Notes under the pieces: model-generated
Told to the model about the DNA's origin: nothing
The model's database searches: none
Seen by the model: the letters and a program-made list of their open reading frames with translations, nothing else
NCBI GenBank assembly: GCA_902727985.1
Contig: CACVAY010000117.1
Span: 16,064-80,063 of the forward strand
Source: an uncultured Thiotrichaceae bacterium
GTDB lineage: Bacteria > Pseudomonadota > Gammaproteobacteria > Thiotrichales > Thiotrichaceae
Reading direction: 5' to 3'
Length of the DNA: 64,000 nt
Translations under genes and position numbers: made by a program
In this document: piece by piece, positions 1-64,000 of the stretch
Layout of the letters: every line of letters begins with the position of its first letter
Position numbering within the stretch: the stretch's first letter is position 1

Positions 1-73
1 GATTGAGACGGAAAAAACACAACTTCCACCATTTTCTCAAAGGTCCTAGCTTCATCTTTAAACACCTCAAAGC

Positions 74-487
74 CTACTTCTTGCTGCAAACCGCAAATGT
101 TTTTTGATTAAAGCGCTTCGCGTAATCCAGAAGCGCTTTACGATACTCTTGGTGCTTAGCACCATAAATCATATCTCCCATTCCTCCCATAACCAAGGTA
201 GGACAGACGCTTTTCTTTTCTGCATATTGGATCTTATCCACACCGGGCACATCAACGACCATTGAACGTCCTCGGTAATAACCCAACACATAGGCAAAGC
301 CCATGGCATTGGCTGCTGCTGCGTCTTTTTCTGGGTTGCGCGTTTTTAAAATGGCTAACTTTTCCGTATATGCCTGCTCTTCCTGAACAATAATTTCTGC
401 GGCACTTGGAGCTCTCGGCTCATCTGCATTTGCCATTGGAATACCTATTCCTAATAAAATACTGCCTAGTAATACTTTTATTTTCAT
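74..487 (-). CDS. Small secreted hypothetical protein (start taken at MKIKVLLGS)
   Basis: ORF with a signal peptide (MKIKVLLGSILLGIGIPMANA). Its start overlaps the stop of the upstream protease by 4 bp (ATGA), suggesting translational coupling. Confidence 0.7.
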   Translation of the reverse strand: MKIKVLLGSILLGIGIPMANADEPRAPSAAEIIVQEEQAYTEKLAILKTRNPEKDAAAANAMGFAYVLGYYRGRSMVVDVPGVDKIQYAEKKSVCPTLVMGGMGDMIYGAKHQEYRKALLDYAKRFNQKTFAVCSKK

Positions 488-2169
488 AACGTTCTGTTCC
501 TGAACAATCCTATTCCCCATAAGACACCAAACATTATCAATAGTTTAAACATAGCCCCACCTCCTCCAGAACTAACCACCACAGAAGATGGCGGGGTACC
601 TGGTGCCTCTCCATCCGTTACATTAACCATTGTCGTGGTACTAGATACGCCACCTTTCCCATCTCTGACCACAAACTTGAACCTCAAATTCCGTGTTTTC
701 GTTGTTAAGCCAGGAAATGTTCTACTCGGTGATGCTGAGGGTAAGGTACTTCTATACAGAGCATTATCTCCAGCATCAACATTCACATCCGTAGCCGTAC
801 CAGCATCAAACTGATCCCAATTATAAGCGAGTGTATCGCCATCAACATCGCTGGCAGCCCCCGTTAATGTAAATGGCTCTCCTGCCTTGATAAAAAGGTT
901 TTGGGTAACCGCAGTCGTATCAATATCTGGCGCAGAATTGCCCGTGCCCACTGTGCCACCACAACTTGCACCTCCCCCACTTCTCACAAAAGAGTCGATT
1001 TGTTCAATGCTCGCAATATGAAACACTGCGTCCGAATTAGCCTGTAAGTCATTAGCCAAACAAATACCCGCGTAAGCCATAATCGTTGAACCACTGCCCG
1101 GCTCATACGCTGTGCTGGTCGTTCGGTTACGACCACTACAACTCCCTGTGTTGCTGTTAAAGGTATGGGTCGCACCAAATTGATGACCAATCTCATGAGA
1201 GACAAAATCAATATCAAATGCATCACCTTGTGGCACTGAGAGAGAAGTAAACCCCATCCCCTTACGATTCGCATCACAAACAGAAGACAAACCCGCAATA
1301 CCACCACTGCCTCCTTGGCTAACCAAATGCCCAATATCATAGGCATTGACGCCAATAATAGAGTTAATAATCCTTGTATTTTGATCTTTTAAATCAAGAG
1401 CCTCATTGTAGGGGTTCATCGTATCGGTAAACATCAGATTAGTGCCAGACACCAAAATCAGCTGTAATTCAAGATCCCTTGCATAAATCGTATTCACACG
1501 ATTAATCGTGGCACGTACCGCATTCAGTGCATTATCAATACCGCCAAAATACCTGGTGTATTGTCGAGTTGCTGCCATTGCCAAACGATAGGTTTTTAGC
1601 CCTCTTGCGGCACGTTGCGCAACCTCTGTACCCGCCTTACTCAACCGACTTTCAGGGTGATCATGTAGCGTACAACTGAAGTCTTTTTTGGTATGCGTAT
1701 CCGACTTATATTTAACGTCATAGCGCTGGTTTTCCCCCAAGAATTCTTGAGGATCAATAATGACAACCTCTCCATCGGGCATAAACAAAGTGGCATGGAA
1801 ACCAACGGACGAATAATCAATGCGTCCTGTAATTGCGGGATCCGTTGTAGATACCACTTTCCATGCCTGAAAATCATTACCGGGAAATTCTTCAAATGTA
1901 TAGGCTTCCCCCTGGAATGAAAGGATTTCACCAGAGGGCAATGGCAACTCAACAATGGTGAAAGGTTGGAGGTTTATCTGCCGCTGTTGAGGCTTAACCA
2001 TTTCTTGAAAAGCAGCCGCATCAAATTGAAAGGCTTTCGCTCCCGATAAGCTGGCCTGTTTAGAAGCATTAGATCTTGTGGCTATTTCTTTCCACACCAG
2101 CGAATCAGCGTGCGCTAACGCTGAGACAAGAGACAACACCGCTGCAAAAAAAAGTATTGTGAAGCGCAT
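484..2169 (-). CDS. Secreted reprolysin-like zinc metallopeptidase with GlyGly-CTERM-like tail
   Basis: Signal peptide; zincin motif HEIGHQFGATH; Ig/PKD-like domain; C-terminus SSGGGGAMFKLLIMFGVLWGIGLFRNRTL (Gly-rich, TM helix, basic end). Confidence 0.85.
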   Translation of the reverse strand: MRFTILFFAAVLSLVSALAHADSLVWKEIATRSNASKQASLSGAKAFQFDAAAFQEMVKPQQRQINLQPFTIVELPLPSGEILSFQGEAYTFEEFPGNDFQAWKVVSTTDPAITGRIDYSSVGFHATLFMPDGEVVIIDPQEFLGENQRYDVKYKSDTHTKKDFSCTLHDHPESRLSKAGTEVAQRAARGLKTYRLAMAATRQYTRYFGGIDNALNAVRATINRVNTIYARDLELQLILVSGTNLMFTDTMNPYNEALDLKDQNTRIINSIIGVNAYDIGHLVSQGGSGGIAGLSSVCDANRKGMGFTSLSVPQGDAFDIDFVSHEIGHQFGATHTFNSNTGSCSGRNRTTSTAYEPGSGSTIMAYAGICLANDLQANSDAVFHIASIEQIDSFVRSGGGASCGGTVGTGNSAPDIDTTAVTQNLFIKAGEPFTLTGAASDVDGDTLAYNWDQFDAGTATDVNVDAGDNALYRSTLPSASPSRTFPGLTTKTRNLRFKFVVRDGKGGVSSTTTMVNVTDGEAPGTPPSSVVVSSGGGGAMFKLLIMFGVLWGIGLFRNRTL

Positions 2170-2231
2170 ACAAACCTCCGAAATAATCCGTCACAATCTT
2201 CGTTGTTCAGAATGACGTATTCTTAAAAGGT

Positions 2232-4376
2232 TCAACCAATACGCTTTTTCGAAGACGCTTTTTCTGCACGTTTGACACGGATAGGAACAAACTTGAGTCT
2301 CAAGCGTAGAAGAAAAACCACAATCATGAGTATAAAGTGATGAAAATTATACGCACCAGCAGCTGAAGCAGATACCTCATTTGTACTGACTGTCGCTGTA
2401 TTAAGCAAAGGAGCAACAACTTGAGGAGCCAGCTCTAAACGATCTGACACAGCAAACGCGATAGCTGATACGGAAAAGAAAATACTGTCAGAACAAGAAA
2501 GCTTTAAACGCCCCGTCGTCACAATGCCTAAATTGTCGGGTAAGCGCACCGCAGCAGAACCATTGTTCATAACATTTAGCGCCAACGGGTAGTTAAATGA
2601 CTTTCCATCATCGAGCGATAAATGAATATCCACCAAAGCACATGAAACTGGAGGTAAATGGGTTTCAGCAACATTCCACGTTACCTCAAACACCTTATCT
2701 CTGGGGTAAGATATTGCTGGATGTAAACCAAACACTTTGGATGTTTTTATCGTTTGTATCCGCATCTCATCGGCCACAGTAGCCCCTCTGGCATCTTGGA
2801 CAATAAAACTAAAATTCAGGGAGCGACTCGTGGTAGGAATGGTTTCTCCCAGTATTCTCTCTTTTCCCAATATAACGTTCATTGCCGGAAATATTCGTTG
2901 TTGATGATTGCTCGCTGGGTAACTTCGATAGAGTGCATTATCTCCAGTATCCGTATTGATGCTAGCTTCAAGCCCAGTATCCGTTTGTTGCCAGTTATAG
3001 CGCAAAGCATCACCATCAGAATCGTTCGCTTCTCCTTTTAAGACAAATGGCGTATAGGCCGGAATGATGTAGTCCCTACCCGCATCAACCTGAGGAGCCG
3101 TATTCGCGCGCTCTACTGCCACACCACATTGTTGAGATAAATAGTGATCCCGATGCTTGACGATCTGGCGAATACTGCCGATATGCAGCAAAGCATCTGC
3201 GGTATTTTGTAGATTATCGCTACCGCACAATCCCGCATAGGACATAATAGAGGAACCACTGCCTGGCTCATAGGCTGAATAACGATTGCGTTCATTACTC
3301 GCACACCAACCATTCGCCCCACCAAAGGTATGTGTAGCTCCTAATTGATGAGCAATTTCGTGCGCTACAAAATCAATATCATAAGTATCACCTGCCCCGC
3401 TAACATGTCCTGAAATACCCATGGCTTTGTTATTCGATCGACATGCCCCATGCACAAATGCTAACCCCCCCGTTGATAAATTAAAAACATGGCCAATATC
3501 ATAGTTTTCTCGGCCAATAATCGAATCAGTAAAGCCCTGATTTTGGAATAACATCGTATCCAGTTGACCACTGAACGGGTTAACATCAGCCGCGGTAACA
3601 ATCAGCTGATCATTGTCCGCAACCAGTTGGAATCGAATTCCCGTATCACGCTCAAAAATATGATTAACCCGGTTCACCGTTTTCGCAATCGCCGCCATTG
3701 CGCCTTGTCGTGTCCCACCATGGTGATTAGTAAACGCTAACGTTGAACTGACAGCCAAACGATAAGTGACTAACTGCTGGGCAAGATTTGTCGTAGAACG
3801 TGCCTCAACCCTGTTTTCAGTCCTTTCAGATAGCCCAGCATAATCATCTAAATGGCATTGATGTTCTGGTACAGAGCTTTTGGCATGCAGTTGCTTTTCA
3901 GTTGCAACGCGATAAACACTATCGACATGATTGACAGCAAGCTGAATCACCACTGTTTCACCCTTGATCAATAAAGACGCTGATGGCTGCCCATCAATAA
4001 GCTCCATCCGTCCAACAACAACATTATCGTCAGTAGAAATCAGGCGGTAGGTTTTCAGACTTGGGTATTTTTCTGCTAATACGGGAGCGAGAACGGACGT
4101 TTCCTCTAAACGCACAGTGATTTGCGAATTATCGGGAAGGGGGATTGGTATTTCGCTACCTTGCGAAAAGTCACCCGGATAAACATTCTCTAAACGCCAC
4201 AAATTTGCGGTGTTATTAACGGCTCTCGTCTGATTAGCATGATGATCATGTTCATTGATTGCCTCCCATTGGAGAGCAAAGATTTCTAAAGAAAATGACA
4301 TCAGGCAGACAGACAGGACTATATTTTTCAGCATGATAATATCCTCTGCAACATGGGGTTGTGAGGACATCATCAA
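2232..4376 (-). CDS. Secreted reprolysin-like zinc metallopeptidase, paralog of 484..2169
   Basis: Zincin motif HEIAHQLGATH; shared blocks such as EPGSGSxIMxYAG and GDNALYRS; C-terminal TM segment with basic tail. Confidence 0.85.
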   Translation of the reverse strand: MMMSSQPHVAEDIIMLKNIVLSVCLMSFSLEIFALQWEAINEHDHHANQTRAVNNTANLWRLENVYPGDFSQGSEIPIPLPDNSQITVRLEETSVLAPVLAEKYPSLKTYRLISTDDNVVVGRMELIDGQPSASLLIKGETVVIQLAVNHVDSVYRVATEKQLHAKSSVPEHQCHLDDYAGLSERTENRVEARSTTNLAQQLVTYRLAVSSTLAFTNHHGGTRQGAMAAIAKTVNRVNHIFERDTGIRFQLVADNDQLIVTAADVNPFSGQLDTMLFQNQGFTDSIIGRENYDIGHVFNLSTGGLAFVHGACRSNNKAMGISGHVSGAGDTYDIDFVAHEIAHQLGATHTFGGANGWCASNERNRYSAYEPGSGSSIMSYAGLCGSDNLQNTADALLHIGSIRQIVKHRDHYLSQQCGVAVERANTAPQVDAGRDYIIPAYTPFVLKGEANDSDGDALRYNWQQTDTGLEASINTDTGDNALYRSYPASNHQQRIFPAMNVILGKERILGETIPTTSRSLNFSFIVQDARGATVADEMRIQTIKTSKVFGLHPAISYPRDKVFEVTWNVAETHLPPVSCALVDIHLSLDDGKSFNYPLALNVMNNGSAAVRLPDNLGIVTTGRLKLSCSDSIFFSVSAIAFAVSDRLELAPQVVAPLLNTATVSTNEVSASAAGAYNFHHFILMIVVFLLRLRLKFVPIRVKRAEKASSKKRIG

Positions 4377-4521
4377 TATTAGAAAGGGCTCAGCACATCA
4401 GCGGAGGTACTGCTGGGATTTTTTTTACGATAAAAAAAAGTTCAAAGCGGTTATCGGTTTTTTTTATCCTTATAGACAACAAATGACGCCAAAGAGCCGA
4501 TAAGTTAAGTTGATGTCTTAT

Positions 4522-4851
4522 TTATGATTCATTATCGTCAATTATCATCCCCTCATCCGTCTCTAACTGCACTTGCTGTAGTACTTGCCCAAGAAGATAC
4601 GCACGACCATGCAATCGTTCAGCACCTTGCACACTGAAATCGAAACCATAAATCCGCTTAAAAACAAAGCGCCCTCTTCGGCTTCTTGCAGGCTTTATCG
4701 ATTCTACAGAAACAGTTTGATCAAGTAGCTGAACATTGATTTCTTGGCAAGCACGTTGTGCCGCAGCAATCGCTACTTCTCGACTTTTCATAGAGTCGTG
4801 CCAGAAAAGCACCAATAGAGCGATGAACAAGAGTACAATTAGTGAACCCAT
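4522..4851 (-). CDS. DUF3301-like membrane-anchored small protein
   Basis: N-terminal TM segment; overall resemblance to DUF3301 proteins (RRGRFVFKRIYGFDFSVQG). Confidence 0.6.
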   Translation of the reverse strand: MGSLIVLLFIALLVLFWHDSMKSREVAIAAAQRACQEINVQLLDQTVSVESIKPARSRRGRFVFKRIYGFDFSVQGAERLHGRAYLLGQVLQQVQLETDEGMIIDDNES

Positions 4852-4853
4852 AA

Positions 4854-5660
4854 TTGCCTTATAAAAATATGATACCGAATCGAAAACCGATAGAAGACTT
4901 GATCAAGCAAGTCGCAATTGAAGAGATACTGCCACGTTTTAATAAAACTGGCTATCAAATAAAAAATGATGGCAGCCTGCTGACTGAAGCTGATTTAGCA
5001 ACGGATAAACGCATACAAAAGGGCCTCGCAGCATTACATCCCGAGATTCCATTTCTCAGTGAAGAAATGCCTGCCGAGCAACAAAAAACCTTGGTTAAAG
5101 ACTCCGAACAGCTGTGGTGTCTTGACCCTCTTGATGGCACGAGCAATTTTGCAGCAGGCCTGCCTTTATTCGCGACTTCACTCGCTCTGTTTCAAAAGGG
5201 CGAAGTCGTATTGGCTTGCACTTATGATCCTGTTCGCGATGAAATGTTTTCTGCCATCAAAGGAAACGGTGCCTGGCTTAATAATAAACCACTCCAGTGT
5301 AAACCCAGTGGTTTTGCGTTGAAACAATGTACTGCCATTGTCGATTTCAAACGTCTTAGCCCCAAACTTGCGCAAAGTATTCTGCAAGACCCTCCTTTTA
5401 AATCGCAACGTAACTTAGGCAGTTGCGTCATAGAGTGGGCATGGATGGCAGCCAACCGAGGACATATTTATCTACATGGCGGCATGAAATTATGGGATCT
5501 TGCAGCTGGCACATTGATTCTTGAGGAAGCCGGTGGCTATGCGTGTACACTTGAAAGTGAAACAGTCTTCAGACCAGCAATGACACCACGTTCAGTCATT
5601 ATCTCACCCGACAAAGAGCTATTTGATGCCTGGAAAAACTATCTTATTGCACATAGTTAA
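4854..5660 (+). CDS. Inositol monophosphatase family protein
   Basis: LDPLDGTSNFAAGLP (IMPase motif), LSEEMP and WDLAAGTLILEEAGG motifs. Confidence 0.9.
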   Translation: MPYKNMIPNRKPIEDLIKQVAIEEILPRFNKTGYQIKNDGSLLTEADLATDKRIQKGLAALHPEIPFLSEEMPAEQQKTLVKDSEQLWCLDPLDGTSNFAAGLPLFATSLALFQKGEVVLACTYDPVRDEMFSAIKGNGAWLNNKPLQCKPSGFALKQCTAIVDFKRLSPKLAQSILQDPPFKSQRNLGSCVIEWAWMAANRGHIYLHGGMKLWDLAAGTLILEEAGGYACTLESETVFRPAMTPRSVIISPDKELFDAWKNYLIAHS

Positions 5661-5682
5661 GCGCGTTTGAATCTCGAGAAAA

Positions 5683-6273
5683 CTACCAAGCCACATCTTC
5701 ATAAATATCTTCCAGACAAAGTCCTGCCTCATAGGGAGTATCACCCCCCTCACATTGCACATGAATAACTTGATGAGGTTCTAAAATGGCAGACTGCCAT
5801 TCTCCAGCCTGGTTACGTTGATAATATTCAACGTACTGACGGTTAGAGGCAATTAGAAGATAATACCTCAAGCTGGGGATATTTTTATACGCCAGTAACT
5901 TTTCACGGTGATCAATCGCCTCCGTCGAAGGTGAAGAGACCTCTGCAATCAAACAGGGATTATCTTTGAAGTGGCTGTCACGATCATCACTGTCACACGT
6001 TAACATCACATCAGGATAGTAAAAACACACCCCCTGATTAATGCGTAGTTTCATATCGCTCATAAAAACACCGCAAGAGCCACCGCGTGCTTTTGCACGA
6101 AGTTGAAAGGCAATATTTCCAGCAATACGATTATGCCGTTCATCTACTCCAGCCATGGCATAAACCTCACCTGAAACATATTCATGACGAAATTCTGCAG
6201 TCCGTTCTCCTTCAAGATATTCCTCAGGAGATAATACGGGTTTTAAGTGTTGTACAGGCATAATGCTATCCAA
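5683..6273 (-). CDS. Uma2 (DUF820) family putative endonuclease, intact copy
   Basis: SPEEYLEGERTAEFRHEYVSGEVYAMAG, YYPDVMLTCD, LIAEVSSPSTEAIDHREKLLAY motifs. Confidence 0.85.
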   Translation of the reverse strand: MDSIMPVQHLKPVLSPEEYLEGERTAEFRHEYVSGEVYAMAGVDERHNRIAGNIAFQLRAKARGGSCGVFMSDMKLRINQGVCFYYPDVMLTCDSDDRDSHFKDNPCLIAEVSSPSTEAIDHREKLLAYKNIPSLRYYLLIASNRQYVEYYQRNQAGEWQSAILEPHQVIHVQCEGGDTPYEAGLCLEDIYEDVAW

Positions 6274-6393
6274 GGTCTTTTGATTAATGGCTTCTAAACG
6301 CTGTTAGCTACACCTATGAAATACCAGAGCACATATCAATGTCAAGTGAATGAATACCATTCATGCTGCCTCACTCAAGTCTGTATAAGTCCA

Positions 6394-9300
6394 TTACTTC
6401 ACCTCAACCTCATAACTCACATGGCCTCCATCGCCACCTTTCAGGGTATCCGTAGGTAAAAATGACCAAGTGATATCATCTCCGTTCACACTGGGTGTGC
6501 AGCTTGTGAGAGTTGCAGGTAAAGGTATTCCACAAACGGGTGAATTCTTAAGAACCGTATAGATAGGAACAGTATCTTTGATGACCAATTCCGTCAGCCC
6601 CGCTGTTCCCGTGTTGCGATAGTAAATACGATATTTGAGTACATTTGTCGGCTTAGCCTCATTCTGCGTTTCTGTCTCTGCTGTCCCTTGCGACGTATTT
6701 TCTACTGTCTTCCTTAACTCCAATCTCGACACCCCACCTTCTGTATCAGCACTATTCGCTTTGGTTAGATCAGTGACTTCAAGTGTCATTACCCCCGCTA
6801 CTGTATTGCCATTAAAATCATAATCCGCACGGATTTTATTGATAAAGCTTTCCCCGTTACTCATATTCGACGGTGCAAAAACCTTATTGATCAAACAAAT
6901 ATCTTTCCCTGCTGTAACCGGTAAGCTCGCCGCAATAGCTGCATTACCATCTGCCCCATCTAGCTGACCATTACAGTCTATATCGCGATAGAGAACACTT
7001 GACCAACCTACGCTTGCAGGTACTGAATTATCAGACGTAAAGCTGACATTTCCGTTACCTCTAGTTGTGAATTTATGCGCATAGTGGACGACATTATTAG
7101 GCAATACAGTATTGCTATGGTCTGGTGAAAACATTGGCGGTAAAACATCACCAAAATCCTGCTTAATGATGTCGGCATTGCTAACCGTAATGGAGCGCAT
7201 ATTGACAGTAGTAGAGCGATACCCTACCAAATCTCGTGCCGCAGGAGGGCATTGTGCAGGATTTGCGACTGACTCATTAGCAGCTTCGTACAGTGTATAA
7301 GGGCCAGTCGTCACATCGGTAAACTGGTAATAGCCTTCAGCATCTGTTTTCGTACTCATGCAACGAGTATTAACGGCATCATACAAAACAACAGTTACAT
7401 TACTTAAACCATTCTCAGCACTTTCCTTAATACCACCACTCACATTGCTATCATTAAACACCGAACCACTGACCTTCACACCCTCCACTACCGTAAAGGA
7501 ATAATCCTCTACTTCGCCATCAAATAATGCCACCTTGGCATTGTCAGCGGTAAGATAGGCATCAGTTGAAAGTCGAATACGCATCCAGATTGTCCCTGCC
7601 TGGATCGTTCCAGCAGCGATATTATCCCACACCAACTCTTTAACCCCACCACCCCCTGAAGTAACGGGTACAGATGTCGCTTCATTCGCGTCAAATGTTC
7701 CACTCTTATCAAAGTCTATCCATGCCATTAAGGTAGCATCTTCTGTTGAGCGATTATGCGTTGAAACATTCACCTGAAAACGCGTATCGAGCATACTTAA
7801 AGAGGGTAACAACTGAATACCATCCTCATCATTTTTTCCATCTTGGTCGTCACCCGTGCCGTCATTGCCCCCATTCACGGTATTTTGTGGGAACCTCTCT
7901 GTATCTGGAGTAAGCACCCCTAAATACACTGTTGGTGTTTCTGGAATCCCATGACCTGCATCACCATAGGTATCTGGTGCATCTCCATAATCAAACACAG
8001 GCTTCAAACCAATATCCAATGTCAAATTTGAAAAGTCATCATTGGTGGTATCTGTAATACCACCAGAATTTTCCCCTAATGGCTCATTACCAACAGGAAC
8101 TTGTCCTGGCAATGGTGCCGTTGCAGACAAGGTAAATACATTGCTTCTTAAACCATTGGCAATCACTGTTCCTGTGGTGTAACCATCCTGAGCAAGATCC
8201 TCATTCTTATCATCATCAGCGCCTGCCACAGTAACCAGGGTATCCCAATCCTCAAGCACAGCGCCATCCGCAAATTGTGACGCAGGGATAGTAATGTAAT
8301 AGTCACCTGATGCCACATCAACGAACAAATAACGCCCGGGACCTTTTGTTCCGGTTGTCGTGGAATCCACTAAGGAGTCATCAGTGGCTTTGCGTAATTC
8401 AACGGTAATTCCATCAGGTGCTGGCGTATCAATACTTGCATCATATTTTAAATCCCCATCCACATCAGCAAAGATCAAATCCCCCACTGAATAACTTGCC
8501 ACATCAACTCTTACCGTATTAGAACGCAAATACTGCCCTCCTGTTAAAGACGCAGTTCCTAACGTAAACAAGTTACTGTAGGAATCACCAGGTTTATTGG
8601 CATTAGCTGAATTTGGATCGGTAGGATCTCCGATATCAAGTGTAAAACTGGCAGTCATGCCCTGATGTGGATCTCCTGATTTTTCCAGATCATAATTCGA
8701 GACAAACTTGATCGCTGTAACTTGACTGAAATCCCCCGCCAGAGCTGCTTCGCTGACCCAATTACTGACATTCAAATTAGGGTCGCGTATGACAGATGAT
8801 GCAGCATCTGTGGTGTAATACCATGTTCCTAATGGGGCTCCATCAGTCGCGCCTGATAACCAACTAATCGATGGTGCACCAGATAACTTAACAGCCCCAT
8901 TGGTTTTAGTCTGTACTGTTATTCCATCAGCTTCAACATCATTGTTGAAGGGAAAAACATCAATAATCGTTGGCGGTTCAATTCCATAAGAAACAGCAAA
9001 GTTGGCAAATGACAACTCATATTTCTGTTGGCTGTTGACATCATCCAACGTTACTTCAACCTTCTTGGAAACTTGAATAGAGCCTATTTGTTCAAGACTA
9101 ATCGTATGCGTATCACTTCGTTCCGTCTGTGTGCCTGTTAAACCATCCCCCTTAATTTCAGAGAAGTTAATCACATCAGTGCCATTAGGTGCCAAAGAAT
9201 CACTATCCGTACAAATCACTCTTGGTGCTATTGCGGTATTAGCAGTCCATGTGCCTAAATTCCAGATCAAGCGTGTATACCCTGTTTTCGCATCACCATT

Positions 9301-11718
9301 GCGATCAGTATTATATTGGACAACATCCGCTGGTGTACCAATCACATTGCCATCAGCGTCCTCATAGTTGACTGTGCAATCTTTATTGTAAGTCGCTTCA
9401 GGTGGCAGCTCATCAATGATCTGCACATTGGTCACTTCTGGAGGAGGCGACAAAATACTTGATATAGCCGTACTCACCTTCCATACAATTTGTTTACCAG
9501 CAATCGTCGTACTGGTATCACCTGGAGAAGCCACGGGCAATAACGATTCAGAATCAATCGCTGACTGCACACGAGTAAACGTTACTCGGTCACCATCTCT
9601 ATTTCCTGTTTCCGGCGAAGGCCAATAAGGACGTTTATCAGCACTCGTATCATTGGGTGTCCATGCAGAATTCCATTTATCCGTTCGAGCACTGCCAAAG
9701 GTAGCCAGAATCGTACCATTAGGAATAAGATCACCATCATTAGGCCCACCAAAAAAATTGTCTCGCACTTCCAACGGTGCTGTTAAGCGAATATATTGAC
9801 TGGGCTCCAATCGAACAGTCGCCTCCTTATCATCTTTTAAACGCGCTCTAACCACATTGACATCATCAATACCAATCACGCTACCAGAACGTAAGGTTTG
9901 CTCTGTTACCCATGTCGTCAGCGAATCATCACATCGGGCACTCGCCTGCTGTAACCAGTTACCTTCGTAACGCCCTGTTTGTGTATTGTAATTACTTAAG
10001 CTATCCGCATCATCGGTATCCAAGGGGTTATCACCAGAAAAATCTGCATGCCCATATTCGACAATATAATTCGTATGATCGAACCCACCTGTAGTCGTAG
10101 TTCCTACATAAGCATAAGTGCCTGGCGTCCCGCGCGTGTTTCCTCTATCCGTTAATTTCATTACCGTATTATCAAACGCCATACAGGCTTCAGGGTTTTC
10201 AAGATCAACAGAGCCATTGTTTCCAAAATGCACTTTATCAATAAACGATTGACCAGGACCAACCATTCCCACGCCGTTATGGGATACCACACCATCTAGA
10301 TTGCGATAATTGACCCCCGTATCCAGATCATCTTTGTAATAATAATTACTAAATGTCCCTTTCGTAACAATTTGATAGTTATAAGCAGGAGCAATATTAT
10401 TACTGATTGAACCATCGCTCATCGCTGTTCCATCAAACCCCGGTTCATCATCAGCACCATAGTTAGGAACGGTCGATACGCCTACGGGAGCAAAGTCTTT
10501 CAATACATTCTTAATATAAATACTGCCCACACCATCAACATCGCCATCTTCATCATCAATAACCCGAGTAGGAATAAAGAATTGCACCCGCATATTCACA
10601 TAATAATAGGGGCCTGCAGATAAATCTGCACCACCAATAGCCTCTGTTGGGAAACGATCGCCTGAAAGATCTGCCCCTGACACGGTCATAGTATAAGCAC
10701 CAGCATTCCCTGCCGCAGCATCACGGTTGTATGTACACGTTCCTGATTGGATAACTTTTCTTTCTAAAGGATAAGTAGTGAGATTAGAAGCACCGTAAGA
10801 CTCTTTACCATAAACTTCACCGGCCCATCCAGATGGATTATAAATACATTGGGTCATGTAATATTCCATTCCAGAGGCAGTATAATCAACACCATTTTCG
10901 GCTTGCTTCGTCGCCGTTAATTCAGACGTAAAAGAAATGGGTTGAGTAACGGCTTCTGTACCCGACTTCTTATGAGTAGCGATACGAAAGTTATAGAAGG
11001 TGTAATAACCATTTTCTAAACCGAAACCCGTACCAACATCCTTCTTCCCGTAGACATAATATCCACGAAACGGGCTACTAATGAGATCCATACGAGGACG
11101 CGCAGAAATACTAATTGGACCAATTTCCGGGGCTACCGATGAAATAGCGTTCGAGCTACCATTATCTGCATTCGAATAGACTTGTTGGTTACTTTTAAAT
11201 GTTTCCCCGTTCCAAGACTCACCTGACACTTTTGCTACGGTAGAAAAGGAAATCTGTTGACCTTCTTTTAATTCTCCAACATTACAGAGCAGTGTCAGCT
11301 GACTACCAGACTGAGTAATAGAAGAAGCAGGATTCGTTCCTCCATCACCTGCTGGTGTACACCGAGCAGGAATACGCTCAAAGCTCACCTTGGCATTAGT
11401 AGAAAGATCTAAAGTCTGTTCCAAAATGACATTCTGCGGATCCGCTTGTCCGGCGGTATATTCACTGGCGGTAATCGACCAATTGAATATCACAGTATCC
11501 TGAGATCGCACTTGATTGTTGCTCTCGCCACAATCATCACCAGCTGCAGCAACTGATGATGCGGTTGCACAATTACCATCCTCATTAAAGGGGGCTGATC
11601 CATCCTGAACACCAGGACCAAAAAGATTTAAACTGAGCCTGGGGTCAGCATAAACATTTGATGCAAATGAAAAGATAAAAAGCGCAAGCAGAAGCAGCGT
11701 AGGTTTTTTTTTGAGCAT
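6394..11718 (-). CDS. Giant secreted DUF11/SdrD-B/GEVEDY repeat protein (1774 aa)
   Basis: Signal peptide; repeated DUF11-like blocks; DYGDAPDTYGDAGHG...GEVEDYSF; SdrD-B segments (GDLIFADVDGDLKYD, VSGSVFNDSNVSGG); terminal DUF11-like domain ending YEVEVK. Confidence 0.85.
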   Translation of the reverse strand: MLKKKPTLLLLALFIFSFASNVYADPRLSLNLFGPGVQDGSAPFNEDGNCATASSVAAAGDDCGESNNQVRSQDTVIFNWSITASEYTAGQADPQNVILEQTLDLSTNAKVSFERIPARCTPAGDGGTNPASSITQSGSQLTLLCNVGELKEGQQISFSTVAKVSGESWNGETFKSNQQVYSNADNGSSNAISSVAPEIGPISISARPRMDLISSPFRGYYVYGKKDVGTGFGLENGYYTFYNFRIATHKKSGTEAVTQPISFTSELTATKQAENGVDYTASGMEYYMTQCIYNPSGWAGEVYGKESYGASNLTTYPLERKVIQSGTCTYNRDAAAGNAGAYTMTVSGADLSGDRFPTEAIGGADLSAGPYYYVNMRVQFFIPTRVIDDEDGDVDGVGSIYIKNVLKDFAPVGVSTVPNYGADDEPGFDGTAMSDGSISNNIAPAYNYQIVTKGTFSNYYYKDDLDTGVNYRNLDGVVSHNGVGMVGPGQSFIDKVHFGNNGSVDLENPEACMAFDNTVMKLTDRGNTRGTPGTYAYVGTTTTGGFDHTNYIVEYGHADFSGDNPLDTDDADSLSNYNTQTGRYEGNWLQQASARCDDSLTTWVTEQTLRSGSVIGIDDVNVVRARLKDDKEATVRLEPSQYIRLTAPLEVRDNFFGGPNDGDLIPNGTILATFGSARTDKWNSAWTPNDTSADKRPYWPSPETGNRDGDRVTFTRVQSAIDSESLLPVASPGDTSTTIAGKQIVWKVSTAISSILSPPPEVTNVQIIDELPPEATYNKDCTVNYEDADGNVIGTPADVVQYNTDRNGDAKTGYTRLIWNLGTWTANTAIAPRVICTDSDSLAPNGTDVINFSEIKGDGLTGTQTERSDTHTISLEQIGSIQVSKKVEVTLDDVNSQQKYELSFANFAVSYGIEPPTIIDVFPFNNDVEADGITVQTKTNGAVKLSGAPSISWLSGATDGAPLGTWYYTTDAASSVIRDPNLNVSNWVSEAALAGDFSQVTAIKFVSNYDLEKSGDPHQGMTASFTLDIGDPTDPNSANANKPGDSYSNLFTLGTASLTGGQYLRSNTVRVDVASYSVGDLIFADVDGDLKYDASIDTPAPDGITVELRKATDDSLVDSTTTGTKGPGRYLFVDVASGDYYITIPASQFADGAVLEDWDTLVTVAGADDDKNEDLAQDGYTTGTVIANGLRSNVFTLSATAPLPGQVPVGNEPLGENSGGITDTTNDDFSNLTLDIGLKPVFDYGDAPDTYGDAGHGIPETPTVYLGVLTPDTERFPQNTVNGGNDGTGDDQDGKNDEDGIQLLPSLSMLDTRFQVNVSTHNRSTEDATLMAWIDFDKSGTFDANEATSVPVTSGGGGVKELVWDNIAAGTIQAGTIWMRIRLSTDAYLTADNAKVALFDGEVEDYSFTVVEGVKVSGSVFNDSNVSGGIKESAENGLSNVTVVLYDAVNTRCMSTKTDAEGYYQFTDVTTGPYTLYEAANESVANPAQCPPAARDLVGYRSTTVNMRSITVSNADIIKQDFGDVLPPMFSPDHSNTVLPNNVVHYAHKFTTRGNGNVSFTSDNSVPASVGWSSVLYRDIDCNGQLDGADGNAAIAASLPVTAGKDICLINKVFAPSNMSNGESFINKIRADYDFNGNTVAGVMTLEVTDLTKANSADTEGGVSRLELRKTVENTSQGTAETETQNEAKPTNVLKYRIYYRNTGTAGLTELVIKDTVPIYTVLKNSPVCGIPLPATLTSCTPSVNGDDITWSFLPTDTLKGGDGGHVSYEVEVK

Positions 11719-11753
11719 GTTTATTATTGTTCTTATTTGGTCTTCAAATTTTC

Positions 11754-11783
11754 AAAGCGGAAACGTGAATTCGATTCCGCTTT
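11754..11783. repeat. Hairpin AAAGCGGAA-N12-TTCCGCTTT upstream of the 1774-aa gene
   Basis: Perfect 9-bp inverted repeat in the intergenic region. Confidence 0.5.
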
Positions 11784-11829
11784 AGGCCAAAAATTGTACA
11801 AAACATGGCGTGAACTAGAACTTAATTAG

Positions 11830-12198
11830 CCTCTACTGATCAACCTTCACCTTGTAATTAACAAAATCACTCTCACCTGTTGTTGATTACACAAATCGCA
11901 GTTCCAGAAACCGTTGGCAGATTAGCTCCTACTGGCGCACTACCTTCTGCACCATTCAACGTTCCATTACAGTCTGCATCCTGATAAAGAACTTGTGTCC
12001 AACCTGTGGTGCTTAGGATTGAATTAACGCTACTGAATGTCACTGACCCCGTACTTTGCGGTACAAATTCATGCGTATAGAACACCACGTTACCAGGCAA
12101 AACAGTACCGACATTATCAGGCTTAAACGTTGGGACTTTTACATCACCAAAATCAATAGCTGGCACATCGTTATTCACCACTGTCACCATGGCCCGGT
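11830..12198 (-). pseudogene. DUF11 protein C-terminal relic with internal deletion
   Basis: Frame 11873..12208 matches the C-terminal part of the 2763-aa protein (DFGDVKVPTFKPDNVGTVLPGNVVFYTHEFVPQSTGSVTF). It jumps from ...AICVINN to a GESDFVNYKVKVD-like terminus readable at ~11835-11880. Confidence 0.75.
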
Positions 12199-12520
12199 AG
12201 TGGGTCAAACCTGAGGTTGAGCATGAATGTCTATACCAAATTCCACCTTGTTGATGAGTAATCCGATGACCGTATCATGCATACTTTCTTTCTTGGAAAA
12301 ACAGATTGTTCTTCGTATAAGTCGTTTGATCCAGGTTCTCAGATTCAGGTTTTTACGCTCAATTTTTTGCGTATTTCGTTTACCTAAATGGCCATTTCCA
12401 CTACCTGCTTTTTTACACCTTGTTCATAGGCTTTATATGCATACTTTTGCATAAAGCTCTTGAGTGAATTCTTGCTAAAAATGTGTCAGCATCTAACCCG
12501 AATGCTACATAAGCGAGTTC
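12199..12520 (-). mobile_element. IS1-family insertion sequence remnant with internal deletion
   Basis: Minus-strand translation gives GKRNTQKIERKNLNLRTWIKRLIRRTICFSKKESMHDTVIGLLINKVEFG (InsB C-terminus-like). It is preceded, in another frame, by FMQKYAYKAYEQGVKKQVVEMAI (InsA-like), with the middle missing. Confidence 0.7.
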
Positions 12521-12620
12521 GTCTGCTTTGTCAAGAATTGGCGCTTGCCTCAGGGGCAGAGATGCTACAATGACTACCTTGAACAGCCAAAACAGATGCA
12601 GCAAGCAGGTTCTTAGCACT

Positions 12621-14192
12621 ATGAAAACATTGCCGATTGGTATCAGTACTTTTGCAGAAATCATCACTGACGAGCATGTTTATATCGATAAAACGCCTCA
12701 TATAAAAACGCTGCTGGATAACGGAAAGTATTATTTCTTATCTCGCCCCCGCCGCTTCGGTAAGTCCCTGTTAGTCGATACCCTGCACCAGTTATTTGCA
12801 GGCAATGAGACATTATTTCGCGGACTACACATACATCCACATTGGGATTGGGCGGTGCAATCTCCTGTAATCTCCATCAGTTTTGCCGAGGGTAACCTGT
12901 CTAGTAATGCAGAGCTGGAGCGCCGAATTCGGCATATTTTGCGTGTCAACTATGAGCGGCTGAGGATTGATTGCGACAACTTTGATGACATTACCAGTTG
13001 TTTCAGTGACCTGATTCGTTACGCAAAGCAAAAGTATGGTCAAAATGTCGTGGTATTAGTGGATGAATACGACAAGCCCATTCTCGATAATATTACTAAT
13101 CCAACGGTTGCCGCTGAAATGCGTGATGGCTTGCGCAACCTGTATTCTGTGATAAAAGGACAGGATGCGAACATCCGCTTTGCCTTTCTGACGGGAGTGA
13201 GTAAGTTCTCTAAAGTCTCATTATTTAGCGGTCTGAATAATCTTAGCGATATCACACTAGATGCTCGCTACAGTGCCCTGTGTGGTTATACCCAAACGGA
13301 GCTGGAATACCATTTTAGCGAGCACTTAGAAGGCGTCGATATGGCGCTCATGAAACGTTGGTATAACGGCTATAACTGGCTGGGTGAGCATGTTTATAAT
13401 CCGTTTGATGTACTGCTGTTCATTGATGGCGGTAAGGAGTTCTTACCCTATTGGTTTGAAACCGCCACGCCTTCCTTTCTAATTGATATTCTGCAAAAGC
13501 GCCCATTTCACCTGCCAGACCTTGAAGCGGTACACATGGATCATCGCGCGCTAGGGGATTTTGATGTGGATCGGATTCATTTGGAAACGTTGCTCTTCCA
13601 AACGGGCTACCTAACGATTAAAGAAAAGAGAACCCCATTTGTTGGCAGCTTGCCAGAATATGTCTTGAGTTATCCTAATAATGAAGTGCGCTTTAGCTTG
13701 ATGAGCTACCTACTAAATAATTACCTGACGGATCGCTTGCAGGAACGTAGCTCGGTTTATGATGCCTTCCTAACGAATGACTTTGCAGCCTTAGAACAGC
13801 GGTTTCGTACTCTGTTTGACGGCATAGCGCATCAAAACCATACCAATAATAAGATGGCGGACTACGAGGGCTATTATGCCTCGGTGATGTATGCCTTTTT
13901 GTGCTCGCTGAGCCTAGACACCCGCGCTGAAGAAAGTAGCAATAAAGGACGCGTGGATATGGCGCTACGCTTCACGTTGCCCGATGGGCAGAAACAGGTG
14001 TACGTGTTTGAATTTAAAATGGTGGACGGAATCGATGGTGATGGCAGCGCTATGGCGCAGATTAAGGCGAAGGATTATGCTGCACCCTATCTCGATGATG
14101 AATACCGTATTTTCCTAGTTGGGATAGAGTTTAGTGCTTCTGTGCGTAATATTGTCGGATTTGAGTGGGAGGAAGTAAGTTCTCTTACTTAA
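12621..14192 (+). CDS. AAA-ATPase-like / PD-(D/E)XK nuclease (DUF1703-type) protein
   Basis: MKTLPIGISTFAEIITDEHVYIDKTPHI...FLSRPRRFGKSLLVDTL (Walker A-like), VVVLVDEYDKPIL (Walker B-like), C-terminal YVFEFKM nuclease-like motif. Start chosen at the internal ATG. Confidence 0.85.
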   Translation: MKTLPIGISTFAEIITDEHVYIDKTPHIKTLLDNGKYYFLSRPRRFGKSLLVDTLHQLFAGNETLFRGLHIHPHWDWAVQSPVISISFAEGNLSSNAELERRIRHILRVNYERLRIDCDNFDDITSCFSDLIRYAKQKYGQNVVVLVDEYDKPILDNITNPTVAAEMRDGLRNLYSVIKGQDANIRFAFLTGVSKFSKVSLFSGLNNLSDITLDARYSALCGYTQTELEYHFSEHLEGVDMALMKRWYNGYNWLGEHVYNPFDVLLFIDGGKEFLPYWFETATPSFLIDILQKRPFHLPDLEAVHMDHRALGDFDVDRIHLETLLFQTGYLTIKEKRTPFVGSLPEYVLSYPNNEVRFSLMSYLLNNYLTDRLQERSSVYDAFLTNDFAALEQRFRTLFDGIAHQNHTNNKMADYEGYYASVMYAFLCSLSLDTRAEESSNKGRVDMALRFTLPDGQKQVYVFEFKMVDGIDGDGSAMAQIKAKDYAAPYLDDEYRIFLVGIEFSASVRNIVGFEWEEVSSLT

Positions 14193-14201
14193 GCAAAAAA
14201 A

Positions 14202-14537
14202 TCAATCGTCCAGACACAGACCCGCTTCATAAGAGGTGTCGCCCCACTTGCATTGCACATGCTGCTTGATGCGCAGCTTCATATCACTCATGAAAACACC
14301 GCAAGACCCACCCCGCGCTCTTGCACGTAACTGAAAAAAAACATTTCCAGCAATTCGGTTATGCCGTTCTCCAGCACCAGCCATCGCATAAACCTCACCT
14401 AAAACATATTCATGGCGAAGCTCTGCTGACCGCTCTCCTTCAAGATACTCTTCAGGGGACAATACGGGTTTTGAGTGTTGTCCAGACATAATGCTATCCA
14501 GTTCTTTTAATGGGGACTTCTCAACGATATAAGTCAC
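14202..14537 (-). pseudogene. Uma2 family copy 2, internally deleted
   Basis: N-terminus nearly identical to 5683..6273 up to MSDMKLRI, then directly joined to HVQCKWGDTSYEAGLCLDD, losing the catalytic middle. Confidence 0.85.
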
Positions 14538-14589
14538 CTCTAAGTGATACCAGAGCGCCTGTTAATGTCAAGTGAAGGCATCAACCATT

Positions 14590-14670
14590 CGGTGATAAAC
14601 AAGCAAGCCCATCACCGAATAATCTGCCTCTTAGCATCACTAATCCACCTTCACTCTAAAGCAGAGTCCT
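14590..14670 (-). pseudogene. DUF11 3'-end relic
   Basis: caccgaataatctgcc...actaatccaccttcactctaaa resembles the 3' end and flank of the 2763-aa gene (caccgaatagtcgatcc...cctaatcgaccttcactttgtaa). Confidence 0.45.
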
Positions 14671-14697
14671 GCACGAAATTGAGCATCCTCATCCCTA

Positions 14698-15108
14698 CTA
14701 CCCTAAACGCTCTAAAAATTCCTCAGGCAGAAGTGCGGGAACAGGCGACCGTTTAAAGTCAGCGACATTCCGCGTTACGATTAATTCGCACCCTGCTTTA
14801 GCGGCAATGGAGGCAACAACCGCATCTTCAAAATCTTTCATTGCTAACTGCCTGGCATTTCGGAATGTTGCGCTCTCTGCATTCACCACAACAAAATTTT
14901 CCAAAAGAAAATCAACACCTTCATCTGCTTGATGTTTATTGGTGTAGCGCGCCAGCAAGTAATGAATAGTGGTTATTGCATGCCCTGGTATGAGACCCTC
15001 ACACTCCTCATCTATTGACTTGCTTAGTGCAGTGGCTGAAGCCGCATAGAAAGCCTCTCTTTCCTGCATTACATCAAGCAGAATATTCAGATCAAAGAGT
15101 ACTTTCAT
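14698..15108 (-). CDS. PIN-domain toxin (VapC-like)
   Basis: MKVLFDLNILLDVMQER with conserved acidic positions (NILLD, KDFEDAVVA); overlaps a partner antitoxin. Confidence 0.85.
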   Translation of the reverse strand: MKVLFDLNILLDVMQEREAFYAASATALSKSIDEECEGLIPGHAITTIHYLLARYTNKHQADEGVDFLLENFVVVNAESATFRNARQLAMKDFEDAVVASIAAKAGCELIVTRNVADFKRSPVPALLPEEFLERLG

Positions 15109-15350
15109 TGATGCTTGTCCAAAAGATAATGGTGATATTCCTCACTAGCCTTTGCAACGTTTATATCTTTCGGCAGGATGCCTGTCATCTGCTTTAGCAA
15201 AGGCGAGATTTCAGTTTTACTTTGCTGACGCAAGTGTGAAAGCTGACGGTGAATTAACTCTGTTACCGTCAACTTGTGATCTATTGCAAATTGCTTAAGG
15301 AATTTAAGATCATCCTGCGGCAATCGCACGGTTAGTTTTCGTGTTTCCAT
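15105..15350 (-). CDS. Ribbon-helix-helix-type antitoxin partner of the PIN toxin
   Basis: METRKLTVRLPQDDLKFLKQFAIDHKLTVTELIHRQL; 4-bp overlap with the toxin. Confidence 0.75.
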   Translation of the reverse strand: METRKLTVRLPQDDLKFLKQFAIDHKLTVTELIHRQLSHLRQQSKTEISPLLKQMTGILPKDINVAKASEEYHHYLLDKHQ

Positions 15351-15364
15351 GGCTAAAGGTTACC

Positions 15365-15394
15365 TGTACGGCTCTATTTATTTTATTGTACGGC
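15365..15394. promoter_or_regulatory. Candidate operator: direct repeats TGTACGGC spaced 22 bp
   Basis: tgtacggc at 15365-15372 and 15387-15394, just upstream of the antitoxin start. Confidence 0.5.
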
Positions 15395-15421
15395 ACAGAT
15401 CATAAAATGCAATAATTAAGA

Positions 15422-15620
15422 ATCCTCATCCCCACATTGCACAAGAATGGTTTCCTGCGATGTCAATGCCGCTACTTGCCATACGCCTGCATCATCTCCC
15501 GTAGATCAAGGGAGATAGCACCTCCGCAACTAAACAAGGCGCATCTTTATATAGTGGCTATAGTCATCGTTTTCATTACAAACCAACATGACGAATGTTA
15601 CGGTTGTAACAGGTTTAATC
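15422..15620 (-). pseudogene. Degraded Uma2 relic (copy 3), apparently split by the TA module
   Basis: ccccacattgcacaagaatgg... and acctccgcaactaaacaaggcgcatctttatatagtggctatag... align by eye to the intact Uma2 gene (5755-6005). Confidence 0.55.
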
Positions 15621-15654
15621 TCCATCAGTTTTGCCGATAGCACCAAAACACTAC

Positions 15655-15725
15655 CAAGCCACATCCTCATAGATGTCATCAAGGCACAGACCCGCTTCAT
15701 AAGAGGTGTCGCCCCACTTACAATG
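15655..15725 (-). pseudogene. Uma2 C-terminal fragment (copy 4)
   Basis: accaagccacatcctcatagatgtcatcaaggcacagacccgcttcataagaggtgtcgccccactt closely matches the 3' ends of Uma2 copies 1 and 2. Confidence 0.7.
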
Positions 15726-15876
15726 TCAATAGGCCAACAATACATCATTACGTTTACAGGCATAAAAAAGCGCGGCATGAAGCCACGCTTACCATAAGCA
15801 CTAACGGGTAGAAAGCTTCTACCATTCAGTGGCAAGCACATAAGCTCACCACCGAATAGTCGATCCACTAACGCCC

Positions 15877-18800
15877 CTAATCGACCTTCACTTTGTAATT
15901 GACATAGCCCGTTTCACCCGCCTGCAATGCGTCATTCGCTGGGAAGGTCCAGCGGATATCGCTACCAATAACAACAGGCGTACAGCTGATCAAGCTATTA
16001 GGGAGTGGCGTTTCGCAAGTGGGGCTTCCGACAATGGTGGTAAACTCAGGAACCACATCATTGATCACTAACTCGGTTAATGGTGCAGAACCCGTATTCT
16101 GATACTGAATACGATACAACAACTCATCACCTGGTTTAGCACCATTTTGCGTAGCGGTAACCCCCGTATTCTGTGTCACATTCTCTACCGTTTTGTACAA
16201 CTCTAATCGTGAAACGCCGGATGTTTCATTACTCGCCGCAGCTGTTGTCAAATCGGTCACAGTAAGTGCTATCGAACCCGCTGTCGCATTGGCTGGATCA
16301 CCGAAAGTAAAGTCCGCCGTAATCACGTTCGAGTAATCTTCACCCGAGTTGACATTACTAGGCGCATAGACTTTGTTGATCACACAAACCGGATTACCGA
16401 CACCCGCCACAATCACATCACCCTCAATCTCGGCATTGCCCTCTGAACCATTTAACTCACCATTACAGTCCGTATCTTGGTAGAGCACTTGTGACCAACC
16501 CGCTGTTGCTGGTGTGGAATTGGCGCTCGTAAACGTCACCGTACCCGTACTTTGCGATACAAACTCATGCGCATAGAGCACGACATTGCCGGGCAACACC
16601 GTTCCCACATGATCCGGCTTGAAGCTCGGCTCTTTTACATCACCAAAGTCAACACCCGTAATATCAGCGTTGCTGACGACAAAGGATGAACTCACATTAT
16701 CCGTCGTTGAGCGATAACCTTTTGGATCTCGTGCATTAGCAACACCACAGTTAGTGGGCACTGGCACGGTTTCACGCGAAGCCTCGTAAACCTGATAGGT
16801 ACCCGCTTCAACATTATCGAAACGATAGTTACCCTCGGCATCGGTTCGCACACTCTGACAAGTCGCGCCATCAAATAACACCACCGGCAAACCGCTCACA
16901 CCTATTTCAGTTGAATCATTGACGCCATCGACATCGGTATCGTTATACACACGACCTGAAACGGAAACACCTTTGGTCGTAATAGATAACGCGTAATCTT
17001 CAACTTCACCATCACGTTTTGCTCCACCTGGTTCGGTATTGCTAATGCTATCCGTGGTTAATCGAAGACGCATGTACGTATCACCTGCCGAAATATCGAT
17101 GGGAATAACCGACCATTTCAATTCAACATCAGCAGCCGATGCGCCAGCAGAAATCGTACGAATTGCCACTTCATCCGCATCAAAGGCACCATTGCCATCA
17201 AAGTCAATCCAACCCATTAAGGTCGCTGCTGAGCTTGTGACATTGGTTGTTTTCACTGTGACCGCATAGGTTCTGTCATGCGCATTTAATACTGGCAAGG
17301 GTAAGCTCACACCCTCCTCATCAACACCATCATCATTAGCAGCAATCGAAGGCTGACCATCAGTATCCACATCTGGTTTTACACTACCTAAGTACACATC
17401 ATTTACAACATCATGGCGCGCACCATCAACCGCTAGCTTTGTCAGATAATTATCGGGGGCATCACCATAATCCTGGCCTGCAACAATGGCCACTGCCGAG
17501 AATTCGGAGGTACCTGTTCCAGACACGGTTGCAGTAGCTGTCAGCTTGTCGTTCAGTTCAATGTTGGTGCCTGCTGGCAAGCTAGTGAGCGCAAACGTCT
17601 GACTAAAGGCCAACATGCCGCTTGGGTTATTACCATCCGCATCGGTACTCATAGCACAAGCTGTTCCACTTGCAGGCATGACCCATGATGTCAAAAACAC
17701 CTCACCCTCGCCATAATCCTGGGTTTCGCCGAACTGGTTACTACCCGCCGCAACGACCGAGACCGACGTTGGCGAGACATCCGCCTCAAACAACTCTATG
17801 GTCGCTCCGGCCGGTGCACAGCCGCTGATGATCAGGTTGCTACCAACCAGAATACTCTGCTTAAATTGTGGGAAGTTAAGCAGGCTGTTGGCACCAGTAT
17901 CGACATCATTAGCATCGTTATTGGTGACCTCATTACCCCTAAGGTCGATTCCGAGCCCGGTATTATTGAAGATCTGGTTTCTGGAGATGGTGACCAGGCT
18001 CGTTGAACTACTGACCTGAACACCAGAGGCCAAGTTGCTGTGAATGGTATTGCCGGAAATCGTGGCTGCCGCACCACTCTGAATCAGGATGCCACTATAT
18101 CCATTAACGGAGTCCTGCGAGTTATTAGCAACGATATTACCCTCGCCTGCTCCCAGCCCACCGATGACATGTCCCGCACCACCGTCTATCCTTACCCCCC
18201 AAAAGCCATTACCAATCGCTGTAGTACCATCAATCCCGACACCGATTTTATTACCTTGGATGGTCATATTGCTCATACTATAGAGTTCAATACCTGACCC
18301 CTGATCTGAGCCAGCGATCACGTTGTTACGAATGATCCACCCTTCATTATCCTCAGCAATGATCAGATACCATTGGTCTGTACGATCCAGCAGTCCCGTA
18401 GCATCCGTTCCAAGCAGATTGTTCTCGATGAGCACATTGTTCGTAGTACCGTAAAATCCGCCCAGCTCGAATCCATTGCCAGAGATCACGTTATTACGGA
18501 TGATTTCTCCATCTGAGACGATGTTGCCGGTATAGCCCGCAAAGCTGATACCTGAACCAACATAACCGCGCCCATTGCCGACCGACGTGTTGCCATCCGC
18601 CGCGATGCCAACATAGTTCATGTCGATGATCACATCATCAATGGTGCCCTCCATCCAGATACCGTCATTCGTGTTTGCGCCAACTACATTCATACCGCTG
18701 ACCGTCGCATCACCAATATCGGCACTAGTTACGCCGTTAAGCACGATGCCCTTGTGATTGTTTCCGGCGAGCGCGATTCCATTAGCAGCAAGGCCAATAT

Positions 18801-21800
18801 GGTTACAGGTGGCAGTGAAATTTGTGCTGTTATCGGCACGCAGACCATCGCTGTCGAAATTGCCAATTGAGAGACCTTTGACCGTCACACCATCCGCCGA
18901 ACCGATGGTCAAGCCATCAGCCGTTGCTCCGGTTCCGGCATTGGTGCCATCAAGAGCAACCAGGACCGAACGATCAGTGATCGCGCCATTCGCGTCGCGG
19001 ATGCCTCCGCAGGATGCGCCCGACTGTGTCGAACCATCCACACTGACGGCATCATCGGTAATGATCGGTAACACGGTGGCCGGTTTGATCACCACCACAC
19101 CTGCGGTAGTCAAATCCAATGTCGTATGACTCTCAGTACCAACATAGGCACTGCCATCCGGCACCATAAAGATAGACGTTTCCTGACCTGCATTAATCCC
19201 CTGATTCGGGATATCAGTGAGCAGATTGCTGTTGAGGATGAATTGGCGTAATGAACCCTGTCCGCTGTCATTAGTATTGACAATGGTGTCGAAGTTAAAG
19301 CCGAAGTCGATGCCAGCGATGTCCGCTCCCGCCACCGTCACTGGTTGCAGGGATTGCACCGCACCACCACCCGACAACGCAAAGGTCGTGGCATTCAGCG
19401 TTTCCGCACCACCGTTAGCCGTACCATCGGCCACGGCTGGCTTGCGCCCGCCGACTTCGCCGGTGACGGCAGTCGTACCATCCGTGCGGAAAGTCTGCAC
19501 CCCCAGTTCGGAGCCATTCGCGCCGGTACGGGTCGAGCTGACTGTGTCACTCACCACGCGCACATGGTAGTCACCATTCGTTAAACCGGCAAATTCGTAA
19601 GCACCATCGTTCGTGCCATCATTTGCTGTTGTCGTTGAATCACGCAAAGCGCCGGTATTGTCATAAAGCTCAACCGTTACGCCGTTTACTCCCACACCAG
19701 AAGCACTACTCTGATCTCTTCCAGCGCCGCCGCCATAGTTAATATCTTCAAAGACGATGCCGTTTAACTTATTCGCCACAATCAAACCAATCGCCGAGAA
19801 TTCGGAGGTACCTGTTCCAGACACGGTTGCAGTAGCTGTCAGCTTGTCGTTCAGTTCAATGTTGGTGCCTGCTGGCAAGCTAGTGAGCGCAAACGTCTGA
19901 CTAAAGGCCAACATGCCGCTTGGGTTATTACCATCCGCATCGGTACTCATAGCACAAGCTGTTCCACTTGCAGGCATGACCCATGATGTCAAAAACACCT
20001 CACCCTCGCCATAATCCTGGGTTTCGCCGAACTGGTTACTACCCGCCGCAACGACCGAGACCGACGTTGGCGAGACATCCGCCTCAAACAACTCTATGGT
20101 CGCTCCGGCCGGTGCACAGCCGCTGATGATCAGGTTGCTACCAACCAGAATACTCTGCTTAAATTGTGGGAAGTTAAGCAGGCTGTTGGCACCAGTATCG
20201 ACATCATTAGCATCGTTATTGGTGACCTCATTACCCCTAAGGTCGATTCCGAGCCCGGTATTATTGAAGATCTGGTTTCTGGAGATGGTGACCAGGCTCG
20301 TTGAACTACTGACCTGAACACCAGAGGCCAAGTTGCTGTGAATGGTATTGCCGGAAATCGTGGCTGCCGCACCACTCTGAATCAGGATGCCACTATATCC
20401 ATTAACGGAGTCCTGCGAGTTATTAGCAACGATATTACCCTCGCCTGCTCCCAGCCCACCGATGACATGTCCCGCACCACCGTCTATCCTTACCCCCCAA
20501 AAGCCATTACCAATCGCTGTAGTACCATCAATCCCGACACCGATTTTATTACCTTGGATGGTCATATTGCTCATACTATAGAGTTCAATACCTGACCCCT
20601 GATCTGAGCCAGCGATCACGTTGTTACGAATGATCCACCCTTCATTATCCTCAGCAATGATCAGATACCATTGGTCTGTACGATCCAGCAGTCCCGTAGC
20701 ATCCGTTCCAAGCAGATTGTTCTCGATGAGCACATTGTTCGTAGTACCGTAAAATCCGCCCAGCTCGAATCCATTGCCAGAGATCACGTTATTACGGATG
20801 ATTTCTCCATCTGAGACGATGTTGCCGGTATAGCCCGCAAAGCTGATACCTGAACCAACATAACCGCGCCCATTGCCGACCGACGTGTTGCCATCCGCCG
20901 CGATGCCAACATAGTTCATGTCGATGATCACATCATCAATGGTGCCCTCCATCCAGATACCGTCATTCGTGTTTGCGCCAACTACATTCATACCGCTGAC
21001 CGTCGCATCACCAATATCGGCACTAGTTACGCCGTTAAGCACGATGCCCTTGTGATTGTTTCCGGCGAGCGCGATTCCATTAGCAGCAAGGCCAATATGG
21101 TTACAGGTGGCAGTGAAATTTGTGCTGTTATCGGCACGCAGACCATCGCTGTCGAAATTGCCAATTGAGAGACCTTTGACCGTCACACCATCCGCCGAAC
21201 CGATGGTCAAGCCATCAGCCGTTGCTCCGGTTCCGGCATTGGTGCCATCAAGAGCAACCAGGACCGAACGATCAGTGATCGCGCCATTCGCGTCGCGGAT
21301 GCCTCCGCAGGATGCGCCCGACTGTGTCGAACCATCCACACTGACGGCATCATCGGTAATGATCGGTAACACGGTGGCCGGTTTGATCACCACCACACCT
21401 GCGGTAGTCAAATCCAATGTCGTATGACTCTCAGTACCAACATAGGCACTGCCATCCGGCACCATAAAGATAGACGTTTCCTGACCTGCATTAATCCCCT
21501 GATTCGGGATATCAGTGAGCAGATTGCTGTTGAGGATGAATTGGCGTAATGAACCCTGTCCGCTGTCATTAGTATTGACAATGGTGTCGAAGTTAAAGCC
21601 GAAGTCGATGCCAGCGATGTCCGCTCCCGCCACCGTCACTGGTTGCAGGGATTGCACCGCACCACCACCCGACAACGCAAAGGTCGTGGCATTCAGCGTT
21701 TCCGCACCACCGTTAGCCGTACCATCGGCCACGGCTGGCTTGCGCCCGCCGACTTCGCCGGTGACGGCAGTCGTACCATCCGTGCGGAAAGTCTGCACCC

Positions 21801-24168
21801 CCAGTTCGGAGCCATTCGCGCCGGTACGGGTCGAGCTGACGGTGTTACTCACCACGCGCACATGGTAACTGCCATCCAGTACATTATTGAAAGTATAACG
21901 ACCATCGGCTGCGGTGGTGGTAGTGCTGGCTAGATTGCCACTGGCATCATACAGTTCCACAACCGCCGCCGTAACTCCTGCACCACTGGCGGTTGCAAGA
22001 TCACGACCTGCGCCACCCCCATAGTTGACATCCTCGAAGATTGTGCCGGTCAGGTCATACCCAGGGTCAACCAAGGCAGGCTCATCTAACCAACACGCTT
22101 TTTGCAAATTTTTAGAGGCCCCTGTGGCTGCCGCAAAACCAAACCTAACATACGAACTGCCGAAATAACTGACTAAATCACGGGTGACTGAAGCAAGTTG
22201 AACGCCATCAAAATAATAGGTGAAATTTTGCGTAGCGGGATCCCAGACATAGCGGGTAATGTGGTATTTGCCATCTTCAATTTCTCCACCGGCCCCAATG
22301 GCTACCGCACTTAACAGTGTATTAGCCGGATCAGGTAAAGCCACATCACCATTCAGATAGATGCCCGTATGATCAGCAGCCAAATCACCGGTAAAGCCAC
22401 TGATGTTAGTATTGTCAAAGGTATCGAATTCAATGGTGACAGACGGATAGACTGCTCGGTTGTTCAAACCAGACGCACTTAGATTGATATCACCGTCTAC
22501 TCCCATGTAGCCTCCGTTATAGCCTTGTGCAGCCGTACCGCGTGGATCATTTTGTAGAATAAAGGACAGCCCGTCTGCCCCTGCATCAAGACCCGTACTG
22601 GGGTCGATGCCTACATTAGAACCCAGATAAACACCTAATTGAATATCAAAGGGTTGACTTAGATCTATTTGGTCATTTGACCAAATAAAGCCAGACTTGA
22701 AGTTCGCATCATCGGTCAGAACATACTCATTATTAGCATTGACGTAAGCATCGCCCAGTGTAGTCACTGGTACGGCAACACAGGAAGAGACCAAACTATT
22801 GATCGTGACAGCATAATCCTCGACCTCACCATTGGTGGCAGCCGCCGTACTATCCAGTCCTTGCGTGGTTGACCAGCGGAAGCGGGCGAAGGTCTGAGAG
22901 GTGATTGCACCTGCAGGTACAGTCACTGCAAAGGCAATCGTTCCAGCGGTGGCATTAGTATCAAGCCCACCACCATCCTGCAAATCAGAGGCGATTTGCT
23001 CACCTGAATCCAGAAAATCACCATCCCCATTCCAGTCTATCCAGCCTTGCAAGTAGCCACTTGCGCCGTTTACGGTTGCCGTAATCGTTGCAGTTTCACC
23101 TCTTGTCAACGCTGGAATTGTGATTCCGTCCTCGTCGTCACCCTGTCCATCAACATCATCGCCATTGGCTGTGGTGGTTCCTTGCGTAGCGGCATCCGGG
23201 TCTGGTGGTGTCGAACCAAGATAGTGTGCACTGGTGAACTGTACTGTTGCCATGGTCAGTGAAGCAATGGACGTCAGCGCCGAGGGCTGAGACCCCCCCG
23301 TTGCTGTTGCGCCATTATAATGTGAAGCATCAGGCATACCCGCAGCATCACCGTAATCAAAGGGAATGAATACGCCGAAAGCGAGTGCATCCCGACCGAT
23401 CTGTGATTGCAGGTTGACATTAAGAGTCGTTACATCCTCTGTCAGCGCTAGTAGTGAGCCGCCACCTGCATTTGGGAGTTCACTCATGAAAATCGTACGA
23501 TTAGCATTGGAGAATTGCACATCAAGCGTGCCCGATGCCTCGATAGGGCGCCATTGTGAGCCATCCGTTGTCCAGCTAGCATTTTCATCGGCATTGCCGG
23601 TATCTTCTGCCTCGGCTACAACGATATCCGCCGGGATAGGACTGCCGTTCAGTGTGGCAGAGAAGGTGACGTCAAAGTCAATGCCGCTTGAGTCGGTCAC
23701 TGATACGTTGCCAAGACCGATGGGGTTTACACCGCCATAAAGTTTATTGAGTGTGTCACCCCACCAATCCCCGCTATTGTAGGGAAGCAGATCGCCATTG
23801 CTTATATTGGAGAGCGTAGCCGTGATGATGATGCCACTGCCGACATCCCAGCTTTTGGTGACCACATCCCCAGCGTTAAACTGTGTATTCGCACCGCAAG
23901 ACCAGTCAAGCCAGAAGATCGAGTCGCGGAATTGCCCCGTTCCCGAACTGGCATAGCCAGATCCATTACCTGCGCTCTCTGTGCCGCAACTTACAGCAGC
24001 AGCAAAGGCTTTAGTGCCTGGCATAAGCAGCATAAGAAGGATGATAAACAAGGCCGCCTTCGGAAGGCCCAGCCCGTATTCCTTTTTTTTGGTTTTACTG
24101 TTTAGTATCGCCTGCAATGTAGATCGTAACCAACGGCCAAGCGCCAAAATATTATTATTCATAGTCAA
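15877..24168 (-). CDS. Giant secreted adhesin-like protein (2763 aa): GEVEDY domains, L-type-lectin-like domain, duplicated SdrD-B + parallel beta-helix units, terminal DUF11 domain
   Basis: GEVEDYAVTI and GEVEDYALSI; lectin-like ADGLSFILQNDPRG...VTIEFDTFDN; repeated beta-helix text (VIRNNVISGNGFELGG...); terminal YKVKVD. Confidence 0.85.
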   Translation of the reverse strand: MTMNNNILALGRWLRSTLQAILNSKTKKKEYGLGLPKAALFIILLMLLMPGTKAFAAAVSCGTESAGNGSGYASSGTGQFRDSIFWLDWSCGANTQFNAGDVVTKSWDVGSGIIITATLSNISNGDLLPYNSGDWWGDTLNKLYGGVNPIGLGNVSVTDSSGIDFDVTFSATLNGSPIPADIVVAEAEDTGNADENASWTTDGSQWRPIEASGTLDVQFSNANRTIFMSELPNAGGGSLLALTEDVTTLNVNLQSQIGRDALAFGVFIPFDYGDAAGMPDASHYNGATATGGSQPSALTSIASLTMATVQFTSAHYLGSTPPDPDAATQGTTTANGDDVDGQGDDEDGITIPALTRGETATITATVNGASGYLQGWIDWNGDGDFLDSGEQIASDLQDGGGLDTNATAGTIAFAVTVPAGAITSQTFARFRWSTTQGLDSTAAATNGEVEDYAVTINSLVSSCVAVPVTTLGDAYVNANNEYVLTDDANFKSGFIWSNDQIDLSQPFDIQLGVYLGSNVGIDPSTGLDAGADGLSFILQNDPRGTAAQGYNGGYMGVDGDINLSASGLNNRAVYPSVTIEFDTFDNTNISGFTGDLAADHTGIYLNGDVALPDPANTLLSAVAIGAGGEIEDGKYHITRYVWDPATQNFTYYFDGVQLASVTRDLVSYFGSSYVRFGFAAATGASKNLQKACWLDEPALVDPGYDLTGTIFEDVNYGGGAGRDLATASGAGVTAAVVELYDASGNLASTTTTAADGRYTFNNVLDGSYHVRVVSNTVSSTRTGANGSELGVQTFRTDGTTAVTGEVGGRKPAVADGTANGGAETLNATTFALSGGGAVQSLQPVTVAGADIAGIDFGFNFDTIVNTNDSGQGSLRQFILNSNLLTDIPNQGINAGQETSIFMVPDGSAYVGTESHTTLDLTTAGVVVIKPATVLPIITDDAVSVDGSTQSGASCGGIRDANGAITDRSVLVALDGTNAGTGATADGLTIGSADGVTVKGLSIGNFDSDGLRADNSTNFTATCNHIGLAANGIALAGNNHKGIVLNGVTSADIGDATVSGMNVVGANTNDGIWMEGTIDDVIIDMNYVGIAADGNTSVGNGRGYVGSGISFAGYTGNIVSDGEIIRNNVISGNGFELGGFYGTTNNVLIENNLLGTDATGLLDRTDQWYLIIAEDNEGWIIRNNVIAGSDQGSGIELYSMSNMTIQGNKIGVGIDGTTAIGNGFWGVRIDGGAGHVIGGLGAGEGNIVANNSQDSVNGYSGILIQSGAAATISGNTIHSNLASGVQVSSSTSLVTISRNQIFNNTGLGIDLRGNEVTNNDANDVDTGANSLLNFPQFKQSILVGSNLIISGCAPAGATIELFEADVSPTSVSVVAAGSNQFGETQDYGEGEVFLTSWVMPASGTACAMSTDADGNNPSGMLAFSQTFALTSLPAGTNIELNDKLTATATVSGTGTSEFSAIGLIVANKLNGIVFEDINYGGGAGRDQSSASGVGVNGVTVELYDNTGALRDSTTTANDGTNDGAYEFAGLTNGDYHVRVVSDTVSSTRTGANGSELGVQTFRTDGTTAVTGEVGGRKPAVADGTANGGAETLNATTFALSGGGAVQSLQPVTVAGADIAGIDFGFNFDTIVNTNDSGQGSLRQFILNSNLLTDIPNQGINAGQETSIFMVPDGSAYVGTESHTTLDLTTAGVVVIKPATVLPIITDDAVSVDGSTQSGASCGGIRDANGAITDRSVLVALDGTNAGTGATADGLTIGSADGVTVKGLSIGNFDSDGLRADNSTNFTATCNHIGLAANGIALAGNNHKGIVLNGVTSADIGDATVSGMNVVGANTNDGIWMEGTIDDVIIDMNYVGIAADGNTSVGNGRGYVGSGISFAGYTGNIVSDGEIIRNNVISGNGFELGGFYGTTNNVLIENNLLGTDATGLLDRTDQWYLIIAEDNEGWIIRNNVIAGSDQGSGIELYSMSNMTIQGNKIGVGIDGTTAIGNGFWGVRIDGGAGHVIGGLGAGEGNIVANNSQDSVNGYSGILIQSGAAATISGNTIHSNLASGVQVSSSTSLVTISRNQIFNNTGLGIDLRGNEVTNNDANDVDTGANSLLNFPQFKQSILVGSNLIISGCAPAGATIELFEADVSPTSVSVVAAGSNQFGETQDYGEGEVFLTSWVMPASGTACAMSTDADGNNPSGMLAFSQTFALTSLPAGTNIELNDKLTATATVSGTGTSEFSAVAIVAGQDYGDAPDNYLTKLAVDGARHDVVNDVYLGSVKPDVDTDGQPSIAANDDGVDEEGVSLPLPVLNAHDRTYAVTVKTTNVTSSAATLMGWIDFDGNGAFDADEVAIRTISAGASAADVELKWSVIPIDISAGDTYMRLRLTTDSISNTEPGGAKRDGEVEDYALSITTKGVSVSGRVYNDTDVDGVNDSTEIGVSGLPVVLFDGATCQSVRTDAEGNYRFDNVEAGTYQVYEASRETVPVPTNCGVANARDPKGYRSTTDNVSSSFVVSNADITGVDFGDVKEPSFKPDHVGTVLPGNVVLYAHEFVSQSTGTVTFTSANSTPATAGWSQVLYQDTDCNGELNGSEGNAEIEGDVIVAGVGNPVCVINKVYAPSNVNSGEDYSNVITADFTFGDPANATAGSIALTVTDLTTAAASNETSGVSRLELYKTVENVTQNTGVTATQNGAKPGDELLYRIQYQNTGSAPLTELVINDVVPEFTTIVGSPTCETPLPNSLISCTPVVIGSDIRWTFPANDALQAGETGYVNYKVKVD
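17495..19542. repeat. Large direct repeat, copy A (~2048 bp)
   Basis: Starts gccgagaattcggaggtacctg. Frame-track ORFs inside are identical to those of copy B at a constant 2298-bp offset. Confidence 0.95.
19793..21840. repeat. Large direct repeat, copy B (~2048 bp)
   Basis: Same sequence as copy A offset by 2298 bp. Divergence begins at actgtgtcactc versus acggtgttactc. Confidence 0.95.
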
Positions 24169-24773
24169 CCCTAAAATGCAGTTATCAGAAACATCAATGG
24201 GGTCAGACTCAATTGATTGAACCTAGGTCGGTCAATCAATAGTCTTTTTTTGATGGCGGAAAAACTCACTAAATCTATAGTAAATAAATAAAAAGCACCT
24301 ATTAATTGACTTAGATTTTTCTTGATCCGTAAGAAACCCATTTTTACCTCTTATTATTTTTATATTTTATGCACGTCAACAGCAACCCAAGATGAACCTA
24401 ACGGAATATCTAAAGCATAAATAGATTTGTGTGATTATTAAGCATTCTTAGCTTCTGGTTGATTTTTTTGGATCAACGGTAGGATGACTTTCAGAGAGGT
24501 GGGTTAATTCAGAAAAATTTAGGTATCTATACTAATTCGACACAGGTAAGTTATTAAAACGTTAGAGTTTAATTTGATCCTTATCGAAGTAGCCTACATA
24601 CATCCGATAGAGTAATAGCGACAGTTTTTAGATAATCCTCAACCAAGACGAAAGTAGTTGTGTTTTGCACGGAAACAAAAAAGCCCCCTGATGGTTGATC
24701 AAGAGGCTTATTCTATATATGTGTTAATGATGCGCTAGTATTAATACATGCTATCGTTACGAAGATCGTTCCA

Positions 24774-25055
24774 TTATAAACCTAGTTCACTGTGAGACCC
24801 TAGGCGCACTAACTGCAATGTTTCTTTATCAGGGTTTCTATAGATTAAAACCAAATCTGGTTTAATGTGACAGTCTCTATGATCTTTCCAGTTACCCGAT
24901 AAACCATGATCTCTATAGGATTCTTCAAGAGGTCGTTCATTAATTAATTCCGTCAAGACCTCAACAAATATAATCTCTAATACTGACCTGTACTTACCTT
25001 TTGATTCTCGCTTGTAGTCTCGTTTGAATTGACTGGTACGCTCAATCGTCAGCAT
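24774..25055 (-). CDS. YafQ-family toxin
   Basis: LTIERTSQFKRDYKRE...LSGNWKDHRDCHIKPDLVLIYRN...LVRLGSHSELG. Confidence 0.9.
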   Translation of the reverse strand: MLTIERTSQFKRDYKRESKGKYRSVLEIIFVEVLTELINERPLEESYRDHGLSGNWKDHRDCHIKPDLVLIYRNPDKETLQLVRLGSHSELGL

Positions 25056-25305
25056 TCAAATCATCCATTAAGTCACTAACACTATTGAATGATTTTGTTT
25101 TACCTTTTCTTGCTTCCTCCATTGCCTTAATGGTTGTTTCATTAGGTTTTAGCACATCGAAAGGTAAAGCTTTTTCTGTAGCAACACGGGTAAGCATGAT
25201 TCTAAAAGCATCAGATACGGTTAAACCCATAGTCGCTAACACGGTAGCGGCTTCTTCTTTTATGTGTTCGTCTATACGTGCGCGAACGACTGCATTAGCT
25301 GGCAT
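25042..25305 (-). CDS. RelB/DinJ-family antitoxin
   Basis: VVRARIDEHIKEEAATVLATMGLTVSDAFRIMLTRVATEKALPFD; overlaps the YafQ-like ORF. Confidence 0.9.
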   Translation of the reverse strand: MPANAVVRARIDEHIKEEAATVLATMGLTVSDAFRIMLTRVATEKALPFDVLKPNETTIKAMEEARKGKTKSFNSVSDLMDDLNADD

Positions 25306-25325
25306 TTCATTTCACCTTTAAGTTG

Positions 25326-25352
25326 GTTATGAGCTACATTGTAGCCCATAAC
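25326..25352. promoter_or_regulatory. Palindromic candidate operator of the DinJ/YafQ-like module
   Basis: gttatgagctacattgtagcccataac is a 27-nt near-perfect dyad about 20 bp upstream of the antitoxin start. Confidence 0.7.
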
Positions 25353-25510
25353 TCGTACAATAGTAGCACTAGTCCTATGAACGATTAAATAATCCTCTAA
25401 AGAGGTTTCCACATGCTCATTTAAGATGCCCATCCCAAGACACCCCAGATTGCTAGGGCATAACATAATTGCCCTATTTTCACTCATTACATCTACTTTA
25501 TTACTGACTG

Positions 25511-28213
25511 TTATTCCAATCTAATAGAAAAATCTAGCACCATTTGCTGCCCTGATTGCAAAGTAATCGATGCTCCGCTAACGCTCCCCGCTGCAATTGA
25601 GCCATCATCCCCAGCAACCCCACCAGTGATATTTCCATGCGTTGTTGATGCTGTACCGAAGAAACTTGTAAATACAGGCGCGGCATCATTGATGCGAACA
25701 TTATTGACGGGGGTAGAGCCTGCATTTGTCGCAGTGAGACGATACATAACACAGGATTGCGCGGGTACGGAGAAGGTTGATGAGCTATACCCTCCTTCAT
25801 CAACACCATTACAATCTGAGTCCAATGCTTGGGTTTTTACAATGTTTACATCCGCAGTACTGGCTGTCGTAATATCCGTTACATTGTCAGTAACCGCTGT
25901 ACCTGTACACGTTGCAGGGTTGCTATCACCATCGTCTTGATTACCTGTTACCGTAAGGGTAGTGGTATCAATACTACCAAGCGCCGCATTTGCAGGGGCA
26001 AACATCTTCACTAATATCGGGAAACTAGCACCGACTGCCAATGTTTGGTTTGTTAGTAAGGTATCGTCACTATCTAAAGCGCCATCATTGTTAACGTCTA
26101 AATAAATGACACTTGACCAGCCTGTCGTTGTATTGCTGCTCGCGACATCCAGACATTCTAGTGGCGTATTACCATTGTTGAAGATGCGATGGTTGTAAAC
26201 CACGGTGCCACCTGGCTCGATATTACCCACCTGATCAGGCTCAATGCCTACAGAAGGCTGTACCGAAATAACCACTGCATCAAACTTGATATCTTCTGCA
26301 TTGTTAGCACTTGAGAAAACCCGGAAGTAGATTGGATGCACCACACCATTACCACTAGCATCTACCGGTGTATCAACAGCCGCACATAGTTGCTTATTTC
26401 CTGCACCCGCTATATTTCCCGTCGCCGTAATTTCTGCACCGAGTGTAGAACAATCACCACTTCCACCGTCCCTATGGAATGTTACGTTCCAACCAGAATC
26501 CAGGCTCCCTGCAACAAAAGGCTTTTCTTTACTGTATTCCAAAATGTAATTGCGAACTTCCGTACCTTCATTGTTCACGTTCAACAAGAATACCGCCTGC
26601 TCGCCTGGAGCAACGGTCTTGGTCGTGACGGGTGAGCTCGCACTCTGCACGGTATCGTTTCCTGCCCCCAGGGTATTAGCTACATCGTTGGTTAAATCAA
26701 CAGTTTCAGCAACAATTGTCTGTAAATGATCAGTCACGGTATTGAAAACACTGCTATCAATTGAGGAGGTAGCCGTTTTAGTGACATCATAACCAGTTGA
26801 GCCCTCTTCTCCAGCAGGCAAGAAAGCTTTCAATACGACGGTGTAATAGGCATTAGGCTCTATCGGGCCAGTATCTTTTGTACCCTCACCATTAGTATCC
26901 AGCAAGGGGGTAAAACCATCGGATTTGAATAGCTGAAACACAGTTCCAGTTGGGAAAGTGTCGTTTGCAGTATCAATCGTCATTTCGAAGGTATCGACAG
27001 TATTACCCTTATTCCAGATAATATTGTTAAAACTCACAATAGAGCCTTGTGGGGCTGTCGCAACCGTGACCGATTCTCCTACTCCATCGGTAGCGTCTGT
27101 TATAGAACCGTTGGCTACCACTCCTGGCACTTCGAGCACTTCGAATGGCACTTTATTAGTGGGTAGTGGCGTAGAGCCACCATCGTAAGTGTATTCAGCC
27201 GTGTTATAGAGTATTTGTGCTTTCAAGTCAGACTTGATATTTACATCAAATGACAGTGTTCCAGAATCTCCTGCGGGTACGGAGGCAATAATCGCAGTGA
27301 GCTGAGTGGTACTATCCGAGCCTGTATTTTCAGCACCTTTTAGCAACCCCGTACAGCTTGCATCATAGGCACAGAAAATAATGGTATCGCCACTGCCCTG
27401 GCTATCTGATGGGCCAGCATCTGTTAACGCTAACGCTGATTCAACACTCCATTCACCGGAATTGCCTGCATAGGTCATTCCTGCAGGTAAAGCGTCGATC
27501 AAAGTAACGTTTGTTGCTGTTTGCGCACCGTTGTTGACATAGGACAAGGTGACTTTGTAAGTACCACTGGGTGATGCTCCTTCTGAGCCTGAAATGCTTT
27601 TAGTCACATCGATAACAGCCTGATCTGTCACTGTGACCTTATCAATATTGGTCTTTTCTTCTTCATCAGGAAGAAACTGACTTTTACCCTTTACTTCAAT
27701 ATCTCCCGTTGTACCTACACCGGCTCCTACAGGTACTTCGGCAGCGACCACAAAGTAGAATGCTTCACCTGCAGAAAGCAGATCTGTTTCTGTGATTGAT
27801 GTTGTTGAATCAGCAACACCATCACGGTTTTTATCTGCGTAGATTTGAAAACTACTAAAATCGTAACCATCGCCTGTTTGGTTAATAGCCGATAAGGTGT
27901 AGGTATCCTCCCCATTACCCGTATTCGTTAAGACATGTGGGAAATAGATGGTATTTCCAGCTGCGCCCTGTTTCTCCTGATTTTGAATCAGGTCCAGTGC
28001 GCCAACCTGTTGAATAACGGTTTCAACAATATTTGACGTTGCAAACTGGCTAACCCCCCCCGCATCTTTATAGGTTGCTGATGCCTGATTCTGGATCAAT
28101 GTGCCTGCTACAGGAGATGCAGCATATGCCATCATCGAGAAAAACATACTCAGCATGAGCAAGGCACTTAAGAATGGTTTATTGTTATTATTCTTCTTCA
28201 TGTTAGCAACCAA
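25511..28213 (-). CDS. Secreted DUF11 repeat protein (900 aa)
   Basis: Signal peptide; SPVAGTLIQNQASATYKDAGG...GNTIYFPHVLTNTGNGEDTY module; DUF11-like repeats; ends MVLDFSIRLE. Confidence 0.85.
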   Translation of the reverse strand: MVANMKKNNNNKPFLSALLMLSMFFSMMAYAASPVAGTLIQNQASATYKDAGGVSQFATSNIVETVIQQVGALDLIQNQEKQGAAGNTIYFPHVLTNTGNGEDTYTLSAINQTGDGYDFSSFQIYADKNRDGVADSTTSITETDLLSAGEAFYFVVAAEVPVGAGVGTTGDIEVKGKSQFLPDEEEKTNIDKVTVTDQAVIDVTKSISGSEGASPSGTYKVTLSYVNNGAQTATNVTLIDALPAGMTYAGNSGEWSVESALALTDAGPSDSQGSGDTIIFCAYDASCTGLLKGAENTGSDSTTQLTAIIASVPAGDSGTLSFDVNIKSDLKAQILYNTAEYTYDGGSTPLPTNKVPFEVLEVPGVVANGSITDATDGVGESVTVATAPQGSIVSFNNIIWNKGNTVDTFEMTIDTANDTFPTGTVFQLFKSDGFTPLLDTNGEGTKDTGPIEPNAYYTVVLKAFLPAGEEGSTGYDVTKTATSSIDSSVFNTVTDHLQTIVAETVDLTNDVANTLGAGNDTVQSASSPVTTKTVAPGEQAVFLLNVNNEGTEVRNYILEYSKEKPFVAGSLDSGWNVTFHRDGGSGDCSTLGAEITATGNIAGAGNKQLCAAVDTPVDASGNGVVHPIYFRVFSSANNAEDIKFDAVVISVQPSVGIEPDQVGNIEPGGTVVYNHRIFNNGNTPLECLDVASSNTTTGWSSVIYLDVNNDGALDSDDTLLTNQTLAVGASFPILVKMFAPANAALGSIDTTTLTVTGNQDDGDSNPATCTGTAVTDNVTDITTASTADVNIVKTQALDSDCNGVDEGGYSSSTFSVPAQSCVMYRLTATNAGSTPVNNVRINDAAPVFTSFFGTASTTHGNITGGVAGDDGSIAAGSVSGASITLQSGQQMVLDFSIRLE

Positions 28214-28260
28214 TTTTATGATTTTATAGAGAGATAAAACTCTCTTTCTCTTTATTATTC

Positions 28261-28292
28261 ATCCCCTCAACAACTCATAGGGTTGAGGGGAT
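28261..28292. terminator. Hairpin between the OmpA-like and 900-aa genes
   Basis: atcccctcaac-N-gttgaggggat followed by ttttt on the plus strand (A-tract before the stem on the minus strand). Confidence 0.5.
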
Positions 28293-28300
28293 TTTTGTTC

Positions 28301-28897
28301 CTATCGTACAGGAGAAGGTGCAATAAACGGAGAACTCTCAGGACGAACTTTCAATGCCATAGGACGCCCATCTTCATCCAATAACATCATCTCCACGCGT
28401 CGATTGATTTGACGATCTTTCACCGAGTCACCCAAAATAGGTAACTCCTCACCCAGTGCAGATACAAGAATACGATTATCTGCAATACCCATCGTATGCA
28501 AGTAATCCACAACCATTGCCTCTCTCCGTGTCGCCAAGCTTTTGTTGTAACGGGTACTGCCTTTTTGATCCGTAAATGATTGGATATTGACTTTGGCTTG
28601 AGGATATTTTTTCATAATGGCAACATTCTGTGCCAATCGCTTGGTTTCTTGAGCATTTAGATTTGATTTATCAAAGCCGAAATATACCGCAGGCTCCCAA
28701 TGTAAACCCTCCATATCCACTTGCTTTATCTTCACGACTTCTTTGATGACTTGTTTTTCCACCACTTTCTCAATAATTTTTGCCTTTGGTAAATCGCAAT
28801 TCTTATCATATTTGGCAAATAATTCATCATTCGTGGCACAACCACTGAATGATATCAAAGCGACCGAACTGATGAATGTTAAGGTTTTATTATTCAT
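28301..28897 (-). CDS. OmpA-like domain lipoprotein
   Basis: Lipobox-like SFSGC; OmpA C-terminal-like NIQSFTDQKGSTRYNKSLATRREAMVVDYL...RQINRRVEM. Confidence 0.88.
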   Translation of the reverse strand: MNNKTLTFISSVALISFSGCATNDELFAKYDKNCDLPKAKIIEKVVEKQVIKEVVKIKQVDMEGLHWEPAVYFGFDKSNLNAQETKRLAQNVAIMKKYPQAKVNIQSFTDQKGSTRYNKSLATRREAMVVDYLHTMGIADNRILVSALGEELPILGDSVKDRQINRRVEMMLLDEDGRPMALKVRPESSPFIAPSPVR

Positions 28898-28987
28898 TAT
28901 TATTTCCTTTTTAACCGGTTTACCCACATCACTCTCTGTATTTATCAAGAGATATGTTGAGCAAGCACATTGGTTACTAAATGGTTA

Positions 28988-31900
28988 TTATTCTTGTTCA
29001 CTGAGCCATTCAAGACTATTTTCATCAAACTTATATTGAAGACCTAAATACGCCCCTTCTTTGTTATATTCTTGCGTATCCAGATCATCTTCTTTAAAGC
29101 CAATGACATTATATCCAACCCCTATCCGTAGATTCTCACGCACGAGGTAGTTTGCTCCCAATCCCAAGGAATACTGTTGTTCAGCCAGCCCGTCAGTTCC
29201 AAGAACACCACCATGTATATCTACATCCCAACGTTTGTTAACATCCCAAATTACTCGGCCATCAAACAACAAGGCATCAGCCGTTGCACTAACACCGCCT
29301 TTTTCGCATGTTTCAGCTTTACCACCAGCACGACCTGAAATAAGAATATCTTCTTTAATTTCATAGTTCTGATGTGTTGATAGAATATGCGCGGTACAGT
29401 CACCTTCGGTCTCATTGCCACGTTCCAATTTATTCTCGTAGAAGAACAGCATATTGTGTTTGTTGTTTGTACGAGGACGATGCGACAAACCTACAGTGAA
29501 TGTACTTGTAGTATGCGTTTCTCCTGTCTCAGGGTCATCAATACGCAGTGATTCACGCACTAGTCCACTCCAATCCTTGTTGATTCTCGCCACATACGAT
29601 CCTTCGATACCATAGTAAATGCGATCATCATCTTTACGTGCTTCCAGGCGACCTAGTTTGCGATGGTTACTATCACGCGCATCTTTTAAGCCCATTGAAA
29701 TAGCGACTGAATCATTGCCATCACCTTCAAGGTTTTTAACAAGCTCTACACGTGGTGAGACTGACAGGCCCTTTTCTAGCTCGTAGGTTCCACGAATACC
29801 GGAAGCCGTTTCAAGATCACGTCCATCGGTCACACCGCGTAAACGATATTCTGAGTAGAGTTCTGTTGACTTAAATACATCCGACTTCACACCAATCGAC
29901 AGGGTATCGCGCTCATCAGTGATACTTAATCCCCCCACACCCGTCAAACTATTGATCCGTTCTGCACGTCCGTACACATGAATATGCTCATGCACCTCCA
30001 TTTCCCCCCCGAGAGAGATACGCTTACGATCTGAGCGACCAATATCTTGCTCATATTCCGTGCTGATATTACCCGCACGCCCCAGTAGCTCAATAGGTCG
30101 TTTTACACCAACGATGAAGGTTGTGAAACTATCACTATCAGCGGTATTTTTCTGACGAATATGACGCGTACCCGCCTTAAGTGTCCAGTCGCCTTGCTTA
30201 ATATTTGCACTGATACCCGCACTTTGTTCAGTCGCCTTCGTATCCACAGCTTTACTGCTTATCGCATCAAGCTCCACTGACACCTTGTCGTTGATTTTCT
30301 CTTTATGAGTCATGCGAACTTCTTCACGACCTTCCGAGATACCACCTGACTGGTTATCGAAACCGACATCCGCTCTTCCATAGCTGAATTGGGTGCTTGA
30401 ATTACTCCACTTCTGATCTACACCAATACGCAATGCCTCACCATCCTGCTTAGTTGCATCCTCATGACTCATCGTCGCAACACTGGCTGTAACACGGGTA
30501 TTGTTGGACTTATACTCACCGCTGATACCCGTGATGGTATTTCCATCCACTGAATTCTCATCTTGCGTATGGCTAACCCCTACATTCAGCTCATCCGTTA
30601 CTTGATGATTCAAACGCACACCTGCCATTAAATAGTCATTACCGTTATTTTCTACATCATAACTAACACGAATGTATACCGGATTGAAGTTTTCGTCTTG
30701 TGCCGGAATAGAATCCGTAAAGCTTAAATCGCCCGTTTGATCATCGAGGATATAGTCACCGAATCGTGTTAATGGCTCAACACTCATAACCACACCTGGG
30801 TTATCACGGGAAAAGGTTACAATTTCTACAACTTCACTATTACGAACAATCGGGTATCTATCAATACGATAGTTAAATGCTGTGCCTTGGCCACGAATTT
30901 CCTCAGTCAGATGATTTTCTTCTAACTCAGCAGCAAAGACCTGTAAACGCGTTTTTCCGTCATCGATAATGGCATTTGCGCCCGTCAAACTACGTTGTAC
31001 ACGCGCGACATTTTCCGTTTGCTGATAAGAATCTGTTAAGTAGTCCCCCCACATAACGCTACTCTTATCTTTTTCAAGCTTCGCATACACTTTGCTGCGC
31101 GATTGCGCCTCATAACCACGACGAGAGTCATCTCCATAAATGGGGTAAAAGCTATTCGGGTTGATATCACGGAAGCGCTCACCATCACTATCCTTATCCG
31201 TATCGATAGACATCGTAAGATGCCTATCACCTTTTACTTTGCCTTTAAGGAAAACGGCCGCGCGACCGTGTAATTTCACCCTGTCACGCTGGCTGTCTGG
31301 CGCATTATCGCGATCATCAAAGCCGATGTTCTTATTGCCCCGAATATCAATAATACCTGCTGCAACCAAGGGTCTAAGGGGTGCTACAAACGTAATGTCT
31401 TCCGTCACTTTTAGCCCATTCATACTGGCACGAATCTTAATATCTCCCGTGTGTTCAGAGCTTCTCAAATGAACAATGCGTTCACCATTGGTAATACGTA
31501 CCTGTTTACCGGGTGTTTTATCCTGAATATCACGCTCTACAAACGATCCATCTGTAGCTTCAAGCGTGACGAACTGCACACCACGTGCAGGATAGTCATT
31601 CTTATCCCTGATTTTGATTTTCACTGGTAAATAGGAGCGTCCACCATCTGCTGCAAGCTGGTCTTTCTCTAGCTCAAAACTGATAGATTCAGGTCGATCA
31701 GGGCGTTTGAAGGTATGCTTTGCCAAGGTTCTCATATTGCCAAATGGATCTTTTGCTGCAATTTCGACAATATTTTCACCAGGCTGAAGTTCTACGCCGT
31801 ACCATGCAACCACTTGCGCTTTTTCCCGTTTGTTTGCAATGCGCTCACCGATTTGCTGGTTAGACACAGAACGTCCATTCACAACCAACGTAGGTGTTAG

Positions 31901-34900
31901 ACCACCACGCACCACAGCCATGAAACGTCCATCTAAACTCGTGTCACCTGTTGGCCAGAGCCATTTGCCTGCTTTAGCTTCTTTGCGAGTGACAGTCTTC
32001 ACCACCTCTTGCGCTCTGGGCATCGGAATTGAACCAATGGGCGCTTCCAGACGGTCAATCACTGCCATCGGCAACCGCTCGTATACCGTTGATTCACGAG
32101 TCGTGGTGATATTGTTCGCTTTCAGCCGAGTTTGCAGCGCATCCAGCCCTTTTTTTCTCAAACTGAATCCCAATCTGACGGTATGAAAATCGCCTAACGG
32201 ATAGATGTACGCTTCATTTCTAAGCCCTTCGGGCAACTGATTCAAGGTAAACTCGGCCGCAGATTTAGTTAGAAACTTTTCAAGCTGCAAGGCATAGCCC
32301 CGTGCAATCATGGCTTTATTTTTTATGTGATTCTGCTGACTGGAACCGCCATTCTGGCCTTCAGCGTTGAAACCAACGGTACCATTCGATAAATCGCCAT
32401 CAGCCCCCGTTTTACGACGCAGGTCATCAACCACATAACTACGGTTCGGATCATACTTTTCTGCATTTTCTAGCATCCAATCAGTACGTCCCATGTTTCG
32501 TGCTTTAATTTGATCATAGACATATTGCACATCTTCTTTCGGACAAGATGCCACAAAATCAGCACGGTGGAATTCACCTTTCACCATGTCAACCAAACGA
32601 CTGCCCGGATCTGCCATATGACGATTATCTGTCGGCTTTAATGACAAGCCATCGGGAAGTGTGATGGGGTCAACCTTAATAACATGATTACCTGGCTCGA
32701 TACCATACAAGCTGTATTGACCATTACCATCGGTAATGACCCAAGTACCATTTTCCATATACAGCTTTACGCCCCCGATTGGCCATTCACCCTCGCTCTG
32801 TTTATCGTCACAATCGGTATCAACAAAAACTTTACCAAAGACGATACCATTGTTGGCTAATACGCCATCTTGAGCAATGCTTACTGTGGCACGTGATGTG
32901 TTTGAAGTAATCAGCGCAGACGTTAAGGAAGCGCCTGTGGCAACCACCGAGTTGGTTCCATCACCGTCAATTGCTCCTGCTGATACGCGCACTTTATACG
33001 TCAGGACATGAGGTTCACGATCCAGTACACCATCAGCTTCACCCTCAAGAAAGGGGAGATTGACGAAGTGTAGGTTAGGCCCTGGCGCACCAACAGGATC
33101 TCCAACCAATTTCCCATCCAAAAAGGTGGTGTCGTTCACATAACGGAAGCCATAGGGTAGAGTATCTTTCAATGAAACGGCATACAGTCTTTGTGGCGTT
33201 TTATTCTCGATTTTAACACTATAGGTTAAAAACTCACCAACCCCTACCTCAGAGTCTTCGGCACTCTTCGTCAAGATCAAGGTATCCCCAAGACCAGGAT
33301 TAAACAGTAATGCTGGATCTGCCGGCACATCCACAACCAGTGGTGGATCACCAGCACTCAGAGTAAATATCCCTGTATTGGCTGGAGTACCTTCATACCC
33401 TTCTTGACCATAAGAATATTGGTTGACAACGCGATCAATGAAAGCTTCGGGAGGGATTGTACTGGGTACTGAGTACCCCGCAGGGGACGTTACATCAATA
33501 TAATAATCACCCGCATATAAGAAGGGGAACTGGTATCTGCCATCATCGGCTGTGGTTTGTACCTCATAAGGCAAATTGGTAATAGGATCTAAAGCCACTG
33601 TACCATCCGCATTACGCACAATGACTGTCGCACCTTCCACAGGAGTATTAAATACTGAATCAAATACTACACCCAATGGATCAATCAATGCCGCATCAGT
33701 GAGTACCGTTCCCGTACCAGGCTCAGCACCAATAGTACGCACCTCTAAACCACCATCGGGTGAACCTTGAATAACACAGTTATTATCTGATGATGTGTAA
33801 TCAGGTGTACTTGCTGCAAACGGGCATGTTCTGCCAGCCCCCTGATCGCTTGCAGATAAACGTATTGGACTCAAATTACGAAAAACACCTGTATTTGGGC
33901 CTGTTTCCAGCATTTTTACAATTAAAGTATCTCCAGTTTTGGAAATCACTTCTACAGAGTAACTATCAACCGTATCTATATCTGTGTTATAGGCACTTGA
34001 GTGCATTTCAATATATACGCCATCCATAGTTGGATCATAAGGTCTAATACCATTGTCTAAAGCATAGTAGGTGGCATCCTCAAGATCAGTTGTACTTGCG
34101 AAATCTGGAGCCTCTCCATCCCGCTTGTTGCTAAGACTTGGCGTTAAAAAAAGAATCTCAGCATCATCACCCGAGCCACTTGTTTCCCCTGTTCCAGACG
34201 TGACTTTGTCGGCAACCACCGTTGTACATACTTCATTACTGGTGAAGTCTTTCTGAGTATCATCGTTAAACTCAAAATAAGCCTCATTGAGAATGATACT
34301 GGTCGTTGGATTGCTATCAACAACCACTGAAAATTCCAACTTGCCACTTTGGTTACTATCCAATTGCTCAACCGGAATATATAGGCCCACTTTACTGATG
34401 AGATTTACGCCATCCCAGTTAGAAAAACGACTCCAGCGGTTGGTATCTTCATCGCTTTTAAGTTGCACAAGCGGAATCGCTTGTGACGGTGCGAACACAA
34501 TTTCTGTCGTATTTCTTAGGGTCGTATTCGGAGGAATAACATTCTCTAGTACTGCGCCCGCAATCGCAGTACCGTCAATTTCGTATGCTCTTGCTATGGG
34601 TCTTTGTGACCCCGTGTTAGTAAAACGAATGCCGTAATCTAGCGTTTCTAAAGCACGTACGGCTGAGCCACAGGCGGGAAGAACACTATTGTAGATCGTA
34701 AGATTAGCACCTATAACGATATCTACAACATCGGTATTTTTTACAATCATTTCTGGGTGCCCCAAAGGCTCCACAGTGATATCCACATGATGTAATTCGC
34801 CAGCTTGTTGTGTTGGCTGTGTTTGCCCAACAATAACGAATCCAAATAAGCGGCCAGGCAGCACTTCAGGCAGCAAGTAACAAGTACTTCCTATCGTCGC

Positions 34901-35344
34901 TGTTCCTGTACAGGCGATGGGAGAAATGACCGGCTCTCCTGCATCAGCAATACCATTACCGTTTTTATCTGCGTAAAGCGTGAGGTTTTGTAGATCAGCA
35001 TCATCAGAGGCATCTTGCTTTACCTCCAATTGGTACTCTGATTTTATATTGCCTGTATTCGTCAGACGATGTGGCAAACTTACCTGCTGGCCCGCAGTAG
35101 CATGAATGATATTATCTCTATTGAGCTCTAAGGCAAATAATTCCGCAACGATAATGAGCGATTCATTTGAGAACATTGTCTTGGTTCGACCATCTGCCGT
35201 ATCAAACCATGAGATTTCAGCTCTATTACTAATTTCTTGTCCTGCAGGCACCATCGCAGCCTTTAGCGGAATAGAAAGCATCAACAGCGTCACCATTGAT
35301 AGCACGAGAAATCCGATTAGCCAGTTGGGGGCACTTCTTGGCAT
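28988..35344 (-). CDS. Large DUF11/SdrD-B protein with C-terminal outer-membrane beta-barrel-like region
   Basis: Signal peptide; FPH/LPH-LTNTGN N-terminal module; GFRYVNDTTFLDGKLVGDP DUF11 block; GKVFVDTDCDDKQSEGEWPIGGVKLYMENG SdrD-B block; ~700 C-terminal residues of alternating amphipathic strands (YRLRGVTDGRDLETASGIRGTYELEKGLSVSPRVELV...LGLQYKF). Confidence 0.8.
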   Translation of the reverse strand: MPRSAPNWLIGFLVLSMVTLLMLSIPLKAAMVPAGQEISNRAEISWFDTADGRTKTMFSNESLIIVAELFALELNRDNIIHATAGQQVSLPHRLTNTGNIKSEYQLEVKQDASDDADLQNLTLYADKNGNGIADAGEPVISPIACTGTATIGSTCYLLPEVLPGRLFGFVIVGQTQPTQQAGELHHVDITVEPLGHPEMIVKNTDVVDIVIGANLTIYNSVLPACGSAVRALETLDYGIRFTNTGSQRPIARAYEIDGTAIAGAVLENVIPPNTTLRNTTEIVFAPSQAIPLVQLKSDEDTNRWSRFSNWDGVNLISKVGLYIPVEQLDSNQSGKLEFSVVVDSNPTTSIILNEAYFEFNDDTQKDFTSNEVCTTVVADKVTSGTGETSGSGDDAEILFLTPSLSNKRDGEAPDFASTTDLEDATYYALDNGIRPYDPTMDGVYIEMHSSAYNTDIDTVDSYSVEVISKTGDTLIVKMLETGPNTGVFRNLSPIRLSASDQGAGRTCPFAASTPDYTSSDNNCVIQGSPDGGLEVRTIGAEPGTGTVLTDAALIDPLGVVFDSVFNTPVEGATVIVRNADGTVALDPITNLPYEVQTTADDGRYQFPFLYAGDYYIDVTSPAGYSVPSTIPPEAFIDRVVNQYSYGQEGYEGTPANTGIFTLSAGDPPLVVDVPADPALLFNPGLGDTLILTKSAEDSEVGVGEFLTYSVKIENKTPQRLYAVSLKDTLPYGFRYVNDTTFLDGKLVGDPVGAPGPNLHFVNLPFLEGEADGVLDREPHVLTYKVRVSAGAIDGDGTNSVVATGASLTSALITSNTSRATVSIAQDGVLANNGIVFGKVFVDTDCDDKQSEGEWPIGGVKLYMENGTWVITDGNGQYSLYGIEPGNHVIKVDPITLPDGLSLKPTDNRHMADPGSRLVDMVKGEFHRADFVASCPKEDVQYVYDQIKARNMGRTDWMLENAEKYDPNRSYVVDDLRRKTGADGDLSNGTVGFNAEGQNGGSSQQNHIKNKAMIARGYALQLEKFLTKSAAEFTLNQLPEGLRNEAYIYPLGDFHTVRLGFSLRKKGLDALQTRLKANNITTTRESTVYERLPMAVIDRLEAPIGSIPMPRAQEVVKTVTRKEAKAGKWLWPTGDTSLDGRFMAVVRGGLTPTLVVNGRSVSNQQIGERIANKREKAQVVAWYGVELQPGENIVEIAAKDPFGNMRTLAKHTFKRPDRPESISFELEKDQLAADGGRSYLPVKIKIRDKNDYPARGVQFVTLEATDGSFVERDIQDKTPGKQVRITNGERIVHLRSSEHTGDIKIRASMNGLKVTEDITFVAPLRPLVAAGIIDIRGNKNIGFDDRDNAPDSQRDRVKLHGRAAVFLKGKVKGDRHLTMSIDTDKDSDGERFRDINPNSFYPIYGDDSRRGYEAQSRSKVYAKLEKDKSSVMWGDYLTDSYQQTENVARVQRSLTGANAIIDDGKTRLQVFAAELEENHLTEEIRGQGTAFNYRIDRYPIVRNSEVVEIVTFSRDNPGVVMSVEPLTRFGDYILDDQTGDLSFTDSIPAQDENFNPVYIRVSYDVENNGNDYLMAGVRLNHQVTDELNVGVSHTQDENSVDGNTITGISGEYKSNNTRVTASVATMSHEDATKQDGEALRIGVDQKWSNSSTQFSYGRADVGFDNQSGGISEGREEVRMTHKEKINDKVSVELDAISSKAVDTKATEQSAGISANIKQGDWTLKAGTRHIRQKNTADSDSFTTFIVGVKRPIELLGRAGNISTEYEQDIGRSDRKRISLGGEMEVHEHIHVYGRAERINSLTGVGGLSITDERDTLSIGVKSDVFKSTELYSEYRLRGVTDGRDLETASGIRGTYELEKGLSVSPRVELVKNLEGDGNDSVAISMGLKDARDSNHRKLGRLEARKDDDRIYYGIEGSYVARINKDWSGLVRESLRIDDPETGETHTTSTFTVGLSHRPRTNNKHNMLFFYENKLERGNETEGDCTAHILSTHQNYEIKEDILISGRAGGKAETCEKGGVSATADALLFDGRVIWDVNKRWDVDIHGGVLGTDGLAEQQYSLGLGANYLVRENLRIGVGYNVIGFKEDDLDTQEYNKEGAYLGLQYKFDENSLEWLSEQE

Positions 35345-35487
35345 GTTGTTCACCACTTTATTATTCTTTTTATTTATTAATAACTTAATGACAACGATAG
35401 ACATCAGCATTAGTTATGATTTTTGCGAACGTACTTTTTATATAACTTCATAGTCAATACACACTTCCTAACACTCAAGGAAACATA

Positions 35488-35646
35488 ATTGATCATGTCA
35501 ATTTAGCCCGCACAACTCTCAGTAAACTTGAGGAAGGTGACAGTCGATTGTTGTCAAACCGGACTTCAAACTTACTGAGAGTTATGCGCAACTACATTGA
35601 TATTTGCTTGGCAAAGCGTCAGGGAAATTCATACGACTTTCCCTAA
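35488..35646 (+). pseudogene. Relic of an XRE-type HTH regulator (HipB-like) C-terminal part
   Basis: Plus-frame translation IDHVNLARTTLSKLEEGDSRLLSNRTSNLLRVMRNYIDICLAKRQGNSYDFP* looks like helix 3 onward of an XRE HTH domain; no N-terminus remains. Confidence 0.45.
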
Positions 35647-35649
35647 CGC
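35616..35649 (-). terminator. Hairpin downstream of the 985-aa gene
   Basis: GCGTCAGGGAAA-N10-TTTCCCTAACGC, one mismatch, immediately downstream (minus strand) of the 985-aa stop. Confidence 0.55.
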
Positions 35650-35679
35650 CTAGACTTACATTTACTGCCTAGCTAATGA

Positions 35680-38637
35680 TTACTCATCAACTTTTACGGT
35701 GAAACGTACTGTTGATGATTCACCTGATAGCATCTCACCACCTTTTCCTAGCGCCGCTGACTGATCAACACCCGTACCAAGATAATAAGTGACTTTGTCA
35801 CTGGTAGCGTCATGCTCAGCTTCATCGTCACCTGCACTATCTGATTTCGAAACACTACCGATCATCAAAGACCCTGCATAGAATGATGTGAACTCAGGAA
35901 TCGAGTCATTCACGATAACATTCATTACTTTTGCATCACCTTCGTTCTTAGCGACGATTTCCCAAACAACACACTCTCCTGGCGCAACTTTTGCACTCTG
36001 AATTTCTGCAAATGCGCCAATAGTTCCGGTATCGGTACAATCTGTTTGACGTGCAACCGTCTTAGTTAAACGCACTTGGCCCAAAATAACGTTTGAGGTA
36101 TCTGTTGCATTACTACGTACCTGGCCACCCGTATCTGTTGGATCCGTTGCTGTTATAGTCGTTGTATTCACTTCACCTTGTGGAGCATTCGCTGGAGCAA
36201 ATACTTTATCAGTGACCTTGATGTATTGACCTGGTGTAAGTGGGAATTCAACCAAGTTATCAGTATCGCTATCTGTTACCACAACATCTGCCGATGTACC
36301 ATCTGGGTTATACACCTTGATAGTGTCACCAACAACCAATGTGCCAACTTCTGTGTCACCTACACCATCACCTGTAGTATCAACCAATGTTGTTGAGTTC
36401 CAACCTGTTGTGCTGTTACCTGAAGTTAGTTCAACGGCTTCATTCAAGTTACCATCATTCTTTACCGTATGTGGATATTCAACCGTACCACCTGGCTGAA
36501 CCTGGTTTTGACCATCTGGAGTAACAGAAACTGCACTTGAGTCATTCACGTCCACTGCCACTTTAACACTGTCATTTCGTGCTGAATCTGTAGCAGAAGC
36601 CACTTTAACCGCCATGACATAATCATTGTCGCCATCATTATCAGCATCAGCTGCATTAGAATTATCAATTGTAGAGTCGATACCATCAAATGAACCTGGT
36701 GCCATGCCTAAGGCTTGCAATGGATCTGTTGATATAGTGACTTCTGCAGTAAAGTTGAATGTTTCACCAGCTGGTAGCAATGGTGTAAAAGTAATGATGT
36801 TCCCAGCTGAATCTTTGAACACAACATCCCAGCCAGCCGGAACATTTTCACTACTGATCGCAAATGAATCTGACTTACCCGATTCGTTGGCGACTTCCAT
36901 TGGGAAAGAAACGGTATCTCCAATATTTCCTTTCTCATTAAGCACCGCGCCTTCACTATGCGCATTAGCAGTACCATCGTCTTTAAAACCCGTATTTGGC
37001 TGTGTTGCACCGACTGCCGCCAGATCAACTGCTGGAGGTGTTATCTGACCTAATGTTAATGCGGTTGTATCGCTAACCGTTGTATCACCAGAAGATGTCG
37101 CCGTTAAAATCGCGGTATGATTTGTTCCTGGAGCACTCGAAGTGCCTGCTGGCAACTGCGCCTTTACTACAACAGATGTTTCTGAGGCTCCACCTACAAC
37201 GCCCGTATCTGGCTTACCATCACCATCACTGTCAGTTAATTGCGTTGAACCGTCAGCTGACCATAACGTGAAGATAGTTCCACTGGGGAATGAACCTTGA
37301 GCCACTGCCAAGTTATAGATATCGTCACCATTACCCGTGTTTTCAATAGTGTGCGTAAACACAGCGGTTTCACCCGATACGACTTGATCAATATACTGCA
37401 CATCATTATCTGCAGCGTTATCATCTTTACCATCATTCACTGCTGGAGAAGGCGTACCCAAACCATCATCGTCTGCGGCAACTTTAAACTGCTGAGGTAT
37501 TTTATCCGTCGTTTTGTTTGAAGGTGTAACGACTTTTGGATCTGTAGGGTTAGCAGGATTTTCTTGCTGGGTATAGAAAACATTTTCGATTAATGCATCA
37601 GCGTCCCATGATGGGTCATACTCTGCTTCATAAACGATAGATATCGTTGTATCCTTTGGTAAAACAACATCTGTTGCTTTGATGATTGAAACTGCAGTAT
37701 CGGTGGTATCACCATCGTTATTCAGATCAACGCCATTTTCGTCCATCGTTGTCGTGGTCGTTGGTACCACATCGGTACCGCCTGTAAGCCCATTTACAGC
37801 AATAATTGACACATTCGTTAAAGGTAACGGGGCTGTTGTGCCCGCAGTTCCATCGCCATTATCACCATCGTGATCCACTAATGGTATGGCATCAATGATA
37901 TCAACCGCATTCGCATCTGCCCCCCCCGTATTTTTAATGGTCAGGGTATAAGTAACCTTGCCTTCATTTCCAGCGGTTGTTGGGTTATCTGGTGTTAAGA
38001 CGGATTCTTTTGTCTGAACAAGCACAGGGCCCGTACTCACCGTAACGATATCAATATTGTCGCCATTCACCGTATTTGTATTGGTACCAATATCGGTAAC
38101 CGTACCGCCACCTCTCGACGTAGCTTCGAACTTAATCGTTTCAACATCCCCTGCTGAAGCACCACCATTAATTTGATAAGCAACGACAATGTTTTCTGTT
38201 TCGCCTACACCAATTTCCAATTCAGTAATCGTTGGCTCACCAGCATCCGGCTGCCCATTACCATTCAAGTCATGATAAATTGTTGCACCACTATTTTGGG
38301 CCACATTATCTGCTGTTAAGTCAAAGACGTCTTTGATATTACCCGTGTTTGTCAATGTATGAGGGAAGTAAACCGTCTGGCCAGGCGCACCTGTTAGATT
38401 GTTATCATTTTCCATCGTTGCTTTGTATTGTGGAGCAACGGTAATTACCGCTTCATTCGATTGAGCTGTATATTTGTTTCCGTTCTCATCTTCATAAGAA
38501 ACGGTTGCCAAGTTTTTAATCTCCTCGCCTGCAAGTGGTGCTGCCGCATAGGCAACGCCACCTACTGACATTGCTGTCAAGGAAGCCGCAACGAAATGCG
38601 CCAAAGGTGTTTTTTTAAATAGGTTTGTTTTTTTCAT
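35680..38637 (-). CDS. Secreted DUF11 repeat protein (985 aa)
   Basis: Signal peptide; APLAGEEIKNLATVSYEDENG...PGQTVYFPHTLTNTGNIKD module; several DUF11-like domains; ends VRFTVKVDE. Confidence 0.87.
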   Translation of the reverse strand: MKKTNLFKKTPLAHFVAASLTAMSVGGVAYAAAPLAGEEIKNLATVSYEDENGNKYTAQSNEAVITVAPQYKATMENDNNLTGAPGQTVYFPHTLTNTGNIKDVFDLTADNVAQNSGATIYHDLNGNGQPDAGEPTITELEIGVGETENIVVAYQINGGASAGDVETIKFEATSRGGGTVTDIGTNTNTVNGDNIDIVTVSTGPVLVQTKESVLTPDNPTTAGNEGKVTYTLTIKNTGGADANAVDIIDAIPLVDHDGDNGDGTAGTTAPLPLTNVSIIAVNGLTGGTDVVPTTTTTMDENGVDLNNDGDTTDTAVSIIKATDVVLPKDTTISIVYEAEYDPSWDADALIENVFYTQQENPANPTDPKVVTPSNKTTDKIPQQFKVAADDDGLGTPSPAVNDGKDDNAADNDVQYIDQVVSGETAVFTHTIENTGNGDDIYNLAVAQGSFPSGTIFTLWSADGSTQLTDSDGDGKPDTGVVGGASETSVVVKAQLPAGTSSAPGTNHTAILTATSSGDTTVSDTTALTLGQITPPAVDLAAVGATQPNTGFKDDGTANAHSEGAVLNEKGNIGDTVSFPMEVANESGKSDSFAISSENVPAGWDVVFKDSAGNIITFTPLLPAGETFNFTAEVTISTDPLQALGMAPGSFDGIDSTIDNSNAADADNDGDNDYVMAVKVASATDSARNDSVKVAVDVNDSSAVSVTPDGQNQVQPGGTVEYPHTVKNDGNLNEAVELTSGNSTTGWNSTTLVDTTGDGVGDTEVGTLVVGDTIKVYNPDGTSADVVVTDSDTDNLVEFPLTPGQYIKVTDKVFAPANAPQGEVNTTTITATDPTDTGGQVRSNATDTSNVILGQVRLTKTVARQTDCTDTGTIGAFAEIQSAKVAPGECVVWEIVAKNEGDAKVMNVIVNDSIPEFTSFYAGSLMIGSVSKSDSAGDDEAEHDATSDKVTYYLGTGVDQSAALGKGGEMLSGESSTVRFTVKVDE

Positions 38638-38849
38638 TTATTTTTCTCATTATTTTATTATTACAAGTATTAAAGCCACTATTCAGGAAAACCTCACAAT
38701 CCAGCTTATTGTGGATAGTTCACGTTCATTGACGATGACAATCTGCTTTTATCATAAAAGAACATTCCTGAAATGCATCTCAAATTCATTTTTAAAATAG
38801 CCGAACCTCATTATTTTTATCATTGCTATTCGACTATTTTATTAGAAAA

Positions 38850-39347
38850 TTACTTCACTTTTACGCGATAAGTATAAAGCTGTTTACCACCTGCTTTAAG
38901 GGAATTACTCACTCTCCAGCGTAAATGTGTGTATTTTTCTGCTGCTACAACGACAGTTTCCATCTTTCCTGCGTTATTCTTAACTTGACGAGTCACGGGT
39001 GTTTTCTCGTAAGTCTTTCCACCATCAATACTCACCAAAAAGTTACTAGGAATTTGCGTACTTGCCGTCTTCCCCAAGTAACTTGTGTTCCCTGGAATTG
39101 GCCCTGTAACAGCCAACCCGCTTAACGCCTTCTGACCCGTGTTTTTGTAAACCAGTTGGTATTCAATAACCTGTCCTGGCTCTGCTAATTTTGATGACTT
39201 GAGAACTTCTTTGCCTTGTTGGTTTGTCTTAACCACAAACGCCATCATCTCACTGACCAATGGCCCTTGTGATTGTTTCGCCGCAACAGCAACCGTAGTA
39301 CCTAGTGCCCCCAAAAATGTGAGTGTGAATAACATCTTCTTTAACAT
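38850..39347 (-). CDS. Small secreted single-DUF11-like protein (165 aa)
   Basis: Signal peptide; EPGQVIEYQLVYKNTGQKALSGLAVTGPIPGNTSYLG; ends LYTYRVKVK. Confidence 0.8.
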   Translation of the reverse strand: MLKKMLFTLTFLGALGTTVAVAAKQSQGPLVSEMMAFVVKTNQQGKEVLKSSKLAEPGQVIEYQLVYKNTGQKALSGLAVTGPIPGNTSYLGKTASTQIPSNFLVSIDGGKTYEKTPVTRQVKNNAGKMETVVVAAEKYTHLRWRVSNSLKAGGKQLYTYRVKVK

Positions 39348-39415
39348 AACAGCCCCTTATGAGTGTTTTTTTATATTGTTTTGCACCGACTAAATAATAT
39401 TATGAAAATTTAAGA

Positions 39416-39436
39416 ACCTCATAACTCATATGAGGT
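39416..39436. promoter_or_regulatory. Palindrome ACCTCATA-actca-TATGAGGT upstream of the 165-aa gene
   Basis: Perfect 8-bp dyad about 70 bp upstream of the first gene of the DUF11 cluster. Confidence 0.45.
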
Positions 39437-39743
39437 ATGTCCTTTTCATTAAGTGCAAAGTGTAAATCGACTAGTGAATATTTCTCTGCAGACTAGTCAA
39501 ACCGCAACCAATCTTATTGGTCGTTTTTTTTAGCCTGATTAGTCTAGCCTTGAGTCTATGAATATTAAGTGAATAAAGCCTATTCTATATAACCACTTAT
39601 CTTAAAAAACGAAAAAAATCACCGTTATTTATCGACCAAAGGTGGTTCAAAAATACTGACAGTCGGTACAAAAATTTATCAAAGCATTGATAAAAATCTA
39701 TCTTTTCAGAGCAATAATTAAGCCCCTGACATAAAGAAACTCT

Positions 39744-39854
39744 GATCAAGTCTAATTTCTTTGGAATCGGAACTTTACTCCCGCCCTTCGTAGTTTATTT
39801 TCAATATGTTAGGCGAGGCTAAAGCCTCGATTCCAATATTGTTTGGACTTGATC
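39744..39854. repeat. MITE-like element, ~111 bp, with imperfect terminal inverted repeats
   Basis: GATCAAGTCTAATTTCTTTGGAATCG at one end and the reverse complement of GATCAAGTCCAAACAATATTGGAATCG at the other; internal palindrome CGAGGCTAAAGCCTCG. A partial inverted copy lies at ~63820-63873. Confidence 0.6.
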
Positions 39855-40080
39855 GGGGGTTCCATAAAGAATCTAACTGGCAGAACAACTTACGTTTTTC
39901 CGTATTGCCTATAAAAATGTGACCTCATAGAATAGCTATTTCGCTTCTTTCAAGAGAATTCTGAAAAATTACGCACAATTTTCTCACGCCATCCTTTCGT
40001 GCAAAGGGCTCATACTGTTAGTATTCCTGCTTTATATCTCTGCTCAATACATTCACGACTTTTAGTGCCCCCAAAAAAAC

Positions 40081-41433
40081 ATGAATTCACAGGAAAAACG
40101 TACAGCCTTTTCACTTGCCACCGTCTATGCTTTTCGGATGCTGGGCTTATTTATGATCTTGCCTGTTTTACCGCTTTATACCGATTCATTACAAGATGTT
40201 ACGCCTTTTCTGATTGGTGTTGCGATAGGGGTTTACGGCTTAACTCAGGCTGCTTTTCAAATCCCGCTTGGCTTGCTTTCAGATAAGATTGGTCGCAAAC
40301 CGGTCATTATTGGTGGCTTAGCAGTGTTTGCTATTGGGGGCGCTATTGCCGCGCTGGCTAACGATAATATTTACCTCATTATCCTTGGTCGTGCGATACA
40401 AGGAATGGGGGCTATAGCTGCGGCGACGATGGCATTGGCGGCGGATCTAACACGTGAGGAAAATCGTGCGAAGGTAATGGCGTTTATTGGAATGAGTATA
40501 GGACTCGCTTTCATGCTTGCCATGATTTTGGGGCCACTGATTAATAGTTGGACGGGCATCTCTGGTATCTTCTGGGTTACCAGTATGATGGCCTTATGCG
40601 GCATTATCCTTATTCGTTATACTGTACCAACACCAGCCACATCGTTTAGCCATCGTGATGCGGGCATTATTAGCGGCTATCTTAAACCTGCTTTGACGAA
40701 CCCATCTTTATTACGTATTGACCTTGGCGTTTTCCTTTTACATGCGATTATGACCGCAAATTTCACGGTCATTCCTATCATTCTGCGTGATCACCTTGGC
40801 TTTGAGGTGATTAATCACTGGAAAGTATACTTACCCGTATTTGTAGTATCCTTTGTACTTTCCGTGCCCTTGATTATTTTGGCTGAGAAATACCGTAAGA
40901 TTAAATCCGTGCTTCTCATTAGCATCTGCCTACTCATTGCCGCCCAGATATTACTAGCATCACAATTCACGATGCTTGAACCGATGTTACTTGGGTTCTT
41001 ACTGTTCTTCGTTGGCTTTAATTTCCTCGAAGCAGTACTACCTTCTTTGGTTGCTAAATACTCAACAGTTGATACAAAAGGCACGGCTATGGGGGTGTTC
41101 AGCACCTCTCAATTTAGCGGCATTTTTGTAGGAGGCGTTCTGGCAGGGACCATCAGCATGGTATGGGGCATAAGCGGTGTCCTTATTTTAGGCGGCATCT
41201 TGGCTTCTTTATGGTTGCTCATTGCTTTCTCTTTACCTATCCCTCAGTTTTACAAAACGAAGGTCATTCGTTTGCATGCACGTTTCATTAAAACACCTGA
41301 GGACACATCAAGGGCTTTGTTATTGATTCCGGGCGTTAAGGAAGTCTCAATTGCTATAGAAGAAAGTGTTGCTTATCTAAAAGTAGAAAGCAAAGAACTC
41401 GATAACAACGCGCTCAAGATATACTCTTCTTAG
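40081..41433 (+). CDS. MFS transporter, YajR-like
   Basis: 12-TM MFS pattern (DKIGRKPVIIGG) with a C-terminal soluble domain (TPEDTSRALLLIPGVKEVSIAIEESVAYLKVE). Confidence 0.85.
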   Translation: MNSQEKRTAFSLATVYAFRMLGLFMILPVLPLYTDSLQDVTPFLIGVAIGVYGLTQAAFQIPLGLLSDKIGRKPVIIGGLAVFAIGGAIAALANDNIYLIILGRAIQGMGAIAAATMALAADLTREENRAKVMAFIGMSIGLAFMLAMILGPLINSWTGISGIFWVTSMMALCGIILIRYTVPTPATSFSHRDAGIISGYLKPALTNPSLLRIDLGVFLLHAIMTANFTVIPIILRDHLGFEVINHWKVYLPVFVVSFVLSVPLIILAEKYRKIKSVLLISICLLIAAQILLASQFTMLEPMLLGFLLFFVGFNFLEAVLPSLVAKYSTVDTKGTAMGVFSTSQFSGIFVGGVLAGTISMVWGISGVLILGGILASLWLLIAFSLPIPQFYKTKVIRLHARFIKTPEDTSRALLLIPGVKEVSIAIEESVAYLKVESKELDNNALKIYSS

Positions 41434-41537
41434 ACTGTTTTTTGAGCACATCGTTAGCGTAGATTAACCCTCCATTCGTATGCGTACATCTCATAAATAA
41501 CCCCGAGTTATTCCCCATGCCCCTTCTTGACGCTATC

Positions 41538-42200
41538 TCAAGAGAGCAATGCGATTATCTCTTTTCCTATATCTTCAATCTCTTCCATCACCACACTATG
41601 TTCCATCGGGTAGGTACGATAAGTACATTTATAGCCCATATGTTTAAGTACATCTCTGGCTTGCTGACCAAGAAACTCAGGTACAACCGGATCCTTCGTA
41701 CCATGGAAAATATGTACGGGAATATCATCATTCGCAGCGTGAGTTTCGATCGTTTCAGCTGTTGCAAAATAGGTTGATAGCGCCAGAATCCCAGCAAGAG
41801 GTTTTGCGTAGCTCAAACCACACTGATAAGCCACAGCTCCTCCTTGCGAAAAACCAGCGAGAATAATCTTTTCTGAAGGAATACCCCTTGCAATTTCACG
41901 ATCAATCAAATCTGCTATCGCTTGTGAGGATGCTTCCAGTTGCGCAACATCCACTTTACGCTCAAGACTCATTTCAAGAATGTCATACCAAGCTGGCATC
42001 ACATACCCGTTATTAATCGTCACTGGCATTTTTGGCGCATGTGGGAAGATAAAACGAACTGCCAAGTCATCGGGTATATGCAACTCTGGAGCAATAGATG
42101 CAAAGTCATGACCATCTGCGCCCAATCCATGTAACCAGATAATTGCTGCTTTTGCGGCTTGCTTAGGCTCTTGCTCTACGGCAGGTAGGTATTCCATCAT
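41538..42200 (-). CDS. Carboxylesterase / phospholipase-carboxylesterase family alpha/beta hydrolase
   Basis: WLHGLGADGHDF, LAGFSQGGAVAYQ (GxSxGG), FHGTKDPVVP, TYPMEHSVV. Confidence 0.9.
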   Translation of the reverse strand: MMEYLPAVEQEPKQAAKAAIIWLHGLGADGHDFASIAPELHIPDDLAVRFIFPHAPKMPVTINNGYVMPAWYDILEMSLERKVDVAQLEASSQAIADLIDREIARGIPSEKIILAGFSQGGAVAYQCGLSYAKPLAGILALSTYFATAETIETHAANDDIPVHIFHGTKDPVVPEFLGQQARDVLKHMGYKCTYRTYPMEHSVVMEEIEDIGKEIIALLS

Positions 42201-42844
42201 TAATGTCCTGGTTCATCATTCCAAAGAAGTTTGTGTAATTGCATCTGAAAACGCACCGGCAAGTTATCTTCTAATACCCATTCCGCCAAGTCCTGCGCTT
42301 CGACTTCACCATAGCTTGGTGATACCAGCACTTCGCAGCGATCATAGAGGGAATACGTTTCTGCAATATCTTTAAACCATTCATAATCTTCACGACTACA
42401 AAGAACCACTTTGATTTCATCGTGCGGGGTAATGTAATTGAGGTTTTCCCAAAGGTTTTTATCGGCTTCCGCTGAATCAGGCGTTTTTATATCCATGACC
42501 TTTTTCACTCTTGCATCAACCTGCTCAAGAGAAATGGCACCACTGGTTTCCATGGACACCTGATAATTCTCCTCACAGAGACGATCCAACAACGCCACAC
42601 AATTTGCTTGTGCCATGGGTTCTCCGCCAGTTACACAGATATATTTGGCCTTAAAACTGGCAATTTTCTCAAGAATGGCATCTATTGAGAAGACTTCCCC
42701 ACCTGTAAATGCATATTCAGTATCACAATATTGGCAGCGTAGCGGACAACCTGTGAGACGCACAAAGACAGTGGGTAAGCCTACAGTGCTAGATTCGCCT
42801 TGTAGGGAATAGAAGATTTCGGTGATTCTGAGACTCATTTCCAT
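42200..42844 (-). CDS. queE: 7-carboxy-7-deazaguanine synthase
   Basis: EIFYSLQGESSTVGLPTVFVRLTGCPLRCQYCDTEYAF radical SAM motif, VTGGEPMAQ. Confidence 0.93.
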   Translation of the reverse strand: MEMSLRITEIFYSLQGESSTVGLPTVFVRLTGCPLRCQYCDTEYAFTGGEVFSIDAILEKIASFKAKYICVTGGEPMAQANCVALLDRLCEENYQVSMETSGAISLEQVDARVKKVMDIKTPDSAEADKNLWENLNYITPHDEIKVVLCSREDYEWFKDIAETYSLYDRCEVLVSPSYGEVEAQDLAEWVLEDNLPVRFQMQLHKLLWNDEPGH

Positions 42845-42919
42845 AGCGGGAGTCTAGTGTATTGATGACTCGGAATGAAGTCTTTTATCTGAGCCTTAAA
42901 GCATTGTAGAAAAGTTTAT

Positions 42920-42957
42920 TAGCTATAAAACGGAACTGCTGCGCCGTTTTATAGCTA
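42920..42957 (-). terminator. Perfect 14-bp hairpin downstream of cpoB
   Basis: TAGCTATAAAACGG-aactgctgcg-CCGTTTTATAGCTA between cpoB and queE. Confidence 0.55.
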
Positions 42958-43000
42958 CGTAAAATAGCTAAACGTAAATCTCACTATCAACAAGTAAGAA

Positions 43001-43747
43001 CTAATGTCCTTCAGCTTTCATCTGATCTAAACGTTTCTGTGCTAATTTAGCCGCATTACTTTTTGGAAAGTAACGCAACACATCGTTAAAGGTACGACGT
43101 GCAAGATTCCAGTCTTTCACAGCATAGAAGCTATAACCTAGCTTTACTGCCGCATCAGGCGCTTTACGACCTTTCTTATACTTATTCAGCACCACAATAA
43201 ATGAGTCGATCGCACCACGATAGTCTTTCTTCGAGTACTTCGCTTCACCGATCCAGTAATGCGCATTCTCAGCGAGTGGATCTGTAGGGTATTTCTTCAA
43301 GAAATTTTCAAACGCTTTAATCCCTATCCCATGATCTCTCTTTAAGGTCGCATAGGCTTGATTGTAATCTGCCTTGACATTAACTTTTGTCGGTGTCGCG
43401 GGTTTCTGAGCAGCAACGGGGGCTGGTTTTACTGGCTCTTTCTTGACTGGAGGCCGTGCGGGAATGGCTGCTCTAGCTTGAGGAGCCGCAGTAGCCTTTG
43501 CTGACGCCTGCTTTTTAATACGCTCATCTAAGGCTAAAAATGTTTGTTTCTGACTTTGACGCAGGTCACCAAGACCTTTACGCAAGGTTTCGTTTTCACC
43601 GCGTAACTCATCAATCTCCTTACCCATTGATTCTAGTCGCTGGTAAAGCTCACTAATGGCACTCGCCTGATTTGCCTGAGCACTGGTGATCAAGCCACCC
43701 AACAAAAAGCTCATAAAAATGGTTTTCATAAAAAACGATACTTGCAT
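43001..43747 (-). CDS. cpoB: Tol-Pal system protein YbgF/CpoB
   Basis: Signal peptide, coiled coil, TPR repeats (DYNQAYATLKRDHGIGIKAFENFLKKYP); position after pal. Confidence 0.9.
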   Translation of the reverse strand: MQVSFFMKTIFMSFLLGGLITSAQANQASAISELYQRLESMGKEIDELRGENETLRKGLGDLRQSQKQTFLALDERIKKQASAKATAAPQARAAIPARPPVKKEPVKPAPVAAQKPATPTKVNVKADYNQAYATLKRDHGIGIKAFENFLKKYPTDPLAENAHYWIGEAKYSKKDYRGAIDSFIVVLNKYKKGRKAPDAAVKLGYSFYAVKDWNLARRTFNDVLRYFPKSNAAKLAQKRLDQMKAEGH

Positions 43748-43756
43748 AATTAACTC

Positions 43757-44425
43757 CTAACGTGGATATCGGATTTCCACACGTCGATTTTCTGCCCATG
43801 ATTCTTCATTACTGTTAACACGAATTGGCTTCTCTTCACCATATCCGACGATTTCCATCTGCGAACCAGCGATACCCTGGCTTTTTAAATGCCATTCTAC
43901 CGTTTTCGCACGTTGCTCAGAAAGTGCCACATTATATTCACGTGTACCACGTTCGTCAGCATGTCCCTCTAGGCGTATCTGAATATTCGGATACTGTTTC
44001 AACAACTTCGCATGGGCATTAAGAACTTGTTGATATTCGGGCTTAATAGAAGCCTTGTTATATTCAAAATAAATGATGCGCTTAGATAGTGGACTTCTTG
44101 GGTTCTTCAAATTTTCCAAGGTAATGGCTGCATTCGCGTTCGCAGCACCAGCACCAGCACCAGCACCAGCACCAGCACCAGCACCAGCACCAGCACCAGC
44201 ACCATGTGGGTTATAGTACCCTGCTCCAGTATTCGATACACCACCTCCAACACCATTATTCAAACCACTGGTAGAGCCTGCCCCACCTTGTTGAGAATTC
44301 ATTGTACTTGTCGCAACCGAACTTCCAGCTTCTGGGATGTTATTATCCCTTGATACATTCTGAGTTGAACAAGCAGTCATGAACAAGGCACTGGCAATTG
44401 CCATTACTGATAAATGTTTCATCAT
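43757..44425 (-). CDS. pal: Peptidoglycan-associated lipoprotein Pal
   Basis: Lipobox FMTAC; IYFEYNKASIKPEY, RLEGHADERGTREYNVALSEQRA. Confidence 0.95.
   Translation of the reverse strand: MMKHLSVMAIASALFMTACSTQNVSRDNNIPEAGSSVATSTMNSQQGGAGSTSGLNNGVGGGVSNTGAGYYNPHGAGAGAGAGAGAGAGAGAGAANANAAITLENLKNPRSPLSKRIIYFEYNKASIKPEYQQVLNAHAKLLKQYPNIQIRLEGHADERGTREYNVALSEQRAKTVEWHLKSQGIAGSQMEIVGYGEEKPIRVNSNEESWAENRRVEIRYPR
44143..44206. repeat. Hexanucleotide tandem repeat (ACCAGC)n inside pal
   Basis: Run of accagc units encoding (AG)n. Confidence 0.95.
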
Positions 44426-44530
44426 TAATCTCTCTCTGATTATAGACCTTAGTCTATTTTTTACAATAGGTTATATTGGGTTTATAAAGTAAACTAGCAA
44501 CTAAACACACCTTCTCACATAAAATGACAG

Positions 44531-45820
44531 CTAGTGATATAAAAATGGCGACCATGAAGGGTGTCCAACATTCTGATAGGGTGAATGTAATACCGACTTC
44601 TCCAAACCATTTCCACTCGCTACCGCTAGTACATGCTTTCTCGCGATACCACGCGTTTCATATAGCACCATACCGCCATTAGGCGCAATAGATGGCGATT
44701 CATCCAGACTACCTCGGCTAATAACCTCCGATGCTCGATTTGTGAGATCCATCAATGCAACCTGAAACTTGCCGCCTTGCTGTCGAATCATGGCCATTTT
44801 TTGCCCCTGAATACTGGGCGCTGAATTATATTTACCTTCAAAGGTTAAGCGCTGTGGCTTACCCGCATTAGCATTTGCCGAGATTTTATAGAGTTGCGGA
44901 TTACCCCCTCGATCAGAGGTAAAAACAATCGAGCGACCATCAGCTGTCCAACTAGGCTCTGTATCAATCGCACGGGAATGTGTTAATCGCGTGAGATTAC
45001 CATCGGCCAAATTTAGGATATAAATTTCAGGATTACCCTCGACCGAAAGGCTCAACGCTAATTGACGACCATTCTTAGACCATGCAGGTGAACCATTAAT
45101 ACCCCGTCGTGCCGATACTGTTCGACGTTCTCCCGTCATTACATCCTGAATAAATACAGCAGGACGACCTGATTCAAATGACACATAGGCTATACGTCGA
45201 GCTTGTGGCCCCCATGCTGTTGACATAATCGGTTCATGAGAGGTAACCAAGGTTTGTGGATCATGCCCATCAGCATCTGCAACAATCAGTTTGAAGCTTC
45301 TGTTTTCACCCGCACCTTGTGATGCAACATAGGCAATACGCGTATCGAAAGCTCCTCTTACACCGGTAAACTGCTTATAGATTGCATCTGCGGTTTGATG
45401 TGCAATACGACGCTGCTTTTGATGATAATTGGTGCGAAAACCAGTGAGTTTCCGCCCATTATTCATATCGATAATTTCTACTTCAAGATTAAAGCCCTGG
45501 CCTATGGGAACGGTCTTACCACGCAATAAAAATTCTGCGCCTGTTGGCTTCAAGGTCTGAGGATTCAAACTGCCACCGAAAGGGGAAATATAAATAGTCT
45601 TTGGTAAAGCGACAAAGCTAAATTGACCACTACGCTTGAGATCATCCCGAATCACGGTTTGCATTTGCCTTGCTCGCTGATCTCCTTCAAAAGGCGCCAT
45701 GACTAATTTGAGCCGTGCATCCTCTCCTGATTTATCAATCACCAAATCAATATCGGCATGCGTAAATGATGCTACCAATGGTAGTAACAATAATAATGTG
45801 AGTTGTAAAAGTTTTTTCAT
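44531..45820 (-). CDS. tolB: Tol-Pal translocation protein TolB
   Basis: Beta-propeller repeats (GSPAWSKNGRQLALSLS, TEPSWTADGRSIVFTSDRGGNPQLY); operon context. Confidence 0.95.
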   Translation of the reverse strand: MKKLLQLTLLLLLPLVASFTHADIDLVIDKSGEDARLKLVMAPFEGDQRARQMQTVIRDDLKRSGQFSFVALPKTIYISPFGGSLNPQTLKPTGAEFLLRGKTVPIGQGFNLEVEIIDMNNGRKLTGFRTNYHQKQRRIAHQTADAIYKQFTGVRGAFDTRIAYVASQGAGENRSFKLIVADADGHDPQTLVTSHEPIMSTAWGPQARRIAYVSFESGRPAVFIQDVMTGERRTVSARRGINGSPAWSKNGRQLALSLSVEGNPEIYILNLADGNLTRLTHSRAIDTEPSWTADGRSIVFTSDRGGNPQLYKISANANAGKPQRLTFEGKYNSAPSIQGQKMAMIRQQGGKFQVALMDLTNRASEVISRGSLDESPSIAPNGGMVLYETRGIARKHVLAVASGNGLEKSVLHSPYQNVGHPSWSPFLYH

Positions 45821-47178
45821 TATCGCTTTAACGTTAGATTTAAATTTTGGTCAAATAAGTCATTTCTCGCGGGAATGGGTAAAGGCTCTGCTCGCTTAAA
45901 GGCATCCTTAACACTCTCGCAAAATGCCGGAGAGCCTGTACATTTCAATAACCTGAATTGTTTGATGTGGCCCGAACGTGAAACCCGAATTTTTACTTTC
46001 GCCATCATGCCACTGGAAGCTGGTGGTGTTATCCAACGTGGCTTAACGTGTCGTATAACTTTACTGCCCCAGTTACCTAGAGCCGCATTCTTTACCGCTT
46101 CTGCTTGCGCCCTGGCATTAGCCTCTGCAGCAGCCTTTGCCTGAGCTTCCGCTCTAGCTTTTGCTAGCTCTCGCGCTTTCGCTTCTGCCTTGGCCTTTGC
46201 ATCAGCTTTCACATCTGCTTTTTCCCAAACTGGCGCTTCCTGTTTAGCTTTAGCTTCTTGTTTAGCTTTAGCTTCTTGTCTGGCTTTAGCTTCTTGCCTA
46301 GCTTTAGCTTCTTGTCTGGCTTTCGCCTCTTGCCTGGCTTTCGCTTCTTGTTTAGCTTTCGCTTCTTGTTTGGCTTTCGCTTCTTGTTTGGCTTTGGCTT
46401 CTTGCTTAGCTTTGGCTTCTTGCTTGGCCTTGGCTTCTTGCTTAGCTTTGGCTTCTTGCCTGGCTTTGGCCTCTTGCTTGGCTTTTGCCGCCTTCTCAGC
46501 TTTGGCTTCTTGCCTGGCTTTGGCTTCTTGTCTGGCTTTAGCTTCTTGCCTGGCTTTAGCTTCTTGCCTGGCTTTGGCCTCTTGCCTGGCTTTGGCCTCT
46601 TGCCTGGCTTTGGCCTCTTGCCTAGCTTTAGCTTCTTGCCTGGCTTTGGCTTCTTGCCTGGCTTTGGCTTCTTGCCTGGCTTTAGCTTCTTGCTTGGCTT
46701 TGGCCTCTTGCCTGGCTTTGGCCTCTTGCCTGGCTTTGGCCTCTTGCCTGGCTTTGGCCTCTTGCCTGGCTTTGGCCTCTTGCCTGGCTTTGGCCTCTTG
46801 CCTGGCTTTTGCCGCCTTCTCAGCTTTGGCTATTGCTTCACGATTCTTCCTCTCCTGCTCTTCCTTGATTGCGAATTGTGGAGATGGTTCAATCACTGTC
46901 GGCTTTTCCATCTCAGGAACTGAAACTGGAACTTTTGGCTTAGCTTGAATAGATTCACTCTCTTGTACAGGGTTTGAAGCAGCTTCATTGCTTTCAGGAA
47001 GTGCTTTCGATGTAAACGCCTGATTATTGAGAGCGATAATCGTCACAGCAACCGGCTGCCCAGTTTCCTGTTGCGCTTGCGGCCAAAACATCCCAATAAA
47101 AAACAACGCAAACAAACATAGATGCAACAACCCCGCGACGAGGAAAGCACTAGGATGTTTTTTAATGAGCTGAAACAT
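45820..47178 (-). CDS. tolA: Cell envelope integrity protein TolA with long KARQEA repeat region
   Basis: N-terminal TM, long Ala/Lys/Glu helical domain, C-terminal TolA domain (VKIRVSRSGHIKQFRLLKCTGSPAFCESVKDAFKRAEPLPIP). Confidence 0.93.
   Translation of the reverse strand: MFQLIKKHPSAFLVAGLLHLCLFALFFIGMFWPQAQQETGQPVAVTIIALNNQAFTSKALPESNEAASNPVQESESIQAKPKVPVSVPEMEKPTVIEPSPQFAIKEEQERKNREAIAKAEKAAKARQEAKARQEAKARQEAKARQEAKARQEAKARQEAKAKQEAKARQEAKARQEAKARQEAKARQEAKARQEAKARQEAKARQEAKARQEAKARQEAKARQEAKAEKAAKAKQEAKARQEAKAKQEAKAKQEAKAKQEAKAKQEAKAKQEAKAKQEAKARQEAKARQEAKARQEAKARQEAKAKQEAKAKQEAPVWEKADVKADAKAKAEAKARELAKARAEAQAKAAAEANARAQAEAVKNAALGNWGSKVIRHVKPRWITPPASSGMMAKVKIRVSRSGHIKQFRLLKCTGSPAFCESVKDAFKRAEPLPIPARNDLFDQNLNLTLKR
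46240..46810. repeat. 18-bp minisatellite encoding KA(R/K)QEA within tolA
   Basis: Repeated ttcttgcctggctttggc-type unit over ~570 bp. Confidence 0.95.
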
Positions 47179-47180
47179 GA

Positions 47181-47606
47181 TTATTGAACTTCTTGGCCAT
47201 CGACTGTTGCGCTATCTGAAATAAAAGCAAAATGACTTGCTCCCGCCTGTTGAGCTGCCGCCACTGCTTGCATAATGAAACTGTATTGGGCTGCTTGGTC
47301 TCCTCGAATATGAATCGCCTGTTTTTTATCCGTAAGTTTTTCAGAGATGCGTTGGCTTAACTCAGTCACATCAGCCATCTCCTCCTCACCTAAATAGAAT
47401 TTCCCAGCGGTATCAATACCAATCAGTAACGGTTCTTGTTCGTTGTCAGTACTTATTGAGTCGGCATTAATTTCAGGAAGATTGATTTCAAGCCCTGTTT
47501 GCAACATCGGCGCAGTTACCATAAAGATAATCAACAATACAAGCATCACATCGATATAGGGTACGACGTTGAGTTGCGCCATGGCTTTACGTTGACGACG
47601 AGCCAT
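47181..47606 (-). CDS. tolR: Biopolymer transport protein TolR
   Basis: ExbD/TolR family: AQLNVVPYIDVMLVLLIIFMVTAPML; operon context. Confidence 0.95.
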   Translation of the reverse strand: MARRQRKAMAQLNVVPYIDVMLVLLIIFMVTAPMLQTGLEINLPEINADSISTDNEQEPLLIGIDTAGKFYLGEEEMADVTELSQRISEKLTDKKQAIHIRGDQAAQYSFIMQAVAAAQQAGASHFAFISDSATVDGQEVQ

Positions 47607-47609
47607 AAT

Positions 47610-48323
47610 CTACTCGCTCTTACTCGAATGCCGACTCAGCAATGAGACAAATTCTTCTCGAAAATTCTCATAAGCAACGCTGAGTCGATCAACTGAATCA
47701 CTAAATTTATTGTAAGCAATGAGTGCTGGAATCGCTGCAAAAAGACCTAATGCTGTTGCAATTAATGCTTCTGCAATACCGGGGGCAACCACTGCTAAGG
47801 TGGCTTGTTTCATATGTGCAATGGAGAGAAAAGAACTCATAATCCCCCACACCGTGCCAAATAAGCCAACATAAGGACTAGTCGAGGCAACCGTCGCAAG
47901 GAAGGTAAGGTTTTGTTCGTACTTATCCAACTCACGAGATTCTGCAATTCGCATTGCTCTGTGTGCCGAGTCCAAGACTCCACCATCGACTTTCTTATGA
48001 CGAGTGAGTGATCTCGTGAATTCCTCATAGCCATCGAAGAAAATCCGATCAATCCCTGTATGAGGTCGGTGATTCTTCATATTGTCATGCAAACTCTTGA
48101 GTGAGATACCGCTCCAGAAACGATCCTCAAAGCGTTTGGTATGGATCGTTGCACTTTTGAGTTGCTGATATTTGATGATCATCACTGCCCATGATGCAAT
48201 GGAGGCAAGAACTAGCAAAGCCATAACAACCTGAACGACAGGGCTGGCATCAATAATCAGTTTGAGTATAGAAAAATCAGTTTGCACGCTTATTGCTCGC
48301 TTTATTAGCCCTTGCGTCGACAA
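47610..48323 (-). CDS. tolQ: Tol-Pal protein TolQ
   Basis: MotA/TolQ/ExbB family: STSPYVGLFGTVWGIMSSF...VAPGIAEALIATALGLFAAIPAL. Confidence 0.95.
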   Translation of the reverse strand: MSTQGLIKRAISVQTDFSILKLIIDASPVVQVVMALLVLASIASWAVMIIKYQQLKSATIHTKRFEDRFWSGISLKSLHDNMKNHRPHTGIDRIFFDGYEEFTRSLTRHKKVDGGVLDSAHRAMRIAESRELDKYEQNLTFLATVASTSPYVGLFGTVWGIMSSFLSIAHMKQATLAVVAPGIAEALIATALGLFAAIPALIAYNKFSDSVDRLSVAYENFREEFVSLLSRHSSKSE

Positions 48324-48353
48324 CTCATCCTTAAAAACTCCCTGTGTTAATAG

Positions 48354-48764
48354 TTAGAGTTTATCGATAATGCTCATGGGTATTCTGGTTGGTTTAAATC
48401 TGTCAGCACTCACACACACAATACTTACGTCAGCAGTGGTCAATAAGTCCCGCTGTTCTTGCTCCACCAAAAAAACGTCTTGATGACAGATAAATTGTGA
48501 TTTGCCTTTTTCTGTGACCATAGAAGTCACACAAAGTTGCTGATTAAATTTTGCAGGCTTTAGATATTGAATATTGATCGCACGTACTACAAAGAGAATA
48601 CCAAGCTCGTCACGTAAATGATCTTGCTCATAGCCAAGATCACGTAACCACTCCGTTCGCGCACGCTCCATAAAATTCAAATAATTGGAATGATAAACAA
48701 CTTGTCCTGCATCGGTATCTTCGTAGTAAACACGAACAGGAAATTCGAAAACTGATTCACTCAT
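48354..48764 (-). CDS. ybgC: Tol-Pal-associated acyl-CoA thioesterase YbgC
   Basis: [33 protein letters not shown]. Start at MSESV overlaps the ruvB stop by 4 bp (ATGA). Confidence 0.93.
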
Positions 48765-49792
48765 GATGGGAGGGCACCTCCATCTTTCGATGGTTGATAA
48801 CGCATACCAAAGTGCTCCCAAGCTCTTCTTGACGCCATTCTTCCTCGTGTTGTCCGTGTCATGAATCCTTGTTGGATGAGGAAGGGTTCGAGTACATCTT
48901 CAATGGTGCCACGCTCTTCACCAATTGCTGCTGCCAAGCTATCTACTCCGACAGGGCCGCCGTCAAATTTTTCGATAATGGCCAATAACAGACGTCGATC
49001 CATATGATCAAAGCCTAGCTGGTCTACATTCAACATATTCAGTGCCTGATCAGCCACGTCCCCTGTGATATGACCATCTGCTCGTACTTGCGCAAAATCA
49101 CGAACTCGGCGCAACAAACGATTAGCGATTCTTGGCGTGCCACGAGAACGCTTGGCAATTTCCCTTGCACCTGCCTCATCAATCGATACTTTCAAGATGG
49201 TCGCTGAGCGTGAAACAATATAGGTAAGATCTTCAACATTGTAGAACTCAAGACGCTGGACGATACCAAAACGGTCTCGCAATGGCGAGGTCAGCAATCC
49301 AGCACGGGTGGTTGCGCCGATTAAAGTAAACGGCGGCAAATCGAGCTTGATCGAACGAGCAGCTGGCCCTTCGCCGATCATAATATCGAGCTGAAAATCT
49401 TCCATGGCAGGATAGAGAATTTCTTCCACTACTGGACTCAAACGATGGATCTCATCAACGAACAACACATCATGTGGTTCAAGATTTGTTAGTAGTGCCG
49501 CTAGATCTCCAGCCTTCTCCAAAACTGGCCCTGAAGTTTGACGCATATTCGCATTCATTTCTTGGGCAATAATGTGGGAAAGCGTGGTCTTACCCAAACC
49601 TGGAGGACCAAAAATTAAAACATGATCAAGGGCTTCAGAACGCGCAGTTGCCGCCTCGATGAAGATTTCCATCTGGTCACGCACAACAGGCTGACCAATA
49701 TAATCTGCTAAACGCTTTGGGCGGATTTGTTCTTCATTATTGAACTCATCAGACGTGGCTGATGCCGTTATAATTCGATCCTCCTCACTCAT
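48761..49792 (-). CDS. ruvB: Holliday junction helicase RuvB
   Basis: [34 protein letters not shown], motifs typical of RuvB. Confidence 0.97.
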
Positions 49793-50391
49793 TTAAGACT
49801 CGCTTTCAAAGCAGAACGAATGATCTCTTCAACATTACTCGAGTCTTGTCCTTTACCTGCTACCATGCGATTAGCCTGTACAGGCTTATAACCCAGAGCA
49901 ATCAATGCATTGGCTGCCTCCTCTTCAACAAGCGCAGGACTGTGCACCGCCGTTGCTGATGCCACAGGCATTTCAGTACCCATCTCGATTTTAGGCAAAC
50001 GATCCCGCATTTCAATGATTAGACGCTCAGCTGTTTTCTTACCAACCCCTGGCAGTTTTGTGAGCCCCGTCACATCGCCTGCCTGCACACACTGCTGGAA
50101 CTCGTTGACATTCATCCCTGACACTATCGCCAGTGCCATTTTAGGGCCAACACCATTTACCTTGAGTAATAGCCGAAACAGACTACGCTCGGCTTCTGAG
50201 CTAAAGGCATACAAGATCTGCGCATCTTCTCGAACCACAAAATGGGTAAAGAGGGTCGTTTCAGCATCGACTTCTGGCAATTCACCAAATGTTGTCATGG
50301 ATGCTTGCAGTTCATAGCCGATACCATTCACATCGAGCATCAACTCGGGTGGCTTTTTATAAACTATCGTGCCGCGCAATCGACCTATCAT
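49789..50391 (-). CDS. ruvA: Holliday junction protein RuvA
   Basis: [48 protein letters not shown]. Confidence 0.97.
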
Positions 50392-50895
50392 TTATTTTCC
50401 TTGTTCCGCTATTTGGATTTTCTTTTGAAATGCCCATGTATGAGCATGGCACAACGCCACACCCAAAGCATCAGCACGATCTTCTTGAAGTTCGCCAGAC
50501 AAATTTAAGAGTATTTTTGTCATGTGTTGAACTTGACTTTTATCCGCCGCGCCTTTTCCAACCACGGCCTGTTTCACTTCGCGAGGGGTATATTCTGCCA
50601 CCTCAAGACCATTCATGACACCTGCGCATATCGCTGCGCCACGAGCCTGCCCCAACTTCAACGCAGAACTTGGGTTTTTTGAAACAAATACGTTTTCGAT
50701 CGCCATTTGGACAGGCTGATATTCCAAAATCACGGTTTGTAAGCCTGCAAAAATCTTGCCTAAGCGTTCGGGAAAAGGCGCACTACCGAGTTTTAGAACT
50801 CCACTGTGTATATGGCGACTATGTTGCCCATTGCTTTCGATAATACCAAACCCAGTAAAACGCGAACCTGGATCAATGCCTAGAATGATTGCCAC
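50392..50895 (-). CDS. ruvC: Holliday junction resolvase RuvC
   Basis: ILGIDPGSRFTGFGII, AIENVFVSKNPSSALKLGQARGA. Confidence 0.97.
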   Translation of the reverse strand: MAIILGIDPGSRFTGFGIIESNGQHSRHIHSGVLKLGSAPFPERLGKIFAGLQTVILEYQPVQMAIENVFVSKNPSSALKLGQARGAAICAGVMNGLEVAEYTPREVKQAVVGKGAADKSQVQHMTKILLNLSGELQEDRADALGVALCHAHTWAFQKKIQIAEQGK

Positions 50896-51039
50896 TATAG
50901 TTACCTATCCATTTATTATGCGTCTTTTCATTATTTGAATATAGCCCTCAGACTTCACTCAGAAAATTGCACCAAGGGATTGAACAATATAAATCGAATG
51001 ACGAATAAGCAAGCCATATGTACTTAGGTAAGGGAGTTA

Positions 51040-51789
51040 TTAGCCAAGTGACGCCATGACCTCTTCAGAAATATCAGCATTCGAGTAGACTTGTCGAACA
51101 TCATCCAAATCTTCCAAAGCATCGACCAAACGCAATAACTTCTCAGCACCATCAGCATCTAGCGGAGATAGATTATCAGCACGCATGGTGACTTCGCCTT
51201 CATCCGTATCAAAACCTGCTTCTTCCAGGGCATTATTGACCGCCAGGAATTCAGCCGCCGAACAAATCACTTCAAAATTACCGTCATCATCCACTGCCAC
51301 ATCGTCCGCACCCGCATCCAATGCCACCTCCATCAGATTATCTTCATCAACATCATCACCATATGGGAAAACGCCGATTTCATTGAACATATATGACACC
51401 GAGCCATCTGTACCCAAGTTGCCACCGGCTTTTGAGAAAGCATGACGTACTTCTGACACGGTACGATTCCGATTATCCGTTTCCGTATCCACCATCACAG
51501 CAACACCGCCAGGGCCATAGCCTTCGTAGCGAATTTCGAAAAAGTCTTCACCATCCAACTCTCCTGCACCACGTTTAGCATTACGCTCAATCGTTTCTTT
51601 GGGCATATTAGATGCTAGCGCTTTATCAATGGCTAAACGTAAACGTGGGCTAGCACTCGGGTCAGATGTCTTTCCTTCACGCGCCGCAACCGTTATTTCA
51701 CGAATAATTTTCGTCCAAACTTTTGCACGTTTCTTATCTACTGCGGCTTTTTTGTGTTTTATATTCGCCCACTTACTATGTCCTGCCAT
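51040..51789 (-). CDS. yebC: YebC/PmpR family protein
   Basis: MAGHSKWANIKHKKAAVDKKRAKVWTKIIREI. Confidence 0.97.
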   Translation of the reverse strand: MAGHSKWANIKHKKAAVDKKRAKVWTKIIREITVAAREGKTSDPSASPRLRLAIDKALASNMPKETIERNAKRGAGELDGEDFFEIRYEGYGPGGVAVMVDTETDNRNRTVSEVRHAFSKAGGNLGTDGSVSYMFNEIGVFPYGDDVDEDNLMEVALDAGADDVAVDDDGNFEVICSAAEFLAVNNALEEAGFDTDEGEVTMRADNLSPLDADGAEKLLRLVDALEDLDDVRQVYSNADISEEVMASLG

Positions 51790-52045
51790 AATTTTTTCTC
51801 AAATACATTAACTGAATAGAATGGCGAGATACTAGCACAGACTTCTAGGCTCAACACCTCATGACACGGTATTTATGAGGAGCTGTGGGCTTAACAAAAT
51901 CACTGATGGCCCTTCTCTCACCAGATTCTTTTCATTGACTGATGAATTGCCTATCAAAGAATTTTCACCACTCTCATCATAAATTCTGAATTAAGCACAA
52001 CAAACATTTGTGCTAACATGCGCCGAAATTAATCGGAGAAAAAGT

Positions 52046-52327
52046 ATGGCAAAAGCAACTGCACGTCACATCCTGGTGGCAACTGAAGACAAATGTAATG
52101 AACTAAAGCAGCAAATCGTTGACGGTGCTGATTTTGGTAAAATCGCTCAAGACAACTCAAGCTGTCCATCGGGTGGCCGTGGCGGTGACTTAGGTTCTTT
52201 TGGACCAGGCCAAATGGTGCCTGAATTTGATCAAGTCGTATTCAGTGCCCCCATTAATGAAGTGCAAGGCCCTGTTCAAACCCAATTTGGCTTTCATCTT
52301 TTAGAAGTAACAAGTCGCGAAGACTAA
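52046..52327 (+). CDS. Parvulin-type peptidyl-prolyl isomerase
   Basis: ATARHILVATEDKCNELKQQI...DNSSCPSGGRGGDLGSFGPGQMVPEFDQVVF; ggag Shine-Dalgarno just upstream of the internal ATG. Confidence 0.93.
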   Translation: MAKATARHILVATEDKCNELKQQIVDGADFGKIAQDNSSCPSGGRGGDLGSFGPGQMVPEFDQVVFSAPINEVQGPVQTQFGFHLLEVTSRED

Positions 52328-52344
52328 GCAATATGCATTATTCC

Positions 52345-52370
52345 GTGAGCATTGAAGCTTCAATGCTCAC
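52345..52370. terminator. Perfect 26-nt palindrome between convergent genes
   Basis: GTGAGCATTGAAGCTTCAATGCTCAC; no clear T-tract. Confidence 0.6.
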
Positions 52371-52390
52371 CTCTCCTCCATGCTGACATC

Positions 52391-55300
52391 CTAGTTACTT
52401 TCAATTTCATAGATAAAATCAATCCCCTGATCTTCACCTGATTCTGCTTCTAATGACCATTTTGAACTGATCGTGTAATCCACGGCAATTTTGTGGAATG
52501 TATCAAATAGGCCTGTGATATAGCGAATATATAACCTAGGCCCCAGGCGTTTTCCCAGCTGTAATTTATTCTGTTTATAATCACCATAGGTAATAATATT
52601 CACGTCATCTAAGCCGACCGATCCTCCAATACGATTCAGTAAAGAGCTGCCGCTATTGATACCCAATGTACGCACAGCTTGTACTAATAATTGCGCCTCA
52701 TCACCAGACGTTTCTGAGAGGCTTTGTCCCGTCAATAAGTAACTCAGTGCATCATCTTCTGGTTGCGGTGGGTCAGAGAAAATCGAGGACTTTGGACTCT
52801 GCAATGTTCCAGCCAAATTGAGTCCAACTTTTATATCGTTCACACTCCGTGTTGCACGAATATCCAAACCTGGATTACCAATGGGGCCATTGAAAACCAG
52901 CACGCCTTGTTCAATTTCCATACTTTGACCATAGGCTCGGTATTGACCATCAATAATACTGAGCGAACCTCTTGAAAGAATCGTGCCTTTGTTTTGAGTG
53001 ACGAAGAAATTCCCTTGCAAATGACTTTTCAGACCGAAACCTGAAAAGGTAATCGGCTTGCCCAGGGTAATCCTGACATTGGGCAAAATTCTTATGGGAT
53101 GTTTTGATTTAGCTTTTTCTTCTTGGCCTTTGATAATAACATCTTCCGATTCATAGACCGCGCCCTTGGGTATCTCATCCAATTTAATTGTGGTTTTCGG
53201 CACATGTAATGTACCACTCACTTTAACCAGGCGAGGGGTCGCGTTAATCTTAAGCGAAGGTGATACGTAAGATTGTACTTCAAGGGTATTCATAAAGAGC
53301 AGGTCTTTACCTTGTAAATTGAGATCTGCCGTCCAATCATTTAACCGTTTTATATTCAGGACGCCATCAACATTCAACACGCCAGCTCCTGCTCGCAAGC
53401 TTCCTGTAATTTTGGCTTTATCTCTACTTTGGCTATTCACTTGGATATTCATATCAGAAAGCTTCGTTCCTGTATCAGGTATCACAAAACTTCCTTTTTT
53501 GAGTTCAGAGTTAAGGCTAATGGCTGGATTGTGTAATGCGCCCTTCACATGTAAAACGCTAGATAAACTACCTTGAAAATTGGTAAGGTCTGGGAAAAAC
53601 TCTTGTAACCAAGCCAAGTTTTTCATGTCTAGAATAAAGGTATTATCAATATTGGGGGAATGTACATTCCCGTTTAATGAAATAACGCCTTCTGACTGTA
53701 AACGCCCCCTTCCTTCAAAAACAAGTTGCGACTGACTACTGATCTTTTTACCTTGTAAATTCAGTTTAATACTACCCTGCTTGTAATGAAAATAGTCCAT
53801 TTCACCATCCGACCGTTTTACGCCAACGCGATTATCGGGCAAGGATAAATTCACCGAACCAAACACGCCTTCTGATGTTTGCTTTACATCGAATATCCCG
53901 AACATCATACCAGGCAAATCCAAAGCATCCGGAAGCCATGGTTTAAACTGTTTTAAGGGCAGGGCTTTTAAACGCCCTTTTCCACTAAGACCAACGCCTT
54001 TTTGCCATGACAGAGTGGAACAACCATTTCCTCTACTATTGCTAGTCACACATATGTCACTACTTCGAACGGCGTTAGTTGTAACTTCAATCCGGCTAGG
54101 CTTTTGTAATCGCCAATCTCCTGTTGCCGTGTTCTTAAGGCTTGCTGTATTGATACTGCCACGCCAGCGATCGTCGAACCAACCACCCCGCGCTTTTAGC
54201 TGTAAGTCCCCGAGAGAGCTTTTCGCATTTAAGCTCAGATTGTGCTTATCGATACTCCCTTCACCTGTCAGTTTCGCTGTGGAGATAGCTTGATTAACCA
54301 GTTGTACGTGTTTTAGCTCACCCAACAAGCCTACTTGTTGGTCTTTCACATCAAAGCTTATATTCGCTTTTTGACTGGAAAATTTGGGAGCCTTGAAATT
54401 GCTTAGTTGAACCTTGCCTTTGCCTGAAAACGTCTCAACCGATTTTCCCGCCCCTGTCATTTTGACTATCGCTTGGTCAAACGATAGATCTTCAAAGGCT
54501 AAAGTATTGAGATCAGCATCGATATAACCTGAGACTTCAGAGTCCCGTAACTTGCCATCAAAATCGAGTTCTGCAAAATCAAGATTTAGCTCTCCAGCCC
54601 GCAATCCACGAACACTGAGTGTACCTTTTGCATCTGGCGCAAAGGTTGTTCCTGACAACTCACCCTTTCCAACAATTAATCCCGCATAATCAGGCAAAAC
54701 CTGGGACATATCACGGGCATCAATATCCCATTTAAAATAAAAAGGTTCGGTGATTTGCCCATCCAGTTTCAGCTGGTTAATACCAGATTTTGCATTAAAA
54801 TTATGTAAGCTTAACAGGCTATTTTTGAGTCTGATTTTTCCTGATGATTGCAAAGGATGGCCTGCAATTTCACCATTCAACGATAAAAAGTCATTATCAA
54901 AATACCAACGCTTCTTCGTAAAATCGTAACCTCCTTTCGTCTTGAGGTCTGTATCAAGATTAGATTCGACTAGCTTGGGAATCCTTGATAGGTCCACATG
55001 TTTACCTGAAACATTCGCGTCCCAGGTAAATCCCTTAAACCAGCCTAAATTCACCTGTCCCGTTAAATCTCCTGATTTATTGTTGAGATCCACATCTGAC
55101 AAAATTAAGCCATCGTAATCCCCTTCAAGCTTGAGCTTAACCTCACTCTTGCCTAGTATGCGCTCTTTCCACAGAAAGGATGTTTCAGCTTTATAGTTCG
55201 TCCATGTCCCTGATATTTTTGCATCCCCCGAAAACTGCCCCGTTACAATATGCGAATACTGTACTTTGCCATGCCCTTGCATCGCATGTGGCTGCATAAA

Positions 55301-55888
55301 ATCAACGGATACATCATCCAGCCATACTCCCATTGGATATTGTCTTATTTGGGGCTTTGCTGATACTTTTTGCGCCTGTAAAAAACTATCCACAATGGCA
55401 ACCTCATGGACGTTCATATCAGAAATCGAAAATACCTCCTTATTTTTTCGATTGTAGATATGCAGACTTCCTAGCGTGACATAATCCGCAGACAAGTCCA
55501 CTGGAAATGGGATATTCGGAATCTTGATATTGTAGGTCGTCTTTGCAGGCACTGGTTTTTTTCGAGGTAATAAACGTATCTCAAGCCTTTCTGCGGAAAG
55601 CCTTTTTATATTGAAACGTTTTTTTTGATAGGGCACCTGTGCAAGCTTGAGTTTGATATTATCCAAAGCGATACGATGACGTTGATTCTCCCAAACTAAC
55701 TGCTGCAAATGTAGACCCTTTATCAGGTTTCCTTTAACACCTTCAATATGCAAACCAAAATTGGCATAATTTACCAATGACACTAACGATTTGGCACCAA
55801 TGTTTGTGATCAACACGGTCACTAGCAACGCCAGCAACAATGCTGCAATTAATAGAAAATCTGCCAGCCGATGATGCGTATTCCTCAT
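52391..55888 (-). CDS. tamB: Translocation and assembly module subunit TamB
   Basis: Single N-terminal TM, beta-rich AsmA/TamB-like body, C-terminal SDPPQPEDDALSYLLTGQSL...ITGLFDTFHKIAVDYTISSKWSLEAESGEDQGIDFIYEIE. Confidence 0.93.
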   Translation of the reverse strand: MRNTHHRLADFLLIAALLLALLVTVLITNIGAKSLVSLVNYANFGLHIEGVKGNLIKGLHLQQLVWENQRHRIALDNIKLKLAQVPYQKKRFNIKRLSAERLEIRLLPRKKPVPAKTTYNIKIPNIPFPVDLSADYVTLGSLHIYNRKNKEVFSISDMNVHEVAIVDSFLQAQKVSAKPQIRQYPMGVWLDDVSVDFMQPHAMQGHGKVQYSHIVTGQFSGDAKISGTWTNYKAETSFLWKERILGKSEVKLKLEGDYDGLILSDVDLNNKSGDLTGQVNLGWFKGFTWDANVSGKHVDLSRIPKLVESNLDTDLKTKGGYDFTKKRWYFDNDFLSLNGEIAGHPLQSSGKIRLKNSLLSLHNFNAKSGINQLKLDGQITEPFYFKWDIDARDMSQVLPDYAGLIVGKGELSGTTFAPDAKGTLSVRGLRAGELNLDFAELDFDGKLRDSEVSGYIDADLNTLAFEDLSFDQAIVKMTGAGKSVETFSGKGKVQLSNFKAPKFSSQKANISFDVKDQQVGLLGELKHVQLVNQAISTAKLTGEGSIDKHNLSLNAKSSLGDLQLKARGGWFDDRWRGSINTASLKNTATGDWRLQKPSRIEVTTNAVRSSDICVTSNSRGNGCSTLSWQKGVGLSGKGRLKALPLKQFKPWLPDALDLPGMMFGIFDVKQTSEGVFGSVNLSLPDNRVGVKRSDGEMDYFHYKQGSIKLNLQGKKISSQSQLVFEGRGRLQSEGVISLNGNVHSPNIDNTFILDMKNLAWLQEFFPDLTNFQGSLSSVLHVKGALHNPAISLNSELKKGSFVIPDTGTKLSDMNIQVNSQSRDKAKITGSLRAGAGVLNVDGVLNIKRLNDWTADLNLQGKDLLFMNTLEVQSYVSPSLKINATPRLVKVSGTLHVPKTTIKLDEIPKGAVYESEDVIIKGQEEKAKSKHPIRILPNVRITLGKPITFSGFGLKSHLQGNFFVTQNKGTILSRGSLSIIDGQYRAYGQSMEIEQGVLVFNGPIGNPGLDIRATRSVNDIKVGLNLAGTLQSPKSSIFSDPPQPEDDALSYLLTGQSLSETSGDEAQLLVQAVRTLGINSGSSLLNRIGGSVGLDDVNIITYGDYKQNKLQLGKRLGPRLYIRYITGLFDTFHKIAVDYTISSKWSLEAESGEDQGIDFIYEIESN

Positions 55889-57669
55889 AGATCAGGGCCA
55901 ATACTCAGATGAAGATGCAGATCTGACGTATCATCATGAGGCACAGCAAAATCGACTCTCACCGCACCGATTGGGGAACGCCAACGTATACCTGCTCCCA
56001 CGCCTAATTTAAGCGTGGTATCTTGAGTTTGATCAAATGCATTGCCTGTATCGGCAAAGATGGCGGCACTCCATTTATCTTGGATGGGGTGTTCATATTC
56101 AAGGCTGGTTTCCAGCAAATTTCGACCACCGATGACATTGCCATCATCATTCACTTCGCCTAAGGATTCATAGTTGAAACCACGGACACTATTGATGCCT
56201 CCAGCAAAAAAGCGTAGATCTTTCGGTAAATCATCTAATTCATCACCAAATGTTTTACCCAGTTCTATGCGAGTAATCAGTCGCCCTTCTCCTATCTTCT
56301 TTACCTTTTTCCCATGTAGAGACACGCTGAAAACGGAAGCGTCACTCAGTACTTTATCAAGCGCACCTTCTGCTTCAAAACGTATTCGCCAGCCATCATC
56401 TGGAAAAAGGACTTTATCCGCTTTAACCTTTGAGTATTTCACTCCTGCCAACGTTAACCGTGACTTTGTCGCAGACTCTCCAAGCACTGTCGTTCGGTCA
56501 TCAAGGTAACTCAGAGACAGCGTTCGCTTCCAATCACTGTCTCGCAGGCTTGTCGATACAATCCCAACACGAAAGTTTTCACTTTCGACATCATCATTAT
56601 TCTCCTGCTTGTAGCTTGCCGTATAAAACAGGTTGTTTCTGTCCGGATCATCTTTGGGAACGGTTAACTGTGTTTTCAGTTCATTAATACGTTGTGATAA
56701 GCCAACCTCGATATTGAGCCTACGACCCGATGACCCCGTCCAACGTCGCTCCATACTTGCTTTTGAACGTAATCCGGTATCCGTTCCGTAACCTAAACGA
56801 AGTTTATACCCATTCCTCTTTCGTTCTTTTAAGGTAATCACTATAGGGATGGCCTGTTGTTTCGCGGCCTCATATTTAGCCGCTACGCTGACCATTGCGT
56901 AATAACCGCTGTTTTGCAATAACTGTTGCTGACGTATCATCTCCGCTGAACTGAAATACTCTCCTTCTTTTATCACCACAAAACGTCTTAGGTATTTATC
57001 CTCGAGAATTTTCTGCGCTACCGAAATATTTCCATAGCGAAAGCGTTTACCTGTCACAAAGGTCATGTTGATTTCGGCACTGTTATTCTGCAAATCCAGA
57101 ATAATCTGTTTTGTTTGAAACCTCGCATCCAGATATCCTCTCTGTTGTGCCATTTCCAAAAGATTATTTTTATAGTCGGTATAGATTTTATGATTAAGAA
57201 TATCGTTCTTTTGGTAGGGTGATTTCTGGAAAACAGCCATCAATTGCTCATCTTGACGCCCCTCTCCGACTATTTCAATACGTTGTTTTTTGATCCTGAC
57301 GGGAGGCCCAGGCACTATCTTCGCAGTCACCTTCCAGCATGTTTCATCATTGATAAACGTGATGCGATTGCTTGATTGGTAGTAGCCCAATGCACGTTCT
57401 GCACGTTTTAACTTATTTTGAAGTGCCCTTTGAAATTTACCCATCGTTTCGAGGTCTGCCCAACAAGGTGGACGATACGCTGGCAAGCGAGCAATAATGT
57501 TTTTCTCTAAGGAGCCCCGTGCACCATCGATATTAATATTGAGCTTTGTTAACAAGGCTTCTTCCTCCGCCCAAGCTTCACCGATAGTCAAAGCCAAACA
57601 AACACCAACGATTCGTAACAACAAACCTATATCACGCTTATTTTTCGAAACTCCAACGAAGCATTGCAT
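55885..57669 (-). CDS. tamA: Translocation and assembly module subunit TamA
   Basis: POTRA-like domains plus Omp85 barrel (FFAGGINSVRGFNYESLG, GVGAGIRWRSPIGAVRVDFA); upstream of tamB with a 4-bp overlap. Confidence 0.93.
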   Translation of the reverse strand: MQCFVGVSKNKRDIGLLLRIVGVCLALTIGEAWAEEEALLTKLNINIDGARGSLEKNIIARLPAYRPPCWADLETMGKFQRALQNKLKRAERALGYYQSSNRITFINDETCWKVTAKIVPGPPVRIKKQRIEIVGEGRQDEQLMAVFQKSPYQKNDILNHKIYTDYKNNLLEMAQQRGYLDARFQTKQIILDLQNNSAEINMTFVTGKRFRYGNISVAQKILEDKYLRRFVVIKEGEYFSSAEMIRQQQLLQNSGYYAMVSVAAKYEAAKQQAIPIVITLKERKRNGYKLRLGYGTDTGLRSKASMERRWTGSSGRRLNIEVGLSQRINELKTQLTVPKDDPDRNNLFYTASYKQENNDDVESENFRVGIVSTSLRDSDWKRTLSLSYLDDRTTVLGESATKSRLTLAGVKYSKVKADKVLFPDDGWRIRFEAEGALDKVLSDASVFSVSLHGKKVKKIGEGRLITRIELGKTFGDELDDLPKDLRFFAGGINSVRGFNYESLGEVNDDGNVIGGRNLLETSLEYEHPIQDKWSAAIFADTGNAFDQTQDTTLKLGVGAGIRWRSPIGAVRVDFAVPHDDTSDLHLHLSIGPDL

Positions 57670-59077
57670 CCTGAATTCTGGAACCTCTTCCTCCACCAAT
57701 TTTGGGGCCATTATGATGTATGACAACGGCGAGCCATTTTCCTTTTCGAGTCAGCATATAACCCGCAATCGCTTTTGAATTTCTTAGTGTCCCCGTCTTC
57801 ATATGGGAGCGCCCACGTTGATCACCTTTGCGAAAACGTTTGACCATGGTTCCATCAAGACCAGATAGTGCCAGTGAAGACATAAACTCGGGCATAAAAG
57901 GGTCATTCCAAGCCTTCTGTAATAACTGCATATGTTGTCGTGTTGTTATGCGCGCGATCCTTGAGAGACCTGATCCATTGTCGATGATAATACCTTGATG
58001 ATCAATGTTATTCTCTTCAAGCACATCCAGTATTGCTGTTCGCCCTTTCTCCAGCGTTCCGGGCGCTCCATACTTCTTCGCACCGAGCGTTAATAAGAGC
58101 TGACGCGTCATAACGTTGTTACTCCATTTATTGATTACTCTAATCTGGTCTCCCAAACTGTCAGAGTAGTACGTATGGAAGCGTTTATCTGACTGCGTAA
58201 CTTTTCCTTTTTTTAACGTACCTGTGAGCTCCCCTCCCATACCTCTCCAGAAATCTCGGAAGCCATTATAGGCATGCTCATCAGCCTCAGAAATAGCCCG
58301 CAAAATATATTGTTGCCCGCACTGTGCTGAATAGCTTCCAGCAATTATTACTTTATTCTTCGTGCGTGAAATTGTTGGTCGATGATGCTTACGGGCGCAT
58401 CGCTTACTCGAATATTTGACACGGTTGGTATAACTGTATTCTGGAATCCATGGATAAGGAATGATATCAATACGCTTTTCTTCTTTATCTGGACGAAATA
58501 ATAAACGCGTTGCCTGAAAGTTATACATTAAGGCAGAAGGTATTGCGTTATAGGTTCTAAAAGGCCGGTTATCAAATTTACCTGGGTCAGTTTTAGGAAT
58601 ATCAAAATAGCTGTTATCGATAATGATATTACCCGTAATCTTTTTTAATCCTCTATCACGAATACCTTGGACAAACTTCCAATATTTTTCATGAATAAGA
58701 AAAGGATCTCCATAACCTTTAAGTATAAGATCACCCTTTAATACGCCACTTTTGATCGAGCCACGTATCCAGGCTTCGGTCTTCCAAGAGTAATTTGGCT
58801 TTAACGTTTTTAGGGCAGCATAGGTTGTCAACAACTTCATGGTTGACGCTGGATTACGCGAAACATCAATATTATGCGAAATTAAGGATTTCCCTGAACT
58901 TAACTCTTTGACTGATACGCTTAGGTTTTTATTCGGAATCTTATGTTTTTTTAGAAGCTGGCGAACCTCTTCCGGTAATGCTCCGGCACTATCTGAGGAG
59001 CCCTTTGCAATCGCATACGAAGAAACAATAAATGTGAGGAGCAGGTAGAACCCCATCGTTCTTATGAAAAAACTCAA
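57638..59077 (-). CDS. dacB: D-alanyl-D-alanine carboxypeptidase/endopeptidase (PBP4 family)
   Basis: NPASTMKLLTTYAAL (SxxK), NGSGLSRIARIT (SGL), HMKTGTLRNSKAIAGY (KTG). Confidence 0.92.
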   Translation of the reverse strand: MSFFIRTMGFYLLLTFIVSSYAIAKGSSDSAGALPEEVRQLLKKHKIPNKNLSVSVKELSSGKSLISHNIDVSRNPASTMKLLTTYAALKTLKPNYSWKTEAWIRGSIKSGVLKGDLILKGYGDPFLIHEKYWKFVQGIRDRGLKKITGNIIIDNSYFDIPKTDPGKFDNRPFRTYNAIPSALMYNFQATRLLFRPDKEEKRIDIIPYPWIPEYSYTNRVKYSSKRCARKHHRPTISRTKNKVIIAGSYSAQCGQQYILRAISEADEHAYNGFRDFWRGMGGELTGTLKKGKVTQSDKRFHTYYSDSLGDQIRVINKWSNNVMTRQLLLTLGAKKYGAPGTLEKGRTAILDVLEENNIDHQGIIIDNGSGLSRIARITTRQHMQLLQKAWNDPFMPEFMSSLALSGLDGTMVKRFRKGDQRGRSHMKTGTLRNSKAIAGYMLTRKGKWLAVVIHHNGPKIGGGRGSRIQDAMLRWSFEK

Positions 59078-59120
59078 AATAGCAGCCCATTATTTTTTAT
59101 TAGATATTTTAGGTTTTATG

Positions 59121-59816
59121 CTACCAAAGAGCATCCACGATTACCACAGCATCCTGATAACGGTATTTTATATCAAAGTCATAAAGCCGTATGCGATGGA
59201 CTTTTCCTGAAGTAGTACGCTGATGAGCGGGTCTGATTTCATAGCTTAGAATGTCCCTAATAACACTTTTTATATCGACATCAAACTGCTTTGACTTCGA
59301 CGATGCTTGCTCATCTGCTAATGGCATAAACTCAACAAGAAACTCAGTCTCTGGCTGCTCTTTGGCAAAGCCTCCAACAGCACCATCAATAGCATCTGCG
59401 TAGGGTAAATAGGGTTTGATATCAAATACGGGCGTATTATCTAAAATATCCAAACCACTTAATATGATGCATGTCCGATCATAGCCCTCACTCTGACATT
59501 GAATAGCAACAATTTTACCTACTGAAAGCCCAATACCATTGGGACGAAACGGTGCTCTGGAAGCCCAAACACCTACTTTTTGTTGCCCACCTAACCTTGG
59601 CGGTTTGACGGTAGACTTCCATTCTTCACGTAATGATTGATGAAACTGGAAAACCACCCATAGATGAGAAAACTCACTTAAACCAACAAGCGCATCTTCA
59701 TCACCATAGTTATGTTCAAACTCAAGCCGTGAATGAACACCTTCAATTATCCCAAATTGCCGAGGTATCCCGAACTTTTGCTTATAAGGAGATCTTATTG
59801 TTGCTATTAACTTCAT
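59121..59816 (-). CDS. trmO: tRNA (N6-threonylcarbamoyladenosine-N6)-methyltransferase TrmO
   Basis: IATIRSPYKQKFGIPRQFG, LWVVFQFHQ, GVWASRAPFRPNGIGLSV, DIKPYLPYADA. Confidence 0.92.
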   Translation of the reverse strand: MKLIATIRSPYKQKFGIPRQFGIIEGVHSRLEFEHNYGDEDALVGLSEFSHLWVVFQFHQSLREEWKSTVKPPRLGGQQKVGVWASRAPFRPNGIGLSVGKIVAIQCQSEGYDRTCIILSGLDILDNTPVFDIKPYLPYADAIDGAVGGFAKEQPETEFLVEFMPLADEQASSKSKQFDVDIKSVIRDILSYEIRPAHQRTTSGKVHRIRLYDFDIKYRYQDAVVIVDALW

Positions 59817-60169
59817 AGAACACTGTTATTAAATGATTTTCTTAGAAATTACATCTGAAACTGAACATCAAATTAACGGTTCTAAATAATCATTGCAAAT
59901 GATATACTTATGCCATATTAAAGAAACACAGCTTGGCTTGACTAATAACTACACGGAAAGCGTCACATCTCAGACACGGATTCTTATAGCTCTTACTTCA
60001 TCTACATTACAAAAACAAAAATATTAGAAACTTATAACAAACGCAAGGTTTCCGATAGTTATTTGTAGAAAGAGTTCTTTCGTCGCAAATTTATGGTGAT
60101 ACTCTCCTTATAAAAGTAACATGATCTGATATTAAAAATCAGAATAACTAAACTACAAGGTTTTCCAGC

Positions 60170-62491
60170 ATGAAACCCCAACAAGAAACGCATATTGTTG
60201 CATTCGACAACCCAAACAGCACCAACTTGGCACACGCAAACAATCAGCAACTCGACACAAGAGTTGAACCTTACCCAACTCAACAACACGCCCCTTCTGA
60301 TGAAAAACCAGCAGATGTTCGAGATGTATTAAGCACATTGGGAAGAAAAAAGTGGTTAATCTTCGGAATTGCCTCCCTCTTTACTGTTATTGCTATGATT
60401 ATTTCATTAGCGATGACACCCGTATATCGCGCAGCAGCAACCATTAAGATTGACCCTGATGAGAAAAAACTTTTCGATTTTGATGTCAAAACTGGCAACA
60501 GAAGTCCGATGGAAAACAAAGAGTTTATGCAAACGCAATACAAACTTCTTAAAAGTCGAACGCTGGCACGTCGGGTCATAGACACTTTAGAATTAGAAGC
60601 CTCACTACTTGCAAAAGCTAATAACGCTAGCAACAGACCTTTTTACGCTGATTTTATGGAGGACTTTAACGCAAAAATGGAGGCAAATGCGGTTACTTCT
60701 TCTGATATAAAAACCCCTAATACGACGCCACCAGCTGAACTTGAGTTTTTACTGAACCTCGATATAAAACCAGTCGTTAACTCCCAGCTAGTGAATATCT
60801 ATTTTACTGATAAAGATCCAGAATTGGCAGCAGCTATCGTCAATAACCTGACAGCCAAGTTTATCGAAATGAACCTCGACAGTCGTCGTGATGTCGCATC
60901 AGATTCCAAGAATTTTCTATTAGAACAAATCTCGCAAACTAAAAGTGATCTGGAAGCTTCTGAAAAAGAACTAGTTGACTATGAGCGTAAATATAATATC
61001 GCCAATACTGGCAAGGGTTCAACACCTGATGGTAACAGTTATGACATCATAAACAATGATTACACTCGAGCCAAGACTCAACGTATAGATGCAGAAGCCG
61101 CATATCGCCAACAACAAAACTCAGCAGGCGAGATCCGCATTTTGGATAATCTCGTTATTCAACAGCTCAAGTCTGAACTACAAACACTACAAAATCGGTA
61201 CCAACAAGACCTCCAGCAATTTAAACCCCAGTATCCTGCGATGGTAGCATTGCGTCAACGAATAAACACCACACAACAAAGTTTGAACCGAGAAATAAAC
61301 ACGGTAAAACAGAGCACAAGTCAGGATCTTAAAAAAAGATTTGATGCAGCCAGACAAAAAGAGCAAGAGCTAAGCAAAGAGCGGGAACGTGAACGACTAC
61401 GCCTGCTAAATTCTCGTGATAAAAACAATGGCCATGTAACGATTCAGCGTGAAGTGCAAACTAACCGCGAACTCTATGAAGGTCTCCTTCAGCGTGTGAA
61501 AGAAGTTAGCATTGCTGGCGGCGTAGGCAGCAGTAACATATCCATCATCGACCCTGCTCTTATACCATTCGAAAAACATAAACCAAATACCAAACTCAAT
61601 ATGGCTCTTGGTCTTGTTCTTGGTACCCTAATTGGTGGCTTACTAGCACTTCTACTTGATACAAGAGACGATAGAATCAGATCTGTTGACGACTTGAAAA
61701 AGTTGACGCAGCTCCCTGTACTTGGAGTATTTCCAAACACAAAAGTAAAATCTAATACCCGAGGAAAACGTCAACCTATTTTAGTGACCGACCATCCATC
61801 CTCCGCCATGTCAGAAGCTTTTAGGTCCTTACGGACAAACATGCTCTTCTCTACCTCTGAGGGCATTCCTAAATTGCTCCATTTAACTAGCTCAGGCTCT
61901 GGTGAAGGTAAAAGTAACACCGCGATCAATTTGGCTTGCGTCTTTGCGCAAACAGGAAAAAATGTCTTAATCATTGATGCAGACTTACGTAAGCCCTCTT
62001 TACATAAATACTTGAAACTATCAAACCAAAGAGGACTGTGTAATTACCTGGATAACGAAATTGAAATTTCTGAAATCGAATCAGAAACATCTATAGAAGG
62101 TCTAACGGCAATAACATCTGGCGGTGTAAGCCCTAATCCTGCGGATCAATTATCAAGCGACAAAATGGTTGAGCTTCTTAGAATGGCATCCGATGCTTAT
62201 GATCTGGTCATCATAGACTCTCCACCTGTGATGGGGTTAGCTGATGCATTAATCTTATCTAACCGCTCTACCGCAACCTTATTCATTGTATCAAGTCATG
62301 AAGCTCGCAAGAGCCACATCCTTGGCGCATTAGAGAGACTCAGAATGGGATATGGGAATGTCATTGGCTTTGTTCTAACAAAATCTCGTGAGGGGAAAAA
62401 ATCTGGATATGGTTATGATTATGAGTATGGCAACTCATGGGCTAAACAATCCAATAATAGTAACTTGACTCAACTCGAACAAAAAAGCTAG
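60170..62491 (+). CDS. Wzc/GumC-like polysaccharide co-polymerase with tyrosine autokinase domain
   Basis: Wzz domain with TM segments, coiled coil, LTSSGSGEGKSNTAINLA (Walker A), VLIIDADLRKPS (Walker A'), Tyr-rich tail SGYGYDYEYGNSW. Confidence 0.93.
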   Translation: MKPQQETHIVAFDNPNSTNLAHANNQQLDTRVEPYPTQQHAPSDEKPADVRDVLSTLGRKKWLIFGIASLFTVIAMIISLAMTPVYRAAATIKIDPDEKKLFDFDVKTGNRSPMENKEFMQTQYKLLKSRTLARRVIDTLELEASLLAKANNASNRPFYADFMEDFNAKMEANAVTSSDIKTPNTTPPAELEFLLNLDIKPVVNSQLVNIYFTDKDPELAAAIVNNLTAKFIEMNLDSRRDVASDSKNFLLEQISQTKSDLEASEKELVDYERKYNIANTGKGSTPDGNSYDIINNDYTRAKTQRIDAEAAYRQQQNSAGEIRILDNLVIQQLKSELQTLQNRYQQDLQQFKPQYPAMVALRQRINTTQQSLNREINTVKQSTSQDLKKRFDAARQKEQELSKERERERLRLLNSRDKNNGHVTIQREVQTNRELYEGLLQRVKEVSIAGGVGSSNISIIDPALIPFEKHKPNTKLNMALGLVLGTLIGGLLALLLDTRDDRIRSVDDLKKLTQLPVLGVFPNTKVKSNTRGKRQPILVTDHPSSAMSEAFRSLRTNMLFSTSEGIPKLLHLTSSGSGEGKSNTAINLACVFAQTGKNVLIIDADLRKPSLHKYLKLSNQRGLCNYLDNEIEISEIESETSIEGLTAITSGGVSPNPADQLSSDKMVELLRMASDAYDLVIIDSPPVMGLADALILSNRSTATLFIVSSHEARKSHILGALERLRMGYGNVIGFVLTKSREGKKSGYGYDYEYGNSWAKQSNNSNLTQLEQKS

Positions 62492-62500
62492 TAACTACAA

Positions 62501-62540
62501 CAACTGGTGAGTCTGTCGTCTTGGGCTCACCGGTTGTTTT
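62501..62540 (+). terminator. Rho-independent terminator after the Wzc-like gene
   Basis: CAACTGGTGAG-N14-CTCACCGGTTG followed by TTTT. Confidence 0.75.
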
Positions 62541-62726
62541 ATGACTTCAGAAACACAGTTCCAACATCTATCTGATGTTAAAAACAATGATATCACCGCT
62601 GTCGAACTGCTCCCCTTTCATTGCACACTCTCTAAACAGCTCATCAAACAGACCATGAAAAACGCTTCTGTTTGGCTTACACATAACAACGCACTATTAA
62701 CATGGAACGTTAATGTTAGATTTTGA
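62541..62726 (+). pseudogene. Truncated 5' end of an RluA-family pseudouridine synthase-like gene
   Basis: VELLPFHCTLSKQLIKQTMKNASVWLTHN resembles the N-terminal S4-like region of RluA-type enzymes, then diverges and stops. Confidence 0.45.
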
Positions 62727-62830
62727 TAAAATCTGCGACTCACTTAAAACGTTTGAAAATGAACAACGCTGATTATGGGTGTTAGTGAGCAAAAATATCT
62801 GACGTGGTCAACCTATTTGAAACAACTCAG

Positions 62831-63636
62831 TTAAGCTACTTTTTTCATATCCATAAATTGTTCTTCAAAATCATTAGGAGAGCAATAGCCTAGATAGGAA
62901 TGTAGGCGAGTGCTGTTATAGAACATGGAAATGTCATTCAATATATCCTGCTGTGCTTCATAACGTGTTTGGTGGCTTTTCCACTGCACGCGCTCCTGCT
63001 TTAGACTACCAAATAAGCTCTCGGCAACCGCGTTATCCCAGCAGTCACCTCTGCGACTGATGCTTCCTTTGACGTCATGCCCCTCGACTCTCCAAAAGTG
63101 TTCTAAAGGGTTTGCTGACATATTGTGAACCCTGATCAGAATGATGGACCAGTCCAGCCTGTGGTTTGCGTTGCCAAATGGCTATTGCCAGTGCATCATA
63201 GACCAGTCGGACTTTCATACGTGAACTCATGCTCCACCCCACGACTTTTCGGGAGTACAGGTCAATGACAACGGCCAGATATAAGTGATATCGGCGACAT
63301 CAACCTGATCGGGCTGGATGGTCGAAAAATTACGTTCTATCAGATTACCGTAAACCGGTTGTTGATGATCACTGTTGGTAGTGACTTTGTATTTCTTTCA
63401 TCAGCTTTCTGGCCTTGTTGCGACTGACTGGGAAACTTAATGCATTCAGAGCCTCCTTCATGCGACGACTGCCGTAGCTATACTCCGATTCATGAGTGAT
63501 GAATTTGACCCATGCCAGCATTTCCTGATGAACAGGACAGACTGCCAGCAGCCTCTTTTCGGCTGTAGCCTTGCTCAATAACAAGGCTAACAGCGTCTTC
63601 TTTAAACTCTTTTGTATGTTTCTTTCGGGTGGTCAT
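62831..63636 (-). mobile_element. Decayed IS3-family element (orfA/orfB fragments)
   Basis: OrfA-like MTTRKKHTKEFKEDAVSLVIEQGYSRKEAA; OrfB pieces ESEYSYGSRRMKEAL...NKARKLMKE and ISRRGDCWDNAVAESLFGSLKQERV...YNSTRLHSYLGYCSPNDFEE in different frames. Confidence 0.88.
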
Positions 63637-63819
63637 TTTTCTTTCCTCAGTTAAGTTAATCTTACTTAAGCAACACCTCGGACAGTTTTCAGTATGAAAC
63701 ATACTTAAAACTTGTAAGATGTTGACATTTAATAAGTTTTCGTTTTTATGTGAAAATACAAATATCATTATAAAACAACAATTTAAAAAAAATGTCCGAA
63801 GTATTGTTAAGGAGCCTCT

Positions 63820-63873
63820 GATCAAGTCCGAACAATATTGGAACCGAGGCTTTAGCCTCGCCTAACGTATTGA
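63820..63873. repeat. Partial inverted copy of the 39744-39854 element
   Basis: gatcaagtccgaacaatattggaaccgaggctttagcctcgcctaacgtattga is the near reverse complement of the right half of the first copy. Confidence 0.75.
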
Positions 63874-63997
63874 GACTCAACAACCACCAGCTAAAGACTG
63901 GTGGGTTAGTATTAAGGACTAAAGTCCGGATACGGGTCACAAGACCCGTCTAGTCTTCAGTCCTAAAATTATCATCACCTTTGGGCTCAAAGTGATG
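63845..63997. repeat. Cluster of consecutive hairpins
   Basis: CGAGGCTTTAGCCTCG; CCACCAG-N7-CTGGTGG; GGACTAAAGTCC; ACGGGTCACAAGACCCGT; CATCACCTTTG-N4-CAAAGTGATG. Confidence 0.75.
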
Positions 63998-64000
63998 CTC

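Follow-up and report, generated by a model that had tools for sequence, protein, structure and literature searches.

The window analysed here, a stretch of 64,000 nucleotides from a contig of an uncultured Thiotrichaceae bacterium, contains an open reading frame of 2763 amino acids in which one block of 2048 nucleotides, hereafter R, is present twice. The locus raises the question of how two such copies came to lie in the same gene, and how far the deposited sequence can be trusted as to their number. The explanation that we favour, and consider quite probable, is that tandem SdrD_B + beta-helix units recently underwent homologous recombination of the RecA type with one another, which left R in at least two copies.

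As judged from its domains, the 2763-aa product most likely functions as a modular adhesin and is secreted, both adhesion and surface location being deduced from this architecture. It begins with a signal peptide (read from the sequence), CshA_NR2, GEVED, an L-type lectin domain, SdrD_B1 and a beta-helix (R), and continues with SdrD_B2, the second beta-helix (R), another GEVED, SdrD_B3 and a conserved DUF11-type C-terminus. Pfam returned CshA_NR2 (PF18651), two GEVED domains (PF20009), the L-type lectin (PF18483), three SdrD_B domains (PF17210) and two beta-helix regions (PF13229), all above the curated cut-offs, confirming an earlier description of the repeat unit as SdrD-B plus beta-helix; NCBIfam added a DUF11-type repeat close to the C-terminal end. 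The AlphaFold model, which covered a single unit (SdrD_B1 plus R), had a mean pLDDT of 65 (about 85 in the beta-helix core), and is consistent with a predicted beta-helix joined to SdrD_B. It matched SdrD and parallel beta-helix carbohydrate-active folds, the best usable structure match being the AlgE4 A-module, and profile comparison related the beta-helix of R to those of alginate C5 epimerases (E about 3e-5). No enzyme activity is claimed for the adhesin. Staphylococcal SdrD, a sortase-anchored MSCRAMM, has an LPXTG-type C-terminal signal, whereas the 2763-aa protein contains no LPXTG-type sorting signal and ends in ...YVNYKVKVD. Same-genus genomes match mainly its C-terminal third. A literature search on Thiothrix adhesins found nothing specific.

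Direct comparison of the deposited sequence revealed zero differences between the two copies of R (Table 1), at a constant offset of 2298 bp (766 codons, in frame). The preliminary description had noticed this direct repeat of about 2.05 kb, its offset and its position inside the gene, all of which hold at 2048/2048 identical nucleotides; its copy A is the one that lies further downstream in the gene. It had also described a sharp step from diverged to identical sequence, and this too was found: outside both copies the identity falls straight to background, and the repeated 127-mers in the window are confined to the two copies. R consists of the last approximately 12 aa of SdrD_B and the entire beta-helix, so that its 5' edge lies inside SdrD_B and its 3' edge coincides with the beta-helix end. 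Immediately past the 5' edge, 21 bases (TACCATGTGCGCGTGGTGAGT) are still common to both copies. The 5' SdrD_B flanks as a whole are 58% identical at the nucleotide level (70 aligned codons), and their synonymous sites are apparently saturated, since the NG86 method gave no valid dS estimate for them (it returned -1). The comparison of divergence inside and outside the block, proposed earlier as a check, thus sets zero differences against a 58%-identical flank. On the 3' side, the upstream copy is followed by the linker IGLIVAN and then SdrD_B2, and the downstream copy by the linker VAIVAGQDYGDAP and then GEVED2; that is, a diverged linker and thereafter unrelated sequence. Across the 3.54-Mb genome, R had just one further match, 535 bp of a paralogue at 70% identity. 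As a separate observation, the third-position GC of R (17495-21840) is 0.56 compared to 0.32-0.40 in most neighbouring genes; it is 0.35-0.40 in GEVED2 and SdrD_B3 of the same adhesin gene.

Table 1. Features of the adhesin gene and its repeat (positions in the window).
Feature	Position	Strand	Remarks
Adhesin ORF, 2763 aa	15877..24168	-	ORF listing, translation, Pfam, NCBIfam
SdrD_B1, first ~72 aa	21841..22056	-	Diverged 5' flank of upstream R; 58% nt identity to SdrD_B2
R, upstream copy in gene	19793..21840	-	aa 777-1459; end of SdrD_B1 + beta-helix module; 2048/2048 identity
x, unique segment between R copies	19543..19792	-	250 bp; linker IGLIVAN (upstream-unit type) + first ~75 aa of SdrD_B2
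SdrD_B2, first 75 aa	19543..19767	-	5' flank of downstream R
R, downstream copy in gene	17495..19542	-	aa 1543-2225; end of SdrD_B2 + beta-helix module
Downstream-type linker VAIVAGQDYGDAP, GEVED2, SdrD_B3, conserved C-terminus	15880..17494	-	C-terminus common to many surface proteins of family

Whether such identity can be taken at face value depends on how the genome was assembled, which we judged from a sample of about 60 contig ends. One pair of contig starts overlaps by exactly 127 bp, the right end of the window, like three other contig ends, breaks off about 126-127 bases inside an element that these ends share, and SSU rRNA (16S) was not found in this 99%-complete genome. Because of these three features, the genome appears to be a k=127 de Bruijn short-read assembly. 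Short reads are unable to cross 2048 bp, and the arrangement flank-R-x-R-flank is therefore the shortest path through a loop in the assembly graph. Graph simplification in such assemblers can remove a few differences between copies. It should be underlined that the two copies of R are consequently a lower bound, and that neither their exact number nor their perfect identity is secured. At least two copies are supported, since the unique segment x joins R on both sides. The doubt raised in the preliminary description, that the repeat might be an assembly artefact, was justified in view of the assembly type. A control for collapse at contig ends in adhesin genes of relatives gave one suggestive case, in the uncultured Thiothrix genome, where the end of contig C34 and the start of contig C23 are 86% identical over 234 bp; the same control in the adhesin genes of Thiolinea disciformis gave no match to its own contigs.

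The ancestry of R was examined by comparison with relatives, with one genome per species. Among these were two members of the same family, G016 and G022 (genus code g7); the comparison set within the family also includes Thiolinea disciformis (L046 = G020), the uncultured Thiothrix (L045 = G009) and an uncultured Leucothrix (L044). The adhesins of G016 and G022 share modules, C-terminus and post-unit linkers with the window gene (for G016, approximately 57% of the amino acids are identical across the 3' half), and each has two diverged SdrD_B + beta-helix units in one gene, where internal comparison of the DNA gives about 70-74% identity over 300-560 bp. In both relatives the upstream unit closes with SAIGLVA, and the downstream one with SAVAIIAGQDYGDAP or SAVATIAGQDYGDAP. 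The linker order is the same in G016, G022 and the window gene, with IGLIVA after the upstream unit and the VAIVAGQDYGDAP type after the downstream unit, and the window gene therefore descends from a two-unit ancestor. In G016 and G022 these units are old and diverged, whereas the window gene has a single, seemingly chimeric block at both positions.

The two ends of R resemble different ancestral units. In the tree, the final 131 aa of R cluster with the G016 and G022 upstream units (support 100/100), and grouping with the downstream units was rejected (AU p=0.0013). Consistent with this, R does not have the 6-aa insertion that is present in all downstream and single units, and its 3' end carries the upstream-type FSQTFALTSLPAG segment. 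The downstream copy of R thus has an upstream-type 3' end that runs through to where the beta-helix stops, and a downstream-type linker follows at once. In its 5' part, by contrast, R shows the IPNQ...GYAGT-like indel pattern of the G016 downstream unit and of single-unit relatives, and not that of the upstream unit. In the tree of this part, an upstream origin was not rejected (AU p=0.097) and grouping with both downstream units was narrowly rejected (p=0.049); neither this tree nor that of the 75-aa SdrD_B flank is strong enough to decide by itself. A downstream origin of the 5' part is therefore suggested mainly by the indels. The middle of R is less similar to either unit than to a paralogue that the genome carries on contig C10, and further recombination events may thus have been involved. 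Taken together, R looks like a chimera with downstream-type indels at its 5' side and an upstream-type 3' end, occupying both positions. The first 75 aa of SdrD_B2 are 93% identical to the second SdrD_B of G016 at the protein level and 76% at the nucleotide level, with 41% third-position identity; recent horizontal transfer of this piece from a G016-like genome was rejected, given the low third-position identity despite 93% aa identity.

The absence of any difference beside a flank of 58% identity and the independently recognised chimeric ancestry of R are the reasons for proposing recent recombination between units: R is 100% identical beside the SdrD_B flank, its 5' edge lies in homologous sequence, and the downstream copy carries upstream-position ancestry at its 3' end. 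The ancestral gene had two old, diverged SdrD_B + beta-helix units with different linkers, as in the relatives. Recombination between them would have produced a chimera with a downstream-type 5' part and an upstream-type 3' part, which would subsequently have taken both positions to give the linear order R-x-R, bounded 5' within the SdrD_B homology and 3' where the beta-helix ends. The route may have been unequal crossing-over, gene conversion or both. An unequal crossover that duplicated a unit would leave a junction unit resembling R, that is, downstream-type in its 5' part and upstream-type in its 3' part; alternatively, two overlapping gene conversions in opposite directions could have generated it. 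Both routes amount to homologous recombination between tandem units. The earlier suggestion of recent gene conversion or unequal recombination is hence supported as far as recombination goes, by the lack of differences and the chimeric ancestry, but these two routes are indistinguishable. Its further proposal that only part of the unit had been homogenised is unneeded, since R-x-R is also the edge pattern of a tandem array with a 2298-bp unit (R + x), and the diverged beginning of SdrD_B in the first copy could be the edge of such an array. Changes in copy number may adjust the length of the protein, with the unit serving as a stalk or display module.

The alternative that best withstands these data is that the repeat as deposited is in part an assembly product, either because the copies differ by SNPs that were smoothed out, or because the true array has more units or a number that varies within the population. 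This is a serious possibility, to which we give slightly less than an even chance. The 127-bp contig-start overlap, the four ends about 126-127 bases into a shared element and the missing SSU rRNA all speak for it, as does the length of R, which is 16 times k, and in Yersinia ruckeri the repeat number of Ilm was understated 4 to 5-fold in short-read genomes (PMC6868369). Against it, the 250-bp x bounded by R on both sides needs at least two copies of R in some cell, and neither the edges nor the chimeric ancestry of R depend on exact identity. Smoothing, moreover, masks low divergence only, so that a recent origin of the R copies would still hold. An extended form of the array idea is that the locus is a collapsed macrosatellite of several identical 2.3-kb multidomain units, in which a chimera from an unequal crossover expanded and displaced its parents; we put this forward tentatively, as a rather unlikely but conceivable outcome.

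It is very unlikely that the R copies are kept alike by purifying selection, however strong, or by a recent import through horizontal transfer, and not by recombination within the gene. In favour of this reading are the third-position GC of R (0.56 versus approximately 0.38 in neighbouring genes) and a beta-helix part without a long match in any same-genus genome searched, but a transfer brings R once and leaves two identical copies with different linkers unexplained. Selection, for its part, would not hold the synonymous sites of about 680 codons free of differences, and the conserved SdrD_B, with 93% protein identity to G016, nevertheless has only 41% third-position identity. That R is a mobile or site-specifically shuffled cassette is more improbable still and was rejected on edges, reading frame and genome-wide matches: although the edges are sharp and the modules recur in many adhesins of the family, the edges have neither inverted ends nor a target duplication, the 5' edge falls within homologous SdrD_B with 21 identical bases beyond, R has no open frame of its own besides the adhesin reading frame, and its sole other match in the genome is the 70%-identical paralogue.

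Near-identical repeats within genes are established in bacterial surface proteins, with homologous recombination as the proposed source of variation (PMC9704523, PMC13339910). The Periscope Proteins (PMC9704523) are likewise of surface type with in-frame DNA repeats of very high identity, as R is with 2048 bp at 100%; the present case differs in its 766-aa multidomain SdrD_B + beta-helix unit, seen in two copies in one genome. Ilm of Y. ruckeri has more than 20 identical Ig repeats, each about 300 bp long (PMC6868369), and resembles our case as a Gram-negative adhesin whose DNA-identical repeats are misjudged by short reads, but it is built of many small Ig-like repeats, compared to one 2.3-kb unit in at least two copies here. 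CmbA of Limosilactobacillus reuteri contains an intragenic macrosatellite of approximately 290-bp repeats in 8-11 copies (PMC13339910); these perfectly identical tandem repeats within a gene are comparable to R, and earlier genome sequences had CmbA wrong (PMC13339910), but it is a cell-wall-anchored protein of a Gram-positive bacterium with short repeats. Amplifying such identical repeats by PCR yields ladder artefacts (PMC13339910). The R adhesin is thus of a known kind, and is set apart by its large 766-aa multidomain unit and its readable chimeric ancestry. In the adhesin loci that we read, from relatives and from other phyla, internal repeats of at least 300 bp were about 64-84% identical with one exception, an SdrD_B + beta-helix protein of Hymenobacter sp. 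BT18 (L061, complete genome) with 728 bp at 99.9%. This locus includes a 716-bp exact internal repeat (6596-7311 and 7658-8373), an independent case in a complete assembly.

Several other features were observed in the window. Upstream of the adhesin, 25511-38637 (-) encodes a 985-aa DUF11 protein, a 2140-aa protein with SdrD_B/DUF11 and a porin-like part, a 215-aa OmpA-like protein and a 900-aa DUF11 protein. For the 2140-aa and the 900-aa protein, relatives adjoin an SdrD_B + beta-helix adhesin in Thiolinea (L046: 44% and 43%, respectively) and in two Acidobacteria MAGs (L051, L052: about 29% and 38%), and the genes at 25511-38637 may form a cassette, so far undescribed, by which adhesins of this type are secreted or anchored. 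The final approximately 540 aa of the adhesin (GEVED, SdrD_B3, DUF11-like end) are found again, throughout the family, in several different large proteins of each genome, and the window has this region at 16000-17500 and 6394-8000 (-); it is a candidate for a family-wide C-terminal sorting or anchoring region; an out-of-frame remnant of a third copy lies at 11879-12187 (-), beside a 1774-aa gene. A 35-bp exact direct repeat (14215-14249 and 15685-15719) is located just beyond the 3' end of the adhesin gene, and 18-bp periodic repeats (44143-46791) lie in and around the ORF at 45820-47178 (-). An interspersed repeat of about 70-80 bp, found at 63806-63884 and 39790-39867, has around 35 copies genome-wide with 78-97% identity, on both strands and across contigs; an Rfam search of the window gave no match. 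The contig end at 63874-64000 lies inside an element with hairpin-like inverted sequence, common to the ends of contigs C25, C32 and C90, which is possibly the end of an insertion sequence.

R serves as a warning that the lengths of giant adhesins in draft genomes are lower bounds, and if the locus is indeed a collapsed macrosatellite, adhesin length and beta-helix dosage would differ between cells. Little work has been done on the surface proteins of the host group, which consists mostly of filamentous sulfur bacteria. In this group, R is a clear example of an adhesin module, multidomain and very large (766 aa), that has undergone concerted evolution, and for which the relatives reveal which parts probably stem from which ancestral unit.
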